Assembly: GCA_947184155.2 (NCBI GenBank)
Contig: CAMXCT020000843.1
Span: forward strand, 140,754 to 204,753
Origin: Cladocopium goreaui
Lineage: Eukaryota > Sar > Dinophyceae > Suessiales > Symbiodiniaceae
Reading direction: 5' to 3'
Length of the DNA stretch: 64,000 bases
The position numbers and the translations under genes were made by a program. Positions within the stretch are counted from its first letter, which is position 1. Each line of letters starts with the position of its first letter. Below the pieces are notes generated by a model. The model saw nothing but the letters and a program-made list of their open reading frames with translations, had not been told where the DNA came from and did no database searches. Shown here in pieces: positions 1-64,000 of the stretch.

Positions 1-1002
1 CCATATATCCGCATCATCCGGCTGGTGTTCAACAAAAGCACATCCGGAAACTGTGGTTCACTGCCGGTGAAGCTTACTTTCCGCCTCCACCACATCGGAA
101 GTCTTTGGCCGGGTCATGGCACGCTATTCTCCCATGCCAGTGGTCCATGAATTCACACTTAAATGGAACTTTCAGCACTTTTTACACGACATGTTTGTAC
201 AATTTTGTACATACTGCTGAGAATGTCAACTGTCAACTGAGTCAACTATCAGCTCAAATTTGAGGAAGTAGATCGTATGGATCACTAAGTGCGAATTAAA
301 AGCATCACGCAACGCCCTAGCATGTTTACAAACAAATAGATCTATATTGCTCATCTCTCCTGTTGCTTGGGTTTCATCAAACAGTACTTCTGTGTAGGTC
401 CTCCAACTGATAACTACTCTACTCGAACTACTAGTTTTGTTTCTTCGCGACTGCGACATGATCGACATGTCTGCCGTTACCGTTTGAAGGATGTGAATTC
501 TCAAACTGTCACTTTGGTGGGTGCCAACATATAAAAACAAAGGCTGATCCAGTCTCACCATCATGCTCTGCAACTTGTTTATCATACGAATGGGATCAAC
601 TTGGGCTCTTTCTGCACTTCTCTTTCACCTCAATACCGGCGCTTCGCTTGCACTGTACAGGCACCATCCGGCACACCGCGCCACAAGAAATTCGGGCGAA
701 TTGGACAGCGAAACACGAGGTGGATTTTCCAGGGTTGCCAGTAACGTGCTGCTGTGAAGATCATAGATTTTGACAATACACAAGACAATCAAGAGATGAT
801 TGAGTTTTACAACTGCAAAACCACACTTGAACATTCTTTGGCAATTGGCCGACAGATGCTTAACATTTTCTCTGTCATGCACATCTCATTTTGGTCAATG
901 CACAAGAATCCCAGCGCCATCTCTTTGACCAAAAGGAAAGAGCAGTCAGCATCGATACTTCAATCCTGTGAGCTACACCTGTCTTGGGCCATACATCATA
1001 CA
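1..1002. other. AT-rich non-coding stretch
   Basis: No coding region can be supported here. Open frames are short, overlap on both strands and have no recognisable motif. No tandem repeat or inverted repeat of note was seen before the first MITE-like copy. Confidence 0.5.
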
Positions 1003-1122
1003 GACCCTCTGGTAATGACTAACATAGCTATTGAACATGACCCAGTCGAAATAGTGGATTTACCCATTGATAGCATGGTGGATCTTTCCATTGTTTTTTG
1101 GGACGGTTTACCAGGCCGGGTA
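1003..1122. mobile_element. MITE family 1, degenerate copy
   Basis: The left end reads ACCCTCTGGTAATGACTAAC and the right end GGTTTACCAGGCCGGGTA, an imperfect terminal inverted repeat. The interior (CATAGCTATTGAA, CCCAGTCGAAATAGTGGA, CCATTGATAGCATGG) recurs in the copies near 4.4 kb and 8.5 kb. No transposase is encoded, so this is a non-autonomous element. Confidence 0.6.
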
Positions 1123-1317
1123 CATATCCAGCAGACACTTCGCAGTTTCGCAGCCACAGCATATGCAGCATGTCGATATTGACGCTGCCAGCAATTTGAT
1201 GCAACTTTTCACACGGGACTCTACTGGAGAAAAACTAAAAAACAACAACTTGGATCACAAGCTGGCTGGTCTCAAACTATGGTAACTATGCCATCTCCGG
1301 ATATTGATGAATTGGGA

Positions 1318-1424
1318 TACCCTCTGGTAATGACTAACATAGCTATGGAAAACCACCATAAAAATCCACTATTTCGACTGGGCCATTTTCAATGTCGCAA
1401 ACTGTTAGTCATTACCAGAGGGTA
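1318..1424. mobile_element. MITE family 1, intact palindromic copy
   Basis: A 107 bp element with perfect 22 bp terminal inverted repeats: the left arm at 1318-1339 begins TACCCTCTGGTAATGAC and the right arm at 1403-1424 is its exact reverse complement. Both ends carry TA, consistent with a TA target duplication of the kind made by Tc1/mariner or PIF-type transposases. The superfamily is an inference. It can fold into a single hairpin and has no coding capacity. Confidence 0.8.
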
Positions 1425-4420
1425 ATGGTTTTTGCGGTAAGTGGAACTTGACCACCTTTGAAGCCCAGCCAGACATTGACATCACAAACCGCACAAGCCA
1501 CCCTCCGTTGAACGGATGTGACCTTCATACATGCGATGCCTCAGTCGATCACAGGGATTCAGATTGCACAGTGGCATGGCATGACCGACCGTGCACCAAT
1601 TGCAGCAAACAGTTTTCGGGATATCTCAGGATAAGAACGGAATTCACTGATCACTTCCAACAGTAGTGTAGTTTTCTGTAGTTTGATATCATCTGAGATG
1701 TAGACAGGACTATCCAACCGCACAGACCTTTCCTATCCTTCAAGCCGTAGAACAAGTTTGATGGCTCTGGGGCAGCTAAAACTGCTCGTTTTCATCATTC
1801 GAAGCTGGCAAAACGGTCAAGTCAGGTACAGTTGGGACTTTTCAGCCAAGGGATCCCCCAAGATATGGAGCTTTCCATAAATGGAACCCCAAAAATCCTC
1901 AAAATGTTTTTTTTCATCGAACATCCTATTAAAATCCTCAAAATGAAACCTCCATATGACCTGGGGCACCGAACGCGTTGCGTGCCATGATGTTTCCAGG
2001 TGTAGTGGCCAACTGAGGCACGACATGTCACAAACTTTCATCATGGATCCCAAAAACTTTCCGAACTCTTCGAATGGACAAAACATGACAAAACATATGG
2101 CGTACAGGTCTCCCATGTTCCGACCCAGCTCGGAGATTGAACAAATATGTATATATTATATATATATATATATCCATATATATCCTGGATATTCATTGGT
2201 TACAAATTTCTTTCCAGGGCAGATTTTGGTTTGATTTCTGTCCATTTTCTGTAGATTTGCCCATTTCAAAATAAACATGACCATTTCAAGAAAAAAACTT
2301 GCCACTTCATGTTTTTTCTTTTTATGTTTTCATTTTTGAGTCATGATGAATCTGCCCGGGTATTTCCGCTCTTTTCCCGGGTATTTCCGCCTTTTTCCCG
2401 ATAATTTCCACCCAGAAAAATCGACACATTTTTACGCAAAGTAGAGTAAGATCAGCCCAAAAGGCACGACATCCAAAATTGGCCACAGTAGTCAAAAAAT
2501 GACCATTTCCAGCTCCTTCACAAGAAATCCGCCCTAAGGGCAGAAATCTTGCAAACGGACAATTATTTGTGTCCTTTCGAGGTATATATACGCATAATGC
2601 GTATTTATATATATATGTATATATATATATCTGAATAAATAAATATAAAGTATGACTATACAGCCTGAATGTTGCTTATAAGATCATGTCACACGAGAAT
2701 AGGCCTGGAGCTCTTTGCAAGATTTCAGGTAGTCTCACAAAGCAGGAAGTGCTGATTGACATTGACGAGGTTCAAACAACACGCAGGAAAATAAGTCTAG
2801 CAGTTGGGATGGCAAACTGGACTTTGTAATCAAGATCTCATGATATTGGCCGGTTACCAGTTGGTTTTCTGGTTTTGCAAGCATGCTTTGGTATGTGTCG
2901 ATAGTCGTCGCCAATGTTTAGGCGACGACTTTGCCGACTTTGATCGTTGCCCCAACACCGAATTTACAGGGGAATTGGATGTGAAAAAACACAAAATTGG
3001 ATGGTGATAATTAGTTATATTCCATAAATCAATGATATTAATGATGGTTACTTCATAATTCCATTGAATTATGGAATTGGAACACAACAAAAGTGGCTGG
3101 ATTGAGAATCCAGTTGATTCCATATTGGCTTCCCATCCCATTTTTGTTTGCTTCCCAGCAAAAAAACTGCGAAAAACCTCGGCGCCCAAACACCCCAACT
3201 GCGACGCAGAATGTGGCTGAAATACTTGTCGTCTTGGATCCTGCGCAGAATCAGATACTGAGCCCACCTGGAGTTCAAACACCAATTGGCAGTGTGTCAA
3301 AACCAATAGTACCCCTGTAGTTCACATCAAAATAGCTGGTAAATGGATGTTCATTCCCCTAAAAATGGTATTAATAGGTATTGATCCATACCCAATTAGG
3401 ATGAATCTGGATCGATTTCGTCTATGACGATTCCTATCATCGTAGAACTAGTGGCCTAATCAGTGGAATTTCCTCAACAAAGAAGTTGGTCATTAGTTGT
3501 TTTCGATGGTTTCTGCCTCCTCCTCCATGATTTTCGGACACTCGGCGGCTGATTCAGGTGAGCCATTTTAAAGTTATACCCGGTTTCCCCACATGAAATA
3601 TCGCTTGGTGAATATCTATTCCGTGTATTGATGGGTTAGTTATATTCCATAATTCAATGATATTAATGATGGTTAGTTCATAATTCCATCATGATTGATA
3701 TTGATAGTGACATTCCATTGTATCCCATTACATATGATGGCTATGGATAGTTCATAATTCCCATGGTTCGCTTCAGTCGCCCACTGCAGGTCACCCAACA
3801 CAGTCCGGGAGAGTCGAACGTTGGTTGCAATTTCGTCAATTTATTGGGATATCCATGCATGATAGAACTTCATATCTAAAAGAACACATCAAATCTATAG
3901 ATATGTGCATAAATGATGTTCTATATATAGAAAACAAAACATAACATCCATATCATCATAGTTTATTGGGGGATATGGATCCATGGTGAATGTTTTCTGA
4001 AATTCTTGTGCTGAATCCATGGAAATCCCCCGTTGAAACAGCGAGATCAGACACCGCGCCCTGCGGAAAGATGTTCGTAGTACTTGGCGAAATCGCTCAG
4101 GGAGATCCTTGTGGGGATGGTGAGAAACGGCATCGCGGCAACATGGGGAATCTAAAAATGACTAATTTAAATATATATATGTATAAATATATAAATATAC
4201 ATGCATATATATATAAATGTCGTTTTTTTTGGATGATTTATCTTAATACAACTAGGTCATGGTTTGGACTTGGAGTGATATTCAAGTTACCTCAGTTATC
4301 TCAGTTGCAAGAAACATCAAGAAACCAGGGACTGGGTGACTGGGGTGCTCGGTGAAATCGCGCGACAATGGTGATCCATTCGGCAGTTCACAGAATTTTC
4401 AATGAAGGTGAATAATGACA
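1425..4420. other. Non-coding stretch with (TA)n tracts and short dispersed repeats
   Basis: TA-rich microsatellites lie at about 2146-2184, 2581-2632 and 4160-4220. A ~60 bp sequence (TTAGTTATATTCCATAA..CAATGATATTAATGATGG) occurs twice, at 3008-3066 and 3643-3700. Positions 3286-3402 hold one arm of a dispersed inverted pair described separately. No gene could be supported. Confidence 0.6.
3286..3402 (+). repeat. Dispersed repeat, forward copy
   Basis: The stretch containing GTACCCCTGTAGTTCACATC and AAAAATGGTATTAATAGG reappears in reverse orientation at 7567-7678. The match includes the flanking GTGTCAAAACC, so the repeat is about 110 bp. It probably belongs to a non-autonomous element, but no terminal repeat was identified. 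Confidence 0.6.
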
Positions 4421-4423
4421 GGG

Positions 4424-4691
4424 GCCTCTGGTAATTTGTGTTACATAGCTATTGAAGCCATGGCCCAGTCGAAATCGTGGATGAATCCCCATTGATAGCA
4501 TGGTAAAATGGTGGATCTTTCCATTCAATGGAAATTCCAGGATCCTAAATTGGAGGTACTGTACCATATAAGGCCATATTTTGTGGGGATATTCCCTGAA
4601 ACATAGGCCTTACATAGGCCTTACATATGGTAGGTACCTCCAATTTAGGATCCTGAAATGGCCATTGATTATGTGGCTGTTTACCAGAGGC
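4424..4691. mobile_element. MITE family 1 copy interrupted by MITE family 2
   Basis: The outer ends (GCCTCTGGTAATTT on the left and TTACCAGAGGC on the right) and the left interior (CATAGCTATTGAA, CCCAGTCGAAAT, CATTGATAGCATGG) match family 1. The copy is about 268 bp instead of 107-138 bp because a second palindromic element occupies its right half. Confidence 0.6.
4526..4667. mobile_element. MITE family 2, copy a (nested)
   Basis: Long inverted arms: GGATCCTAAATTGGAGGTAC at 4540-4559 and its reverse complement at 4634-4653. The symmetry extends outward into CAATGG and CCATTG. The centre holds AGGCC/GGCCT motifs, also present in copy b near 9.9 kb. There is no coding capacity. It sits inside a family 1 element, so it inserted later. 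Confidence 0.7.
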
Positions 4692-4986
4692 TATCATGTC
4701 TGAAGCTTCCGATGGATTGAATTCATCGACGTAAATCCCAACACGGGCACCCAGCGCCTATCACTTCGGCTGGTGATTTGAGTCATCACTTCTTGGTAGA
4801 CCTGGCGATTTTTGGCATACAACTGTCTGCATAGTTCAAGATGATTTTGTTTTTCTCACTGCACGCACATATCAAACCATGCTGAACCATGCAGAACACA
4901 AGTGGTGTTTTTCCGCTGTGTTTCTTCGCTTGACATTAGGAGTTTGAGTTTAGTTGATGCTATTTGGTCAATTATACTCCAATAGG

Positions 4987-5117
4987 TACCATCTGGTTAT
5001 GACATTCACAGTTCGCCATGGAAAATCACCATGCTATTAAGTTCGGTAAACCATCTATTTCTATATGGGCCTTGGCTTAACCATGGCGAAGTGTGAACGT
5101 CATAACCAGGCCGGGTA
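4987..5117. mobile_element. MITE family 1, diverged copy
   Basis: 131 bp, with arms TACCATCTGGTTATGACATT on the left and CATAACCAGGCCGGGTA on the right. The inner arms CGCCATGG and CCATGGCG extend the palindrome. TA is present at both ends. Confidence 0.65.
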
Positions 5118-5301
5118 CTTCCACTGTGCCACTATCTCTACAGCACCTCTTTGGCGTCTTTCAATCCTGCCTGCGACGAATCGAAGTGATCGAAGACGAA
5201 TGTGGGGAAGACTAGTCAAAAAAATCATCAATTTACATAACTTATATAACTATTTATTATATAACAATTATAGTTGTGTTTTTGTTTTCCTACGGCCTTT
5301 T

Positions 5302-5480
5302 AAACGAAACATTTTGATGTGAAAACGGCGTGCGCTCACAATTTTCCACCGCAAAAAGCCGTGAAACGAAACATTTTCAATGTAAAACGTGGTGCGTTCA
5401 CGACTTTTCACCGCAAAAGCCGTGAAACGAAACATTTTGAATGTGAAAACGGAGTGCGCTCACAATTTTCCACCGCAAAA
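5302..5480 (+). repeat. Minisatellite, ~62 bp x 3
   Basis: Three tandem units begin AACGAAACATTTT at 5302, 5364 and 5425. Each continues through a GTGCG(C/T)TCAC segment and a CACCGCAAAA segment. Units are 61-62 bp and about 85-90% alike by eye. Frames stay open across it only because the unit lacks stops, so no protein is inferred. Confidence 0.8.
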
Positions 5481-6024
5481 TGTCAATCTGACGCGGCGAG
5501 CTATCGAATTATGCTTAATTACAAGTGTATATATATATATACATACACTACATATACAACTTCTATGCATTATATAGAGTCTTCATGACCCTGTTTTTGA
5601 AGAACTTCGAATCTCTTCGTTGCGGAGCCACTGGAACAACTGGCAGACCTGAACCCTAAGTCCACAACCAGGCACTTCTACAGCAGCACTTCTACAACCA
5701 TCATCAGGCCCTCACCCAGTCTGTCCTCAACATCTGGGTGCTTGGAAGCACTGAAACGCGCCTGAGTCGCGTAAAATGCACAGTTCACTGGGTTGAGCTG
5801 GTGCACAAATGAACTGGTTTTGAAATGGTTTGGAAGTTTGGCAATGCTTGTGAAACCGTTCTATTCAGATTTTCTTTGAATCCATCGAAACTGTTGACTT
5901 GTGGGAAGCCGCATCTACTGGTTTCACTGGATGCCATGCCAAACTCAACTGCGGATGTTTGGTCCAAATTTTCGGGCCATCTAGTGACCATCCTATCAGG
6001 TCACCCAGTCCTACAAGGTGGTTT
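5481..6024. other. Non-coding stretch
   Basis: Apart from a short (TA)n tract near 5527-5560, nothing recognisable was seen. Overlapping short frames on both strands near 5.8-6.0 kb have no supporting motif. Confidence 0.4.
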
Positions 6025-6122
6025 CCCCAAGATAGCTAAGTTGGTTTATAACTCCAATAACTATGGTTTATAGGTGATATATCTATAGTTAATGGGATTA
6101 TAAACCAACTTATAACTTGGGG
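6025..6122. mobile_element. MITE family 3, palindromic element
   Basis: The left arm 6025-6050 (CCCCAAGATAGCTAAGTTGG..) pairs with the right arm 6098-6122 (..CCAACTTATAACTTGGGG) with a few mismatches. The ~45 bp centre is AT-rich. Only one copy was seen in this window, so assignment to a transposon family is an inference from shape. Confidence 0.5.
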
Positions 6123-6539
6123 GGCCCCACATTGTAATGATTTCGAGGCATCAGATCATCACTTCGAGACTCGTCTCGGTCTCCGTACGCGCAAAGTACG
6201 CGCATCCACCAAGCCATCTGCTCTTCGGAGGCTTTGGAAGACCTTCGCAGGATGCCAAGGCGTACCATGGTCTCATTGTCCATGGTGGAATTTCATGGTG
6301 GAATGGTGATTTGTTCTGGATCCTGAAAGATGTTCGCTGCAACCCTGATATTTGCCCACCCTAAAATTGTGGAATGGTTGCAGATTTCCATATGTTTATG
6401 TAGGTAATATATGTATGCGTAGACCAGATAGTGCCCGGCCCGCGCCGGGCGGAAGCTTCGACAATAGGAAATAACTATAACAATAACATGATTATATTTT
6501 TTTTGAGATGCAGAAACAATGAGCTGTCGAAGACATGAA

Positions 6540-6780
6540 AGAACCCATGGGCAACTGACCGAATGAAGCAATGAATCAGTGATTCCGGGAATCAATGAGT
6601 CAATAAATCGATGAATCAATAAAAACAATGAAACCATGAACGAACGAATCAAGGAACCAATGAATCAATGAAACAACGAACTAATGAATCAAAGAATCAG
6701 CGAACCAGCCAATCAATAAACCAATGAATCAATGAACCAACTAATCGATGAATCAATGAGTCAGTGAATCAGTTCCAACA
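6540..6780 (+). repeat. Degenerate AATCAATGAA short-period array
   Basis: Variants of AATCAATGAA, AACCAATGAA and AATCAGTGAA follow each other with a period of about 8-12 bases for roughly 240 bp. Stops and frame jumps make coding unlikely. Confidence 0.6.
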
Positions 6781-7366
6781 TTCCAACTGAACCATCTGGC
6801 CAAACCTGGCATCCCAAGCGCAGAAAGGTCTGAAAAGCATCGTTTTGGGCTTGAGCGGTCGGTGTCAACAAGCAGACGGCTTCCGAAGCCTCCCTACGTG
6901 TGGTCGAATCAATGACTCCGAAGGACTCATGAGAATCACCCTGTGTGAGCGATTCTCATTTCGAGGCAGCTCTTCAGTGAACTTAGAGGGGCATCCAATA
7001 TTCGTATTCGTAGTGTCACTGTCAAGAAAAAAACACATGTTGATTCATGCTGATATTTGCTGAAAATTCTCATATTCTCCCCATAAAATAGTTAGTGATG
7101 AAGTCAATAGAATATGAGTGAATATTCCACAAGACAGTATGGAATTTCGAGAACTTATGTCCAAAGTCTCTACCTTCCAGAAACCATAGCAGGACATCTC
7201 ACACGACAGTCAGTCGCCACGCAGAGATGGCAATTGAGTCCAGTGAAAATCTGAGGGGAAATCTTGGGATTTCCTGAACCATGGAATCCATGGAACTTCA
7301 ATGAACTTCATCAAATCCATGGGTCTCATCCATGGTTTTTTTTGAAATGCCCCGAGATTTTTGGGG

Positions 7367-7420
7367 AATCCCCATTTTTCATCCCCATTTTTCATCCCCA
7401 TTTTTCATCCCCATCCTGAA
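7367..7420 (+). repeat. 13 bp tandem repeat (TCCCCATTTTTCA)
   Basis: Four nearly perfect head-to-tail copies of a 13 bp unit. It is a simple minisatellite with no coding implication. Confidence 0.8.
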
Positions 7421-7566
7421 ATCATTGAAATAGCATCAGAGCATGCAACGACCATAAAAAACGACCGACAGAAATCCCCGTTGGACATTTATTTATGCCG
7501 GGACTTCAGATCCCACTTGGATAATCCCACTATTCGTGTGGACCTCACCATCTGAACTCCTGGCAG

Positions 7567-7678
7567 TATATGGGTATGGGTCAATACCTATGAAAATACC
7601 ATTTTTAGTGGGATGAACATCCATTTAACAGCTATTTTGATGTGAACTACAGGGGTACAAGGTTTTGACACACTGCCA
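7567..7678 (-). repeat. Dispersed repeat, reverse copy
   Basis: Reverse complement of the repeat at 3286-3402 (AAAATACCATTTTTAGTGGG, GATGTGAACTACAGGGGTAC, GGTTTTGACACACTG). Similarity is high, with small indels. Confidence 0.6.
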
Positions 7679-8442
7679 TATCTTGAAAAGCTAAGACTGA
7701 TTCCGCAAAGCAACTCTTTGACACGAAACTTGGATTTGTCATATCATGTCATATCATTGTTTCGTTGAAGATTGGGAGGCCCGCTTCTTTTTTTTGGCTA
7801 CTGTCACTCTTTGGGGTTTTTATTACCTAGCCAGGATTTATTCCACTGTTGATGCTATGGATCTTGTCTTCTATTTGCCATGCCATAGTTTTCTGCCTCA
7901 GGGGGATCATGGGTAGTAGCCTCAACAATCAAACATGGCAATGCAAAATCCGCCATTCGACATGTTTACCATTCAAACATTCTCTTTTTCGTTCGGGGAT
8001 TTTCCAGCTAGCCACGTCTGATTACCGGTAAGCAATTTTGGGAATCTCACTCCCCTGGGCTGGACTCACTTGCGAAATACTTGCTCTAGAAATGCCAACG
8101 ACCGCTTTGGCGAAATTTTTCATGGCGGGGGCATATTCCACGACTGCCTGGAAAATAGCCGCTTGCTATAGCCCCCAGAGCAGAGGCGTTTTCTTCAAAA
8201 ATCTTCTTGCTATCGAAATCCGGCCTGTGATTGATTTCAGTGGAGGCATGGGATCAATCTCTGTGTTGACACTCTGTGTGTTGTTTCGCTGCTCCACTTT
8301 ACTCCAATGTGCTCCGCGTTCCGCGGAAGTTTTTCACTGTGTTTTTTTTCACCGGTTGAAAACAACCGGTCCAGCCCTGCCCTTTGGGAGGGCCGCGAAT
8401 GAATTCAGCAAACTTGAAATACCATGTGAGGATCCGTTAAGC
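7679..8442. other. Non-coding stretch
   Basis: An open frame starts at about 8038, but its predicted product has no recognisable motif and runs into the MITE at 8443. Nothing else was identified. Confidence 0.35.
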
Positions 8443-8580
8443 TACCCTCTGGGTATGACGTTCACAGGGCTAGCCGCTAGCTAGCCATGGTTAAGCCATG
8501 GCCCTAATCGAAATAGATGATTAATAGCATGGTGATTTTCCATGGCGAACTGTAAATCTGTTAGTCATAACCAAAGGGTA
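8443..8580. mobile_element. MITE family 1 copy
   Basis: 138 bp from TACCCTCTGGGTATGACG to CATAACCAAAGGGTA, with inner palindromic CCATGG segments and the family interior CTAATCGAAATAGATG. It is among the longest uninterrupted family 1 copies here. Confidence 0.7.
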
Positions 8581-9854
8581 GTTTAGCCATGTTGAACAAC
8601 TTCCCAAAAAATCGTCGTGGATTAACCCCCGTGCCAGACTCTGCGGCACCTAAGAATAGCTTACGATGAAAAAAAACGCGAGTGAAACCCAATTTTTGAG
8701 GTGCTCTATTGCATTCTTTTCGCCTTAAACCTTACCTCAGGCTATTTTTCGTGCAGGAAACATAAAGCAAAAAAGGATCCCACAACAAGCTAAGGGCTAA
8801 GATGTACAAAAAGATTGGAGTTTGCGAAAATTGACTTGGAAATCAAACAGTCACACCTTTGACAGAGAACCTGCTAGTCACGGTGTTAGTTGAAGCGCAG
8901 GTAGTCCCTTCGCGTGATTATGCGTGATTCGTAGTGCGATCTGTGCTGCGACCCGAAGTTGGAAACGGAGCCCTAAACAGGTACTAGATCTACAAGAAAT
9001 AAACACCTGCATACAGTGGACCTATGGATATTATGGATGGAATAAAGACCAGGAAATACGACGTATCAGCAGTGAAATCAAGAGCCAATTGCCCATTTCA
9101 TGGTATTTCTATCTGTTTCTCCCAGCTGACTGGGACTTGGCTCACAATGAAACCTTCTTGGGAATGAGCCAACGAGTGTCTTCTGGAAGCTTGTCCACCT
9201 CGGGGTTCCAGTTGTCATCGAGTCATTGAGTCGTTTCATGACCACAGAATTCACATGGAGCTGGGCAGATATGGATTTATGCCTTCAATATTTCTGTTCT
9301 GCATATGCTTTGATTGCCATTGATTGCATATGTAACACTGGGCACCTGATCTGAATACATCTGAATATATCTGAATACGCTGCTTGTGCACCGGTCAATG
9401 CAGTCCGTTAGTCGCTCCAGTCTCAATGCTATCTAGTCCATTCTTCTCTGGACCTATAGTAGATCTGTTTACACCTCCCCACATCTCTCTTCATCTCTCC
9501 GAAACCATTTGTTAAATTTATTTGTCAAGCTAAAGTATTGAATCTTTGACTCGGACGTTTATCTGTTGGATGTAATCCCACCGGGAAAAAAATCTGCAAT
9601 GCTTTGCTAAACGAGAGGGAAGAAACACTGTTTCGCCTAGAAGACACATCTGAAACAAAAACACAAATCCATTCAATTGCAAATTTGGATGATTTCCATT
9701 GCCAATCTTAGATACCCTGCAAAAAAAAAACTTTGCTGGTGAACGTAGATATTCCCATTGATACCAAAAGACTAAAGGATTAGTTTCTCCCCATCTAAGA
9801 TTGACCCAGATTTCTGTCATCCAAAAAACAATCCACACATGAAAATCCTCATGT
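8581..9854. other. Non-coding stretch
   Basis: No repeat or coding region could be supported. Short frames on both strands lack motifs. Confidence 0.4.
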
Positions 9855-10034
9855 CAATGGCCATTTCAGGAACCTAAATTGGAGCTACCTACCATGTATA
9901 AGGCCTATTTCTCAGGCCTATGTTCCAGGAAATATCCCCAGAAAATATGGCCTAAAAAATGGTACTAACGTACCTCCCTTATATGGTACTAACGTACCTC
10001 CATAAGTTGGATCCTGAAGATCTCCCATTGATCA
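9855..10034. mobile_element. MITE family 2, copy b
   Basis: The left arm CAATGGCCATTTCAGGAACC..AATTGGAG and the right arm CCTCCATAAG..TTGGATCCTGA match copy a near 4.5 kb. The interior contains two tandem GGTACTAACGTACCTCC segments and paired AGGCCT motifs. Confidence 0.6.
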
Positions 10035-10249
10035 TGGAAATCATGCGCCGAACTTTCCGATGGTACTGATGGTACCGTCCTCATCTGTACCGAGGTGCAG
10101 CATCTTGAGCCTTCAAACGCCTCTCAGAGTCCAGATCAAGCAACGTTCGCCTCAGGCGGATCCAAATAAATGGATTTGATAAATGAATTCCGATTCGGAT
10201 GCTTTTGATATGTTTTATCATGTTCGAATTGTATATGACCATATCTTAT

Positions 10250-10327
10250 AACATAATATATATATAATATAATAAATAAATAAATATATATATAATAATA
10301 AAATATAATATGATATATATATATAAT
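10250..10327. repeat. (TA)n / TAATA-rich microsatellite
   Basis: About 78 bp of almost pure A and T with TATATA and AATAAATAA runs. It is typical of the left 14 kb of the window and not seen at this length beyond it. Confidence 0.8.
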
Positions 10328-10510
10328 GACTGCTATGGGGGCAAATGAAACTGAACCATGAAGCACATCCTTGAGAAGTTGACCCCTGCGCTGAAACGTT
10401 GACTTTTTGTTGAATCCTCAAGGCATCCACCAACTCCTCAGCCATAAGAAATTCTATGCCGTCCTAAAGCCACCATATCCCCAAGCCGAACGGTTAGAAT
10501 CGGTTAGAAG

Positions 10511-10620
10511 ATATGGGTTTGTCTGAAAATAGTGTACCCCTACACCCAATGGTTAATGATCATTATCACTACTAAATGGCTATAATTGGGGGTATACCCC
10601 ATTTTCAGACATACCCATAT
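10511..10620. mobile_element. MITE family 4, palindromic element
   Basis: 110 bp with 20 bp terminal inverted repeats matching at 19 of 20 bases: ATATGGGTTTGTCTGAAAAT on the left and ATTTTCAGACATACCCATAT on the right. Inner arms GTACCCCTA and GGTATACCCC continue the palindrome. There is no coding capacity. Confidence 0.7.
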
Positions 10621-11262
10621 GAGAAAACACAGCAAACACATGGCTCTTGCCGAGGGAATGTTGCCGGAGTTATCGTAAAATCATGGGACCATGAGGCCAA
10701 GTTGCAAATAGTCCTCGAAGGGTTTCGCGAGACGAAATTCTTTCCTGAACCATTGACATTTCCATGACAAAGTTGTGGAACGACCAGAAAAAATGGAAAC
10801 ACATATACAAGTAAGTGTGGTAAACCTCATCATGAACTAGCCCATACCAGCCCCAAATCACTACAAATGGGTGGGATTCGAACCATCCCCACATGGTAGG
10901 GTTTCCCGCCTCAAAAACATTCACGGAGGAGGTAGCAATATGTTCCAACATTGTTCCAACTACTTTTGCCCGCTTTGGATATGTTCATCGCGTACATCAT
11001 TGCAAACTCTTGATGAACTCAGCATCATGTGCCCATGAGCAATGGCTCAAGCCTCAAGATATGCAGGCTTTCATGATTCGACACATCAAAGAACCACAGC
11101 AAACTAGCGCCATGGTCAAAACAAGGTATAACTTGTAGATATCTGGGGTTACTTGGCTTATGGCCCATCAAAAACCATCAAAAAAACGATTGGATATCCA
11201 GAAAATCCAATTTTTTAAGATAATCATCAACCAAATCCCATTGCTTATGAAAAGGCAGATCA

Positions 11263-11381
11263 TTCTGGGTAAATTATAATATTTCACTACCCTGAATTAA
11301 GGCCTCACATGGGGATGATTCCCCTTACTATGATTATAGTGAGGGAGAACAGGCTTCGGTCGTTATTCAATTTACCCAGAT
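11263..11381. mobile_element. MITE family 5, candidate
   Basis: Inverted ends TCTGGGTAAATTATAA and TTATTCAATTTACCCAGA, 119 bp apart. It is a single copy in this window, so confidence is moderate. Confidence 0.5.
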
Positions 11382-11453
11382 AAAAATATCAGTGGAATTT
11401 CCTCAACATTTGGAAGTTGGTCATGAGATAATCATCAACCAAATCCCATTGCT

Positions 11454-11565
11454 TACCCTCTGGTAATTTAACATAGCTATTGAAAATGGGCATTGAAATA
11501 GTGAGTTTTCCCGTAAAAAAAACAGTGATTTTCCATAGTTATGTAAACGTTTACCAGAGGGTTTA
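11454..11565. mobile_element. MITE family 1 copy
   Basis: Left end TACCCTCTGGTAATTTAACA, right end GTTTACCAGAGGGTTTA. The interior retains CATAGCTATTGAAAA and GATTTTCCATAG from other family members. Confidence 0.65.
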
Positions 11566-13069
11566 GGGTTTTTTTTTATGGCCCAATGGCCCAAACTTCC
11601 ACCCCCAAATTCCGGGGAGTGCCGAGTGTCAACCCACAGGGTGGCAGACGGAGTTCCGATCCCTCAGGGGGAACCACCTGGTAAAGATGTGCATTGAGGG
11701 ATGTGAAAAAGGCTTGTGAACAAGGCTTGAAGATCCCAAACTTGCACTTTTTTCCGGCATTTCGAGGCATTTCGATGCTTGACATTCAAGGTATTCAAGG
11801 TTTAACGCTTCAAAATTTCACTTTGAAAAAGGTTAGGCTTCCACGTTTCATTTCTAAATGTTCAAGGTGCAAGGCTTGAAGCTTCAAAATTTGAATGTTT
11901 AAGGATTGAATGATTGACGCTTCGATGGTGAAGGTTGAAGATTGTTGAAGGTTTTGAAGGGACACCTGTGTGTATATATATATACTAATTATATACAGTA
12001 TACATATTATTATGTATTTGCATACATGCATTATATTGGCCACACTTTGTGATGTGCATCAAATAGGGGACGAATGAGGGGGGATTTGATCGGGCGTCTG
12101 CGAATCGCACAATGAAACAATCGGCGTACAGTAATGTGGCAACAACAAAGATTGCCAAACGTTTTTTTTTGGTTGCCTAACACTATAGACTATAGTATAT
12201 CACTGATATATCCACGATATAATGGAATATCCATATACTTTAGTATATCACTATATTTCATATTTTTAAAGACCAAATCCAGAACTATAAACAAAAATGG
12301 TGCCTACACCTCGGAAGGCTAAACCTGCGAATCAAAAGTGAGGAAGTCAATGGAAAAAACATCATTGGTTATTTCCAAGGCGAGCAGCTCCAAATTGTAC
12401 TGATTAAAGGGTTAGATTATACTGGATTATATTTTTGTTGAAAACCACAAAGAAAATAGTATCTTTTCGTTTACCATACATGAATCAGCTGCTATGCAAC
12501 TATCTTCAAACAAATGAAACTATATGATATGATCTTATATTGTATCAAATTCGATTACGCTATCTTACATTGTACTAGATTCATGTATATTATCTAAGAA
12601 CTAAGTTATATTACATTATGCCAAATTAGACAATTACATAAATTCTACTCATAAATAAACAAATGAATAAATAAATTAATAAGCATACAGATATATATAT
12701 ATATATAACATGACTATTATCAATATTGCCATGATCAGTATCACTATTATCAATTTCATGATTTTCGTTATCATTATTGTCGTTATCAACTATTTCATCA
12801 AACATATTCTATGAGATTGGGCTATACCTGCATCCTCGAAAGAGCGCACAAAAATGCTCATTTGAACAATTTATGCTTTTGGGGCCGTTTTTCCTCGTTG
12901 TGCCGCCAATGGCAAGATTTCCACTTTGTCCGTTTTACAACCACAATTCTGAGCGAAATTTCTCGGGAAATGAATGTAAATGCTTCTGTCAGGACAGAAA
13001 TGCGTCAACATGTGCATAAATCCAAGCTAAAAATGAAGCAGAAAAGTCGTGCCAATTGGAAGGTCCAGG
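11566..13069. other. Non-coding stretch with TA tracts
   Basis: (TA)n tracts occur near 11970-12004 and 12689-12710, and a run of AAGGTT..CAAGG repeats lies at about 11780-11960. No gene is supported. Confidence 0.45.
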
Positions 13070-13260
13070 TTAGCAACAGAAGTTTGGGTGCTAAACTTCC
13101 GTGGTACAAAGCCGGGGAGGTGGTGGAGACAGACGGTCTCGTTCCTGATCGGATTGACCCCGCGGAAGTGACGTTGGGTTTCCCAGTGCTTGGTGCTTTG
13201 CAAATCGCAGGTGGCTGCGCAAAGGTTGCGGTGATGAGTTTTGATGATTGTTGTCGTTAA
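13070..13260 (+). CDS. Candidate exon, unknown protein
   Basis: The frame reaching a stop at 13258-13260 includes WYKAGEVVETDGLV and LGALQIAGGCAKVAVMSFDD, whose composition looks like real protein rather than translated non-coding DNA. I do not recognise a family. The 5' limit is unknown and no neighbouring exon was identified. It could equally be a chance open frame. Confidence 0.2.
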
Positions 13261-13672
13261 AATAGGCGTTTCTGTTTCCATTTTCCTTTTAGATCTCTTT
13301 CTTAAAAGCTTCAAATCGTACTTCGGTTCTGGGCTTTGGTGCTGAGATCCATCCGGTTTTGGAAGAAGTTTTGGGCCAGAGAAAAGCTGAACTGAGAAAG
13401 GCCGACAAGAATTGAGGCTGAGAAGAGCTGATAAGAGCTGATAATAGCTTGGAAGACAAGAGATGAGATAAGATGAACTGAGGATTGTGAAAGGATCCCT
13501 CTTGCTAATCAAAATCAGTGACGTCACGTTGATCACGAAGGATGAAAATATGTCGTCAGAGATTGGGAGATTTGGAGATGAGCAAAGTGGAGCATTTGTC
13601 CAAGGACGAAAGTGGAGATGGGGGGTGACCAATATGTTTACATATAGAGATAGAATTTTGCAAATCGATGCA

Positions 13673-13832
13673 AGTATATATATATATCCACATTTAAATG
13701 TTATATATTGTTATATATATATAACTAAATATTCCATGTATATATATATTCCATGTATCTCAATAGGTAGTATACTATATATATAAATATCTAAATAGCT
13801 AGTATACATGTATATATATATAAATATTCTGT
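13673..13832. repeat. Interrupted (TA)n microsatellite cluster
   Basis: Several TATATATA blocks are separated by short unique words (CCACATTTAAATG, CCATGTA). The segment precedes the kinase-like exon candidate on the minus strand. Confidence 0.7.
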
Positions 13833-13840
13833 ATCTTGCC

Positions 13841-13945
13841 TTGATCCAAGGCGCCCCCCAGCTGCAAATCTCCTTCCCCGCCAACAGGGCTACACCCAGC
13901 AGTCCCAGTGCAAACACGTCCTGGACATCGGGGGTTGAGACAATT
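13841..13945 (-). CDS. Candidate exon, protein-kinase-like fragment
   Basis: The minus strand encodes the stretch DVQDVFALGLLGVALLAGKE. This resembles subdomain IX of protein kinases, where a D-x-[WFY]-[AS]-L-G motif precedes a hydrophobic helix. The segment is only about 35 codons long with no adjoining kinase exon in view, so it may be an isolated exon, a pseudogene scrap or coincidence. No start, stop or catalytic residue is visible. Confidence 0.25.
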
Positions 13946-14394
13946 TCAGGGAAAATCACCATCGATTTTCTATAGTCATGGGGACCAAAATGATCGGTTT
14001 ATCATGAACAATACTACACAATACTACTAAAATGGATGATAACTTGGGGGTGCATGACTATGGAAAGCCCCATACCCCCATGACGACATGGGATTCTGAG
14101 GGGTGATTTTGAATGAGAATGTCATCAATCGGATTTTCGTTAAAATCATCGTGTTATTGCGGTTCATGTTATAAATGGTGATTGAATTGAAATTGAGGGT
14201 TAGTTCCCATGGTGATTGGAATTTAAGCAACAAACATGGAATCAAAACACGTCATTTATTGGGTAGAACGGTATAACTCTATAAACTGTCTTCTTAAATC
14301 GTGTTTTTCCCCAACAGCAGAATGCTTTGGGGTCTCAGCCCACATAGCCTTCGGGGTGCTCCGGGGCACTGCTCGACCCTGCCGCCTCGTTTCG

Positions 14395-15892
14395 CCGGTT
14401 CCGGGAACCAGGGTTCCGAGAACCGGTTCCGGGAACCAGGGTTCGGGGCAAGGTTCCGGGAACCCAGGGTTCCGGGAACCAGGGTTCGGGGCAAGGTTCC
14501 AGGAACCCAAGGTTCCGCAAACCAGACTTTCAAGCAAGGTTCTGGGAACAATGGGTTCTGGCTACCTTTTGGGTTCCGGGACGTCAAGGTTCCGGGAAGG
14601 TTCCGGGCACACTTGGCTTTCGACAAGGTTCCGGGAACCTTACCATGGTTTCGAGCAGCCAGAGCCTGGATTGTGCCAAAGTTCTGGAATCACCGGAACA
14701 CCAATTTTGAGACATCCTGCAAACCCAGAGTTTGGGGAACCAGGATTCTGGCAAGGTTCCAGCAACACTGGGTTCCGACAAGGTTCCGAGAACCACCACA
14801 GATGCGGACCCACAGTTTGGATATACTTCCTGGATTATGCCACAGGTTCCGGACAGGGACAAGGTCAGAGTTCTGGCAAGGTTCCGAGGTTCCGGAAACA
14901 ACCCAGGGGTCGGATATACGCCGTGGGTTGTACCAAGGTTCATGCTACGGACAGGGTCCCAGAAAACCAATTTGCAAGGAAACCAAGGTTCCAGGACCAA
15001 AAGGGCCCGGTCAACGAGCAATCGCTGACAGGGGGGGGGACAGCGTGACAATAAATCAGCGCGTCTCGGTTCCGGAAACCCAGGGTTCCAATATACGCTG
15101 TGGGTTGCGCCAAGGTTCCGGAAACGAGGGTTCCAGGAAGACAAGGTTCCAGGGACACAAGGTTCCAGGAACACAAGGGATTCCGGAAATCCCCCAGCCA
15201 ATCTTGGGTGCTTTGTGGCCCCTCACTGAATTCCGAATTCATGTTCGTTTGCTCAGTGGGCGCACAGCGTCGGTCGACTGACCTGTTCTGATGTTGCTGT
15301 AAAATCTTCTGTTTGAACTGTTCCGATGTCGCATCTACCAAAGCACATGCCACATCAAGCAATTAAGTTCGATGCCTTGGAACACCTAAATATTGGCAGC
15401 AAACCTGTGTGAGGCTTCTCGAAGCCAGGTAGATGATTTTTTGAAGCTAAGTGACCAAACAGCAACACACAATGAAACTTCAGACACAGTTGTGACACAA
15501 CAACCAAGTATTGACATGAAACTAATTCTGGAATCATGATGGACAATTTGGCCAAAACCAACTGTTTCACCAATCACTTGCGCAAACTGACCGATGTTGT
15601 CCAAGCACGACAAGATAATCCCAAACCAATACACACACACACACAATTTTGTAAACACTTAATGACACACCGTGGTCTGCAAATACTGCCATTCGTTTGT
15701 AACCAAATGTATGTAAATTCAACTATGCGCGCTTTCTTAAAGAACATGTCTCATCCTGCCTTTGGTCCAAAAGGGGAGGGGGCAAGGCGGGCAAAAAATC
15801 GCCGAAGAGACTTAGGCTATGGAATCCTGTTCCTGCCATCATTAATCCGTCTTGGGTTGCAAAGTTGGACCACTGTTTGAAACCAACCGCTG
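14395..15892 (+). repeat. Large tandem duplication, unit 1 (GGTTCC-rich)
   Basis: The left ~800 bp is packed with GGTTCCGGGAACC-type motifs. The right ~500 bp is ordinary sequence containing a (CA)n tract and ends GAAACCAACCGCTG. The whole unit recurs immediately afterwards. Long open frames on both strands across the motif-rich part come from the motif's lack of stops, not from genes. A G-run lies near 15,031. Confidence 0.8.
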
Positions 15893-17380
15893 CCGGTTCC
15901 GGGAACCAGGGTTCCGGGCAAGGTTCCGGAACTCAGGGTTCCGGGAACCAGGGTTCGGGGCAAGGTTCCAGGTTCCGCAAACCAGACTTTCAAGCAAGGT
16001 TCTGGGAACAATGGGTTCTGGCTACCTTTTGGGTTCCGGGACGTCAAGGTTCCGGGATCCCCAGGTTCTCGGCGCCAGGAAGGTTCCGGGCACACTTGGC
16101 TTTCGACAAGGTTCCGGGAACCTTACCATGGTTTCGAGCGGTTCTGGAATCACCGGAACACCAATTTTGAAACATCCTGGAAACCCAGAGTTTGGGGAAC
16201 GAGGGTTTCGGCAAGGTTCCAGCAACACTGGGTTCCGACAAGGTTCCGAGAACCACCGCGGATGCGGACCCACAGTTTGGATATACTTCCTGGATTATGC
16301 CACAGGTTCCGGACAGGGACAAGGTTGCGGAACAACAATTTTCAAGAAGCCCAGCCCAGGTTCCAGAGAACCAGGGTTCTGGCAAGGTTCCGAGGTTCCG
16401 GAAACAACCCAGGGGTCGGATATACGCCGTGGGTTGTACCAAGGTTCATGCTACGGACAGGGTCCCAGAAAACCAATTTTCAAGGAAACCAAGGTTCCAG
16501 GACCATATAGGCCCTGTCAACGAGCAATCGCTGACAGGGGGGGGCACAGCGTGACAATAAATCAGCGCGTCTCGGTTCCGCAAACCCAGGGTTCCAATAT
16601 ACGCTGTGGGTTGTGCCAAGGTTCCGGAAACGAGGGTTCCAGGAAGACAAGGTTCCAGGAACACAAGGGATTCCGGAAATCCCCCAGCCAATCTTGGGTG
16701 CTTTGTGGCGGGTTCCGCACATGCCGATTCATGTTCGTTTGCTCAGTGGACGCACAGCGTCGGTCGACTGACCTGTTCTGATGTTGCTGTAAAATCTTCT
16801 GTTTGAACTGTTCCGATGTCGCATCTACCAAAGCACATGCCACATCAAGCAATTAAGTTCGATGCCTTGGAACACCTAAATATTGGCAGCAAACCTGTGT
16901 GAGGCTTCTCGAAGCCAGGTAGATGATTTTTTAAAGCTAAGTGACCAAACAGCAACACACAATGAAACTTCAGACACAGTTATGACACAACAACCAAGTA
17001 TTGACATGAAACTAATTCTGGAATCATGATGGACAATTTGGCCAAAACCAACTGTTTCACCAATCACTTGCGCAAACTGACCGACGTTGTCCAAGCACGA
17101 CAAGATAATCCCAAACCAACACACACACACACAATTTTGTAAACACTTAATGACACACCGTGGTCTGCAAATACTGCCATTCGTTTGTAACCAAATGTAT
17201 GTAAATTCAACTATGCGCGCTTTCTTAAAGAACATGTCTCATCTTGCCTTTGGTCCAAAAGGGGACGGGGCAGGGCGGGCAAAAAATCGCCGAAGAGACT
17301 TAGGCTATGGAATCCTGTTCCTGCCATCATTAATCCGTCTTGGGTTGCAAAGTTGGACCACTGTTTGAAACCAACCGCTG
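15893..17380 (+). repeat. Large tandem duplication, unit 2
   Basis: Starts at CCGGTTCCGGGAACCAGG directly after unit 1 and ends at the same GAAACCAACCGCTG. The ~500 bp right part is almost identical to unit 1. The motif-rich left part differs by several block insertions and deletions, including a GCGGAACAACAATTTTCAAG segment and a different start. Confidence 0.8.
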
Positions 17381-17934
17381 TTGGGGATCTACGTCGGCTT
17401 ATGTTTGCTTGTGTGTGTGGAACATCTGTACAGATGAAAAACCTCCTTTGGATCTCTGGTGTTCTATTGATTAATCTGCAGGGGGACCATCCATGTACTG
17501 TGTGCGATGGTCCAACGAAGCGGCCACAGTACACGGCTCATCACCGTGACGTGCCTGCCTATTGATGTTTTATTCTGAAAATGGCGAGGGGCTAAGCCGA
17601 GAACCCCAGCAATGGATTTTGAATTTTACACGGTTGTCGCAATCTGAACTTATTTTCGACGTTATTTCCTACTTGGTTCATGTGGTATTCTTCGAGATGG
17701 CGAAGGGCTAAGCCGAGAACCCTGACATGGCCATTTATTTGACGTTTTGGATTATGGTTTTGTCTACGTTCAACGTTTTCGGAAGACCATCTATTTATTC
17801 GCGATTTTCATCGAAGAGATCTACTCTAGGTCCATGTTGCTAGTCTGATTTGCACGTTAAAGGGCTCAGTCCTGATGGATCTCCTAAAAGGATCTAAAAG
17901 ATCCAATTTTGTCTAGTGTGTGTTTGTTTGTTTT
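17381..17934. other. Non-coding stretch
   Basis: A ~30 bp phrase (ATGGCGA(G/A)GGGCTAAGCCGAG) occurs twice, at about 17,580 and 17,697. No gene was identified. Confidence 0.4.
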
Positions 17935-18055
17935 TATGTTTGTGTGCTTGCTTGCTTGCTTGCTTGGTTGCTTGCTTGCTTGCTTGCTTGGTTGGTTGTT
18001 TGTTTGTTTGTTTGTTTGTTTGTTTGCTGGTTTGTTGTTGTTGCTGTAGCTGTAG
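17935..18055 (+). repeat. (GCTT)n / (GTTT)n microsatellite
   Basis: Runs of GCTTGCTTGCTTGG followed by TTTGTTTGTTTG. The translated frames are simple K/Q/T or V/C/L repeats and are not genes. Confidence 0.85.
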
Positions 18056-18074
18056 TGCAGTGTAGTGTGGCGCG

Positions 18075-18455
18075 TTTGTGGCGTGTTTTTCACATTTGAC
18101 TTCGAAATGTGCTTCGCGCCACAACGGCATGCACTTTTTCGACATCTCAACGTCCAAAGCTGGCCCGAACGTGGTGTGCATTTTGACATCAAAATGTGCT
18201 TCACGCCACAACGGCGTACACTTTTTGAACATCTCAACTTCGAAAAGTGCTCCGAACCCGGCAGTGTTTGACAGTTTTGACTTCGAAATGCGCTTCGCGA
18301 CACAACAACGTGCACTTCTTCAACAGCTCAACTTCTACAAGTTCTCCCGAGCTGAGGTGTTCTGTGCATTTTGAGTTGCAAATGTGCTTCGCGCCACCAT
18401 GCCGTGCACTTTTTTCAACAGCTGCCTAAAAGTGCTCCGGACGTGAAGTGTTTTT
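18075..18455 (+). repeat. ~88 bp tandem repeat, four units
   Basis: Each unit contains TTTGACTTCGAAATGTGCTTC, then GCGCCACAACGG, CACTTTTT and AACATCTCAACTTC with variations. A fifth, partial and inverted-context copy lies at about 20,445-20,600 (GACTTCCAAATCTGCTTCGC). Together they bracket the 98 bp satellite. Confidence 0.75.
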
Positions 18456-18519
18456 AACCCAAACAGCTCTTGAGCTGTTCTCAATTCTTGCTAGAAATGG
18501 CCTTTGTTCTCTCATGATT

Positions 18520-20305
18520 TGCTGCCCCCTCCTGGTTCCGGCTGGGGTTCCGGTGCTTGTCTCCCTTCTTCTCTCTTCTTTCTTTCCTCAGGAAAGGGGT
18601 TCTGTTCCATCATGATTTGCTGGTTCCTCCTGGTTCCGGCTGGGGTTCCGGTGCTTGTCTCCCTTCTTCTCTCTTCTTTCTTTCCTCAGGAAGGGGGTTC
18701 TGTTCCATCATGATTTGCTGGTTCCTCTTGGTTCCGGCTGGGGTTCCGGTGCTTGTCTCCCTTCTTCTCTCTTCTTTCTTTCCTGAGGAAAGGGGTTCTG
18801 TTCCATCATGGTTTGCTGGTTCCTCTCGGTTCCGGCTGCGGTTCCGGTGCTTGTCTCCCTTCTTCTCTCTTCTTTCTTTCCTCAGGAAAGGGGTTCTGTT
18901 CCATCATGATTTGCTGGTTCCTCCTGGTTCCGGCTGGGGTTCCGGTGCTTGTCTCCCTTCTTCTCCCTTCTTTCCTCAGGAAAGGGGTTCTGTTCCATCA
19001 TGATTTGCTAGTTCCTCTTGGTTCCAGCTGGGGTTCCGGTGCTTGTCTCCCTTCTTCTCTCTTCTTTGGTTCCGGCGCTTGTCTCCCTTCTTCTCTCTTC
19101 TTGGTTCTGTTCCATCATGATTTGCTGGTTCCTCTTGGTTCCGGCTGGGGTTCCGGTGCTTGTCTCCCCTTCTTCTCTTGTCTCCCTTCTTCTCTCTTCC
19201 TTCTTTCCTCAGGAAAGGGGTTCTGTTCCATCATGATTTGCTGGTTCCTCCTGGTTCCGGCTCGGGTTCCGGTGCTTGTCTCCCTTCTTCTCTCTTCTTT
19301 GGTTCCGGTGCTTGTCTCCCTTCTTCTCTCTTCTTTCTTTCCTCAGGAATCAGGGGTTCCTGGTTCCATCCTGATTTGCTGGTTCCTCCTGGTTCCGGCT
19401 GGGGTTCCGGTGCTTGTCTCCCTTCTTGTCTCTTCTTTCTTTCCTCAGGAAAGGGGTTCTGTTCCATCATGATTTGCTGGTTCCTCCTGGTTCCGGCTGG
19501 GGTTCCTGTGCTTGTCTCCCTTCTCTCTTCTTTCTTTCCTCAGGAAAGGGGTACTGTTCATCATGATTCGCTGATTCGCTGGTTCCTCTTGGTTCCGGCT
19601 GGGGTTCCGGTGCTTGTCTCCCTTATTCTCTCTTCTTTGGTTCCGGTGCTTGTCTCCCTTCTTCTCTCTTCTTTCTTTCCTCAGGAACGGGGTTCTGTTC
19701 CATCATGATTTGCTGGTTCCTCCTGGTTCCGGCTGGGGTTCCGGTGCTTGTCTCCCTTCTTCTCTCTTCTTTGGTTCCGGTGCTTGTCTCCCTTCTTCTC
19801 TCTTCTTGGTTCTGTTCCATCATGATTTGCTGGTTCCTCTTGGTTCCGGCTGGGGTTCCAGTGCTTGTCTCCTCTTCTTCTCTTGTCTCCCTTCTTCTCT
19901 CTTCCTTCTTTCCTCAGGAAAGGGGTTCTGTTCCATCATGATTTGCTGGTTCCTCCTGGTTCCGGCTCGGGTTCTGGTGCTTGTCTCCCTTCTTCTCTCT
20001 TCTTTCTTTCCTCAGGAAAGGGGTTTTGTTTCATCATGGATTTCCTGGTTCCTCTTGGTTCTGGCGGGAGTTCCGGTGCTTGTCTCCCTTCTTCTCTCTT
20101 CTTTCTTTTCTCAGGAAAAGGGCTCTGTTCCATCATGGATTTCCTGGTTCCTCCTGCTTCGGTCTGGGGTTCCGGTGCTTGTCTCCCTTCTTCTCCCTTC
20201 TTTCCTCAGGAAAGGGGTTCTGTTCCATCATGATTTGCTGGTTCCTCTTGGTTCCAGCTGGGGTTCCGGTGCTTGTCTCCCTTCTTCTCTCTTTTTGGAT
20301 TGCCT
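18520..20305 (+). repeat. ~98 bp satellite, about 20 copies
   Basis: The unit reads approximately TTGCTGGTTCCTCCTGGTTC, CGGCTGGGGTTCCGGTGCTTG, TCTCCCTTCTTCTCTCTTC, TTTCTTTCCTCAGGAAAGGGG, TTCTGTTCCATCATGA. Spacing between GCTTGTCTCCC words is mostly about 98 bp, with shortened units near 19.08, 19.31, 19.65 and 19.78 kb. The pyrimidine run plus CAG in each unit looks like a splice acceptor. Open frames across it are a by-product of stop-free units. Confidence 0.85.
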
Positions 20306-20758
20306 CGTATTTGTACGGTTGAAGTAATGAAGGAGCAAAACAGAAGACAGGAGTCTGCCAGACAGTTCCATGAATTTTGAATTGCACATGACCTTGGTGG
20401 AAACATGCGTTGTTGCTGTTTGGGGTCTCGGCTGGTGTAATTTGTTTTTTGACTTCCAAATCTGCTTCGCGCCACAAGTGCGTGCAATTTTTGATTTCTC
20501 ATCTGGCCAGATGGTCTCGCACCCGCCGCTTTAGCGAGCCTACTTTTCGACCCTCCGAAGCCTCAAAACATTGGAAAAACACAGTGTTTCGCCGATTTCG
20601 CAACTTTTATACCTTTTCACGCGCCTGCATCTTCTTTCTTCTGATTCTTTCTCTTCTCTGATCTTCTTTCTGCTTCCCTTTTCTTCTCTGACTCTTCCCA
20701 CCTCTGCCTTTTCATCTGTGCATATTGTCGGAAGTTTGACTTCTAAACTTCTTTCGGC
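20306..20758. other. Non-coding stretch
   Basis: Contains the partial copy of the 88 bp repeat and a pyrimidine-rich run (about 20,630-20,715) just ahead of the duplicated block. No exon was identified. Confidence 0.4.
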
Positions 20759-22143
20759 GATGTGAAACTGAGCTGCTGCGACTGTCAGGCTGGACCGACA
20801 GCAGCCATTGGCCCGCTGGCTCTCTCATGTACGAGCTGGGATCATTGCTTTGTGACTGGATTGCTTTCTTTCCCTCTTTACAACGGCTTGGAATCAAGGA
20901 GGGGTCCCGTCAGACTTTTGTGAGAGTATATCCTCTGTAGGACCAGGATGATTTGCTGTTCCGGCGGTTGCTAAGGTATTGACGACGCAGCGAAACTCCC
21001 AAACCATTTTGTCACTGACATTGAATCTTGCCTGGGCAGTGGCTTTGCAGTGGCTGTGCAGTGGCTGTCAAGTGTTCGGCTGCTGTTGCTTTGGTTGCTT
21101 GTGGTTGCTTGTGATAGTGATTGCTTCCAATTAGTTGCTTCTGGTTGCTTCTGGTTTGTTGTGGTTGCTTGTGATTGTTTTTTCCTGTGAAAATTTCACA
21201 TGGCAACATGGCAAGACAAGAAACAATTTTCCCTTAACATTCACTGCCTCAACAGTTTGGCCAAAGGAGAAGATTGTTCAAGACTGTGTTTTGCTATGTC
21301 CCGATGGCGTGGCTGATGCCCTTCCAGGTTTCGCAGGGTTCCAAAAGGATTTTTTTGGTGCTGTGTTTTGTGGGTTTCGACATTTAAAATGTGCTGGACA
21401 CTGAACGCGCATGGAAAACTAGTAATAACAGTTTGGCAGGAATTAGCAATTGAGTGAGATGAAAGAGTGGTTGAGTTGTCGATCTTCGAGTCAGTTGAGT
21501 GTCTTGACAGGCGAAGTTCTCCACGACGCTGGCCAGAATCCCATCGTTGCTTCTTCCATTGGCAAGTCGCAACACACCCAGGTTTCGAAGGTGCCATGAG
21601 AACGTGAGCACATCAAGTGAGCGGCAAGCAGCAATGAATTTCCAGAGAACCAAATTATCTCAGTAATCTGCCCACTTCTTGCACGCAGGCCTCCGTAGAG
21701 GATTTTCCGCTGATGAAACAGCAGCAGTCGCCACGGTGGTGTTCGAAACTGGACGCATTTGTGGACATTGTTCAGGTCAAGTGCTGAGTTCGTCAGCGTC
21801 CAAAGAGGGCTATGGCTATATATGGTTTAGTGCCACCTACTGTACGTTTTTTCTCTGGAAAAGCAGGGAGTTCTGAATTTGTTTGTCTCAGGTAGGGAAG
21901 GACAAAGATGCGTTCTTCGTTTGCGTGCGGACAAGGACCGCCACGCTTCCAAAATGAAAGCGAGATGAAAAAACATCTAAACATACCAAACCTGCTGTTG
22001 CTCAATTGTTTGGTTGCTCGGTTTGTGTGTCTGACTTGACCAGGACACCAAATTCAAAGCCTGTCTTGGACTTCTTGGTTCAACTGCGTCTTGAATACCT
22101 CAGAAGCTTTGGCCGTGCAGTGGACTTCAACTGTACCTGTCAT
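20759..22143 (+). repeat. 1.38 kb duplicated block, copy 1 (5' part of paralog 1)
   Basis: From GATGTGAA to CTGTACCTGTCAT this block matches 38,611-39,993 at roughly 95-98% by eye, non-coding parts included. Copy 1 has an extra ~27 bp near 21,830-21,857 (CCACCTACTGTACG..) and lacks AGAGGCAAAA near 21,385. No terminal repeats or target duplications were found at its edges. Frames inside are short, and the best protein-like stretch is the ETAAVATVVFETGR region at 21,718 onward, shared with copy 2. Confidence 0.7.
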
Positions 22144-22683
22144 CCCTCAGCGGCTTCTCTTTGAAGTCAGATTTTGCCTTTGGGGGGACACAACATGGAT
22201 TTTGCGAAGTTAGTATTGAAGGTTTGTGATTTTTGTTCTTCTTGTAGATTTCTGAACATATGCCCTTGTGGCTTGGACGCATTTCACAATACATGAAGGC
22301 TTTGTGGTTGAGCGCTTGGACATTTTCGTATCCGTCGCCGCTCACAGTATTTATGGCCTCAAGGGCAACAGAGAAAGCGCATGCATTTGGGCAGTTTGTG
22401 CATCATATAGCGCGCTTCGTCCCATGGTGTGCACAGAGCGCAAAGCAGCACATCTCGCCATTTCTTTCGCTTGTGCCATGTGACCCGGTGACCATGAGGA
22501 TTTTGCCTGGATATTTGAACTGACGCCTTGAACACGAACGTGTGAAGCGTAGACACAGAATCGATGGCGATGCCTAGGCCACGGCGAAGCAGACGTGCTG
22601 CTTCCGCACTTTTCGGTTCATTCAGTGTGCATATTGATATTGATAGTATTTGATCTTCTGTATTTAAAAAAATATATATCTGA

Positions 22684-22845
22684 GGTCAGCGGGGAATACT
22701 ATTTGAACCTGGCGCCGGTGGCACGCATGCAAAGGATTAAGGTGCCTCACGGCCAGGGCTGTTTAGGCTCGGGGACTCAGTGTGGAACTGTGGCACTTTC
22801 CAACTGTGAAGATCAGCTCCTAATGATGCTCAAACCGTTCAACAC
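22684..22845 (+). CDS. Paralog 1, exon with GEYY motif
   Basis: Preceded by CTGAG and followed by a canonical GTAAGT donor at 22,846. It encodes EVSGEYYLNLAPVA, then IKVPHGQGCLGSG, and ends MMLKPFN. The second locus has the equivalent EVTGEYYVNLAPVA..IKVPVGEGCLGS at about 45,632, about 70% identical at the DNA level, which supports a real exon under constraint. I do not recognise the family. Downstream exons of the same gene are at 23,050, 23,236 and 23,412. Confidence 0.5.
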
Positions 22846-23045
22846 GTAAGTGAACAGATGTCAAAAACTGTCAACGTTAAGATTCAAACATGACACTGTC
22901 TATGTGTTGAAACCTTCGTTTGTTGTCTTTGCATATTTTCGCCAGTCTTCGGGCGGGAAGGCAAAATTTGAAAGGGATTGTAGAAGGAGACCTGGACGGA
23001 AGACCGCACGGGATCCTTCCAATTCAATCTATGATTTCTGCCTTG

Positions 23046-23150
23046 TTTTGAGGTTTGGACTTTGATTTTCTGAATCCAGATCTTGGAGAGAAAGTGACAA
23101 ATCTCGGTCTTCCAGTGGCTTTCGTTGATTCTTCACATGGCAAAGGAGCA
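23046..23150 (+). CDS. Paralog 1, exon with LNPDL..VDSS motif
   Basis: Encodes DFDFLNPDLGEKVTNLGLPV followed by AFVDSSHGKGA. The second locus at 46,108-46,211 has DFDYLNPEL and GLPVATVDSSQGKG in the same order. The VDSSQGK word recalls motif V of superfamily 1 helicases (UPF1-like VDSFQG), but with no other helicase motif in view this is only a hint. The exon limits are approximate. Confidence 0.4.
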
Positions 23151-23235
23151 AATTCCTGAGAGCAGCAGTTTCCAAGGCATATATCATTGGCGCAAGCCGG
23201 ACCAGTATTTGTTACAACAGTGTAGTGGGACGTAG

Positions 23236-23307
23236 TGACCTGTTGGATGCCTGCACGCAGGAAACATGTTGGCAGCTTCAGCAAAACTTTGGGCCAGTTG
23301 CTTGGAA
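23236..23307 (+). CDS. Paralog 1, exon ending FGPVAWK
   Basis: Encodes a segment containing TQETCWQLQQNFGPVAWK, followed directly by GTAAAC, a possible donor. The second locus at about 47,165-47,230 aligns at the DNA level and ends with VAWK in the matching frame. Function unknown. Confidence 0.35.
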
Positions 23308-23411
23308 GGTAAACCACTTCTTACTCGACTGTAGCTTGACTGGAGTATAGGCAACAGCTGGTCTTCTTGATGAAAACACATTGCTTCCTCCTTTCGACGT
23401 CTCATGTGCAG

Positions 23412-23481
23412 GTATGACTTCAATCGCAAGCTTGGATCCCTGCCAGTTGCGAAGCAAATGGTGGAGAAGCTTTTTGAGTAG
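23412..23481 (+). CDS. Paralog 1, terminal exon
   Basis: After an acceptor-like CATGTGCAG, the frame reads YDFNRKLGSLPVAKQMVEKL and ends FE and TAG at 23,479-23,481. The second locus has YDFNRKPGSLPIAQRMIAKL, FQ and TAG at 47,384-47,452. Conservation of both the sequence and the stop position supports a true C-terminus. No recognised family. Confidence 0.5.
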
Positions 23482-23734
23482 GATCACAGTGCGTTGCTTC
23501 CCGCAGCCTGATTGTTTGGAGTCGTTCAATTGTTGCCTGGCGGTAACGGCCGATGGCCCTGCCATGCCGTACCCCCTATTTGCATTCTTTACTTGTCGCT
23601 CCTCAAACGGAGCCGGCTTTAGACTAGGGCAGATGAATGGATGGAGACGGAAGAGAACTAGGAGCTGAATCTTGCCGAACTTCTGCTCGAAAATCAATTT
23701 TCAAGCTACGAAATGCGCATGTGTACCAGCGTAC

Positions 23735-23892
23735 ATCCATACCTTCCATACCTACCTACCTGCATGCATGCATACATGCACACAAGCATACATGGATACA
23801 TGGATCCATGGATACCGGATGCATGCACACACACACATGCATACATGCTTACTTACCTACAGACAGATTGGCAGCCAGGCATGCATGTATAT
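23735..23892 (+). repeat. ATGC/ACCT tetranucleotide-like microsatellite
   Basis: Runs such as CCTACCTACCTGCATGCATG and repeated ATACATG/GCACAC words over about 155 bp. Open frames here translate to H/T/Y/C-rich repeats and are not genes. Confidence 0.7.
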
Positions 23893-24354
23893 GATGTATT
23901 CTAGGTTTCGTTTTTTTGCATATATGATGCCTTCTATCATAGTACTTCTCCATACTTTGCCTTTTTTACTGCCTGGTGAATCCGTGCGCTTTGCTTGCAT
24001 TTTGCCGTTTTTATTCGTTTTGAAACCTTCCAAGTCTTGGAAAGCGCACAGAAAGGCAGGTAACGACTACTGACTGAGGCGCTAAACCTTTGCTCACTCA
24101 CACTTGGCACTTGGAAACTGTAGCGTGTTGGCACGTCATGCCCAAGCCAAACAGCTAGCGGATGGGTAGAGCGTGCCCATGATGCTTGTAGAACGCCGAG
24201 AACGCCGGAGCGTGAGACTATGAGCACAATTGTGGAAGACTTTGCTGACGCTTTTGAGGCTGCTGAGTTGGCACACAGCAGCATGTTCCACACTGTTTCA
24301 GTTTTTTTTTTGTGTGTGCCAGCACGGAGACACACGTGACACGTATCATCATTT
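23893..24354. other. Non-coding stretch before the copia insertion
   Basis: No coding region is supported. It ends with the ATCAT copy that forms the left target duplication of the retrotransposon. Confidence 0.4.
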
Positions 24355-24359
24355 ATCAT
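24355..24359. repeat. Target site duplication, left (ATCAT)
   Basis: ATCAT immediately precedes the 5' LTR, and the same five bases follow the 3' LTR at 33,270-33,274. Five-base duplications are standard for Ty1/copia integrases. Confidence 0.85.
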
Positions 24360-24522
24360 TGAAGAATGAAGCACTTGGCAAGGATCATGCATGATCACCA
24401 GATGTGACCCGCCGTTGATTCATGGCTCACATGGCCCATTTGATTAGGCCTTCAGCCATTACATGTCTACGCTGTCGCTTCGGCAAAAGGCTTCGCTGAC
24501 GCTCTGCGCTTGAGTGTCTTCA
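24360..24522 (+). repeat. 5' LTR (163 bp)
   Basis: Starts TGAAGAATGAAGCACTTGG and ends GAGTGTCTTCA, so it has the TG..CA ends of LTRs. It is identical to 33,107-33,269 except one C/A difference in the first 20 bases. It is short for a copia LTR. No TATA-like box is obvious in it. Confidence 0.9.
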
Positions 24523-24523
24523 G

Positions 24524-24536
24524 TGGCACCGGAGCC
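24524..24536 (+). promoter_or_regulatory. Candidate primer binding site
   Basis: TGGCACCGGAGCC begins two bases after the LTR. A TGG start is expected of a tRNA 3'-end complement. It is not the initiator-Met pattern (TGGTATCAGAGC) common in plant copia elements, and I cannot name the tRNA. Confidence 0.4.
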
Positions 24537-24872
24537 TTCGTTCTTGGACCTTTGGCATTTGAGCTTGCTGCTGCTGCTTGCGCTGCGCTTCTGGTTCCTT
24601 GGCAGTGCACGGGGTACTCCTTGAACGTTCCTGTCACCAACCTCGTGGATCCTTGGATTTGAGGCGGCGGTGATTGAGGACAAAAAGGGTGCCGAGGGGT
24701 GATCTATTTGGGGGCATTTGTGGTGTTAGCATTTCATTTGAGCAAGCGTTCACTGGTTGCTGGCACGGCTGTCTTCATTTCAGATTACTTTTGGAATTCA
24801 TCCACTTTTGCTTGATAGTGACCCCTTTTGCGAGTTTCACGACGTCCCATTTTGGTGCCGTGCAGTTTCAAC

Positions 24873-25562
24873 ATGGCTGAGAAAGAAGAAGGCCATGGAG
24901 CATGGAGTAGGGTCCCTACCTGGGATGGTTCGCCACAGACATGGCGGTCTTTCCGAAGAGAAATGGCCTGGTGGACATCCTTGTCGGACCTGGAAAGTAC
25001 GAAGAGTACAACCTTGCTGCACGTTGGCTCTTGCGCCAAAGCGGTATAGTGACGGCTCGTGGAGAAGAGTTTACTCCAGATGAACTTGAACATCAACCTG
25101 AAGTGGTAGGCAAGGACCCAGCCACTGGAGAGGATGTAGTCCTCACCCCCGCCGATCCCTTGCGGGGGATCAAAATACTGATGAAGGCGCTTGAGGAGAT
25201 GAATGGAAAGACCACGTTAGACAAACGTGGAGAGCTGAGAAGCCAATTTTACCTGGAGCTCAAGCGACGCCCTGGAGAAAGAATCAGTGAGTTCTGCACG
25301 AGATTCAGAACGATGGTGGCAGATCTCCGACAAGAAGGTGTGACCTTACCGTCGGGCGAGCTTGGGTGGTTCTTGCGATCAAAGCTTGGATTAGACCAAC
25401 TGCGACTTCAGTTGCTTGACACTGCTTTGGGTGATGATATCGAAAAGGAAGTCCTTCGGCTGTTCAAAGAGCTGCACAGTCAGGATCCTTTGGTTTGTCG
25501 ACAGCAGGCGGACAGCAGACCTCCTTTGTTGCAGCGTTTTCTCAGTCAGCAATCGGGTCCTA
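24873..25562 (+). pseudogene. copia gag (frameshifted)
   Basis: Begins ATGGCTGAGAAAGAAGAAGG (MAEKEEGHGAWSRVPTWDG), a start followed by the W..VP.WDGSP..W..F..E..WW pattern seen in dinoflagellate copia Gag proteins. The frame changes near 24,990-25,005, where one base appears missing. It then continues through YNLAARWLLRQSG, GELRSQFYLELKRRPGERIS and ELGWFLRSKLGLDQLRL to KELHSQDPLV. A second frame change near 25,562 leads into the zinc-knuckle region. Gag would form the particle that packages element RNA. The product is not made intact from this copy. Confidence 0.75.
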
Positions 25563-25563
25563 G

Positions 25564-27105
25564 ACTCCCTCTATGGCAAGCTCTGCAACTAGATCCTTCA
25601 AGTCTGGTGCCTCGTCGGCGGCCAGTCGTTTTAGTGCGGCTAGGCGACCACCTCCGAAGCAAGTCATGGTTTCTGAGGTTGAAGAGGCGGAGGCTGATGA
25701 TGATGAAGAGATGGTTGAAGACTCCCAGGATCAATATTCCTTGGAGGAGCTCATGCAGACTGAGGCAGAAGCCTTAGCAGCGGAGTTGGATGCTGCTGCC
25801 GAAGAAGGGCTGGACCCAGCCACCTTGCAAGAGATCGAAGACTCTGTGGAGACGGCAGCAGAAGCACTTCTCACTATGCGGGAAGCCAAGACTCGTTTAC
25901 AAGAGGTCAAGAAAGGCCGTGGCCATGGAAAGACTGATGGCAGCGACAAGAAAGGGACTGCAGCCAAGAAGCAGTCCGGCAAGCATCCATGTTTTGATTG
26001 TGGACTTCCAGGGCACTGGGCTGGAGATCCTGAATGTCAAAAGCCTGGCCAGAATTTGGGCCGCAAGTCTCCTCCCAAGAAGGCCAAGCAGGTCAAAGTG
26101 GTGGAAACCTTGAACACCGAGCATGTTGTTGAAGAGCTGGACACCCAGACGAATGAAGCGCTGGCAGTTGTTTCAGAACCAGGCTTGATTTCAGATTCTT
26201 TGGTGCAAGCTGTTAGTGATGCACATGGACTGCGGGAAGTGAAGGCGATGTCACCCGCAATTCTGGCTTGTGACAAGCGTTTGGTGGGTGCTCTTGACTC
26301 TGCATGCAATCGCACTTGCACAGGACCTGAATGGCTCAAAGGTTTTTTGGCTGGATTGAAGGATGCTCCTCAGGAGATTCAAGACTTGGTAGTTTCACGA
26401 CCAGAGCGAGAGGTTTTCAGATTTGGCAATGGAGGGACGCAAACCAGTGAGGAAAGATGGCGTTTGCCGGCAGTTGTGGGCGGGGAACTGATTTGTTTTT
26501 GGACTTCATTAGTACCTGTGCCTTCATTGGGCCTTCTTCTTGGAAGGGATTTCTTAGAGGCAGTGGGCGCCGACATGAGCTTTGCCCGGCGCATTTTGAT
26601 GTGTGAGCATTTGAACTCGGTTCCCATTCCTCTTCATCAACTGACTGCAGGCCATTATTTGCTTCACCTCCTGCCCTCCAGTTGGCCAGGTGTGGTTTCC
26701 CAGAAACGTTGGAAGCGATTGGGTGTTGATGGCGTTTTGGAACTTCAGTTGTCTATGAAGGATTGGCTGAACAAGCGTTTTGGAGGTGGTGTCAGTCGTG
26801 CTGTCAGAGCTCATGATCATCTCTTGACAGAACATAGTCTTCAAGCTGGCCGCATGGTTCTGGCTCAAGCCTCAATGACTTCAGCACCTGTGCTGAAACC
26901 CAATTCGACATCTGCGCCTACTACCAGTCCAAGTGCGAGTTCTCAACCTGTGAATGGAGAGCCAGTCTCATCTTTTGGGATGGAGACGACTGGTGCTTCG
27001 CAGTCAAGAGCGAAGCGTGTGGGCCGCAAAAGGTCTTCTGCTGTGGCTGCTCCAAAAGCCCTGGCTGCGCTTCTTGCCCTTGCCGTATCCATGAACCACT
27101 ACTCT
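25564..27105 (+). pseudogene. copia nucleocapsid zinc knuckle and protease region
   Basis: This frame is open from 25,564. An acidic segment (EVEEAEADDDEEMVEDSQDQ) and a Lys-rich linker lead to a zinc knuckle at 25,990-26,037 with spacing C-x2-C-x4-H-x6-C, two residues longer than the usual final gap. A retropepsin-like site follows: ALDSACNRTCTG with the presumed catalytic Asp at 26,296, and the distal LLLGRDFLEAVGADM at about 26,533-26,575. The protease has D-S-A where D-S/T-G is usual. A basic linker and a hydrophobic helix (ALAALLALAV) follow before the next frame change near 27,100. Confidence 0.7.
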
Positions 27106-27940
27106 GCAGCAGTGGAAGGAGCAAGCCCTCAGGCAGGCCATGGATGGAATCATCCCAAAGCAGCACTTGAAGAAGGCGGAGTTGGCTCAGACCTTCAACA
27201 TGCAGAACCTTGGGAATTGCAGCCATTTGCGAGACCGGCTGGGTCTGGCAGTGTCTTTCATGGAAGACCCCAAGGTGGAAGGGATGCTGTGTGGCCGAGC
27301 CGTGAAAGGCCTGGGGGCCAAGTTGAAGAAACAGGCCCAGGCCGAGGCCTTGGAAGCCGCGAAGGCGGCAGAGGAAGCTGGCAGTCGAGAGCAAGAAGCA
27401 CGATCCATGATTGGACCAAAGGGCGGCTTACCGACCCTGCGTGGAGATCTTCTGCGCCTGGCGGCGCTGCTGCATGTGAAGGTGGAGGATGGCGACACGG
27501 TGACCCAGCTGAAAGAGAAGATCAAACCGACTGTGGCCTTGCTCAAGGAGAAGCCCGAACCGAAAGTGAAAGCCAAAAGCAAGGGCCAAGCTCGTGGAGC
27601 AATTCCCAAATCAGCCCCACGTCATGCGACGTGCTCGTCAGTGAGCATGAACGATCGGCCTTTGACAGTCATCGCCGACCAACAGCGGCAACTAGGCGTC
27701 ATGGTGGATCATCTGGCCCGAGAGATTTCTGCTCTTCGGCGGCCCATGGTGGAGCAAGAGTCGGAGGAAGTGGAGGAGGCAGAGATGATTTCCGAACGAG
27801 AGTGGACTCCCTCAGAGATTGCGCAGTTGAATGCAGACGCCTACGAAGAGCTGTACAGGGACAGGTTGATGGCCCAGTATGGAGAGGAAAGGCTGATCGG
27901 CCTGACCAGCGACGAGATCGAGCAAGCAACGGATCCTTAG
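27100..27940 (+). pseudogene. copia linker protein segment, frameshifted
   Basis: The protein-like frame reads LQQWKEQALRQAMDGIIPKQ, then a coiled-coil-like AEALEAAKAAEEAGSREQEA. Next come GPKGGLPTLRGDLLRLAALL with a SAP-like look, and MNDRPLTVIADQQRQLGVMV. It ends ..GLTSDEIEQATDP and TAG. This region lies between protease and the methyltransferase-like module in related elements. The SAP comparison is a weak impression. Entry and exit both need frame changes, at about 27,100 and 27,940. Confidence 0.55.
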
Positions 27941-28760
27941 AAGATCCTCCAAATCCTTTTGTGCTTGACCAGAAGTTGAAGCGGAATCAAGCGCAACTCA
28001 TTGCTCAGGCGTGGAAAAGACATGAGGAAGATCGTCGCAAAGTTTCCCTGGGCCCTAGCCAGCTGAAGGAGATTTTGGTTGCTCAACATGAACAAGAATT
28101 TCGACACTTCATGAATGATGAGACCTTTTTCCAATCGGTGATCCTAGACCCTGCACCGAAGGAGGTTTTTGAGAATGTGGCAGCCCCTGGGTATGTCAAA
28201 GCCCCAGCGAATGCCCAGGTTTCTGAACGCTCCCAGGCTTTTGTCTCTAAGGATCCCCTTGTGTCTGAAGTCTGAAGTGTACACGAACTCTCAGAATTTC
28301 ATGAAGGAGGCATTGAAAAGAGGGCATCAAGTTGGCACTCCAATGTCTTTAGAAACTGGCTGGGACTTTCGACGTGCTGACCATCGAAAGAGAGCATATC
28401 AGACTGTCATGGATGAGAAGCCATTCTGTTTGATCATTGCTTTTCCATGTGGTGGTTTCAGCCCGTTGCAGTTTTTGAATCCTCATGGCCTCGAAGGTTT
28501 GCCTCAGAGGCGTCAGGAGAGTTTGGAGTTGATGAGATTTGGCATAGAACTGGCAAAATTGCAAGTTCGGGAGGGCAGACACCAGACACTTCATTTTGGA
28601 GAATCCTTTGCCTAGTGCTGCCTGGAAAGAACCCGAAATGCAAGCGTTTTTGGAAGAGTATCAGATTGACACTGCTGTCTTTGATCAATGTCGATATGGC
28701 CCCAAAAGCCTGGCCGGCCGCCCGCATAGGAAGGCCACCAAGATAGCAAGTTCAAGTGAT
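27941..28760 (+). pseudogene. Cytosine methyltransferase-like module in copia polyprotein
   Basis: KLKRNQAQLIAQAWKRHEED is followed by a short Rossmann-like domain. CLIIAFPCGGFSPLQFLNP has the PC motif at 28,445. About 50 residues later ENPLPSAAW has the ENP motif at 28,599, and then AVFDQCRYGP..GRPHRKAT. The PC(x)xFS and EN[VP] pair recalls motifs IV and VI of C5-cytosine methyltransferases. Motif IV has PCG rather than PCQ, and the SAM-binding FxGxG motif is not evident, so activity is doubtful. Two exact 7 bp tandem duplications (28,263-28,276 and 28,576-28,589) each shift the frame inside it. Methyltransferase capture by Symbiodinium copia elements has been reported, which makes the assignment plausible. 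Confidence 0.55.
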
Positions 28761-28779
28761 GCAGTCATCAAGTCTGTGG

Positions 28780-30145
28780 ATGGCAATCGGTGCACGCGCA
28801 CCCATGTTCATGATCCAGTCATTGGTGGTGCTAAGGTGACGGCTCGTGCCGGCATTTATCCTCGAGCTCTGGCACGCGCCATGGTTCGAAGTGTCGAGGA
28901 GCAGTTCGAGAAGCAGTATGACTTGAACTCTGGCAATGTTGGTGAAGTCCTAGCAGCGGAGGCGGAGGATGATGAGGGGATTGATTTTGTTCAGAACAGT
29001 GGTGCGTTTGCTTTGAATGAAGATGATCTTTCAGATGTGGAAGAGCAAACGGAAGATGATAGCCAAGGGCGCATCAGCCAGTCAGTCAAGCTTGCAATTC
29101 GCAGACTCCATGAGAATACGGGCCACCGTAGCAATGTTCGCTTGGCGCGGGCATTGGCTATCGCCGGAGCCCCTCCTGAGGCAATCATTGCGGCGAAACG
29201 GCATCGATGTGATGTTTGTGCCGAACGAGTCGCTCCTAAAGTTCGTCGGCCTGCTTCTTTGCCTACACCCCGTGACATGGGTGATCAGGTGCACATTGAT
29301 TTGCTGGAAATTGAAGACATCAAAGAGAACAAGTTCTTTGTGGTTCATTGCACGGATAGTGCAACGCGTTTTCAGATGGCCGAAGTCTTGAAGGACAAGT
29401 CGACCGCCAGTGTGGTGCGCTTCTTGTCCACCAAATGGCTTCCTGTTTTTGGTGCACCCCGTGTTTTGGTGGCAGACCAAGGGAGAGAGTTCATCTCTTG
29501 GGAAATGGAAGAGTGGGCATCTTCAGTGTCTACGTTGCTTCATCACATCGCGGTGCAAGCCCCCTGGCAGAATGGAATAGCAGAAAGATCTGGCGGTGCT
29601 CTCAAGGCAGTTCTTTCAGCGATTGTGGCTGCTCAAAGCGTGCTTGCTTGGCTTTGACGACATGCAGGTGGCTCTGGGTGAGGCAGTCTATGCCTGCAAT
29701 GCAGATATCAATGAGTCTGGAGCTTCGCCTTTTCAAGCAGCTGTGGGCCGCCAGCCCCGTATGGTTGGCGATGTCCTTGGTGGAATCCAGAATCGCCTGG
29801 CCGAACACGGTCTGGTATCTTCAAAGCCTTCACTAGCACGACAGATTGCCATGCGGGAGACCGCCAAGGTGTCCATGTGCCGTTTGCATTTCAGCAGAGG
29901 CCTGAGAAAGGCAGAGCTGGCGAGATCAAGAAGCACAACTATTGAAGAAGCTCCAGCCCCGGGAACAGTCTGTTATTTTTACAGACCAGTGAGATACAAT
30001 CGAAAAGGTGCTGGCAGCAGGAAGAAGTTGACTCTGAAACGCTGGCATGGGCCAGCCTTGCTGGTGGCTTTGGAAGGGCATGCATCAGCCTTCTTGTCCT
30101 ACAAAGGCCAACTGACCAAATGTGCGTTGGAGCATGTCAGGGTCG
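28780..30145 (+). pseudogene. copia integrase (frameshifted)
   Basis: The N-terminal zinc finger has H at 29,109, H at 29,124, C at 29,208 and C at 29,217 (H-x4-H-x27-C-x2-C). The catalytic triad is visible as D in VHIDLLEIE (29,298), D in LVADQGREFIS (29,475) and E in QNGIAERSGG (29,583), the DD35E core of retroviral-type integrases. A frame change at about 29,640 coincides with a GCTTGCTT word, one GCTT unit being extra (+4). After it the domain continues DDMQVALGEAVYACN, and the C-terminal part has GTVCYFYRPVRYNRKG..KRWHGPALLVA, an SH3-like fold position in copia integrases. Confidence 0.8.
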
Positions 30146-30960
30146 CTTCGACAATGGAGCAAATTGCGGCTGAGACCTGGCGTGAAGCGATTGATGAGGT
30201 GGTGGAAGCCGCACGACAGGATGCAGCTCGACAAGAGCCTGAGGAAGCTCCAGTTGTAGATGCTGAGAGCTTGCCAGCTGGAGAAAATCCAAGAACCCCA
30301 GCATTCTTGCCTTCTACTCCGGCGCCGGCGGCACTTCAACCTGCTTCAGCCGATGGTGGTGCCGACCTGCCACCGTTGCAGCCTCAAAAACTGGTGGGAG
30401 CTATGCTATCTCTTGGTGATGAAGGGGGTAGTGGCTTGGTATCAGTTCCTGGACCGCGCCGGATGAGTGATGTTTCATCCAGAGCCGCGGCCTCTTCAAT
30501 TCCTGGATCGCGCCGGATGAGTGATGTTTCATCCAGAGCTGCGGCCTCTTCAATTCCGCCATTGCCCAGACCCTTGCCTTTGTCTCAGACCATTGAGAAA
30601 GCCCAGAGGTTGGACGCCACAGCAGGGGTGAAACGACCTGCTGAGATTGGTGCCAGTGACTACAAGGATGCTCAAGACGTGGCTGACGGTGGAGCAGCCT
30701 CGGCGGCTGAACCTTCAAGGGTAGCAGATGCCTTGCTGGTCTCTAAGGAAGATATTTTTGCTTCCTTGGGGGATCCGTCAGTTCATCCTTTGGTGCACAT
30801 CCACAATGGTGCTTGTTTGGATCGACTCCGACCTTTGGAGAGTCGTGTCAATGATCATGGCTCCTGGCATGGAAGATGGCATCTTCCCTCTCAGTCAGAA
30901 TGGGAAACACGCAGCAAGCTTGGTTTGTCCTGGCCTATAGGCAGTGATGATGTGGAAGAT
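30146..30960 (+). pseudogene. copia integrase-RT linker
   Basis: This linker is Ala/Pro/Ser-rich, with an internal 60 bp tandem repeat (RRMSDVSSRAAASSIPG, twice, at about 30,460-30,560). It continues GRWHLPSQSEWETRSKLGLS before the RT. Linkers of this type vary between elements, and the repeat may be a recent expansion. Confidence 0.5.
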
Positions 30961-32090
30961 TCACATGAAGCCTGTGCAGTTCAAGCGGCCCGGAAGGAAT
31001 ACTTCTGGAAGAGCATGACCGATGAGCAGAAGAAGGAGTTCAAAGAAGCTGCAACCCAAGCGTGGTCTGTTTGGGCAGAGAATGATGCTTTGCAGATCTT
31101 GAGCGATGAGGAGGCAGCAAAGGTGCGTCAGAAGTTGAAGCAGAACAAAGAATCTGACAGCAAGATTCTGACCCCAAGGTATGTTTTCACAGACAAACAT
31201 GAAGCCTTGAGGACTCCGACCAATCCTTTGCCTTTGAAAGCTCGTGCGCGCATCGTGGTTCCTGGCTTTAAGGATGTCATGGCCTTCAGCATTCGCAAAG
31301 ATGCTCCTACCGCGTCTCGAATCAGCCAGCACATGTTGTTCATCATGACGGCAAGTTTCAAGAAAGCCAAGAAAGCCTGGAGATTGATGAGTACAGATGT
31401 GAAGAGCGCCTTCATGAAGGGCGACCCTTTTCTGGCAGGGACTCGTGAGCTTTACATGGAGAACATCCGTGGCCATAGTGGTGAACCTCTATAGCCTTTT
31501 CCTGCACTTGGCTTGGCCCGAGTCTGCAAGGGAGTCTTTGGTTTGTCGGATGCCCCTAGACAGTGGTATTTGCGATTGAACAAAGACTTGGAAGCGCTGG
31601 GTTGGGAGAGAAGCAGTCTTGATTATGCTTGCTGGTTGCTGTGGTCGGAAGACCGAACTACTCTGGATGGCATTCTTCTTTCGCATGTTGATGATTTGCT
31701 TCTTGGTGGTAACCTGCGAGCTCAAGAATCACTCCTTTCTCTTGGCGAATCCTTGAGTTTTGGGTCAGTTGAATATGATGATTTTGTTTACTGTGGGAAA
31801 AGAATCCGACAAAGAGCAGATGGAACAATCACTATTTCCATGGTAGAGTATCATCAAAACCTCAAGCCCATCGTCATTCCTGCGCATCGCAGAGCACAAC
31901 CTGATGCTGAGCTATCAGAAGCAGAACGACGCCAGCTTCGAGCAGTTCTAGGCTCTCTGCAGTGGTTGGTAGCCCAATTGAGAATCGACCAAGGATTTTC
32001 TTTGTCTAGCCTTCAAGGGGAGAAACCTCGAGTTCAGACTTTGGTCAAAGCAAACGTGCTTTTGAAGAAGTTCAAGATGCACCCTCGTTT
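30961..32090 (+). pseudogene. copia reverse transcriptase (RVT_2 type) with in-frame stop
   Basis: Palm and finger motifs appear in order: LKARARIVVPGFKD, DAPTASRISQHMLF, WRLMSTDVKSAFMKGD with the first catalytic Asp, then GVFGLSDAPRQWYLRL, and HVDDLLLGG with the Asp pair at 31,690-31,695. The Y of the usual YVDD is H here. A TAG at 31,492-31,494 lies in the same frame between FMKGD..SGEPL and PFPALGLARVCKG, so it is a nonsense codon and not a frameshift. Confidence 0.85.
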
Positions 32091-33141
32091 TGAATTGACC
32101 TTCAAGCCCCTAGATTTGGATGGAGCTGGCATCCTGGTCATCACAGATGCGTCCTTGGGGAATGTGACCAAGGAAGGTTGTGCAGAGGGTTCTGTGACAG
32201 AACGCGTGTTTTCACAGAGTGCCTATTTTGTCCTGGTGGCCGACCGTCACCTGATGTCGGGCAAGGAAGGGAACTTTGGAATTCTTGATGCAAGATCCCA
32301 TAGGATCCCACGCGTCTGCCGCTCCACTTTTGGAGCAGAACTACTTGGTGCTGAAGAAGGACTGGACAATGGTCAGTTCGCTCGTGGCATGCTTGCTTTG
32401 ATGCTGGGATATCCAATGAATGGACGCTGTGCAGATGGCGTCATGGATGCTGTCCCGCTGATGCAAGTCACTGACGCCAAGGATGTTTTCGACAAGGGTA
32501 GCTCTGACACTCCAACGTATGGATCACAGAAAAGCTTGGCATTCACCATTGCATGGATGAGGTCAATCCTAGCTCGTCCAAACACTTGCCTGCGCTGGAC
32601 ATCGACCGAGAACATGTTTGTGGACGCGGGAACTAAGGAGATGGATGTTGATCATATGCATCGCATTATCCAGAGCGGAACTTGGAGCGTGGAGTTCAAC
32701 CAGACCTACGTGAAGCAGACCTCCAGGAAGACGAAAGCTTCTGTAGCTTCTGAGAGTGGAAATTCAGAGTTGGTAGGCGAGAATTTAGATTCATCCCATC
32801 CTATTTTCCCTTTCTTAGCTCAGCTTAGTGGTAGTCCTGGTTGGCATTTCCGAGATTCGCTGGTAATTCATGTAGCCAAGGGTGCGACGTCGTACAGAGT
32901 TCCAACTGCTAGATTTGAGTCTAGCGACTTTCCTTTGCGCTCGACGTATGCACGATTTGATCTGAAGGATGGCAGATCAACCTGGCGCATTCTGGAAGAT
33001 GGCGTCAGGTATACAGAACTAGCCAACAAGCAAGCTGTTTTTGGAGGCGTGGCCAACATCCTGGTGAGCATTTTTCGATCTCTTGCCAACAAAGATATAG
33101 ACCAGCTGAAGAATGAAGCAATTGGCAAGGATCATGCATGA
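32091..33141 (+). pseudogene. copia RNase H and C-terminal extension
   Basis: RNase H is seen in ILVITDASLGN (Asp at 32,146), STFGAELLGAEE (Glu), LMQVTDAKDVFD (Asp) and TSTENMFVDAGTKEM (Asp), in the order known for copia RNase H. About 140 further residues follow, with GWHFRDSLVIHVAKGATSYR and VFGGVANILVSIFRSL. The frame ends at TGA 33,139-33,141, which is 32 bp inside the 3' LTR, so the last residues are LTR-encoded. Confidence 0.8.
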
Positions 33142-33269
33142 TCACCAGATGTGACCCGCCGTTGATTCATGGCTCACATGGCCCATTTGATTAGGCCTTC
33201 AGCCATTACATGTCTACGCTGTCGCTTCGGCAAAAGGCTTCGCTGACGCTCTGCGCTTGAGTGTCTTCA
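33107..33269 (+). repeat. 3' LTR (163 bp)
   Basis: Starts TGAAGAATGAAGCAATTGG, ends GAGTGTCTTCA. One mismatch against the 5' LTR. No clear polypurine tract precedes it (GATATAGACCAGC), which is unusual for plus-strand priming. Confidence 0.9.
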
Positions 33270-33274
33270 ATCAT
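33270..33274. repeat. Target site duplication, right (ATCAT)
   Basis: Matches 24,355-24,359 exactly and confirms the LTR boundaries. Confidence 0.85.
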
Positions 33275-36200
33275 GGATTCATATTGATATATCATGATAT
33301 ACAATTATTTATCACCACTTTAACACTATTGTGAGGCCGCAGCATGCTCAGTCCGTTCTCAGTCTTGTTCTTGAGCCGGACTGAGGATTTTGGTGCAAAG
33401 CACGGCCAGATCTCGAAGCAGACATTGTGCAAAGCACGGACCTAAGAAATCTTGGAGCAATTGTTCTGGCACACGCCAGGCTCATGCACTGTTGTGCTCT
33501 AGATAAGCTTCCCGGTAGCTCAGACTGAGACCCCGGCAGTTTCCAATCTCATGACAACAGGATCCTCATTGGACGATTGGACAATGATTTTGCTTCATTT
33601 CCACACAGGATAATTCAGTTGTATAAAAGGGAGCCTCTGGAACTTCCGGTTCTCTATGTGCGAAGGTTGTGGCACCTGACTCTCTTGCGATTTCGGATAG
33701 GCGTCCAACCACGAAAGCTAGCTTCTGCTAGCTAAAGTCCTTCTTGCTTTAGCAAGGGATTGGGGGGGGGCTGGAATCTCCACTCGCATGAAACTTCATA
33801 CTTAAATACCCCCCCTCCACCCCCTTTGGGGGACACTGTCGGCATGTTGCCACTGGCAGTAAATTCGGCAGCATTTGCATCATCAGCATCCTCAACATCA
33901 TTGTGTTTTCATGACAAGCTCCCTGCCAAGCCATCTTTCGTCCCTTACCCCTGAGCCCTGGGCCTCAAGTTCTTCTTTGCAAAGAGTGTTCTCACCGTTC
34001 GGCTGAGATACTACACCATTTGGATAGTTCATGGACCAAGAAGCGGTTGGAACACCTGCTGGATGGCTTCGGATGTTCTCAAGGCTAGACAATGCTTCAA
34101 GCTTCGTAACTTCGTTTCTTAAAGTGCTGAAGTCTGTGGATTGAGAGATCCGGCAGATATCAACGTCGACACGTACAAGTTCTTTGATTGGATCATACAT
34201 CCACAGCCAAGTACCTCAATTGCATCTAGCTGCCTTGCAGAGGACTTTGGCAAAAGTTAGCATCCATTGCTTTTTCTGCTGTGCTTTAATCTTAGGTCTG
34301 GTGGAACTACCTCTGAAATGCCGATCAGAAAGACAACGCTCCCAGTTTCTGAGGGAACAGTGGGCCACTAACTCAGCACGAAAAAAATTGACAAACAATT
34401 TCCTTGTCTTCCGAAAAGGTCTGACATTTGCAGCTCAATCACTGTCGCTTGAGTTTCTTGGCAAGGAACCGTTCCAAGAAGAAGTGGAAAATCTGTTGCA
34501 AAGCACAGCAGCCCGTGTCTTCGTTCGCACATGTTCACTCCGTGGTGTTTCATTGAAAATCATAGTGCTATGTATTGTATTTTTGTGCTCCCAAGGTGCA
34601 GACGCTGGATTTTCTCTTCATGAAATCATGCCATCTCACTTGAGACTGCGGGCATTGACGGATAAATGCCGAAGTCTAACAGAAACTTGGCATGGACGGG
34701 TCCCTCGGTTGCACGTGAGAGGCAACACAGTACAGTAATCAGAGTCACCATGCCAGCAGACTCTCCTCGTTTTGATGCGCTCAAGGCCAACATCAGCTAC
34801 ATGTACGAAATGTTCATGAAAATGGCAGAGCGCGATGGTCCCATACCAAGATGTCAACAAACCCGGTAACACTTAGAACCTAGATGCAACATGATGTAAC
34901 TGTGCTTCTTGGGAACTGTTTCGCAATGCCCTGCCAAATGCAGCAGGTCACAGCGGATATCTGTTCGAAGATATTCCTCAGCAGCCTTGACAGCAGTAGG
35001 AAACTACAAAGGCCAAGGTGAATGAGCATGAACTGAGAATGAACTGTATTGTTTTGTTCTTGATGCTTCAGACTCCAGACTCTTGCAGCCTATCCTTGAG
35101 GCAACGTTCTGAAGATGGATTTGTCCGGGTGCTGGACGGAGAGGTGAGACATCGTGAGACATGGTGAGACATGGTGAGACTTGAATCTGTTGAAATCTGT
35201 TGAAATCTGTTGAAATCTGTTGAGCTGACGCCCACTGCCCAGCACTGCCCAGCACCATCGTGTAGCACATGCGGCGCAGGCCCGTGCCCGCCTCTACACT
35301 GGATCCAAATCAGCGAGCCGTCGGAAGTGCTTGGCTTTGGTGGGAAGGCGGCGATGAAAACAATGCGAAAAACGATGAGAAAAACGATACGGTGACTATA
35401 TGGTGAGAGACGTGGGACTCAAACTTGCTCCACTGGAACAGCTTCAGGCATTGAACTTTCGACTCTCAGGGCTTTATAATACTTTTTTGATCTTTTTTTG
35501 CACACCTCACAAATCTTCCTGCGCCACAGGATGCAGCAAACCACTGGTGAGTCGCCAATTGACAACCTTCAACTTCCCAACTTGATGCGCCGAAAAGATG
35601 CATTGCTCCTCACAGTTGGACGCCGTGCCTTGTCCAGCAGTACTTGCGGCAAATTTCACATGGTGACACGAACTGTGCGCACCTGACATGCACCTTGACA
35701 CGTGCAACTTAGATAGACATTACTTGTGACGATGACCCGGCTTTTTAGAATTGGAATCCCTTGGATCCTCTTTGATTCTGTGAGGTATTCAGCAATTCTT
35801 TGTGTGGGCACTGCGCTGGAAACAGCGGCGAATCATGGCAAGGTTTCCTTCTGAGTGCCACCAAGCAGTGCCTTAGATGGCCGAAGTTGGGCCGGAGCTG
35901 GGCCGGAGTTGCCCAGATGTTCACCACGGCCTGCTGTCAGCAGCTCCATAACTAAACAGATTGATTGTGCTTATATTGTGCTGAATATGCTCGCTCATTC
36001 GAAGCAAGCCGTTCTAACCCTTTTCACTCTTGTTTTGCTTTTTTTGGCAGCTCCGGTAGCATAAAGTTCCTTAGGGTTCTAGGCTCTGAGAGATTCGCGA
36101 ACTGTACTTAAAAAGTAAAACACAAAACAAATCTTCCTTGACGGCATGAATTAATGGTCAATTTAATGATTAGTTCCTCAGGGACCCCAATAAACACCCA

Positions 36201-37633
36201 ACGCGAGCTTTCCAAATTGCGGGCAAGGATTTTGAGTGGGAACAGATGCGGATGCATATGATCTAGGCATATCTAGGCATATCTAGGCATTGATGTCATT
36301 TGATGTCTACGATGTCTACGTCTTCGTTCAATTCTTCGTTCATTTTGCAAGTCACGTGTCTACCCTCGATAATCTCGATACATGCTGCAGGACCCTGTGG
36401 CATGAATATGAGGCGAGGTCGACCAAATTCACAAACCTAGCACTGTCTTTGAAATTGGTCAACCACTGTCAAATTCACAATGAGTTTCACATATTTCACA
36501 AATTTCATGTTTGCTTTCTTAATTTCTCCAGATCCAGATACCTCAAGCGCCCAAAGCAGTCGGACATCTCACATCCTGCATGGTGTTGGGACATCCTGGT
36601 AAATTGACATTCCCTTTTGGTTGCATGTCATTTGTGAATTTGCCTTTTCTCATTATTTCATGTCATTTGTATGCCGTGTAGAGGTGTAAACCCAGCTGGC
36701 CACACATCCATGCCGGCATATATGTGTGCATACACCCCAGTGTCATCCTGCTTCTCTCTCTCTCTCTGTTTGCTTTTCCTCTGTTACGGGAAAAGAGGCA
36801 TGTCTGGGCCGCTTACAGTATTTCTTGTTAACATTTGTTCACTGTATATGCATGTATATACATCATTATACATCATCGTTTGTTTAGCCACGTACGGTCT
36901 AGACAGTCTGTGTCGCAGCGTGCGAGTGCATTGCACCAAGGCCGTGAAAGCAAGAGCGCAGTCCATGCAGGAAGGCGAGCGCCCGTGTCGAGGGTAGCAA
37001 CGGTAGCGACACGGTAGCGACACGGTAGCGACACGGTAGCAGAGGTGATTCCACCGAATCAGAATCCTATTTGAATCATCAGAATACTATCTGAATTCCC
37101 AGAAACTTTGAACATCTTGGGCCTTCCGTCCCTTCTGGTCTTCCGTTCTGGCACCTATTGGCATCTAGCTGTCCTAGCTTGCGTGAAAAGTGTGCAGGAG
37201 ATGACAGCTCTGTGGCGCTGAACCTCCTTGTTGAACACGGCTGCCTCGTGGAGTCCTATGGCCAGGTGACACGATGCGACATGATGTGACACGATGCGAC
37301 GCGATGTGACACGATGTGACACGTGAAGCAGGAAACAGAACGTAACAGAACTGATTTCGAAATATTTCGAACTGATTCGAGTTGATTATCTTAGGGGTAG
37401 AGAAATCCAAGAGGCTCGAGGACTGACATGTGGAGCTTGGTGCAGGTGCCGCAGGTGATTCGAACCCGAGCGGACGAATTCATAGCAGTGCCTTAGCAGC
37501 TGCAAAGCACATCTTAGCATCAGTTCTGGAACAGCATATGGCCGCCTGATGCCGCCTGTGGATGACTTTCCGCGTTCGTTTTTCTCATGATTTGTGGTGA
37601 TTTATCACAATTCGTTTTCATTTGTTTGTTTGC
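33275..37633. other. Mostly non-coding stretch with scattered exon-like frames
   Basis: Small repeats: GTGAGACATG and AATCTGTTGA runs (35,150-35,225), GGCATATCTA (36,263-36,292), CGGTAGCGACA (37,000-37,042) and GACACGATG (37,258-37,322). Exon-like frames include 34,184-34,738 (+), which contains LFRKGL-type and FLGKEPFQEEVENLLQ segments, 35,400-35,469 (+, GLKLAPLEQLQALNFRL) and 35,528-35,680 (+, PIDNLQLPNLMRRKDALLLT). None has a recognised domain. They may be exons of one plus-strand gene that ends at 38,041. Confidence 0.3.
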
Positions 37634-38041
37634 AGTCTTGTCAATGTACAGGGTGGTAAAAATGGCACATTGGCCCAGGAATGCTTGCAGCGCCCAGAGG
37701 GTGAACTTGATGAGGAACTTGCTGACTTTTTGAAGCACTGTCAGATAAACCCAGGACGTCCATACAAGGCTCCGGAAATCTTTGGATCCATTTTGAATCA
37801 AGATGTGGTGATTGTATGTGATTGTGCAGATTGAAATTGTCCGAACCTTCTCGGATTTCGGAATGTGTTCCAGGCCGATCGCGTCGGACATAAACTCCTA
37901 CTGCTAAAGGCACTCCGCAGCCCGGAACTGCGCGTGATGTGGCGGTCTGATGTGGAGGCATTCACCCAGCACCGGTACATCACCGAACCTCAGCTCCGGT
38001 CAGCGGGGAGGGCAAACGCACACCTACTGCGGGCACTGTGA
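37634..38041 (+). CDS. Candidate terminal exons of an unknown gene
   Basis: Two protein-like frames follow each other. The first (about 37,634-37,810) contains NVQGGKNGTLAQECLQRPEG and PYKAPEIFGSILNQDVVIV, followed by GTATGTG, a plausible donor. The second (37,873-38,041) reads ADRVGHKLLLLKALRSPELR, then MWRSDVEAFTQHRYI, and ends LLRAL and TGA. Composition and flanking splice-like words support real exons. I do not recognise the family. The gene would end about 570 bp before paralog 2. Confidence 0.4.
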
Positions 38042-38610
38042 CACTATGATCACTGTGACTTTTGGACACTTTCGGCTCCTGAGAATATGTATTTCCATTG
38101 GAATCTCTATGTGTTTCCTGAGGGCACTTGGACTCGCAGAGCACCATTGTATTACCTGCCTGACGATGGCTCGGAGTGCGTGGTGCTGCGGCGCCCAGGA
38201 CCTGGGAGGGAGTCAGATGGAAGGAGCATAGATTGGACATGACTGATTCCTGGGGTCCTAGGGCGAGCCATGACTTGGTAGGACTTGGTCTAACTGTTCG
38301 TGTAAGTTCGGGCGGTAGAGGCTCCGTTTGCATAGGTGACGAAGAATCCTCGCGGTTCCGGAAGAACATCTTTGCATACGCGGAGTCTCATGGTCTCGGA
38401 CAGAGTGGGGGAGGCGGGGTCGACCGAGAAGATAGAGTCTTAGAGAAGTTCTGCTAGCCACAGCGGAAGCTAAAACCAAACTAGGAGGAACTCAGAAATT
38501 CTGCCAGAGTGACCCCTGAACGGATTCCTTTGGATCAGGGCCTGCAGGCTGCATGCAAAATCAAGTCAAAGCCAAGGCATCACACGAGTTAGAATTTAGC
38601 ACTATCGTAT

Positions 38611-39993
38611 GATGTGAACCTGAGCTGCCGCGACTGTCAGGCTGGACTGACAGCAGCCATTGGCCCGCTGGCTCTCTCATGTACGAGCTGGGATCATTGC
38701 TTTGTGACTGGATTGCTTTCTTTCCCTCTTTGCAATGTCAATGGAATCATGGAGGGATCCGACAAGACTTACTTTTTTTTCTCCAGTTGTGAGCGTATAT
38801 ACTCCATAGGGCCGGCATTTTGTTTGCTGTTCCGGCGGTTGCTAAGGTATTGACGAGGCAGCGAAACTCCCAAACCATTTTGTCACTGACATTGAATCTT
38901 GCCTGGGCAGTGGCTTTGCAGTGGCTGTGCGGTGGCTGTCAAGTGTTCGGCGGCTGTTGCTTTGGTTGCTTGTGGTTGCTTGTGATAGTGATTGCTTCCA
39001 ATTAGTTGTTTCTGGTTGCTTCTGGTTTGTTGTGGTTGCTTGTGATTGTTTTTTCCTGTGAAAATTTCACATGGCAACATGGCAAGACAAGAAACAATTT
39101 TCCCTTAACATTCACTGCCCCAACAGTTTGGCCAAAGGAGAAGATTGTTCAAGACTGTGTTTTGCTATGTCCCGATGGCGTGGCTGATGCCCTTCCAGGT
39201 TTCGCAGGGTTCCAAAAGGATTTTTTTGGTGCTGTGTTTTGTGGGTTTCGACATTTAAGAGGCAAAAAAATGTGCTGGACACTGAACGCGCATTGAAAAC
39301 TAGTAACAGTTTGGCAGGAATTAGCAATGGATTGATGAAAGAGTGGTTGAGTTGTCGATCTTCGAGCCCGTTGAGTGTCTTGACAGGCGAAGTTCTCCAC
39401 GACGCTGGCCAGAATCCCATCGTTGCTTCTTCCATTGGCAAGTCGCAACACACCCAGGTTTCGAAGGTGCCATGAGAACGTGAGCACATCAAGTGAGCGG
39501 CAAGCAGCAATGAATTTCCAGAGAACCAAATTATCTCAGTAATCTGCCCACTTCTTGCACGCAGGCCTCCGTAGAGGATTTTCCGCTGATGAAACAGCAG
39601 CAGTCGCCACGGTGGTGTTCGAAACTGGACGCATTTGTGGACATTGTTCAGGTCAAGTGCTGAGTTCGTCAGCGTCCAAAGAGGGCTATGGCTATGTATG
39701 GTTTAGTGAAAAGCAGGGAGTTCTGAACTTGTTTGTCTCAGGTAGGGAAGGACAAAGATGCGTTCTTCGTTTGCGTGCGGACAAGGACCGCCACGCTTCC
39801 AAAATGAAAGCGAGATGAAAAAGCATCTAAACATACCAAACCTGCTGCTGCTGGGTTGTTTGGTTGCTTGGTTTGTGTGTCTGACTTGACCAGGACACCA
39901 AATTCAAAGCCTGTCTTGGACTTCTTGGTTCAACTGCGTCTTGAATACCTCAGAAGCTTTGGCCGTGCAGTGGACTTCAACTGTACCTGTCAT
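38611..39993 (+). repeat. 1.38 kb duplicated block, copy 2 (5' part of paralog 2)
   Basis: Near-identical counterpart of 20,759-22,143, in direct orientation and about 17.85 kb away. Differences are scattered substitutions and a few small indels. It contains the protein-like ETAAVATVVFETGRICGHCS stretch starting near 39,594. Beyond CTGTACCTGTCAT the two loci diverge abruptly. Confidence 0.7.
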
Positions 39994-40309
39994 GCTTCTG
40001 CCGCTTGTCTGCAAGGCCAGGTTTTCCGTTCTGGGAAGGAGCTCGAAAAATGCGCGGCTTCAGAATAGACTACGGGAGACAAAGTCCGTGCATCAGTGTG
40101 GAACGCTTCATGCATCTGTGTTGTGGTGATCAGCATGATTTCGATTTGTCGGAAGCCCCTCAAATAGACCCAGCTCTGAAGAAGTTGAGCTTTGTCTTCC
40201 AGTCTAGCTTATCACATCTTATAATTGTAGAGCTTCGCACACCGGCGATGCCTGTAGGGGTCGGGGGAGGGAAAGAGAGAGGGGGATTTCATCTGAACTA
40301 GGTAAGAAT

Positions 40310-40394
40310 CGTCATTGTCGTCGTTGTCGTTGTCGTCGTCGTCGTCGTCGTCGGCGTCGTCGTCGTCGTCGTCGTCGTCGTGGTCGTGGTCGTC

Positions 40395-40477
<83 letters not shown>

Positions 40478-40557
40478 TGTGGTTGTGGTTGTGGTTGTGG
40501 TTGTGGTTGTGGTTGTTGTTGTTGTTGTTGTTGTTGTTGTTATTGTTGTTATAGCTT
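40310..40557 (+). repeat. Compound microsatellite (GTC)n-(GTGGTC)n-(GTGGTT)n-(GTT)n
   Basis: About 245 bp of pure trinucleotide and hexanucleotide repeats that shift stepwise from GTC/GTCGTC to GTGGTC to GTGGTT to GTT. Translated frames give poly-Val, poly-Ser/Trp or poly-Leu and are not genes. Confidence 0.95.
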
Positions 40558-40611
40558 ATCTAAGATTTGAAAGGTATGCTTTCATATGGTTCTATCTTAT
40601 GCCAGAGGTTC

Positions 40612-40800
40612 GTGGCGGTTTAAGGTGGCAAGTTTGGTGGCAAGTTCGGCGGCGGTGGCAGTTAGATATGTGGGTGGCAGTTTCAGTGGCAATGAAGAGT
40701 TGGTGGCAAGCTTGATGGCAGAATGTGATGGCAAAAATGGTGGCAACCGTATTTTGGTGGCAAAGGGGGTGGCAACTTTGCATGGCAAAAATTGAGCCGG
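40612..40800 (+). repeat. GGTGGCAA-type interspersed motif cluster
   Basis: GGTGGCAAGTTTGGTGGCAA and close variants repeat about every 10-20 bases. The complementary motif (TTGCCACC/TTTTGCC) dominates 41,570-41,880, so the two clusters form a loose large inverted arrangement. Confidence 0.6.
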
Positions 40801-41177
40801 AAGTTTAGCAATCACATTTTGGCGGCAGCAGAAAGGTTGCAAACACCTTCAGTCACAAAAAGGCGTTGAGTGTACATGGCACATGTTGATAGAAAGGGTG
40901 TGAGAGACTTTTTGGCGGCAAATGGGGTGGTAAGTTGATGGCAAAAGTGCTGGCAAAATTTGGTGCTACATCAGCTGACAAAAATCATGCCAGCCCTATT
41001 GCACCTTCAGCGGAGGCGACACCCACCGACCCTATGAATAAAACAAGAATCCAAGCAAATATGAAAGGCTGGCATGTTGTTTTCAACTATCCCTTTGCTG
41101 GTGGCGCAAGAGCAGGTTTAGCCCAGCGCACGCTGGTCCTTTCAAGACAATCCGCACTAGTTTTTGGTTGCCATCAT

Positions 41178-41254
41178 TGCCCGTCAAAAAATAAGGCCTA
41201 TTTTTGTCAAAAATAAGGCTTATTTTGGCAAAAATCGACCTTATTTCTTGACGG
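41178..41254. repeat. Inverted repeat, strong hairpin
   Basis: Left arm GCCCGTCAAAAAATAAGG, right arm CCTTATTTCTTGACGGGC, with a ~35 bp centre that itself contains two further AATAAGG/CTTATTTTGG words. It could be a small palindromic element. Confidence 0.65.
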
Positions 41255-41569
41255 GCAGGTGGGCAGCTGCCTGGGCAAAATTTTGCTCAACATTTTTTCT
41301 GTGCCCCACAATGTTCCAGCATGGCTTAGACACAGAAAACCGTTAGACAAAAACACAACCGAAAGGCAATTGCTGACCAAGTGAGCTGTAAACACAACAA
41401 TTTCTGAGCACTAAGTTTGATCATTCGACACCACAACAATCTGATTGAACATGTTCACTTGCTTTGCATATGACACAATTTCAGAAGCCGCTTGTGCAAA
41501 CCAACGGCTGCATACAATATCCTGTGGCCATGCAATGAGCCATCTGCTTTTCCCACTTCCGCGTCCAGT

Positions 41570-41880
41570 CTTTAGCCCTTGCCACAATTTTTGCCATAGC
41601 TTTGCTACCTGTGTTGCTATTGCTTTTGCCCGCAATGAAGTTTGCGCTTTCGTTGCCGCGTGTGTTGCCAAGGGCTTTTGCTCGCAACCCAAATTTTGCC
41701 ATTGAATTTGCCGCCCGTGCTTTTACCCCCGCCACGTATTTGCCAGTGTTTTTTGCCACCGATGTTGCCATTACCTTTGCCCCCGTCGGTTTTTTCCATC
41801 CATGTTGCCCTGCAGATTGCCACCGCCATTGCCATTGCCATTGCTTTTGCCCTCGAGGTTGCCATGCTTGTTGCCATTAA
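41570..41880 (-). repeat. TTTTGCC/TTGCCATT motif cluster
   Basis: A dense series of TTTGCC, GCCATTGCC and GCCACC words, complementary in sense to the cluster at 40.6-40.8 kb. It directly precedes the 3.3 kb satellite. Confidence 0.55.
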
Positions 41881-42004
41881 ATTAATTTGGGCGCCTAATA
41901 GAGCATTGCTCTTGAATTTTAAATAAGTTATAGCTGTTGCTGCTTGGTCCTGTTGTCGTTGTCGTTGTTATCTTTGTAGATGATTGTTGAAAAAACCACA
42001 TCAG

Positions 42005-45000
42005 AGAGGATGCGAAAGGCCAAACGCTTTAACAACAAATGCCTATGGCCAGAGGGCTGGTCAATGCTGCCGCGAAGCACTTTACGGGTTTGACGCCTGG
42101 CAATCGGCAGGCTTGAACGCCCAAAGAACAGATGGCTACGGAGGCAAACGGCACGCTTGAACGCTCTAACAACAAATGCCATGCCTATGGCTAGAGGGCT
42201 GGTCAACGCTGCCGCAAAGCATTTTACGGGTTTGACGCCTGGCAATCGGCAGGCTTGAACGCCCTAAGAACAGATGGCTATGGCTATGGAGGCAGACGGC
42301 ACGCTTGAACGTGTAACAACAAATGCCTGTGGCCAGAGTGCTGGTCGAAGCTGCCGCGAGGCATTTTACGGGTTTGACGGCTGGCAAACAGCACGCTTGA
42401 ACGCCCTAAAAACAGATGACTCTGAAGGCAATCGCCAGGCTTGAACGCACTAATAACACCTAATAACAAGAAATGCTTGCGACCAGAGGGCCTGGTCGAA
42501 GCTGCCGCGAAGCATTTTACGGGTTTGAGGGCTGGCAAACGGCAGGCTTGAACGCCTAAAAACAGATGACTCTGAAGATCTCTGAAGGTGATTCTGAAGG
42601 TAGATGGCAAGCTTGAATGCTCTAACAACAAATGCCTGCGGCCAGGGGGCCTGGTCGAAGCGGCCGCAAACCATTTTACGGGTTTGAGGGCTGGCAAACG
42701 GCAGGCTTGAACGCCCTAAAAACAGATGACTCTGAAGGCAAATGGCAAGCTTGAACGCTCTAACTACAAATGCCTGCGGCCAGAGGGCCTGGTCGAAGCT
42801 GCCGCGAAGCATTTTACGGGTTTGAGGGCTGGCAAACGGCAGGCTTGAACGCCCTAAAAACAGATGACTCTGAAGGTCAATGCCAAGCTTAAACGCTCTA
42901 ACAACAATTGCCTGCGGCCAGAGGGCCTGGTCGAAGCTGCCACGCAGCAGTTTACGGGTTTGAGGGCTGGCAAAAGGCAGGCTTGAACGCCCTAAAACTG
43001 CTGCGAAGCATTTTACGGTTTTGAGGGGTGGCAAACGGCAGGCTTGAACGCCCTAAAAACAGATGACTCTGAAGGCAAACGGCAGGCTTGAACGCTCTAA
43101 CTACATATGCCTGCGGCCAGAGGGCCTGGTCGAAGCTGCCGCAAACCATTTTACGGGCTTGAGGGCTGGCAAACGGCAGGCTTGAACACCCTAAAAACAG
43201 ATGACCCTGAAGGCAAATGGCAAGCTTGAACGCTCTAACTACAAATGCCTGCGGCCAGAGGGCCTGGTCGAAGCTGCCGCGAAGCACTTTACGGGTTTGA
43301 GGGCTGGCAAATGGCAGGCTTGAACGCCCTAAAAGCAGATGACCCTGCAGGCAAATGGCAAGCCTGAACGCTCTAACAAGAAATGTTTGCGGCCAGAGAG
43401 CCTGGTCGAAGCTGTCGCGAAGCATTTTACGGGTCTGAGGGCTGGCAAACGGCAGGCTTGAACGCCCTAAAAACAGATGACCTTGAAGGGAAACGGCAGG
43501 CTTGAACGCTCTACGCTCTAACAAATGCCTGCGGCCAAGCTAGATGACTCTGAAGGCAAACGGCAGGTGCGAGCGGCCAGAGGGCTTGGTCGAAGCTGCC
43601 GCGCAGCATTTTACGGGTTTGCGGGCTGGCAAACGGCAGGCTTGAACGCCCTAAAAACAGATGACCCTGAAGGTGACTGTGAAGGCAGATGGCAAGCTTG
43701 AACGCTTTAACAACACAATGACTGCGGCCAGAGGGCTTGGTCGAAGCTGCCGCAAACCATTTTACGGGTTTGAGGGCTGGCAAACGGCAGGTTTGAACGC
43801 CCTAAAAACAGATGACTCTGAAGGCAAATGGCAGGCTTGAACGCTCTAACTACAAATGCCTGCGGCCAGGGGGCCTGGTCGAAGCTGCCGCGAAGCATTT
43901 TGCGGGTTTGAGGGCTGGCAAACGGCAGGCTTGCACGCCCTAAAACTGCCGCGTAGCATTTTACGGGTTTGAGGGCTGGCAAACGGCAGGCTTGAACGCC
44001 CTAAAAACAGATGACTCTGAAGGCAAACGGCAGGCTTGAACGCTCTAACTGCAGATGCCTGCGGCCAGAGGGCCTGGTCGAAGCTGCCGCGAAGCATTTT
44101 ACGGGTTTGAGGGCTGGCAAACGGCAGGCTTGAACGCCCTAAAAACAGATGACTCTGAAGGCAAATGGCAAGCTTGAATGCTCTAACAACAGATGCCTGC
44201 GGCCAGAGGGCCTGGTCGAAGCTGCCACGCAGCAGTTTACGGGTTTGAGGGCTGGCAAACGTTCAGGCTTGAACGCCCTAAAAGCGGATGACCCTGAAGG
44301 CAAATGGCAGGCTTGAACGCTCTAACTACAAATGCCTGCAGCCAGAGGGCCTGGTCGGAGCTGCCGCGAAGCATTTTACGGGTTTGAGGGCTGGCAAAAT
44401 GCAGGATTGAACGTTCTAAAAACAGATGACTCTGAAGATCTCTGAAGGTGATTCTGAATGCAGATGGCAAGGTTGAACGGCCTAACAACAAATGCATGCG
44501 GCCGGAGGGCCCGGGTTTGAGGGCTGGCAAAGAGCAGGCTTGAACGCCCTAAAGCTGCCGCGAAGCATTTTACGGGTTTGAGGGCTGGCAAACGGCAGGC
44601 TTGAACGCCCTAAAAACAGATGACTCTGAAGGCAAACGGCAGGCTTGAACGCACTAACAAGAAATGCCTGCGGCCAGAGGGCCTGGTCAAAGCTGCCGCG
44701 CAGCATTTTACGGGTTTGAGGGCTGGCAAACGGTAGGCTTGAACGCCCTAAAGACAGATGACTCTGAAGGCAAACGGCAGGCTTGAACGCTCTAACTGCA
44801 GATGCCTGCGGCCAGAGGGCCTGGTCGAAGCTGCCGCGAAGCATTTTACGGGTTTGAGGGCTGGCAAACGGCAGGCTTGAACGCCCTAAAAACAGATGAC
44901 TCTGAAGGCAAATGGCAAGCTTGAACGCTCTAAGCTGCCGCGAAGCATTTTATGGGTTTGAGGGCTGGCAAACGGCAGGCTTGAACGCCCTAAAAACCGA

Positions 45001-45300
45001 TGACTCTGAAGGCAATTGGCAGGCTTCAAGGCTCTAACTGCAGATGCCTGCGGCCAGGGAGCCTGGTCGAAGCTGCCGCGAAGCATTTTACGGGTTTGAG
45101 GGCTGGCAAACGGCAGGCTTGAACGCCCTAAAACAAACGGCAGGCTTGAACGCTCTACGCTCTAACAAATGCCTGAGGCCAGAGGGCCTGGTCGAAGCGG
45201 CCGCAAGGCATTTTACGGTTTTGACGCCTGGCAAACGGCACGCTTGAACGCCCTAACAACAATGGCTCTGGAGGCAAACGGCAGGCTTGAACCTACAAAA
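42005..45300 (-). repeat. ~138-141 bp satellite, about 25 copies
   Basis: The unit contains CAGATGACTCTGAAGGCAAA, CGGCAGGCTTGAACGCTCTA, ATGCCTGCGGCCAGAGGGCC, TGGTCGAAGCTGCCGCGAAG, CATTTTACGGGTTTGAGGGC. Several copies are truncated (near 43,010, 43,965, 44,510 and 44,947). Full units of 138 bp keep one minus-strand frame open and would give a 46-residue repeat (..RAFKPAVCLQSHLFLGRSSL..), but 140-141 bp units break it. No start or supporting context was found, so it is listed as a satellite. Confidence 0.85.
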
Positions 45301-45631
45301 ACCAGTTCCACACCTGGTGGCCCCAGGCGCTGCCCGTGCCTTGGCCAAGGCCGGGGTCGGCGGATTACCATAGGGTTGCTTTTAGCGTTCCTCTCATTTC
45401 TTCCCCCATGTTATACATCCCAGGCCGATGTCTTTATCTCCCTTTCCTGGTCACATTCCTCATCAGTCATTATGTGCGCTGGTCCACATAAATTAAACAT
45501 GACAGTGCTCCTAGTTTCTAGAGACTCTGGGTTCTGGGTCCTGTATGCTTTTGTCAAACTGTCGGTGGTGTCAACAACTTGTTGCAAGCTTGAGCTGACG
45601 ACCGGAGCAACACATTTCCACAAGTGCAGCT

Positions 45632-45735
45632 GAGGTTACTGGGGAGTACTATGTGAATTTGGCACCTGTTGCCTGCATGCGGAAGATCAAAGTCCCTGTC
45701 GGAGAGGGCTGCTTAGGTTCCTGGGATTCCTTTGT
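45632..45735 (+). CDS. Paralog 2, exon with GEYY motif
   Basis: Reads EVTGEYYVNLAPVACMRKIK, then VPVGEGCLGSW, and matches the exon at 22,684 in the first locus. A CTGAG acceptor-like word precedes both. The donor is not clear, because the sequence runs into a CAATCAA/TGCAACC short repeat from about 45,765. It lies 5.6 kb from the duplicated block, compared with 0.54 kb in locus 1. Confidence 0.45.
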
Positions 45736-46107
45736 GCTTCATGACACTTACAATCAATTGCAATCAAGTGCAACCAAGTGCAATCAATCGCAATCAATTG
45801 CATACAATTGGCACCGGAAGAGACATGACATTTTAACTTTCCCCAGATCTGCCCAAAGTTGCCTAGTTACTGCGCAATAGGGCAGCAGCACAGACGAGAC
45901 ATTATGTGGAGCCATGCAGCGGCCAAACATGTGTGCAAGGAGAAAAACAAAGAAACTCCTGCACGTGTGTCGATCAACATGAGATCCCACTTGATCCCAA
46001 GACGGGCTGTGATATGTGTCCTTTCATCATCCGAGTACAACACGTTGCAAAACGGAAACGAAAATATGCAACTTTGATCAACTTTGCAAATTTTGCAAGC
46101 GCAATGA

Positions 46108-46211
46108 GGTTTAGACTTCGACTATCTGAATCCTGAACTCCGAGAGACAGTAACGCAACGTGGCCTTCCTGTGGCTACAGTGGACTCATCACAGGGAAAA
46201 GGACGGGGAAG
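46108..46211 (+). CDS. Paralog 2, exon with LNPEL..VDSS motif
   Basis: Reads DFDYLNPELRETVTQRGLPV and ATVDSSQGKGRGR, followed by a GTATGA donor. It aligns with 23,046-23,150. Function unknown. The SF1 helicase motif V resemblance is weak. Confidence 0.45.
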
Positions 46212-47164
46212 GTATGAAACGGTGAAACACGGTGAAACATTCCTATATAGACCACACAGGTCCTTCAGACCTTGATGTGACGTTTCATCGTACCAAGCTG
46301 AGGAGAAACAAAAAGAATGTGTGGTCACTTGTGACTAGTTGGCCCCTTTGATGTCTTGCAAGTTCAATGGCATCTTAGGTGTTCTGCCCACGTAGAGTTT
46401 TCCGAGAGGGCTTGAGCTTTCTAGCCGAGATTCCTGAGCACGGAGATGATAGAGACATGCCCATACAAGTACTTCAATAATCTTAAATAATCTTAAATGA
46501 TCTTCAATAATTTTAACTAATCTTAAATATATACTTATATATGAGGAGGTATATCTTACCATATGTCATTAGTTTATATTGTGTGTGTCTTAATCCTTCT
46601 CGATGACGAGTCCTTCAAGTGAATAGATAGCAACGGCACACGTGATAAGTTTTTTTTTGGATCTGTTACCTCAACTAAAGACATTGTCCTTCATATGAAT
46701 GGCAACGACATGCACACGGAATAACATGGATAAACACTTCTTCTTTCTTCCCTTCTCCCTATCTTTGTGTCCTCTGTGCATGTTCCCTCTCACAGTGAAA
46801 CCCCGCATATGTGCACATGCACGTCTATGTCGGCGAGCCCCACCGTTCTCAAACTATTGCTCTTGCCTTTGTGGGGCATGCCCTGATGTGCGGTACATGA
46901 CATTTTCACAAGGCTTGCATGTTATAGTATGTTACTGCTACAGAACCCAGCATGTGTATTTTCCAGTCAGTGTAATTACTGTGAAGGATCTTCTATAAGA
47001 GTCTTGTCTAGCAATTAGTCAGGAGAGAGATGAATCTGCAGAGCTGGGTAAAGAGGGGAACTGCAGATTCAGATTATTGTAGGGAACTTTCTCTACTGCA
47101 TAGCTGTACCCTGCCAAACTAGCGGTCTTCTGGTTTCCTTTCCCACTGTCCCCAAATTAACGAG

Positions 47165-47230
47165 ATGTTGGAAGCTTGCAGGAAATCTGCATGCAAGTTC
47201 AGCAGAATGCTGGAGAGGTTGCTTGGAAGG
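47165..47230 (+). CDS. Paralog 2, exon ending VAWK
   Basis: In the frame that matches locus 1 it reads SLQEICMQVQQNAGEVAWK. It is homologous to 23,236-23,307 at the DNA level. The exon edges are uncertain. Confidence 0.35.
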
Positions 47231-47383
47231 GCGATCTGTTCTGACTCGATTGCAGCTTGGTCGATCTCTTCTTTTTATTTTGTCGCGGGACTCTGTCACT
47301 TGTTTTCTTTGATGGACTTTCCACTTTATTCTGAGATTTGTTCACCCTTGACCTGCTCAGACAATCGCGGTTGAATGTAAAGG

Positions 47384-47452
47384 TACGACTTCAATCGAAA
47401 ACCTGGATCTTTGCCTATCGCGCAACGCATGATTGCGAAGCTGTTTCAATAG
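47384..47452 (+). CDS. Paralog 2, terminal exon
   Basis: Reads YDFNRKPGSLPIAQRMIAKL and ends FQ and TAG at 47,450-47,452, matching the terminal exon at 23,412-23,481 residue for residue in length. This conserved pair is the best evidence that the two loci are true gene copies. Confidence 0.5.
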   Translation, partial: YDFNRKPGSLPIAQRMIAKLFQ

Positions 47453-47736
47453 CTCTGAAAGCTGTCGCCCTCCTCTTTCTTTCTGGTCTTTGAAAAGAAG
47501 CCAAGTTTTCCCAGAGGAGCTCGGCTCGCGAGTCAGATTTTCGTATGAAAAATTCTTGCCAATGTGTTGCAACTGTTAGAATGTAACCGTCTTGGATTTC
47601 TTGGATGGATAGCTTGGTGGAAGGCACTGGAGCATAGAACATCATAGAACATTTGTATACATTTGTTACAACTTGTTGTGGGTTGTGAATTGTTGTGAAT
47701 GCTTTGCTTACAGTCGGCCTATCCATTCTTCCACAG

Positions 47737-48225
47737 ACGTGTTGCAGTTTGGCAGCGGGACCTAGCCAGAGGTGCTTGTGATGGTACTTTGTTAAAGCAC
47801 CAGAAGATACATCGAGATATTCGGGACTCAGAGACTCATAGACTTATAATGACTTATAGATATATCACAGTGATTTACAGTGCATATCGCCGCGTGCTCA
47901 TGAGCATGGAGCCACAGTATGGTGACCAAGGGGCTTGACCCTGGGAGAAGGCTGCCAACCCAAAGTTTCGCTTCTGCATTGACTTGGGAGCTATGCATAG
48001 CTATGCGATAAAGAGGGGAAAAACATGGAAAAACACAAAGAAAACCTCTTTGGCTGTGCCGACTGTCACTTATGTTCATTCCGAGCTTGATCCAGTCAAG
48101 TCCGACCCATGGTCTACTTGGAGTGATTTCGTTTACGGCCGCTCTCGAAGGGAGCTAAGGTCCGTGAGTTATATAGACGCGTGGCAGCAATTGAAACGCA
48201 AAGAAAAGCAGAGCCTCGAGCGAGC
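47737..48225 (+). CDS. Candidate exons, unknown gene
   Basis: After CTTCCACAG the frame reads RRVAVWQRDLARGACDG and is followed by GTACTT. Further on, 48,036-48,220 has TSLAVPTVTYVHSELDPVKS and DPWSTWSDFVYGRSRRELRS, which look protein-like. No family was recognised and joins are not defined. They could belong to a gene continuing toward 51.2 kb. Confidence 0.25.
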
Positions 48226-49261
48226 AGTGTGTTTCTCATTTTTCTCAATTCCTGCAAGAAAGGAAGCTTGAGGCTGAAGCTGTGCTCAATACATCGCTCA
48301 ATGCTTTTAGATATGTGCCATGTGCTGGCCGAACTCGTAAGCAGGGTCAATTTGCATAAATTATCCACTGCATCATCACTCAGTAAAATATTTCAGGCAA
48401 GAAGTTCTTGGAGTCAGTTTCGTTCTGAACATTCCACATCAATATCTTGTAAGGTGCTGGAGAAATGACGCAAGAGGGTCAAATGTGGGGATGTAGGTGA
48501 CGTTAACTTGTTGGCAGACAAATTCAGACAGATGACAAAGTTACTGCAAAGTCGAAGATGGTGGCCACAAAGCTTGGCTGCCTGGCCACAAAGCATGGCC
48601 ATTTTGCAGGAGCCAAGTTCGCTGCAAACTTCAGCACTACTTGCCACTTCCCTCTCATGACTTGAAAAGCTGCATTTGTTTCTAACAACTTTGAGGAACC
48701 CGAGGAATCCCTGACTTTTGCTGCCGCTCGCTTCATTGCAGGCGTGCTTTGGACTCTAGACATCGCTAGACATCTCTAAACATGTTAAATGTTAACCGAG
48801 ACTTTTGCATGCATTTTGGCATTCATTTTGGTTGTCAAGACCTTTTCCATCTTTGCACCTGGGTTGTATGCATGTTTCTCATTGTTTCTCCACTTTTTTT
48901 TCCGCTAGATGTGTTGCAACCCCAACATGTTGGATATGGTTAGATTGAGTTCAATGGGCTTGGCAAAGTGCATTGTATGGCAGGAGCTTTGAAGGGTGAG
49001 CATGCGCAGGGAGCGCAGTATGCCTGCACTCTTCATGACTTGGCAGCCCAGGCAGACGTGGAGCGCGTTAGTTTGGTAGTTAGTTGGCTCTTCGGGGACT
49101 CTTCCGTTTGCGTTTGAAGAAGATGGCCCCTGGCACTTCCAACGAAAGCCATCCGTATTTGATCGAATCGTTCTTGGACTGACTTGCGAAATGGTGAATC
49201 CAGCAAGGATTTGACACAAAGGCTTAAGCATGTGTAGCACCCTTTTTCATTTTTTCTCGCA

Positions 49262-49640
49262 TCATCACCGTTGTTGTTGGTTGTTTGTTTGTTTGGTTGA
49301 TTGTTGTTGTTTGTTTGGTTGGTTGATTGTTTGGTTGATTGTTTGGTTGATTGTTTGGTTGCTTGTTGTTGTTTGTTTGTTTGTTTGTTTGTTGGGTTGG
49401 GTTGGTTGGTTGGTTGGTTGGTTGGTTGGTTGTTTGGTTGTTTGGTTGCTTGTTGGGTTGATTGTTGGGTTGATTGTTGTTGATTGTTGTTGGTTGTTGT
49501 TTGTTGTTGTTGTTGTTGTTGTTGGTGGTTGGTTGTGGGTGTGGTTGTGGTTGTGGTTGTGGCTGTGGCTGTGGCTGTGGTTGTGGTTATTGTGGTTGTG
49601 GTTGTGGTTGTGGTTGTTGTTGTTGTTGTTGGTCATTCTT
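49262..49640 (+). repeat. (GTTT)n/(GGTT)n/(TGTGGT)n microsatellite
   Basis: About 380 bp of T/G-only words moving from GTTTGTTTGG through GGTTGGTT to TGTGGTTGTGGT. The long frames on both strands here (W/L/V-rich on plus, N/H/T/Q-rich on minus) are low-complexity artefacts. Confidence 0.9.
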
Positions 49641-51017
49641 TCTAGTTTTATGATGTTTGATGTATTTTGCTGTGCTTTCCATCTGCTTTCCTCGCTAGCC
49701 ACAACATGCCGCAACAGTCCGGGTGGTGATGCGCTTCTCAACGACGTAGGTCTTCGTGGTGCGTCATGCGTCTGACTTGAGTGCGGCGGTCTTCCGCTTG
49801 GCGCAGCATGCTTTGTCTCTGCCTTTGGCCCCAAAGGCTCCAATTAATGCCGAGGCGCCACAGGTTGAACATGATCTGAACATGGATGACCTAACCTAAC
49901 ATGGTTGATTGAACATGGTATACAGTATAATGAGCGAGTCTTATTTTTAGCAGCCAAGCTACTTTATCCGTGAGGTGATGGCAGCGGCTTGTGCTTCTGT
50001 TGCAGGCTTGGCCGAGCTCGAGGCACAGCCGCTCAGCCCGTTAACTGCACAAGCAGCTGCCAGCTGCAGTCACTGCAGTCACTGCTGTCACTGGAGTCCT
50101 TTTCCTGAGCTCGTCGAATCGTCGAGTCGACCCACCCTGCCGCAACTGCCGCGCCACCAACGCCAGACTGGGAAGTCTCATGTGCTCCGTGTGCTCGAGG
50201 ACACGCGACGAGCAGCAAACGCATCAAACCTTGCTGTGCAGATGACCTTGGACTTGTCACTCTTTGCCACTCAAGTCGTTGAAACATGCTGAATTTGTAC
50301 ATGTTTATACCATCTTTATGTAAAATGCACGATTTTGGCGACTGAAGCATGTGAACATTTTTGTTTTTTCCAAGGCAGCTGAATCATGCTGCGTCTTTTG
50401 CTAGGAGCTTGCCAGGCATGTCATCATTTTTCAAGCCTTTGCTTACAGCTTCATTTCACGCACTGGGTTTGGCCAAATCAAAGGCGAGAGGCTCAGTGCA
50501 TCTCAGTGCTTGAGTTGTCATGAGTCGTCATTGAGTCATCAACGGACCATTGACAACATTTGATAACCACATTCTTGGCACGTTTTGGCACCGCGACCTG
50601 CGCCCTAGGTCTCGATGAAGCCACTTACCGCATGCAGGCTCAGAGTATTCACTGGAGAGAAGAGGTTAGAAGAGATGAGACAAGAAAGTCATAGAAAATA
50701 TATGAAAATATGGGAGCGCTTTATGGCATAGTCTATGCATAGACTGTGCATAGACATGCTGGAGGGATCAGCTCACAAATCTTCGCAAGGCTTCGTTGGC
50801 AGCTGCTGGTGTTTGGCTGCTTACTGCCTTTGGACGATCAGTGGATCAGAGCCGCCAAGCATCAAAGACGATCAAAAATAAAACAGTCATACCAATTTAA
50901 AAGCGAACAGCTTAAATTTGTCATAGTTTACCGGTGGAACAGTGGCTGAACTCACAGAGGTGTTGATGGGGAGAGAGAGATGCTAGCACTTTTGAATTTG
51001 TTACATTGTGTCCGGAG
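49641..51017. other. Mostly non-coding stretch
   Basis: A short protein-like frame at 49,746-49,900 (LSAAVFRLAQHALSLPLAPK) is the only coding hint. Nothing else was identified. Confidence 0.3.
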
Positions 51018-51232
51018 GTTGGGAGTTCTCTAAAGTTTGGCGTGCTAAACTGGAGAACCTTTTTATGGTCGGTGACGCTTGCATCCACATCCACATCAAA
51101 CGAGGCCTGAATGCGTCCACTCTTTGGGAGTGGGCCAGTGGAGATGCTCTGTATGCTTGCTCTGTGGTGAGAAATACCTTGACTTTGGAAGAGAGACTCA
51201 GACTGCAGGAATTCAATAGGAATTCAATAGGT
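51018..51232 (+). CDS. Candidate exon, unknown protein
   Basis: The frame reads WEFSKVWRAKLENLFMVGDA, CIHIHIKRGLNASTLWEWAS and GDALYACSVVRNTLTLEERL, with a composition typical of folded protein. It is preceded by TCCGGAG. No family was recognised. The 3' end runs into a duplicated AATTCAATAGG. Confidence 0.35.
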
Positions 51233-51744
51233 CCTATTTAGGTGCAATGCTGCAAAGCATATCCATATATGACTCATATGACTGTGGTCTGGCTGCTCAC
51301 ATTCTGTCAGGGCTCTGTTATTAATTTGCCGCTGGCTTTGCGGATTGAAACTCGGATTGAGCTAAGACTTGCCGACGTGGCATCCCCCCATGGCTTCCAA
51401 ATTCCTGGCGAGTTGAGCCGCAGCCTCAGATGACACCATGACACCAGAGCACCAGATGACAGCTTCTGTACACCCAAAGCGCGAAGATGGGCAGAGTCTG
51501 GCAGAGTATGGCAGAGTGGTCAATTTACTTTAATTTGAGATTGACAGTGTTGGCAATAGATTCAGATAAGATCAGATAAGAAGGTTTGGTTGTGTTATAC
51601 TGATCGCAAGCCCTTTTGAACAGATGCTTTTCCGTCGTGTCTATTCTGGTTGCTTCGCGACGACAGCCGCCCGCACCGGAGTGTTAGCTCCGGAATTCCA
51701 CTAAAACAATATTTCTATGATGAGCCTTTGAAGATTTTGAAGGG

Positions 51745-51925
51745 CTCATGTTGGGAGTATATTGAGCCATGTTGGGCCCATGTTGGGCCTATATTGGGCC
51801 TGTGTTGAGGCAGATTGGGCCATGCTGGGCATATGTTGGGTTGATGCTGAGTTTGTTGGGCCTTTGGCGCGGCATATTGGGATATGTTGGGCCATGTGGG
51901 GCCTATGTTGGGCTATGTTGACCAA
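51745..51925 (+). repeat. ATGTTGGGCC short-period array
   Basis: Variants of CATGTTGGGCCTATATTGGG repeat every 10-20 bases for about 180 bp. Confidence 0.7.
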
Positions 51926-52060
51926 GTTTTGGCAACTTGGCCGATTTTAGGCCCCTTTAAAAGAGTCGAAAAATACATGATTCTAGAGAAATAAAGCCTA
52001 TCCCCAAGATTCCCCAAGCTAAAGCTTAATATGTAGTTGTTGCCGCAATTGCTCGTTGTC

Positions 52061-52077
52061 CGCGCCGCGCGCGCGCG

Positions 52078-52108
<31 letters not shown>
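52061..52108 (+). repeat. (CG)n(CA)n alternating purine-pyrimidine tract
   Basis: CGCGCCGCGCGCGCGCGCAC runs into a (CA)n tract of about 30 bases. Such tracts favour Z-DNA in vitro, and a biological role here is speculative. Confidence 0.85.
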
Positions 52109-52785
52109 TAGACAAGAATGGATCATTATATGATCCGGCAGGAACTGAATCCTGAAACATGCAAACCAGCCTAGATTATTAGATGAATAAAAGAGCCACA
52201 TGAGGTACTTCTCGCAAACGATGTAGGGCATCCGAAATTGTCAAACGTAGTCATAACCAGATTCCATAGAGTTTTGACCAGCATGTGGAAATCCAAAATA
52301 ATGTTTCGGCGATTGTTTCCCAAAATAACCCATAGTTCGTCGGCGACAGGGTCTCGGCGAAAATAAGTCAAAAAACATAATACTGTCGGCGATATGGTTT
52401 CGGCGAAAATCTGAGGAAGGTTCTGATGCATGTAAATGTCAAAATTGGATTCCAGATTGCGTCAACAGTGCAGTAAATTGAAATTTCAAATGGAGTTGTG
52501 GAGGTTCTTGGGTTGAGCCTCTTCCCATTTCAGTAAATTGACGTCAGACCGTGATATTCAAGCATTGGATAGGTGTCTTCGTTGGCACCTGACCTATCCA
52601 TGCTCTCAGGTGCCCCCTGCAAATTAGTGAAAACCAATCAGAAGTTTTACATCTGTTCAGATGGTACACACACACACCTCGCATGTAGCGAGGTCGGATT
52701 TTTTGGAAGAACTTCGCTGGCGGAATCGGCAAGACACCAGTGAAAGTGAACCTGTAATAACCTAATGTACAAAAGGGCGGTCACT
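52109..52785. other. Non-coding region downstream of the ORF cluster
   Basis: A GTCGGCGA..TCGGCGAAAAT phrase occurs twice, at about 52,337 and 52,384. A hairpin-capable GGATAGGT..ACCTATCC lies at 52,567-52,599, about 190 bp past the stop of the last ORF, and could mark the 3' end of the cluster transcript. No element terminus (LTR, TIR, poly-A) was identified. Confidence 0.35.
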
Positions 52786-53511
52786 TCAGTCAGAAGAGGA
52801 ATTCGGAGCTTGTAGAAGGACTTCCATAGCATCGTGGAAGCTCATGCGTTCAACCATCGCCCAAGTCTGATCGAATTCCCCCGATGCCGTAGCAGCCTTC
52901 AAGGTGTCAGATAGATCTTTGGCTAATTCATGGATCCGGGTGGTCAGCCTTGGTTCATCTCCAGGAGATGTCGTCTCAATGGGCACATTGTGAAAAGGAT
53001 GGTGTCCATGTACAAGGGGAATCTCAAAATGATGTCGCCAATAGTCCGCTGTGCGCAGGGACCACTCCCAGTTGCCGGAGAGACCATAGAAATAGTGTTC
53101 AGGGTCACGACATCGGGAATGCCCTAACAAAGGAATTTCTTCAATGAATAGCTCCCTGGTGTTGTTGGAGTGGGTAATGACCTTGAATTGGATCTGGTGA
53201 ACCACGCGAGAAGAGAACTGAGCACGATGGAAGTAGTTGTGTGTAGAACTTGAGTCTGTCGGAAATGGAACGCCAGGAGGTGCTGGTCCTGAATATGTAT
53301 CAGAATGGGCCAGTGTACCCGTAGCAGGTGCCATACTGTCAGTTACCAAAGGTGCCGGAGTAGGGTTGGTCGTAGTGTCGGGAGCTCCTGAGTGACATAG
53401 TGCAGAAGTCGAGGCGTCTGGTACTTGAACTGGGTCGGTAGGAGCGAGTCCACGAGTAGAGTTCGCAGGCCAAGACAAGCCCGCCACGGTCGCGTCTCGT
53501 TTGTGTTCCAT
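52786..53511 (-). CDS. Cluster ORF I, unknown, paralog of ORF G
   Basis: I choose the ATG at 53,511 (MEHKRDATVAGLSWP). The frame is open further upstream, but that part contains a pyrimidine-rich TTGATGCTTCAG that looks like a splice acceptor. The protein is about 241 residues: a P/T/S-rich N-terminal half, then a conserved-looking domain with HQIQFKVITHSNNTRELFIE and LRTADYWRHHFEIPLVHGHH, and an acidic C-terminus. The central segment aligns with ORF G (LRTTANHWRRYYDVPIQP), so the two are paralogs. No known family. It is the last ORF of the cluster. Confidence 0.6.
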   Translation of the reverse strand: MEHKRDATVAGLSWPANSTRGLAPTDPVQVPDASTSALCHSGAPDTTTNPTPAPLVTDSMAPATGTLAHSDTYSGPAPPGVPFPTDSSSTHNYFHRAQFSSRVVHQIQFKVITHSNNTRELFIEEIPLLGHSRCRDPEHYFYGLSGNWEWSLRTADYWRHHFEIPLVHGHHPFHNVPIETTSPGDEPRLTTRIHELAKDLSDTLKAATASGEFDQTWAMVERMSFHDAMEVLLQAPNSSSD

Positions 53512-53774
53512 GGGTGAAACTGTCACAAATACGAGAAATAGTGCGACAACGGCTGAAGCATCAAGAATAGCAGAAGAAAGCCAATCCCGAAATTGATAAT
53601 ATTCACAAAAATGAAAAAAGTGAAATCCAGTCCTCAATCAAGTGGGTCAGTTGCGACGGAGAAGCCACAGCTCCAAGTCAAATAAAATAGAAATCGAAAA
53701 ATCCTTTGTGTTAGTGGGGTGTCAAGGAGGAATTGAAAACCCTGTAGCATGGTCTTTTTTGGCCGGCTAGTGCA

Positions 53775-54368
53775 TCAGGGCAGGATCACACCGGAGCTAA
53801 TTTTGTAGCATTTCAAGCGTAGTACGAAAGGCTGTCTGGTACCCGGGATGAGGAAAGAGGATTCGCGGGAATTGTACTGCCGAAGTCGCCACTCAGGTCG
53901 GTATGCCTCCAAAAGCTGCAAGACCGTCATATCATTGGAAACTTGGAATGTATCACCGTCCAAGTCGCAAAAGCGAAACTCCAGGTTCGAGGGATCAATT
54001 TGGATGTCCCATTGGGACCTCAATCTTTTGGAGATACAAAAGCGGAGTTCGGCAATTGGGATGAGGCCGGCTTCAACTGGTTCCATCTGACGTGACCAGG
54101 TAAACAAAGCTGCAAGTTCAAAGCCACTGACATGTCTAAAATTGGAGTTCACCAGAGCCATGTAGTGTTCACGGTCAGGTTCGCTTCGGTGAGTCAATGC
54201 CTGTAAGGGAGAGAAGTCAACCAAGATAAGGACAGGTCTGTTTGGAGGAGGGTTCACATCACCAGGGAGGCCTCGATGTCCAGCAATCCACCCAACGGTT
54301 CGTGTACCAAGCGGTGTCTCAATCGTAGATGTGGCGCGATATGGATTGGGTCGAGAAGAACGAGCCAT
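53775..54368 (-). CDS. Cluster ORF H, unknown, paralog of ORF F
   Basis: Start ATG at 54,368 (MARSSRPNPYRATSTIE), about 45 bases after a CCCATTTTGCAG acceptor-like word. The product is about 197 residues. NRPVLILVDFSPLQALTHRS aligns with HRPVIFQLDLKPMQQLAVRN of ORF F, and LLEAYRPEWRLRQYNSRESS aligns with LNWFYPRWKTHQHLDAFTTR. The order N-terminal basic segment, R-P-V-[IL] strand, R/Q-W-[SD]-I segment and C-terminal PF strand is shared. No recognised domain. Confidence 0.6.
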   Translation of the reverse strand: MARSSRPNPYRATSTIETPLGTRTVGWIAGHRGLPGDVNPPPNRPVLILVDFSPLQALTHRSEPDREHYMALVNSNFRHVSGFELAALFTWSRQMEPVEAGLIPIAELRFCISKRLRSQWDIQIDPSNLEFRFCDLDGDTFQVSNDMTVLQLLEAYRPEWRLRQYNSRESSFLIPGTRQPFVLRLKCYKISSGVILP

Positions 54369-54549
54369 TGCGTCGAATGTGAAGTATCGAGGATAAAGCG
54401 CAAAGCCCAAGCTGCAAAATGGGTTGGAATAGCCACAGGAACAAGCACAAAGTGTTAGAAATAAAAGAGAAACGGTGTACCTAGTAAATGGTCACACAAA
54501 GAGACGATGAATCACAGGTCTTTTTTCCGCCGACAAAGAATGTGGTATA

Positions 54550-55239
54550 TTACACACTTGAATCCGACATATCCATCGGGTCAATATCGTTCGCATCCAA
54601 CGGACCATGTACTTGTTGAGGAGGGACAGCGGGGCGAGTGAGATATACAGTACGGTGTAGTGTTGCCGGTGGGGAAGACGGTGGTGTAGACCGCCAAGGT
54701 GGCCAATATAAAGAGGTAGTGGTTCCTTGAGAATGGTGTTGGGCGGAGCGTCCCCAGCATGACTGTAAAATATGGAGGTGGTCCGGTATCGCTTCGTACG
54801 GCTGTGAGACATGGACGTTGGAGTGTTCAGGGTGTGGTAAAACGGGAACAGTAGTTGCCGTAGGGGAGGAGGATGATGGTTGAATTGGTACGTCATAGTA
54901 TCTGCGCCAATGGTTGGCTGTAGTACGCAAGGTTGCCTGGTCGTTGGTGAGGTGCATGTTCTCCAGGAATGTTTCCACTGGTTTCCACGTTTCAAGACCA
55001 TCAAGTGTCCTTTCCACGATCCAAAGTTCATCTGAACGGTTAGACAAAGGATAGCTCAGCTTCTTGATGAAGACGGAGTGGACAGTGGTAGAGGTCGGAA
55101 TCATTCTCGCTGCACGAGGAATATAGGATGCCGAGGTAGGATCATCCGGTGGCAAGTGTGAGGCAAGGCCATGTATGGATGTAGGTGGTGAACCGTGCGA
55201 GACCAATCGAGCAGGATCATCCGTGTTGGAGGTCATCAT
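54550..55239 (-). CDS. Cluster ORF G, unknown, paralog of ORF I
   Basis: Start at 55,239 (MMTSNTDDPARLVSHGS). 229 residues. A P/S-rich N-terminus precedes a domain with VHSVFIKKLSYPLSNRSDEL and NHWRRYYDVPIQPSSSS, then a Pro/Ser/Thr-rich tail ending MDMSDSSV. Upstream lies CCTTTTGGCTTCAG, an acceptor-like word. The shared W-R-x2-[YF]-[DE]-[VI]-P core links it to ORF I. Function unknown. Confidence 0.6.
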   Translation of the reverse strand: MMTSNTDDPARLVSHGSPPTSIHGLASHLPPDDPTSASYIPRAARMIPTSTTVHSVFIKKLSYPLSNRSDELWIVERTLDGLETWKPVETFLENMHLTNDQATLRTTANHWRRYYDVPIQPSSSSPTATTVPVLPHPEHSNVHVSQPYEAIPDHLHILQSCWGRSAQHHSQGTTTSLYWPPWRSTPPSSPPATLHRTVYLTRPAVPPQQVHGPLDANDIDPMDMSDSSV

Positions 55240-55458
55240 GTACGATCAAAAGAATATGATAGCGGGAAATACTAAACTGAAGCCAAAAGGCCGTGGGGAA
55301 GGTCAATGATGAAGGAATAAATAACGAATATCACCCACTGGCAAACGAGAAAAGGATGACACAAGGGAAAATCAGAACCGGGGTGGTGGACATCACAACG
55401 AATGTTGGTCTTTTTCCTCATAGACGTGAGCCGTGTCAAGATCCATCAAGACAGCTAA

Positions 55459-56193
55459 TCACTCAGCGGCTTTAGTGTATCGGGTGGCCGTGACGAATGG
55501 ATGTCCACGGGGAATCACTTGAACATGTACAGCAAAGCCAGTGTCTTGTGCATCTGGATGTGGTGTCAGCAGCAACGGAGAACACTCGCGGGTCGTGAAG
55601 GCATCGAGATGTTGATGAGTTTTCCATCTCGGGTAGAACCAATTCAAAACATCCAGAAGAGAATGAGGAAGGTCGTCAAGCATCTGAGCTCCTTGATCGG
55701 TGTCAATCATCATGTAGAACTCCGACGCTGGTAGGTGTATGGACCAGCGTTGTAGCAGTGTGTCGGTGACTACGGTTTTGAGGTCTGAAACGAAATGACT
55801 GCGAGCATAGTCCGGGTAGATGACCTTGAACGTCTGGAACAAGCTGTCATAGGTGGCCGTAGGAAGGTTGCCCGCGACATTGGGGGTCAAGATGTTGTAA
55901 TAAGGGTTGCGTACGGCCAGTTGTTGCATCGGCTTCAGGTCCAACTGGAAAATAACCGGTCGGTGAGGTGTCGGAGGCGAAGACCGGTTGGGTGGGTGCC
56001 GGAATGACGTAGAGCCCATAGCGGAAGACGACGTCCTAGTTGGAGAGCGTGAGCGTCGTGTAGGTGAGATCCTCTCGTGGGACATAGCTCGCTGTTGGCA
56101 ATAGCGGTCCAGGTGAACGCGGAGAGACATAATAAATGGCTGGCGGGTTGTGTGATACGACGTGTCAGAATTCAATGGGACAACAGCGTCCAT
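55459..56193 (-). CDS. Cluster ORF F, unknown, paralog of ORF H
   Basis: I prefer the ATG at 56,193 (MDAVVPLNSDTSYHTT), because TTCTTCTTGTTTATCTTCAG followed by AACCATGG immediately precedes it. An upstream in-frame extension would add a hydrophobic stretch but is probably leader. The product is about 244 residues. A basic RS-like segment (RISPTRRSRSPTRTSSS) is followed by a domain with YDSLFQTFKVIYPDYARSHF and QRWSIHLPASEFYMMIDTDQ. It is similar to ORF H through most of that domain. No known family. Confidence 0.6.
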   Translation of the reverse strand: MDAVVPLNSDTSYHTTRQPFIMSLRVHLDRYCQQRAMSHERISPTRRSRSPTRTSSSAMGSTSFRHPPNRSSPPTPHRPVIFQLDLKPMQQLAVRNPYYNILTPNVAGNLPTATYDSLFQTFKVIYPDYARSHFVSDLKTVVTDTLLQRWSIHLPASEFYMMIDTDQGAQMLDDLPHSLLDVLNWFYPRWKTHQHLDAFTTRECSPLLLTPHPDAQDTGFAVHVQVIPRGHPFVTATRYTKAAE

Positions 56194-56305
56194 GGTTCTG
56201 AAGATAAACAAGAAGAATATTCCCAAAATGAAGGCCAACGGGTTGGTGAAACAGTAATACCGTACCGCAACGTACCTTTTCCTTGTGATTCGCATATGTC
56301 AATGG

Positions 56306-56938
56306 TCAGCCAAGTTGGTCTTTGATCTTATTCCACATAGAGCGAACATCTTCTTCAGACTTGCCCATCTTGGTCGAGATCACCTTCCATGAAAATCGAG
56401 ATTTTTCGTCAACCTTCAGAGTGCGTAGTTTCTGTTTGTCTTCAGAGGTCCAGAGTGATAATGGGCTCGAGGAGCGGGATCGGGATTGGTCACGGCGGCG
56501 ACGACGCTTGGCAGGAGCCTTTGGAGCAGATTTGGCTTTCTGTTTGCGACTTGGCGGTGATGGTGTTCTAGTAGAAAGCTTCGAAGGTGCAGGTAAAACA
56601 TCAGGAGGCGGAGCAGCAACATGTTGGTGCGGCTCGGGAAGATGGGTTTCCACCAGTTCATCCATAAGTGTCTCTTCTTCTTCCAGATCCGGCGATGGGA
56701 TGGGGGCATTGTCAATGAAGGCATTGGTCTGGTCCGAATAGTGTGGTCGTAGGCCATCAGGTTGATTCCATACGTCTGTACTGGGAAGAGGAGTAGGTTC
56801 AATGTTGGGAATGAGAGTGGGTGGTAGTAGCGCCATTGCTCGATGTAGTAGAAGGTAAGCATGGTGAACATCATGAAGAAATTGAAGAAACACTGGTTCT
56901 TGGATCGGAATTGACGTCGTAGGAGACGAGGAAGCCAT
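56306..56938 (-). CDS. Cluster ORF E, Myb/SANT-like DNA-binding protein
   Basis: Start ATG at 56,938 (MASSSPTTSIPIQEPVF). An in-frame upstream extension is likely leader. The product is about 210 residues. The acidic centre (SPDLEEEETLMDELVE) is followed by a basic segment (RKQKAKSAPKAPAKRRRRRD) that could be a nuclear localisation signal. The C-terminus is a Myb/SANT-like helix set with three tryptophans: W in LWTSEDKQKL, W 21 residues later in SWKVISTKMGKS, and W 18 residues later in MWNKIKDQLG. This spacing is typical of Myb repeats. It may bind DNA in the nucleus. Its presence between RT and unknown ORFs is unusual for a retroelement. Confidence 0.65.
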   Translation of the reverse strand: MASSSPTTSIPIQEPVFLQFLHDVHHAYLLLHRAMALLPPTLIPNIEPTPLPSTDVWNQPDGLRPHYSDQTNAFIDNAPIPSPDLEEEETLMDELVETHLPEPHQHVAAPPPDVLPAPSKLSTRTPSPPSRKQKAKSAPKAPAKRRRRRDQSRSRSSSPLSLWTSEDKQKLRTLKVDEKSRFSWKVISTKMGKSEEDVRSMWNKIKDQLG

Positions 56939-57111
56939 GACAATGCGTCGAGTATGGGCCAACAGGTAAATGGAGCCGAGTTTGAGGGTAAGCCTGCTGG
57001 AAAAGCACTGTTCCGTGATCCAATAGATGCAAATAAGGTCCAAAGGGGTGAGACTTTCAGCAAGGTGTGAGCAGTGAAACGTAAGCGTCAGCGGCAAGAC
57101 AGTTCAGGATT

Positions 57112-59666
57112 TTACCACAATAAGGAAACGTGTAAATATTGACGAATCGGCTTGGCAGCAGCGAAGAGATCGGACTCGGCGAAACCGGCTGATCTGTACA
57201 AACGATGCAATGCGGCAAAACCTCGTGTCCGTTCATGTGTGGGGTGCGCACATTTGGCGACCAGAAATAATCGTGAAACAAAGCCTGAAAGTTGGACGGC
57301 CAAAGGTGATGCGGAGAATGGCGCCATGACCTGGTTGAGGTCGCGTGGAGGGCTGTAGCGGAGGGCAAAAGGCTCGAACTCGATGCAAAAGCCCAAGAAC
57401 TCCTGGTCCGGTTCAGTTTCCAAAATGATAGGATGGCCGTAGAACTCCGGGTGGAGGAAATTGGCGAAGCAAATTTCGTAGTCCCAGCTGGGGTCCGACA
57501 AGCACAATCTGTTGTCCACATAGCGAAGGAGGCGAGCTGTAAGATCCATGTTGCTAAGGGTGGTACGGTAAGTTTTGTACCAGATTTCTTCGGACAGTGC
57601 GACAACCATCATGCACAAAGCTGGACTCAGTGGGGAGCCCATAGGGGATCCTCGGATTTGTTCAAAAACCCTAGTGCCGATGGAGAATTGAGGATGGAGA
57701 ATTGAGTCATCTTCAAGGACATAAGGATGATGCGTTCAATGTCCCGAATGAAGATCTTCCTGGTCACATTGAGTGTACGGCATGTGCGGCCTTTTACTAC
57801 GTCCCCTGTGTTGTTGCCCGGAGTTGCCTTCACGGAGATGATCTCATCGGGGGCGGTATTCATGAGGGGCGAGAGGAACTGCAGGGTCAGTCGCCAGCTC
57901 GCGATGAAGCGGTCCGTGTCAATGCTTGTGAAAAAGCCCGCAAGATCTTGGTTGTGTATTCGTGGAGTGGGGAGCGAATCAAAGTCAGTGTCCTTGAGGA
58001 GCTTGATGAGATCGAATACATCACCCCTGGCCAGGTTGTGGGGAAACGCTTGAGGTAGAAGGTTGTAAATCAGCTTGGCGGTGCAGTTCAACATAGGTCG
58101 GAAAGGTGCCGTGAAGAAGCTGACAATAGGTCGTCCCGCCTTGAACTGTTTTTTCCTTTTGGGTAGAACATAGGCGTTCGGCAGATCTCGTCCAGCACCA
58201 AGTGCCCATGGGTATGAATTGCCAAAATGGCGATTGATCTCGGCGATGGTCCGCTCGATGATGTCGCTCGGGCTTTGCTCCAATTTGCGAAATACCAACG
58301 GGTCGGCAAAGGTGGTAGTGAGGCACTGGAAGTAGAGCACGGGGCAGTAGATTCGTAGGGATGTGGCTCGTTTGTCCTCGTTGTGGAAGACGGCTTCTGG
58401 AAAAAGACGTTTGAAACGGCTAATGTCTTTGTGAGTGATGTGGTTGTTGAGTGTGTGGTAGTGGGATTGAATAGAACGATGCCAAAGCTCATCAATATGG
58501 GGCTTTTGTAAGGAAGGGAGTGAGTGTCGGGTAGTCCATGTCCGCAAAGCCAGGCGAAGCGATGTCTGGATTTCTTTGGAAGGTGGGAAGATTTTGTTTT
58601 GAAGCGAACCAGTCGCAATGGATGTGTGTGGGCCATCATCAAAATGTAGGTTGTCGCCGTCGAGGACCAGGTGTTGATCGGGTGGGAGACCACGAAGAGC
58701 ATGAGGTCGCAAGGCATCACAGGCACACTTTGGGGTTTCGCCGTCAGCCCATTTGGTAGCGGCTTCTTTGTGATTGCACAAGCTATCCATCACCGAGGGG
58801 AACTTTGTGAAGACAATCGCCGTGGAAGGAGTCTGCAATGTGGTGTTGTAGTGTCGGGTTTGATGAACGTGGGAGGGGAGTAGGCGTCGAAGATCCCGAG
58901 TCCAATTGGGGCATAGTAGCCAAGGCGCACGAAGAGGAACCGGTTTTTTGACTCGTTTGGCTTTCCAGAAGGTCAAAGCTCGGTCAACGGCATTGACGGC
59001 GTACGACCTTTGGGGTTCTCCGAGGTTGTTGGCAAGACGTCGAATAAAATAGCAGCCTTGAACTCCAATTTCGTTGGATCGTAATTTCTTCTCCATGTGG
59101 AAGCGTCGAACGGAGTTACTGCCCAAATCCTGGATAATCTCCCAGAGTTGTACTCGTCGATGAAAGAGAGGACTGTGAAGAGCGTGTCGAACATGATGGG
59201 GTGTAGATCGCCAACGAAGCTTCCGCCACAAGGAGAATGTTCCAAATTGCCGAGAGGCAGAAAATTTGGTACGTGCAATGAGTCCCTTTCGGCAGTTGAA
59301 AAACTGGTAAATGAACGGAGTGTTCAATCGAGGTTGCCACAGTTGAATTAAGGCCTGTTCCAAGGCCCAAAAGTTGGATTTATTGGTGTAGATCGGGAAA
59401 ACAGACCACATCCAGAAATTGTCAAATCGACACCAAAACCGTAAGGCTACTTCGGCCAGCACGAATTTATGTTGTTGCACTTGCAGAAATTTCCGATAGC
59501 GAGAGTGTTCGCGGTCTAAAACAAATGAGGACGTGGAGCCAATGTAAAACTTAGGTTGAAAATTCGCAATGTGGCAGAAACGAATATACACCGCCTGGGG
59601 ATGCTTGAAACATTGGAGAGCGACAGACAAGTCATCCCAGGATCTGCAAAAGAAAATACTCTGCAT
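57112..59666 (-). pseudogene. Cluster ORF D, GIY-YIG endonuclease-reverse transcriptase, frameshifted
   Basis: Start ATG at 59,666. Residues 24-115 form a GIY-YIG-like nuclease: AVYIRF (Tyr 27), FYIGST (41-43 = YIG at 59,546-59,538), Arg-rich DREHSRYRKF, and Glu 103 in ALEQALIQLWQPRLN. A CACDAL cysteine pair lies mid-protein. The RT follows: AYVLPKRKKQFKAGRPIVSF, NQDLAGFFTSIDTDRF, then GSPMGSPLSPALC (about 57,620-57,654) and RYVDNRLCLSD (57,525-57,511), and a thumb-like FLGFCIEFEPF. Nuclease before RT is the permuted order described for some Penelope-like elements. Motif C is YVDN, not YVDD/YADD. An exact 14 bp tandem duplication (57,679-57,706) shifts the frame just before GSPMGSPLSP. The frame ends at TAA 57,112. 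Confidence 0.75.
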
Positions 59667-59898
59667 CGGAGTGCCTTTTTAGCAAGGCTTGGAGTTTCGG
59701 ATTGGCCCGTGGATGTAACAATACATATTGGCCCATCAATACTGTTTGAAGCATCCGAAAAGCAAAAAAGACATCAACAGAAGGGGACAACGTGAAAGGA
59801 GTCAATAGTGCGAGAACAAGAATACAGGAATGAGCCACGGCCAAAGTTCGCATAATGTTGGCTGCTTTTGAGCCAGGTGCTTTCAAATATGCTGCTAG

Positions 59899-60429
59899 TC
59901 AGGATTGCATCAATAACGCCACCGTCATGACCTTGAGGACTACTTCATCCGTGGAGGCCCCCTTGTGTTTGCAAGGGTCGATACCCATAGCCACGCTTGC
60001 GCGTTGGATAGTTTTCGAAGCATCATCGGGTTGGTTTTGCCACCATTCATTGACCTTTTCCAAGTTCTTCTCCAGGATGTCCTGTTTGGGCTGTGGTAGC
60101 TTCAAAGCTTTCAACCACTTGGTGTATTGAGTGTCCGACAATGATGTGGGTTGGTTGTCAACGAGCCAAGTGTTCACGGAGCCCGGAGAAATAAGCAGAG
60201 TTGAGGGTTCAAAGGTCGTAGACGCGGCAGGTTGTCCTTGAAGTGCACGTCCAATCGGTGTCGTGGCTGGAGTGGAGCCCGGAGGTGCAGTAGTTGGTGA
60301 CGTAGTAGCGGCCGATTTGACCTTGGCCAGTTCTGCCTCCAGTTCAAGAATGCGTTGTTGGCTGGCCACGTCAGCAGAAGGTTGAGTCGGGAGCCAAGAT
60401 TGGAGAAGTTGAGCAACATCTTTGGCCAT
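59899..60429 (-). CDS. Cluster ORF C, small Gag-like or unknown protein
   Basis: MAKDVAQLLQSWLPTQPSAD is followed by a heptad-like segment (RILELEAELAKVK), a P/T-rich linker, and a helical C-terminal domain with TQYTKWLKALKLPQPKQDIL, EKNLEKVNEWWQNQPDDASK and DEVVLKVMTVALLMQS. It is 176 residues. The ATG has a favourable AAAACATGG context and lies only 18 bp after ORF B. The length, coiled coil and helical domain would suit a structural nucleocapsid-type protein of a retroelement, but no zinc knuckle is present, so this is a guess. Confidence 0.55.
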   Translation of the reverse strand: MAKDVAQLLQSWLPTQPSADVASQQRILELEAELAKVKSAATTSPTTAPPGSTPATTPIGRALQGQPAASTTFEPSTLLISPGSVNTWLVDNQPTSLSDTQYTKWLKALKLPQPKQDILEKNLEKVNEWWQNQPDDASKTIQRASVAMGIDPCKHKGASTDEVVLKVMTVALLMQS

Positions 60430-60447
60430 GTTTTGGGTGGCCTCCTT

Positions 60448-61203
60448 TTAGTTGAGACATTGGCCTGCTGAACGAGCTCGGAATGTAGCGAGTTTGTCCA
60501 AGTCTACATTGCGAGTGCGTAGTTGTGACACCAATTCGGCCACAAATACTGTAGTGCCTATGTTGTCAAAAGGAAGGACGAAGGTTTCTCTTCCGTATGC
60601 AACTCGGCGAAGCCAAGTATTGTGTAAGCCCTGGTACAAGAACTTCCAGAGTGGGACTTGTAAAGGATCCATCCCTTCAATGTCCTTGTAGCTTGAAAAT
60701 CTGCTCTGTCGGATTCTAGAAGCGAAGTCCAAACCATTGATCTTGTTGGAGTCGTGGAAGTCGACATCAGGTTTCCAATTCTCAACTGGTGGGATTTCAA
60801 TTGGTCTGCATGTATATCCTTCGTTGACAGAAGAACTTGCTCCTGGGGATGACATAGGTCTCGGTGATCTCGGTGTAAAAGGGTGACGTTGAGGTGCAAA
60901 ACTGGCGTTGTTGGGGGGGGTCTGTGAGCTCGGAGGCGGCGTGGGCGGAAAAGGTGCCGTAGGCGAAGTCCATGGTGGGCGTGTTGGGAACGATGGAGAC
61001 GTAGGCGGTGGAGGCGGTATTCCGGATGGGTTCCAAAAGGGTCGATGGGTCGTCATGGCATAGTGCAACGGGCCACGGAACGCCGGTACTGCTTGGTGCC
61101 AACCATGTGGATGACGAGGTGGTGTGCGCGAGCGATCCGGCTGGGAAGGAGGAATTCCATTCATATCCGCGCTGTATTGGGAGATCAGGTCCTGGGACGC
61201 CAT
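60448..61203 (-). CDS. Cluster ORF B, proline-rich protein with conserved C-terminal domain
   Basis: I choose the ATG at 61,203 (MASQDLISQYSADMNG). Frames further upstream contain acceptor-like CATTTCTCGCAG and CATTCGGCAG. The product is about 251 residues. The first ~150 are proline-rich and disordered (IPPPPPTSPSFPTRPPWTSP). The remainder is protein-like: VENWKPDVDFHDSNKINGLD, LQVPLWKFLYQGLHNTWLRR and LPFDNIGTTVFVAELVSQLR. No known family. It ends TAA 18 bp before ORF C, too close for a separate trans-splice acceptor, so B and C may be expressed from one mRNA. Confidence 0.55.
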   Translation of the reverse strand: MASQDLISQYSADMNGIPPSQPDRSRTPPRHPHGWHQAVPAFRGPLHYAMTTHRPFWNPSGIPPPPPTSPSFPTRPPWTSPTAPFPPTPPPSSQTPPNNASFAPQRHPFTPRSPRPMSSPGASSSVNEGYTCRPIEIPPVENWKPDVDFHDSNKINGLDFASRIRQSRFSSYKDIEGMDPLQVPLWKFLYQGLHNTWLRRVAYGRETFVLPFDNIGTTVFVAELVSQLRTRNVDLDKLATFRARSAGQCLN

Positions 61204-61546
61204 GAGGTAGAGAGGGTCACAAGACAATAGGTCAAAATGCGCTCGAACTGCCGAATGAAAGCTGCGAGAAATGTCAGGGTGAGACAAGGATAGTGTGCGA
61301 GTGAAAAAGTGAAACATAATACGAGGTTCCAGTGTGTGAAACATAAGGTGAAAACGAATCTTGCGCAAGGATCCACAATATGAGCATGCGGCGAGTCACA
61401 AACCTTTTGAGGAAGAAGTGGCAGCAGTACCGAATGTCGGGAGAAGCATTGTTACTCCAAAATAATCGGGCAGGGCCACTAGGCTCACTGAATCGCCGAC
61501 GTAGAATAGTCGATACTTGTTCTGGTACTCCTCAAGGGTAAAGAAT

Positions 61547-64000
61547 TCACCAACGAGATTTGGAGTGGTGGGTCGAATGTCGAGAACGAGGTCGGCCTTC
61601 ATGGTGCTGGTCGCGAGAATGGTCGTCGTAATATGAGGATCGGCGATCTCGGCGGCTGTAGGTGGAATTGTCCCAAGCAGCATTGTCATGCCAAGATCGG
61701 CGAGCATAGTCCCGGGAGCCAGGGGTAGCAGTCTCGCGGCGGCTCGGTGTATTGTGAGAGTCGTCCGGGGCCGGCTCCGAAGGTTCTGGGGCGTCGGCAG
61801 AAGGGTCAGGTCGTACTGGACGTGCAGAATCATCAGGAGGTTCCGAAGGTGCATTGGTCTCCGCAGTCTGGTGTGTGATCAAGCCCGGGAAAACCTGGTG
61901 AGTGGAGGCGACGTAGCATATAGATGCAGCGCTTGTGTTCATAGCCGTTGCATTGTCTTTGCCCTTGGCGATGCCCGCAAGGTTGCACAAGCGTTGGATT
62001 TGGTCATTTCCTCCAGCTAGGGCACGGATGCATTTGGGTGAGCGGCATATGGCCAGCAGGCCTGATGGGTTTTGTCCTTTGCCTATTTTGTAAAGCTGAG
62101 AGGTACAAATCCTGACAGCATAGCCGGGTAGGTTGTCGGTGTCTGCGATCTCAGAGGACATTCCGAAGAACCCGTAACACGGGTATTGGGTCGGTATACC
62201 GGCTTCGTTTTTTGTCCAAGTTGCCGGGCGGATGCAGTCTTCAGCAAGAATTTTGGCAACTGATTCCCAACTTGTCTTGTGGTAGATCAGGTAGGTGCCC
62301 ATGTGTTCGCCACGGTAGATTAGTTTCTTCTTCAATCCTGTGGGAACCGTGATGGTCAGCAAGTTCTCTGGTTCAATATAGAAGGCTTGTGTTTGCTTTG
62401 CAAGTTCGATGTCCAGTAAGTCGGATTGTGCAAAGGCCCTGGCAATATTCCTGACGGTGGCTTGGCTCGCTTTGATCCAAATACAATGGTTGTTGACGGT
62501 GCGGTATGGTTTAGCCAACTGTTCGAACATCGCGTCCACAAACTGGTTGAAGAGCTGCAAGATAGCCGGGGTCAATGATTGGCGTAGAGGAACAACATGA
62601 TCGGGGCCAAGCTCGGTCAGGCATCGAACTCTATGGGGGTCATTGGCCGCCGCCACCATTTCATCGAGGTCGATGTCATTCGTGTCAAACTTGGTGAGCG
62701 AAATGGTATCAGCAACCTCAGAATTTTCACTGTCGCCGTCCGGAACTCGGAAGGACACCGCGCCGAGTGGTGCTGAAGTGTGGGTTGGTGGGTTGGTTTG
62801 TGGTTCCGATGGTGGTGGATCAGTAGGAGAATTGGGTCGAGCAGTGTGGTGGTAGGCGTCGTTGTAGTGGCTTTCGTTCCATGTACCCCAGGTGTCATCA
62901 GCATCAGGAGTAGGAATGTAGTTCGGATTGGATGGGTTTGCAGCAGGTCGAAGTATGACTTCACGGCCTCGGGATCGGTGACGTGTCGCGGAGCGTGGGC
63001 GTGGATGGGAGCGGTGACGTCGAGGGACCACAGGAGAGCGGCGTCGTGGTGGTGAGCGTCGTCTGTATGGAGATGGTGTTCTGCGGCTCTTGTCGGGTTT
63101 CGTAGATGATCGATGACGAGGGAGAGGAGAACGAGGTCGCTCTGTACGTGGAGGAGAATGGCGAAGGCGATAGGAATGTACAGAAGGTCGATGGGAACGT
63201 GATCTTGGAGTTCGGGATCGTGGTCGGCGTGTTGGTGGTGGTGGACCGTGTGGTTGGTGAGGAGGAGCGATGGTTGGAGCTGGGACAATGCGATGGTCCT
63301 GAACGTCCGGTTCGGTGGGTCTGGCCTTTGGTGCAGGTGGAGGCGTGGCGATCAGTGGTGGTGTAGGTGTAGGTGGCGGTATCTGTGGTGTAGGATTCGG
63401 TGGATGTTCATCTTGTTGAAGAAGGAGTTGACGTTGTTCGTGTGCCCGTTGAGAATCCATGAGTAATAGTTGCTGAGCTTGGATAAGTCGAACAGATTCG
63501 GCCAGTTGTTGTGCGGTGGAACCCAGGGATGCAAGTTCAGGTGGAACGGATGAAGTCGATGCTGTCTGAGGTGTCGATGGTGTAGCGTGAGGAGGGGTTT
63601 TCGGAGCTGGTCTGCGCGGTCGATCCGGTCTTTTGTCAGAGCGATGCCTGGGAGCTGCTTTGACTGCTGGGGGCCGTGGTGAAGGCTCATTTGGAGGGAT
63701 CGTCGATGCGTCCATCTGTAATGGAGGTTGAATGTGGTGAGGTGGGTATGGAGAACTGGGCAAAGGAGTCGGTGTCATAGTCGATGTAGGTGGTGTAGTC
63801 GATGTAGGGGATGGAGCCGAAGTGGAAGGCCACGCGGGTGGAGCGGTAGGTGCCATAGGAGATGGAAAAGTCGACGGAGCGGTGTGTACCATAGTTGGTT
63901 CAGGAGCCAAAGGTGAAGGCATGGTGGGTACAAGTTGTGGACCTGGTACTGCATGAGGAGCCGAAGTCAATGAGGTGAACGGCAACGATGTTGGGGCGGA
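61547..64000 (-). CDS. Cluster ORF A, large RS- and proline-rich protein, N-terminus beyond window
   Basis: The frame is open to the window edge, so the start is unseen. The N-terminal ~400 residues are proline-rich, then an RS/RP-rich block (RRRSPPRRRSPVVPRRHRSH) and an acidic spacer. Next is a folded-looking domain containing QLFNQFVDAMFEQLAKPYRT and GTYLIYHKTSWESVAKILAE, then YPCYGFFGMSSEIADTDNLP. The H-[KG]-T-S word followed by an IL..I.P stretch resembles the NAD-site start of ADP-ribosyltransferase folds (PARP/Tpt1), a weak resemblance. The C-terminus is again RS-rich. A different frame downstream (61,396-61,570) reads FTLEEYQNKYRLFYVGDSVS and ends SSSKGL, so the real C-terminus may lie there after a frame change. 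Confidence 0.55.
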   Translation of the reverse strand, partial: SAPTSLPFTSLTSAPHAVPGPQLVPTMPSPLAPEPTMVHTAPSTFPSPMAPTAPPAWPSTSAPSPTSTTPPTSTMTPTPLPSSPYPPHHIQPPLQMDASTIPPNEPSPRPPAVKAAPRHRSDKRPDRPRRPAPKTPPHATPSTPQTASTSSVPPELASLGSTAQQLAESVRLIQAQQLLLMDSQRAHEQRQLLLQQDEHPPNPTPQIPPPTPTPPLIATPPPAPKARPTEPDVQDHRIVPAPTIAPPHQPHGPPPPTRRPRSRTPRSRSHRPSVHSYRLRHSPPRTERPRSPLPRHRSSTKPDKSRRTPSPYRRRSPPRRRSPVVPRRHRSHPRPRSATRHRSRGREVILRPAANPSNPNYIPTPDADDTWGTWNESHYNDAYHHTARPNSPTDPPPSEPQTNPPTHTSAPLGAVSFRVPDGDSENSEVADTISLTKFDTNDIDLDEMVAAANDPHRVRCLTELGPDHVVPLRQSLTPAILQLFNQFVDAMFEQLAKPYRTVNNHCIWIKASQATVRNIARAFAQSDLLDIELAKQTQAFYIEPENLLTITVPTGLKKKLIYRGEHMGTYLIYHKTSWESVAKILAEDCIRPATWTKNEAGIPTQYPCYGFFGMSSEIADTDNLPGYAVRICTSQLYKIGKGQNPSGLLAICRSPKCIRALAGGNDQIQRLCNLAGIAKGKDNATAMNTSAASICYVASTHQVFPGLITHQTAETNAPSEPPDDSARPVRPDPSADAPEPSEPAPDDSHNTPSRRETATPGSRDYARRSWHDNAAWDNSTYSRRDRRSSYYDDHSRDQHHEGRPRSRHSTHHSKSRW

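What the first reader, a model, noticed from the sequence alone, without database searches (positions are those of the whole stretch)
52786..64000. Nine-ORF one-strand cluster around a GIY-YIG reverse transcriptase
Nine tightly packed minus-strand ORFs (A-I) lie in a gene-poor landscape. One is a GIY-YIG-RT protein, one a Myb/SANT-like protein, and the others have no family I recognise. Known Penelope-like elements carry one or two ORFs, so a unit of this size would be a new kind of large retroelement or an integrated virus-like element.
Basis: partly seen in the sequence, partly recalled or inferred. Interest (0 to 1): 0.9.

Follow-up and report, generated by a model that had tools for sequence, protein, structure and literature searches.

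The report
Giant telomerase-like retroelement with RNA pseudoknot
The gene cluster is the cut-off end of a 13-kb, eight-gene jumping element that copies itself through RNA; its copying enzyme resembles telomerase, it inserts at GT repeats, and its ends carry a strongly conserved RNA knot of no known family, which may help to explain how telomerase and such elements are related.

Summary
The nine minus-strand ORFs are real. They are the truncated, partly broken copy of a 13.1-kb multicopy retroelement (the window stops at a contig end). The RT protein has an N-terminal GIY-YIG-like motif, and its predicted fold matches telomerase first: a Penelope-like layout at 2-3 times the usual PLE size. 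All 23 3' ends read lie in (GT)n.
New: each TR carries an RNA pseudoknot (P0/P1/P2) whose stems differ almost completely between copies yet keep pairing (19 of 25 pairs with double changes); no Rfam family fits; the pattern occurs 2,303 times genome-wide, control 0. 5' and 3' TR types agree in 29 of 34 copies typed at both ends (7.9 expected), which points to one TR per RNA template: a circular or tandem RNA, primed on (CA)n. Stem - GU tract - pseudoknot is the layout reported for telomerase RNA. The virus reading is unsupported. Host (probably a dinoflagellate), RNA form, the role of the pseudoknot, and the endonuclease and PARP-like domains remain unproven.

The parts
61547..64000 (-). ORF I (872 aa in an intact copy; its start lies 159 bp beyond the contig end). 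Pro/Ser/Arg-rich N-terminal half; C-terminal domain with a weak PARP/ART-like fold match
59899..61344 (-). ORF H/G: one 481-aa ORF in intact copies, split by a stop in the window (60448-61344 and 59899-60429)
59895..59901 (-). UGA CUA G stop context between H/G and the in-frame RT frame (readthrough candidate)
57112..59666 (-). RT ORF (908 aa from ATG, 923-aa open frame in most copies): N-terminal GIY-YIG-like motif, telomerase-like RT, YVDN motif C; broken here by the duplication at 57679-57706
56306..56938 (-). Myb/SANT-like ORF (210 aa), below Pfam's curated cut-off
55459..56295 (-). ORF F (278 aa), paralogue of ORF B
54550..55239 (-). ORF C (229 aa), paralogue of ORF A
53775..54368 (-). 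ORF B (197 aa)
52786..53511 (-). ORF A (241 aa)
52677..52693 (-). stem CCTCGC..GCGAGG directly 5' of the GU tract (its last G is the first base of the tract)
52666..52677 (-). internal (GT)6 tract at the body/TR junction; inserted elements begin in such a tract
52104..52677 (-). 3' terminal repeat of the element up to its terminal CTTGTCTAGTGTG; beyond it runs (GT)n of the target
52530..52620 (-). pseudoknot region P0/P1/P2 (type W, partly degenerate in this copy: 34.7 bits against 90 for intact type W)

Best explanation
The cluster is one copy of a 13.1-kb autonomous Penelope-like retroelement: TR - ORF I - ORF H/G - (UGA-CUAG) - GIY-YIG/RT - Myb - F - C - B - A - TR. Shown: the unit, its termini, its repetition, insertion at (GT)n, the RNA pseudoknot, matched TR types, telomerase-like predicted RT fold. 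Inferred: the template RNA carries one TR per unit, as a circle or a tandem transcript. The telomerase-like RT binds the pseudoknot, the GIY-YIG domain opens a (GT)n/(CA)n tract, a CA-rich 3' end pairs with the internal GUGUG after CUUGUCUA and primes reverse transcription; the RT copies the TR, then the whole body, then the TR a second time and stops in the (GU)6 tract, whose CA copy joins the other side of the target by microhomology. This yields TR-body-TR with identical TR types at both ends, and predicts solo TRs and head-to-tail arrays, both of which are seen. H/G and RT are probably also made as a readthrough fusion.
For: Unit and termini; 3' ends in (GT)n in 20 of 20 further copies and in copies A, B and the window; 3' TR at the fixed offset in 19 of 19 more; 5' TR at the expected place in 17 of 20 stretches and 16 of 18. 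RT and TR-body junction lie 5,011-5,039 bp apart in 11 of the 15 RT copies on contigs within the range C30-C776 listed (worked out by hand; C103, C722, C740 have no exact junction there, C693 is too near its contig end). Pseudoknot; no fitting Rfam match. Matched TR types: 29 of 34, 0 of 100,000 permutations; in a second sample of places, partly overlapping in type, 17 of 18 neighbouring pairs. Tandem triplets at 1283/1283 and 1133/1154 bp; solo TR in the window. Telomerase fold. Selection. UGA CUA G in 30 of 30 distinct copies found (35 loci, five of them second reads of the same copy), with PMC4359377 (passages).
Confidence: 0.68

Rival explanations
1. Ordinary target-primed insertion of a linear RNA that already carries both TRs; TR types match because both are inherited from one parent, and type changes arise later by gene conversion.
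For: 29 of 34 matches are also expected under plain inheritance; five mismatched copies exist.
Against: Seven types sit on RT proteins 98-100% identical, so types seem to have been swapped; every swap would have to be mirrored at both ends. Solo TRs and evenly spaced tandem triplets need extra events.
Confidence: 0.22
2. The pseudoknot is a new self-cleaving ribozyme that replaces the hammerhead of other PLE repeats and makes the unit-length RNA that is then circularised.
For: PLE and Terminon repeats carry hammerheads and retrozyme RNAs circularise (PMC7761336, PMC11167929, passages); here conserved positions outside the stems (CAACGAAG, GTA) and a compact structure without Rfam match.
Against: No cleavage data; the layout stem - GU tract - pseudoknot fits a polymerase-bound RNA as well.
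Confidence: 0.3
3. An integrated virus or virus-like element.
For: Eight ORFs, 13 kb, an H/G - RT readthrough layout like gag-pol.
Against: No relative in viral contigs; no capsid, envelope, protease or integrase family among the Pfam hits.
Confidence: 0.04
4. A conventional LTR retrotransposon with added ORFs.
For: Long direct terminal repeats, matched at both ends.
Against: Predicted RT fold nearest to telomerase; no integrase, RNase H or protease in Pfam; ends lie in (GT)n rather than in a duplicated short target.
Confidence: 0.03

Closest known systems
Chlamys/Naiad-type Penelope-like elements (GIY-YIG before RT)
   Same: GIY-YIG-like motif N-terminal to a telomerase-like RT. That this order defines the clade is recalled (Craig et al. 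2021 not held); a Chlamys PLE is reported from Ectocarpus (PMC12477816, passages).
   Different: 13.1 kb and eight ORFs against 4-6 kb and one or two (PMC6431247); ORF I, H/G, Myb and F/C/B/A modules; pseudoknot TR; YVDN motif C (whether known members have it was not checked).
Terminons of bdelloid rotifers (giant PLEs)
   Same: Large PLE-type element with many accessory ORFs (PMC6431247, passages).
   Different: Terminons lack the endonuclease of the RT protein (some carry a GIY-YIG-like accessory ORF), sit at telomeres and carry hammerheads; this one has an endonuclease-like motif fused to RT, ends in (GT)n, and has no hammerhead match.
Poseidon PAc (Anolis) PLE
   Same: pLTRs, and reverse transcription that starts inside the template RNA at an AC-rich stem loop (PMC11167929, passages).
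   Different: Single ORF, C-terminal endonuclease, AT-rich target, hammerhead.
Telomerase RNA (and the analogous DRT2 RNA)
   Same: Template 3' of a stem and 5' of a pseudoknot, used by a telomerase-type RT (layout from PMC12039810, passage).
   Different: Here inside a protein-coding element; stems hypervariable; no fitting Rfam match; observed 3' ends use a second GU tract downstream of the pseudoknot.
Retrozymes
   Same: Small non-autonomous relatives, tandem units, circular-RNA model (PMC7761336, passages).
   Different: No hammerhead; pseudoknot instead.

Membership tests
Penelope-like elements | RT nearest to telomerase | tested here: met
Penelope-like elements | GIY-YIG endonuclease domain | tested here: inconclusive
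   Motif residues Y89, Y103/G105, R114, E165, N177 invariant or nearly so in 15 sequences (assignment to the motif recalled); Pfam GIY-YIG E 0.19-0.21, below cut-off; low-confidence part of the model.
Penelope-like elements | terminal repeats (pLTR), tandem tendency | tested here: met
   553-555-bp direct TRs, 99.8-100% identical within two copies; tandem triplets of pseudoknot-bearing units.
Penelope-like elements | hammerhead in the pLTR (common, not universal) | tested here: not met
   No hammerhead in Rfam searches of the window and six TR loci.
Chlamys/Naiad clade | endonuclease motif before RT | tested here: met
   Order in A1, subject to the inconclusive domain call above; the clade definition is recalled.
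Chlamys/Naiad clade | place in an RT tree | not tested
   No reference PLE sequences were at hand.
Terminons | RT protein without endonuclease, attached to telomeric repeats | tested here: not met
   Endonuclease-like motif present; 23 of 23 3' ends read lie in (GT)n, not telomeric repeats.
PARP/ART fold (ORF I) | ART fold | tested here: inconclusive
Telomerase RNA | pseudoknot downstream of a template tract behind a stem | tested here: met
   Layout in the 13-kb family and one non-autonomous family; this is architecture, not homology, and that the tract is a template is inferred.
Telomerase RNA | used as template by the bound RT | not testable with these tools
   Needs biochemistry.

The most novel reading that the evidence does not exclude
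The element is a mobile relative of telomerase: a telomerase-type RT that works with a telomerase-RNA-like module (stem - GU template tract - pseudoknot) lying in its own terminal repeat, by which it extends (CA)n ends and then copies a 13-kb gene-bearing RNA. The hypervariable, always compensated stems act as a private lock that keeps each RT-RNA lineage apart, and are exchanged as cassettes. If true, this would be a living intermediate between retroelements and the telomerase ribonucleoprotein.
Probability: 0.22. Interest if true: 0.96.

Novelty: new variant of a known kind. Interest (0 to 1): 0.86.

Why it matters
PLEs share an ancestor with telomerase (PMC6431247, passage), yet none of the listings (10 of 13 and 8 of 12 papers shown) is about a telomerase-RNA-like RNA in a PLE. 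An abundant element that joins a telomerase-fold RT to a conserved pseudoknot beside a simple-repeat tract makes the RT-RNA link testable in vitro. It also shows a PLE-type element reaching 13 kb and eight ORFs, probably outside rotifers, gives a new structured RNA family with over 2,000 places in one genome, and offers a natural tag (TR type) for following how both repeats of one insertion are made. If the host is a dinoflagellate it adds a group: PLEs were said to be unreported in TSAR before Ectocarpus (PMC12477816, passage).

Tried and rejected
Known ribozymes: no Rfam match that fits at E up to 5 (the few rows listed are unrelated RNAs). PARP by sequence: none. Viral relatives: none. Shared contig lengths between RT, ORF I and F/B hit lists were dropped as evidence, because chance sharing is not negligible. 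The 559 exact TR-body junctions are not a copy number of this element: the same 41-mer also stands in the 1.5-kb non-autonomous element of L037. Copies left out of the 34 typed at both ends: C2528 and C1697 (one end not fetched), C3847, C6183 and C1424 (no 5' TR read), C1209 (5' TR cut), C2377 (5' masked), C1476 (5' missed), C752 (3' off contig). C6163 and C3379 share a 3' flank and may not be independent. Type n58 was left out of the alignment (no CCTGC); it keeps P1 and P2; the further hits L053:3-78 and L037:7027-7102 resemble n58, so they are not independent of it. Type F's P2 pairing is weak on its own (234 of 5,000 shuffles), and so is L037:7689-7766, whose P1 was not parsed (138 of 2,000). 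P0 is invariant in the nine types; its only compensatory change seen is L053:3-78. ORF I, F, B and A alone show no significant excess of synonymous variants (only 4-7 copies each). Host identity: the rRNA search and a spliced-leader pattern did not complete; 'dinoflagellate' rests on one named hit (Durusdinium trenchii, P0075, 60% identity over 69%).

No claim of absence from print is wider than these searches: (open-licence PMC only; listings, in part cut, and the passages named). Craig 2021 and Arkhipova 2017 are not held and are recalled. One search failed (term too short). All papers cited were seen as passages only.
Full report
1. What is in the window. The nine minus-strand ORFs are there. 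The window is the last 64 kb of contig C843 of a 1.17-Gb genome, so the element is cut by the contig end. Pfam sees only weak Myb (E 7e-4, below its cut-off) and GIY-YIG (E 0.21) matches among the rows that fit.

2. It is one repeated unit. The RT ORF has 65 scored matches of 98-100% identity, the window's own included (1,717 first-look candidates, 65 scored). Two 40-kb stretches around other copies share the whole block with the window: one holds a 9.1-kb insert within ORF I, the other an 8-kb insert behind its 5' TR. Two copies without large inserts, on C5754 and C557, are 13.1 kb with 553-555-bp direct TRs that are 99.8-100% identical within each copy. The C5754 copy has eight ORFs: I 872 aa, H/G 481, RT 908, Myb 210, F 278, C 229, B 197, A 241. 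The C557 copy has a deletion in RT and a frameshift in ORF I. In the window, H/G is split by a stop and RT by a 14-bp duplication.

3. Ends. All 20 further 3' ends read CCATTCTTGTCTA followed by at least GTGTGTG and then flank, as do copies A, B and the window: 23 of 23. In 19 of 19 more copies the 3' TR stood at the fixed offset from RT (one further place lay off its contig; the very end was not read there). 5' TRs stood at the expected place in 17 of 20 stretches (C3847 and C6183 without, C1424 only 131 bases read) and 16 of 18 (C2377 masked, C1476 without). All 16 5' flanks printed end in GT-rich sequence; C280 lacks that start. In four of the 20 3' flanks another family member starts directly after the (GT)n. 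The exact TR-body junction 41-mer occurs 559 times, control 0; at least one related non-autonomous element shares it.

4. Genes. Fourteen RT relatives at 42-79% identity keep, with single exceptions, the NQDLAGFF, GSPMGSPLSP and YVDN motifs. The predicted RT fold hits telomerase before all others, over residues 344-779, which should include the part aligned to the RNA-binding region of telomerase (that label is recalled). RVT_1 is found in 14 of 15 sequences, best E 4e-5. Between H/G and the in-frame RT stands UGA CUA G in 30 of 30 distinct copies found, the high-readthrough context of PMC4359377 (passages); in a relative (P0087) the two are fused (by eye). F and B, and C and A, are paralogues (E 1e-8 and 4e-7), so a two-ORF module was duplicated. 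ORF junctions recur in relatives (by eye). Variants among copies are skewed to synonymous ones (93 to 73, p 3e-13; RT 46 to 29, p 4e-9). ORF I's C-terminal domain has PARP-type neighbours at low Z (47 of 50 rows, 3.3-4.4) with no support from Foldseek or sequence.

5. The RNA. Each TR has GCAGG - P1 - P2 - P1' - CAACGAAG - P2' - hairpin in most types - ACGTACCTGC. Copies with near-identical bodies carry at least seven types of it (A, B, W, D, E, F, G). On nine types of several families 90% of 219 cells pair (64.5% in shuffles, 29-49% when slid), 19 of 25 pairs show double changes, covariation score 0.647 against 0.173, 0 of 500 shuffles. A model holding only P0 and P1 found further members; in one, P0 itself is changed on both sides and P2, not in the model, pairs (3 of 2,000 shuffles). 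Genome-wide the pattern has 2,303 matches, 0 in the reversed control; the 48 rows printed with letters fall into 18 types at the similarity cut used, in which P1 and P2 pair better within than between types (0 of 20,000 permutations each). Rfam has nothing that fits.

6. How it copies. 5' and 3' types agree in 29 of 34 copies typed at both ends; permutation mean 7.9, maximum 20 in 100,000. The exceptions are C3379, C902, C280, C1112 and C1698. In a second sample of places, 17 of 18 neighbouring pairs agree; the other pair is 539 bp apart. Types thus seem to be swapped between lineages but nearly always at both ends together, which a single TR in the template explains. The 3' end of an element is the internal CTTGTCTA-GTGTG of the TR, where in the 5' TR a conserved hairpin follows; the 5' end is the (GT)6 tract at the body-TR junction. 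A circle read once plus one TR gives this structure; a shorter run gives the solo TR at 17411-17922, longer runs give tandem triplets. Retrozyme circles read into multimers and internally started PLE synthesis are known (PMC7761336, PMC11167929; passages).

7. The telomerase parallel. Directly before the (GT)n tract lies a stem: CCTCGC/GCGAGG in the 13-kb family, CCCTGCC/GGCAGGG in a 1.5-kb non-autonomous relative. Stem - repeat template - pseudoknot is how telomerase RNA is described in PMC12039810 (passage). With a telomerase-fold RT this is a striking parallel, though the observed 3' ends use the GU tract beyond the pseudoknot, and only two families were compared at the internal junction (two more such stems stand in 5' flanks, L079 and L082; most 5' flanks have none, as expected for target DNA).

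8. Verdict. A new large variant of the Penelope-like kind with a new RNA family; not a virus. What is unproven: the host, the form of the RNA, ribozyme or RT-binding role, readthrough, the endonuclease and the PARP-like fold.

Noticed in passing
window 17411-17922, + strand: A solo terminal repeat of another family: GT tract, hairpin, pseudoknot..TTTTGTCTAGTGTG.
   Followed up: partly
L037 ~5754-7254: A ~1.5-kb non-autonomous element with TRs 89% alike and its own stem before the GT tract, next to the C902 copy.
   Followed up: partly
L031-L032 (C2347:404290-413393): 9.1-kb insert with terminal inverted repeats and a 2-base duplication (TC); ORFs rich in LEKA/LEKG repeats; looks like a DNA transposon (class by eye).
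   Followed up: no
L035-L036 (C902:490758-498808): 8-kb insert behind the 5' TR with an 876-aa frame; resembles a DIRS-type element (reading by eye).
   Followed up: no
L043 and L052: C6163 and C3379 copies share the same printed 3' flank, so they are haplotypes or a duplication, yet their 5' TR types differ (B and E).
   Followed up: no
RT ORF, motif C: VDN instead of VDD in 14 of 15 aligned sequences (YVDN in 13, SVDN in one; YVDH in the fifteenth), in elements that have clearly multiplied.
   Followed up: no
window 18505-20293 and 42023-45133: Long tandem arrays with ~98-bp and ~138-bp units.
   Followed up: no
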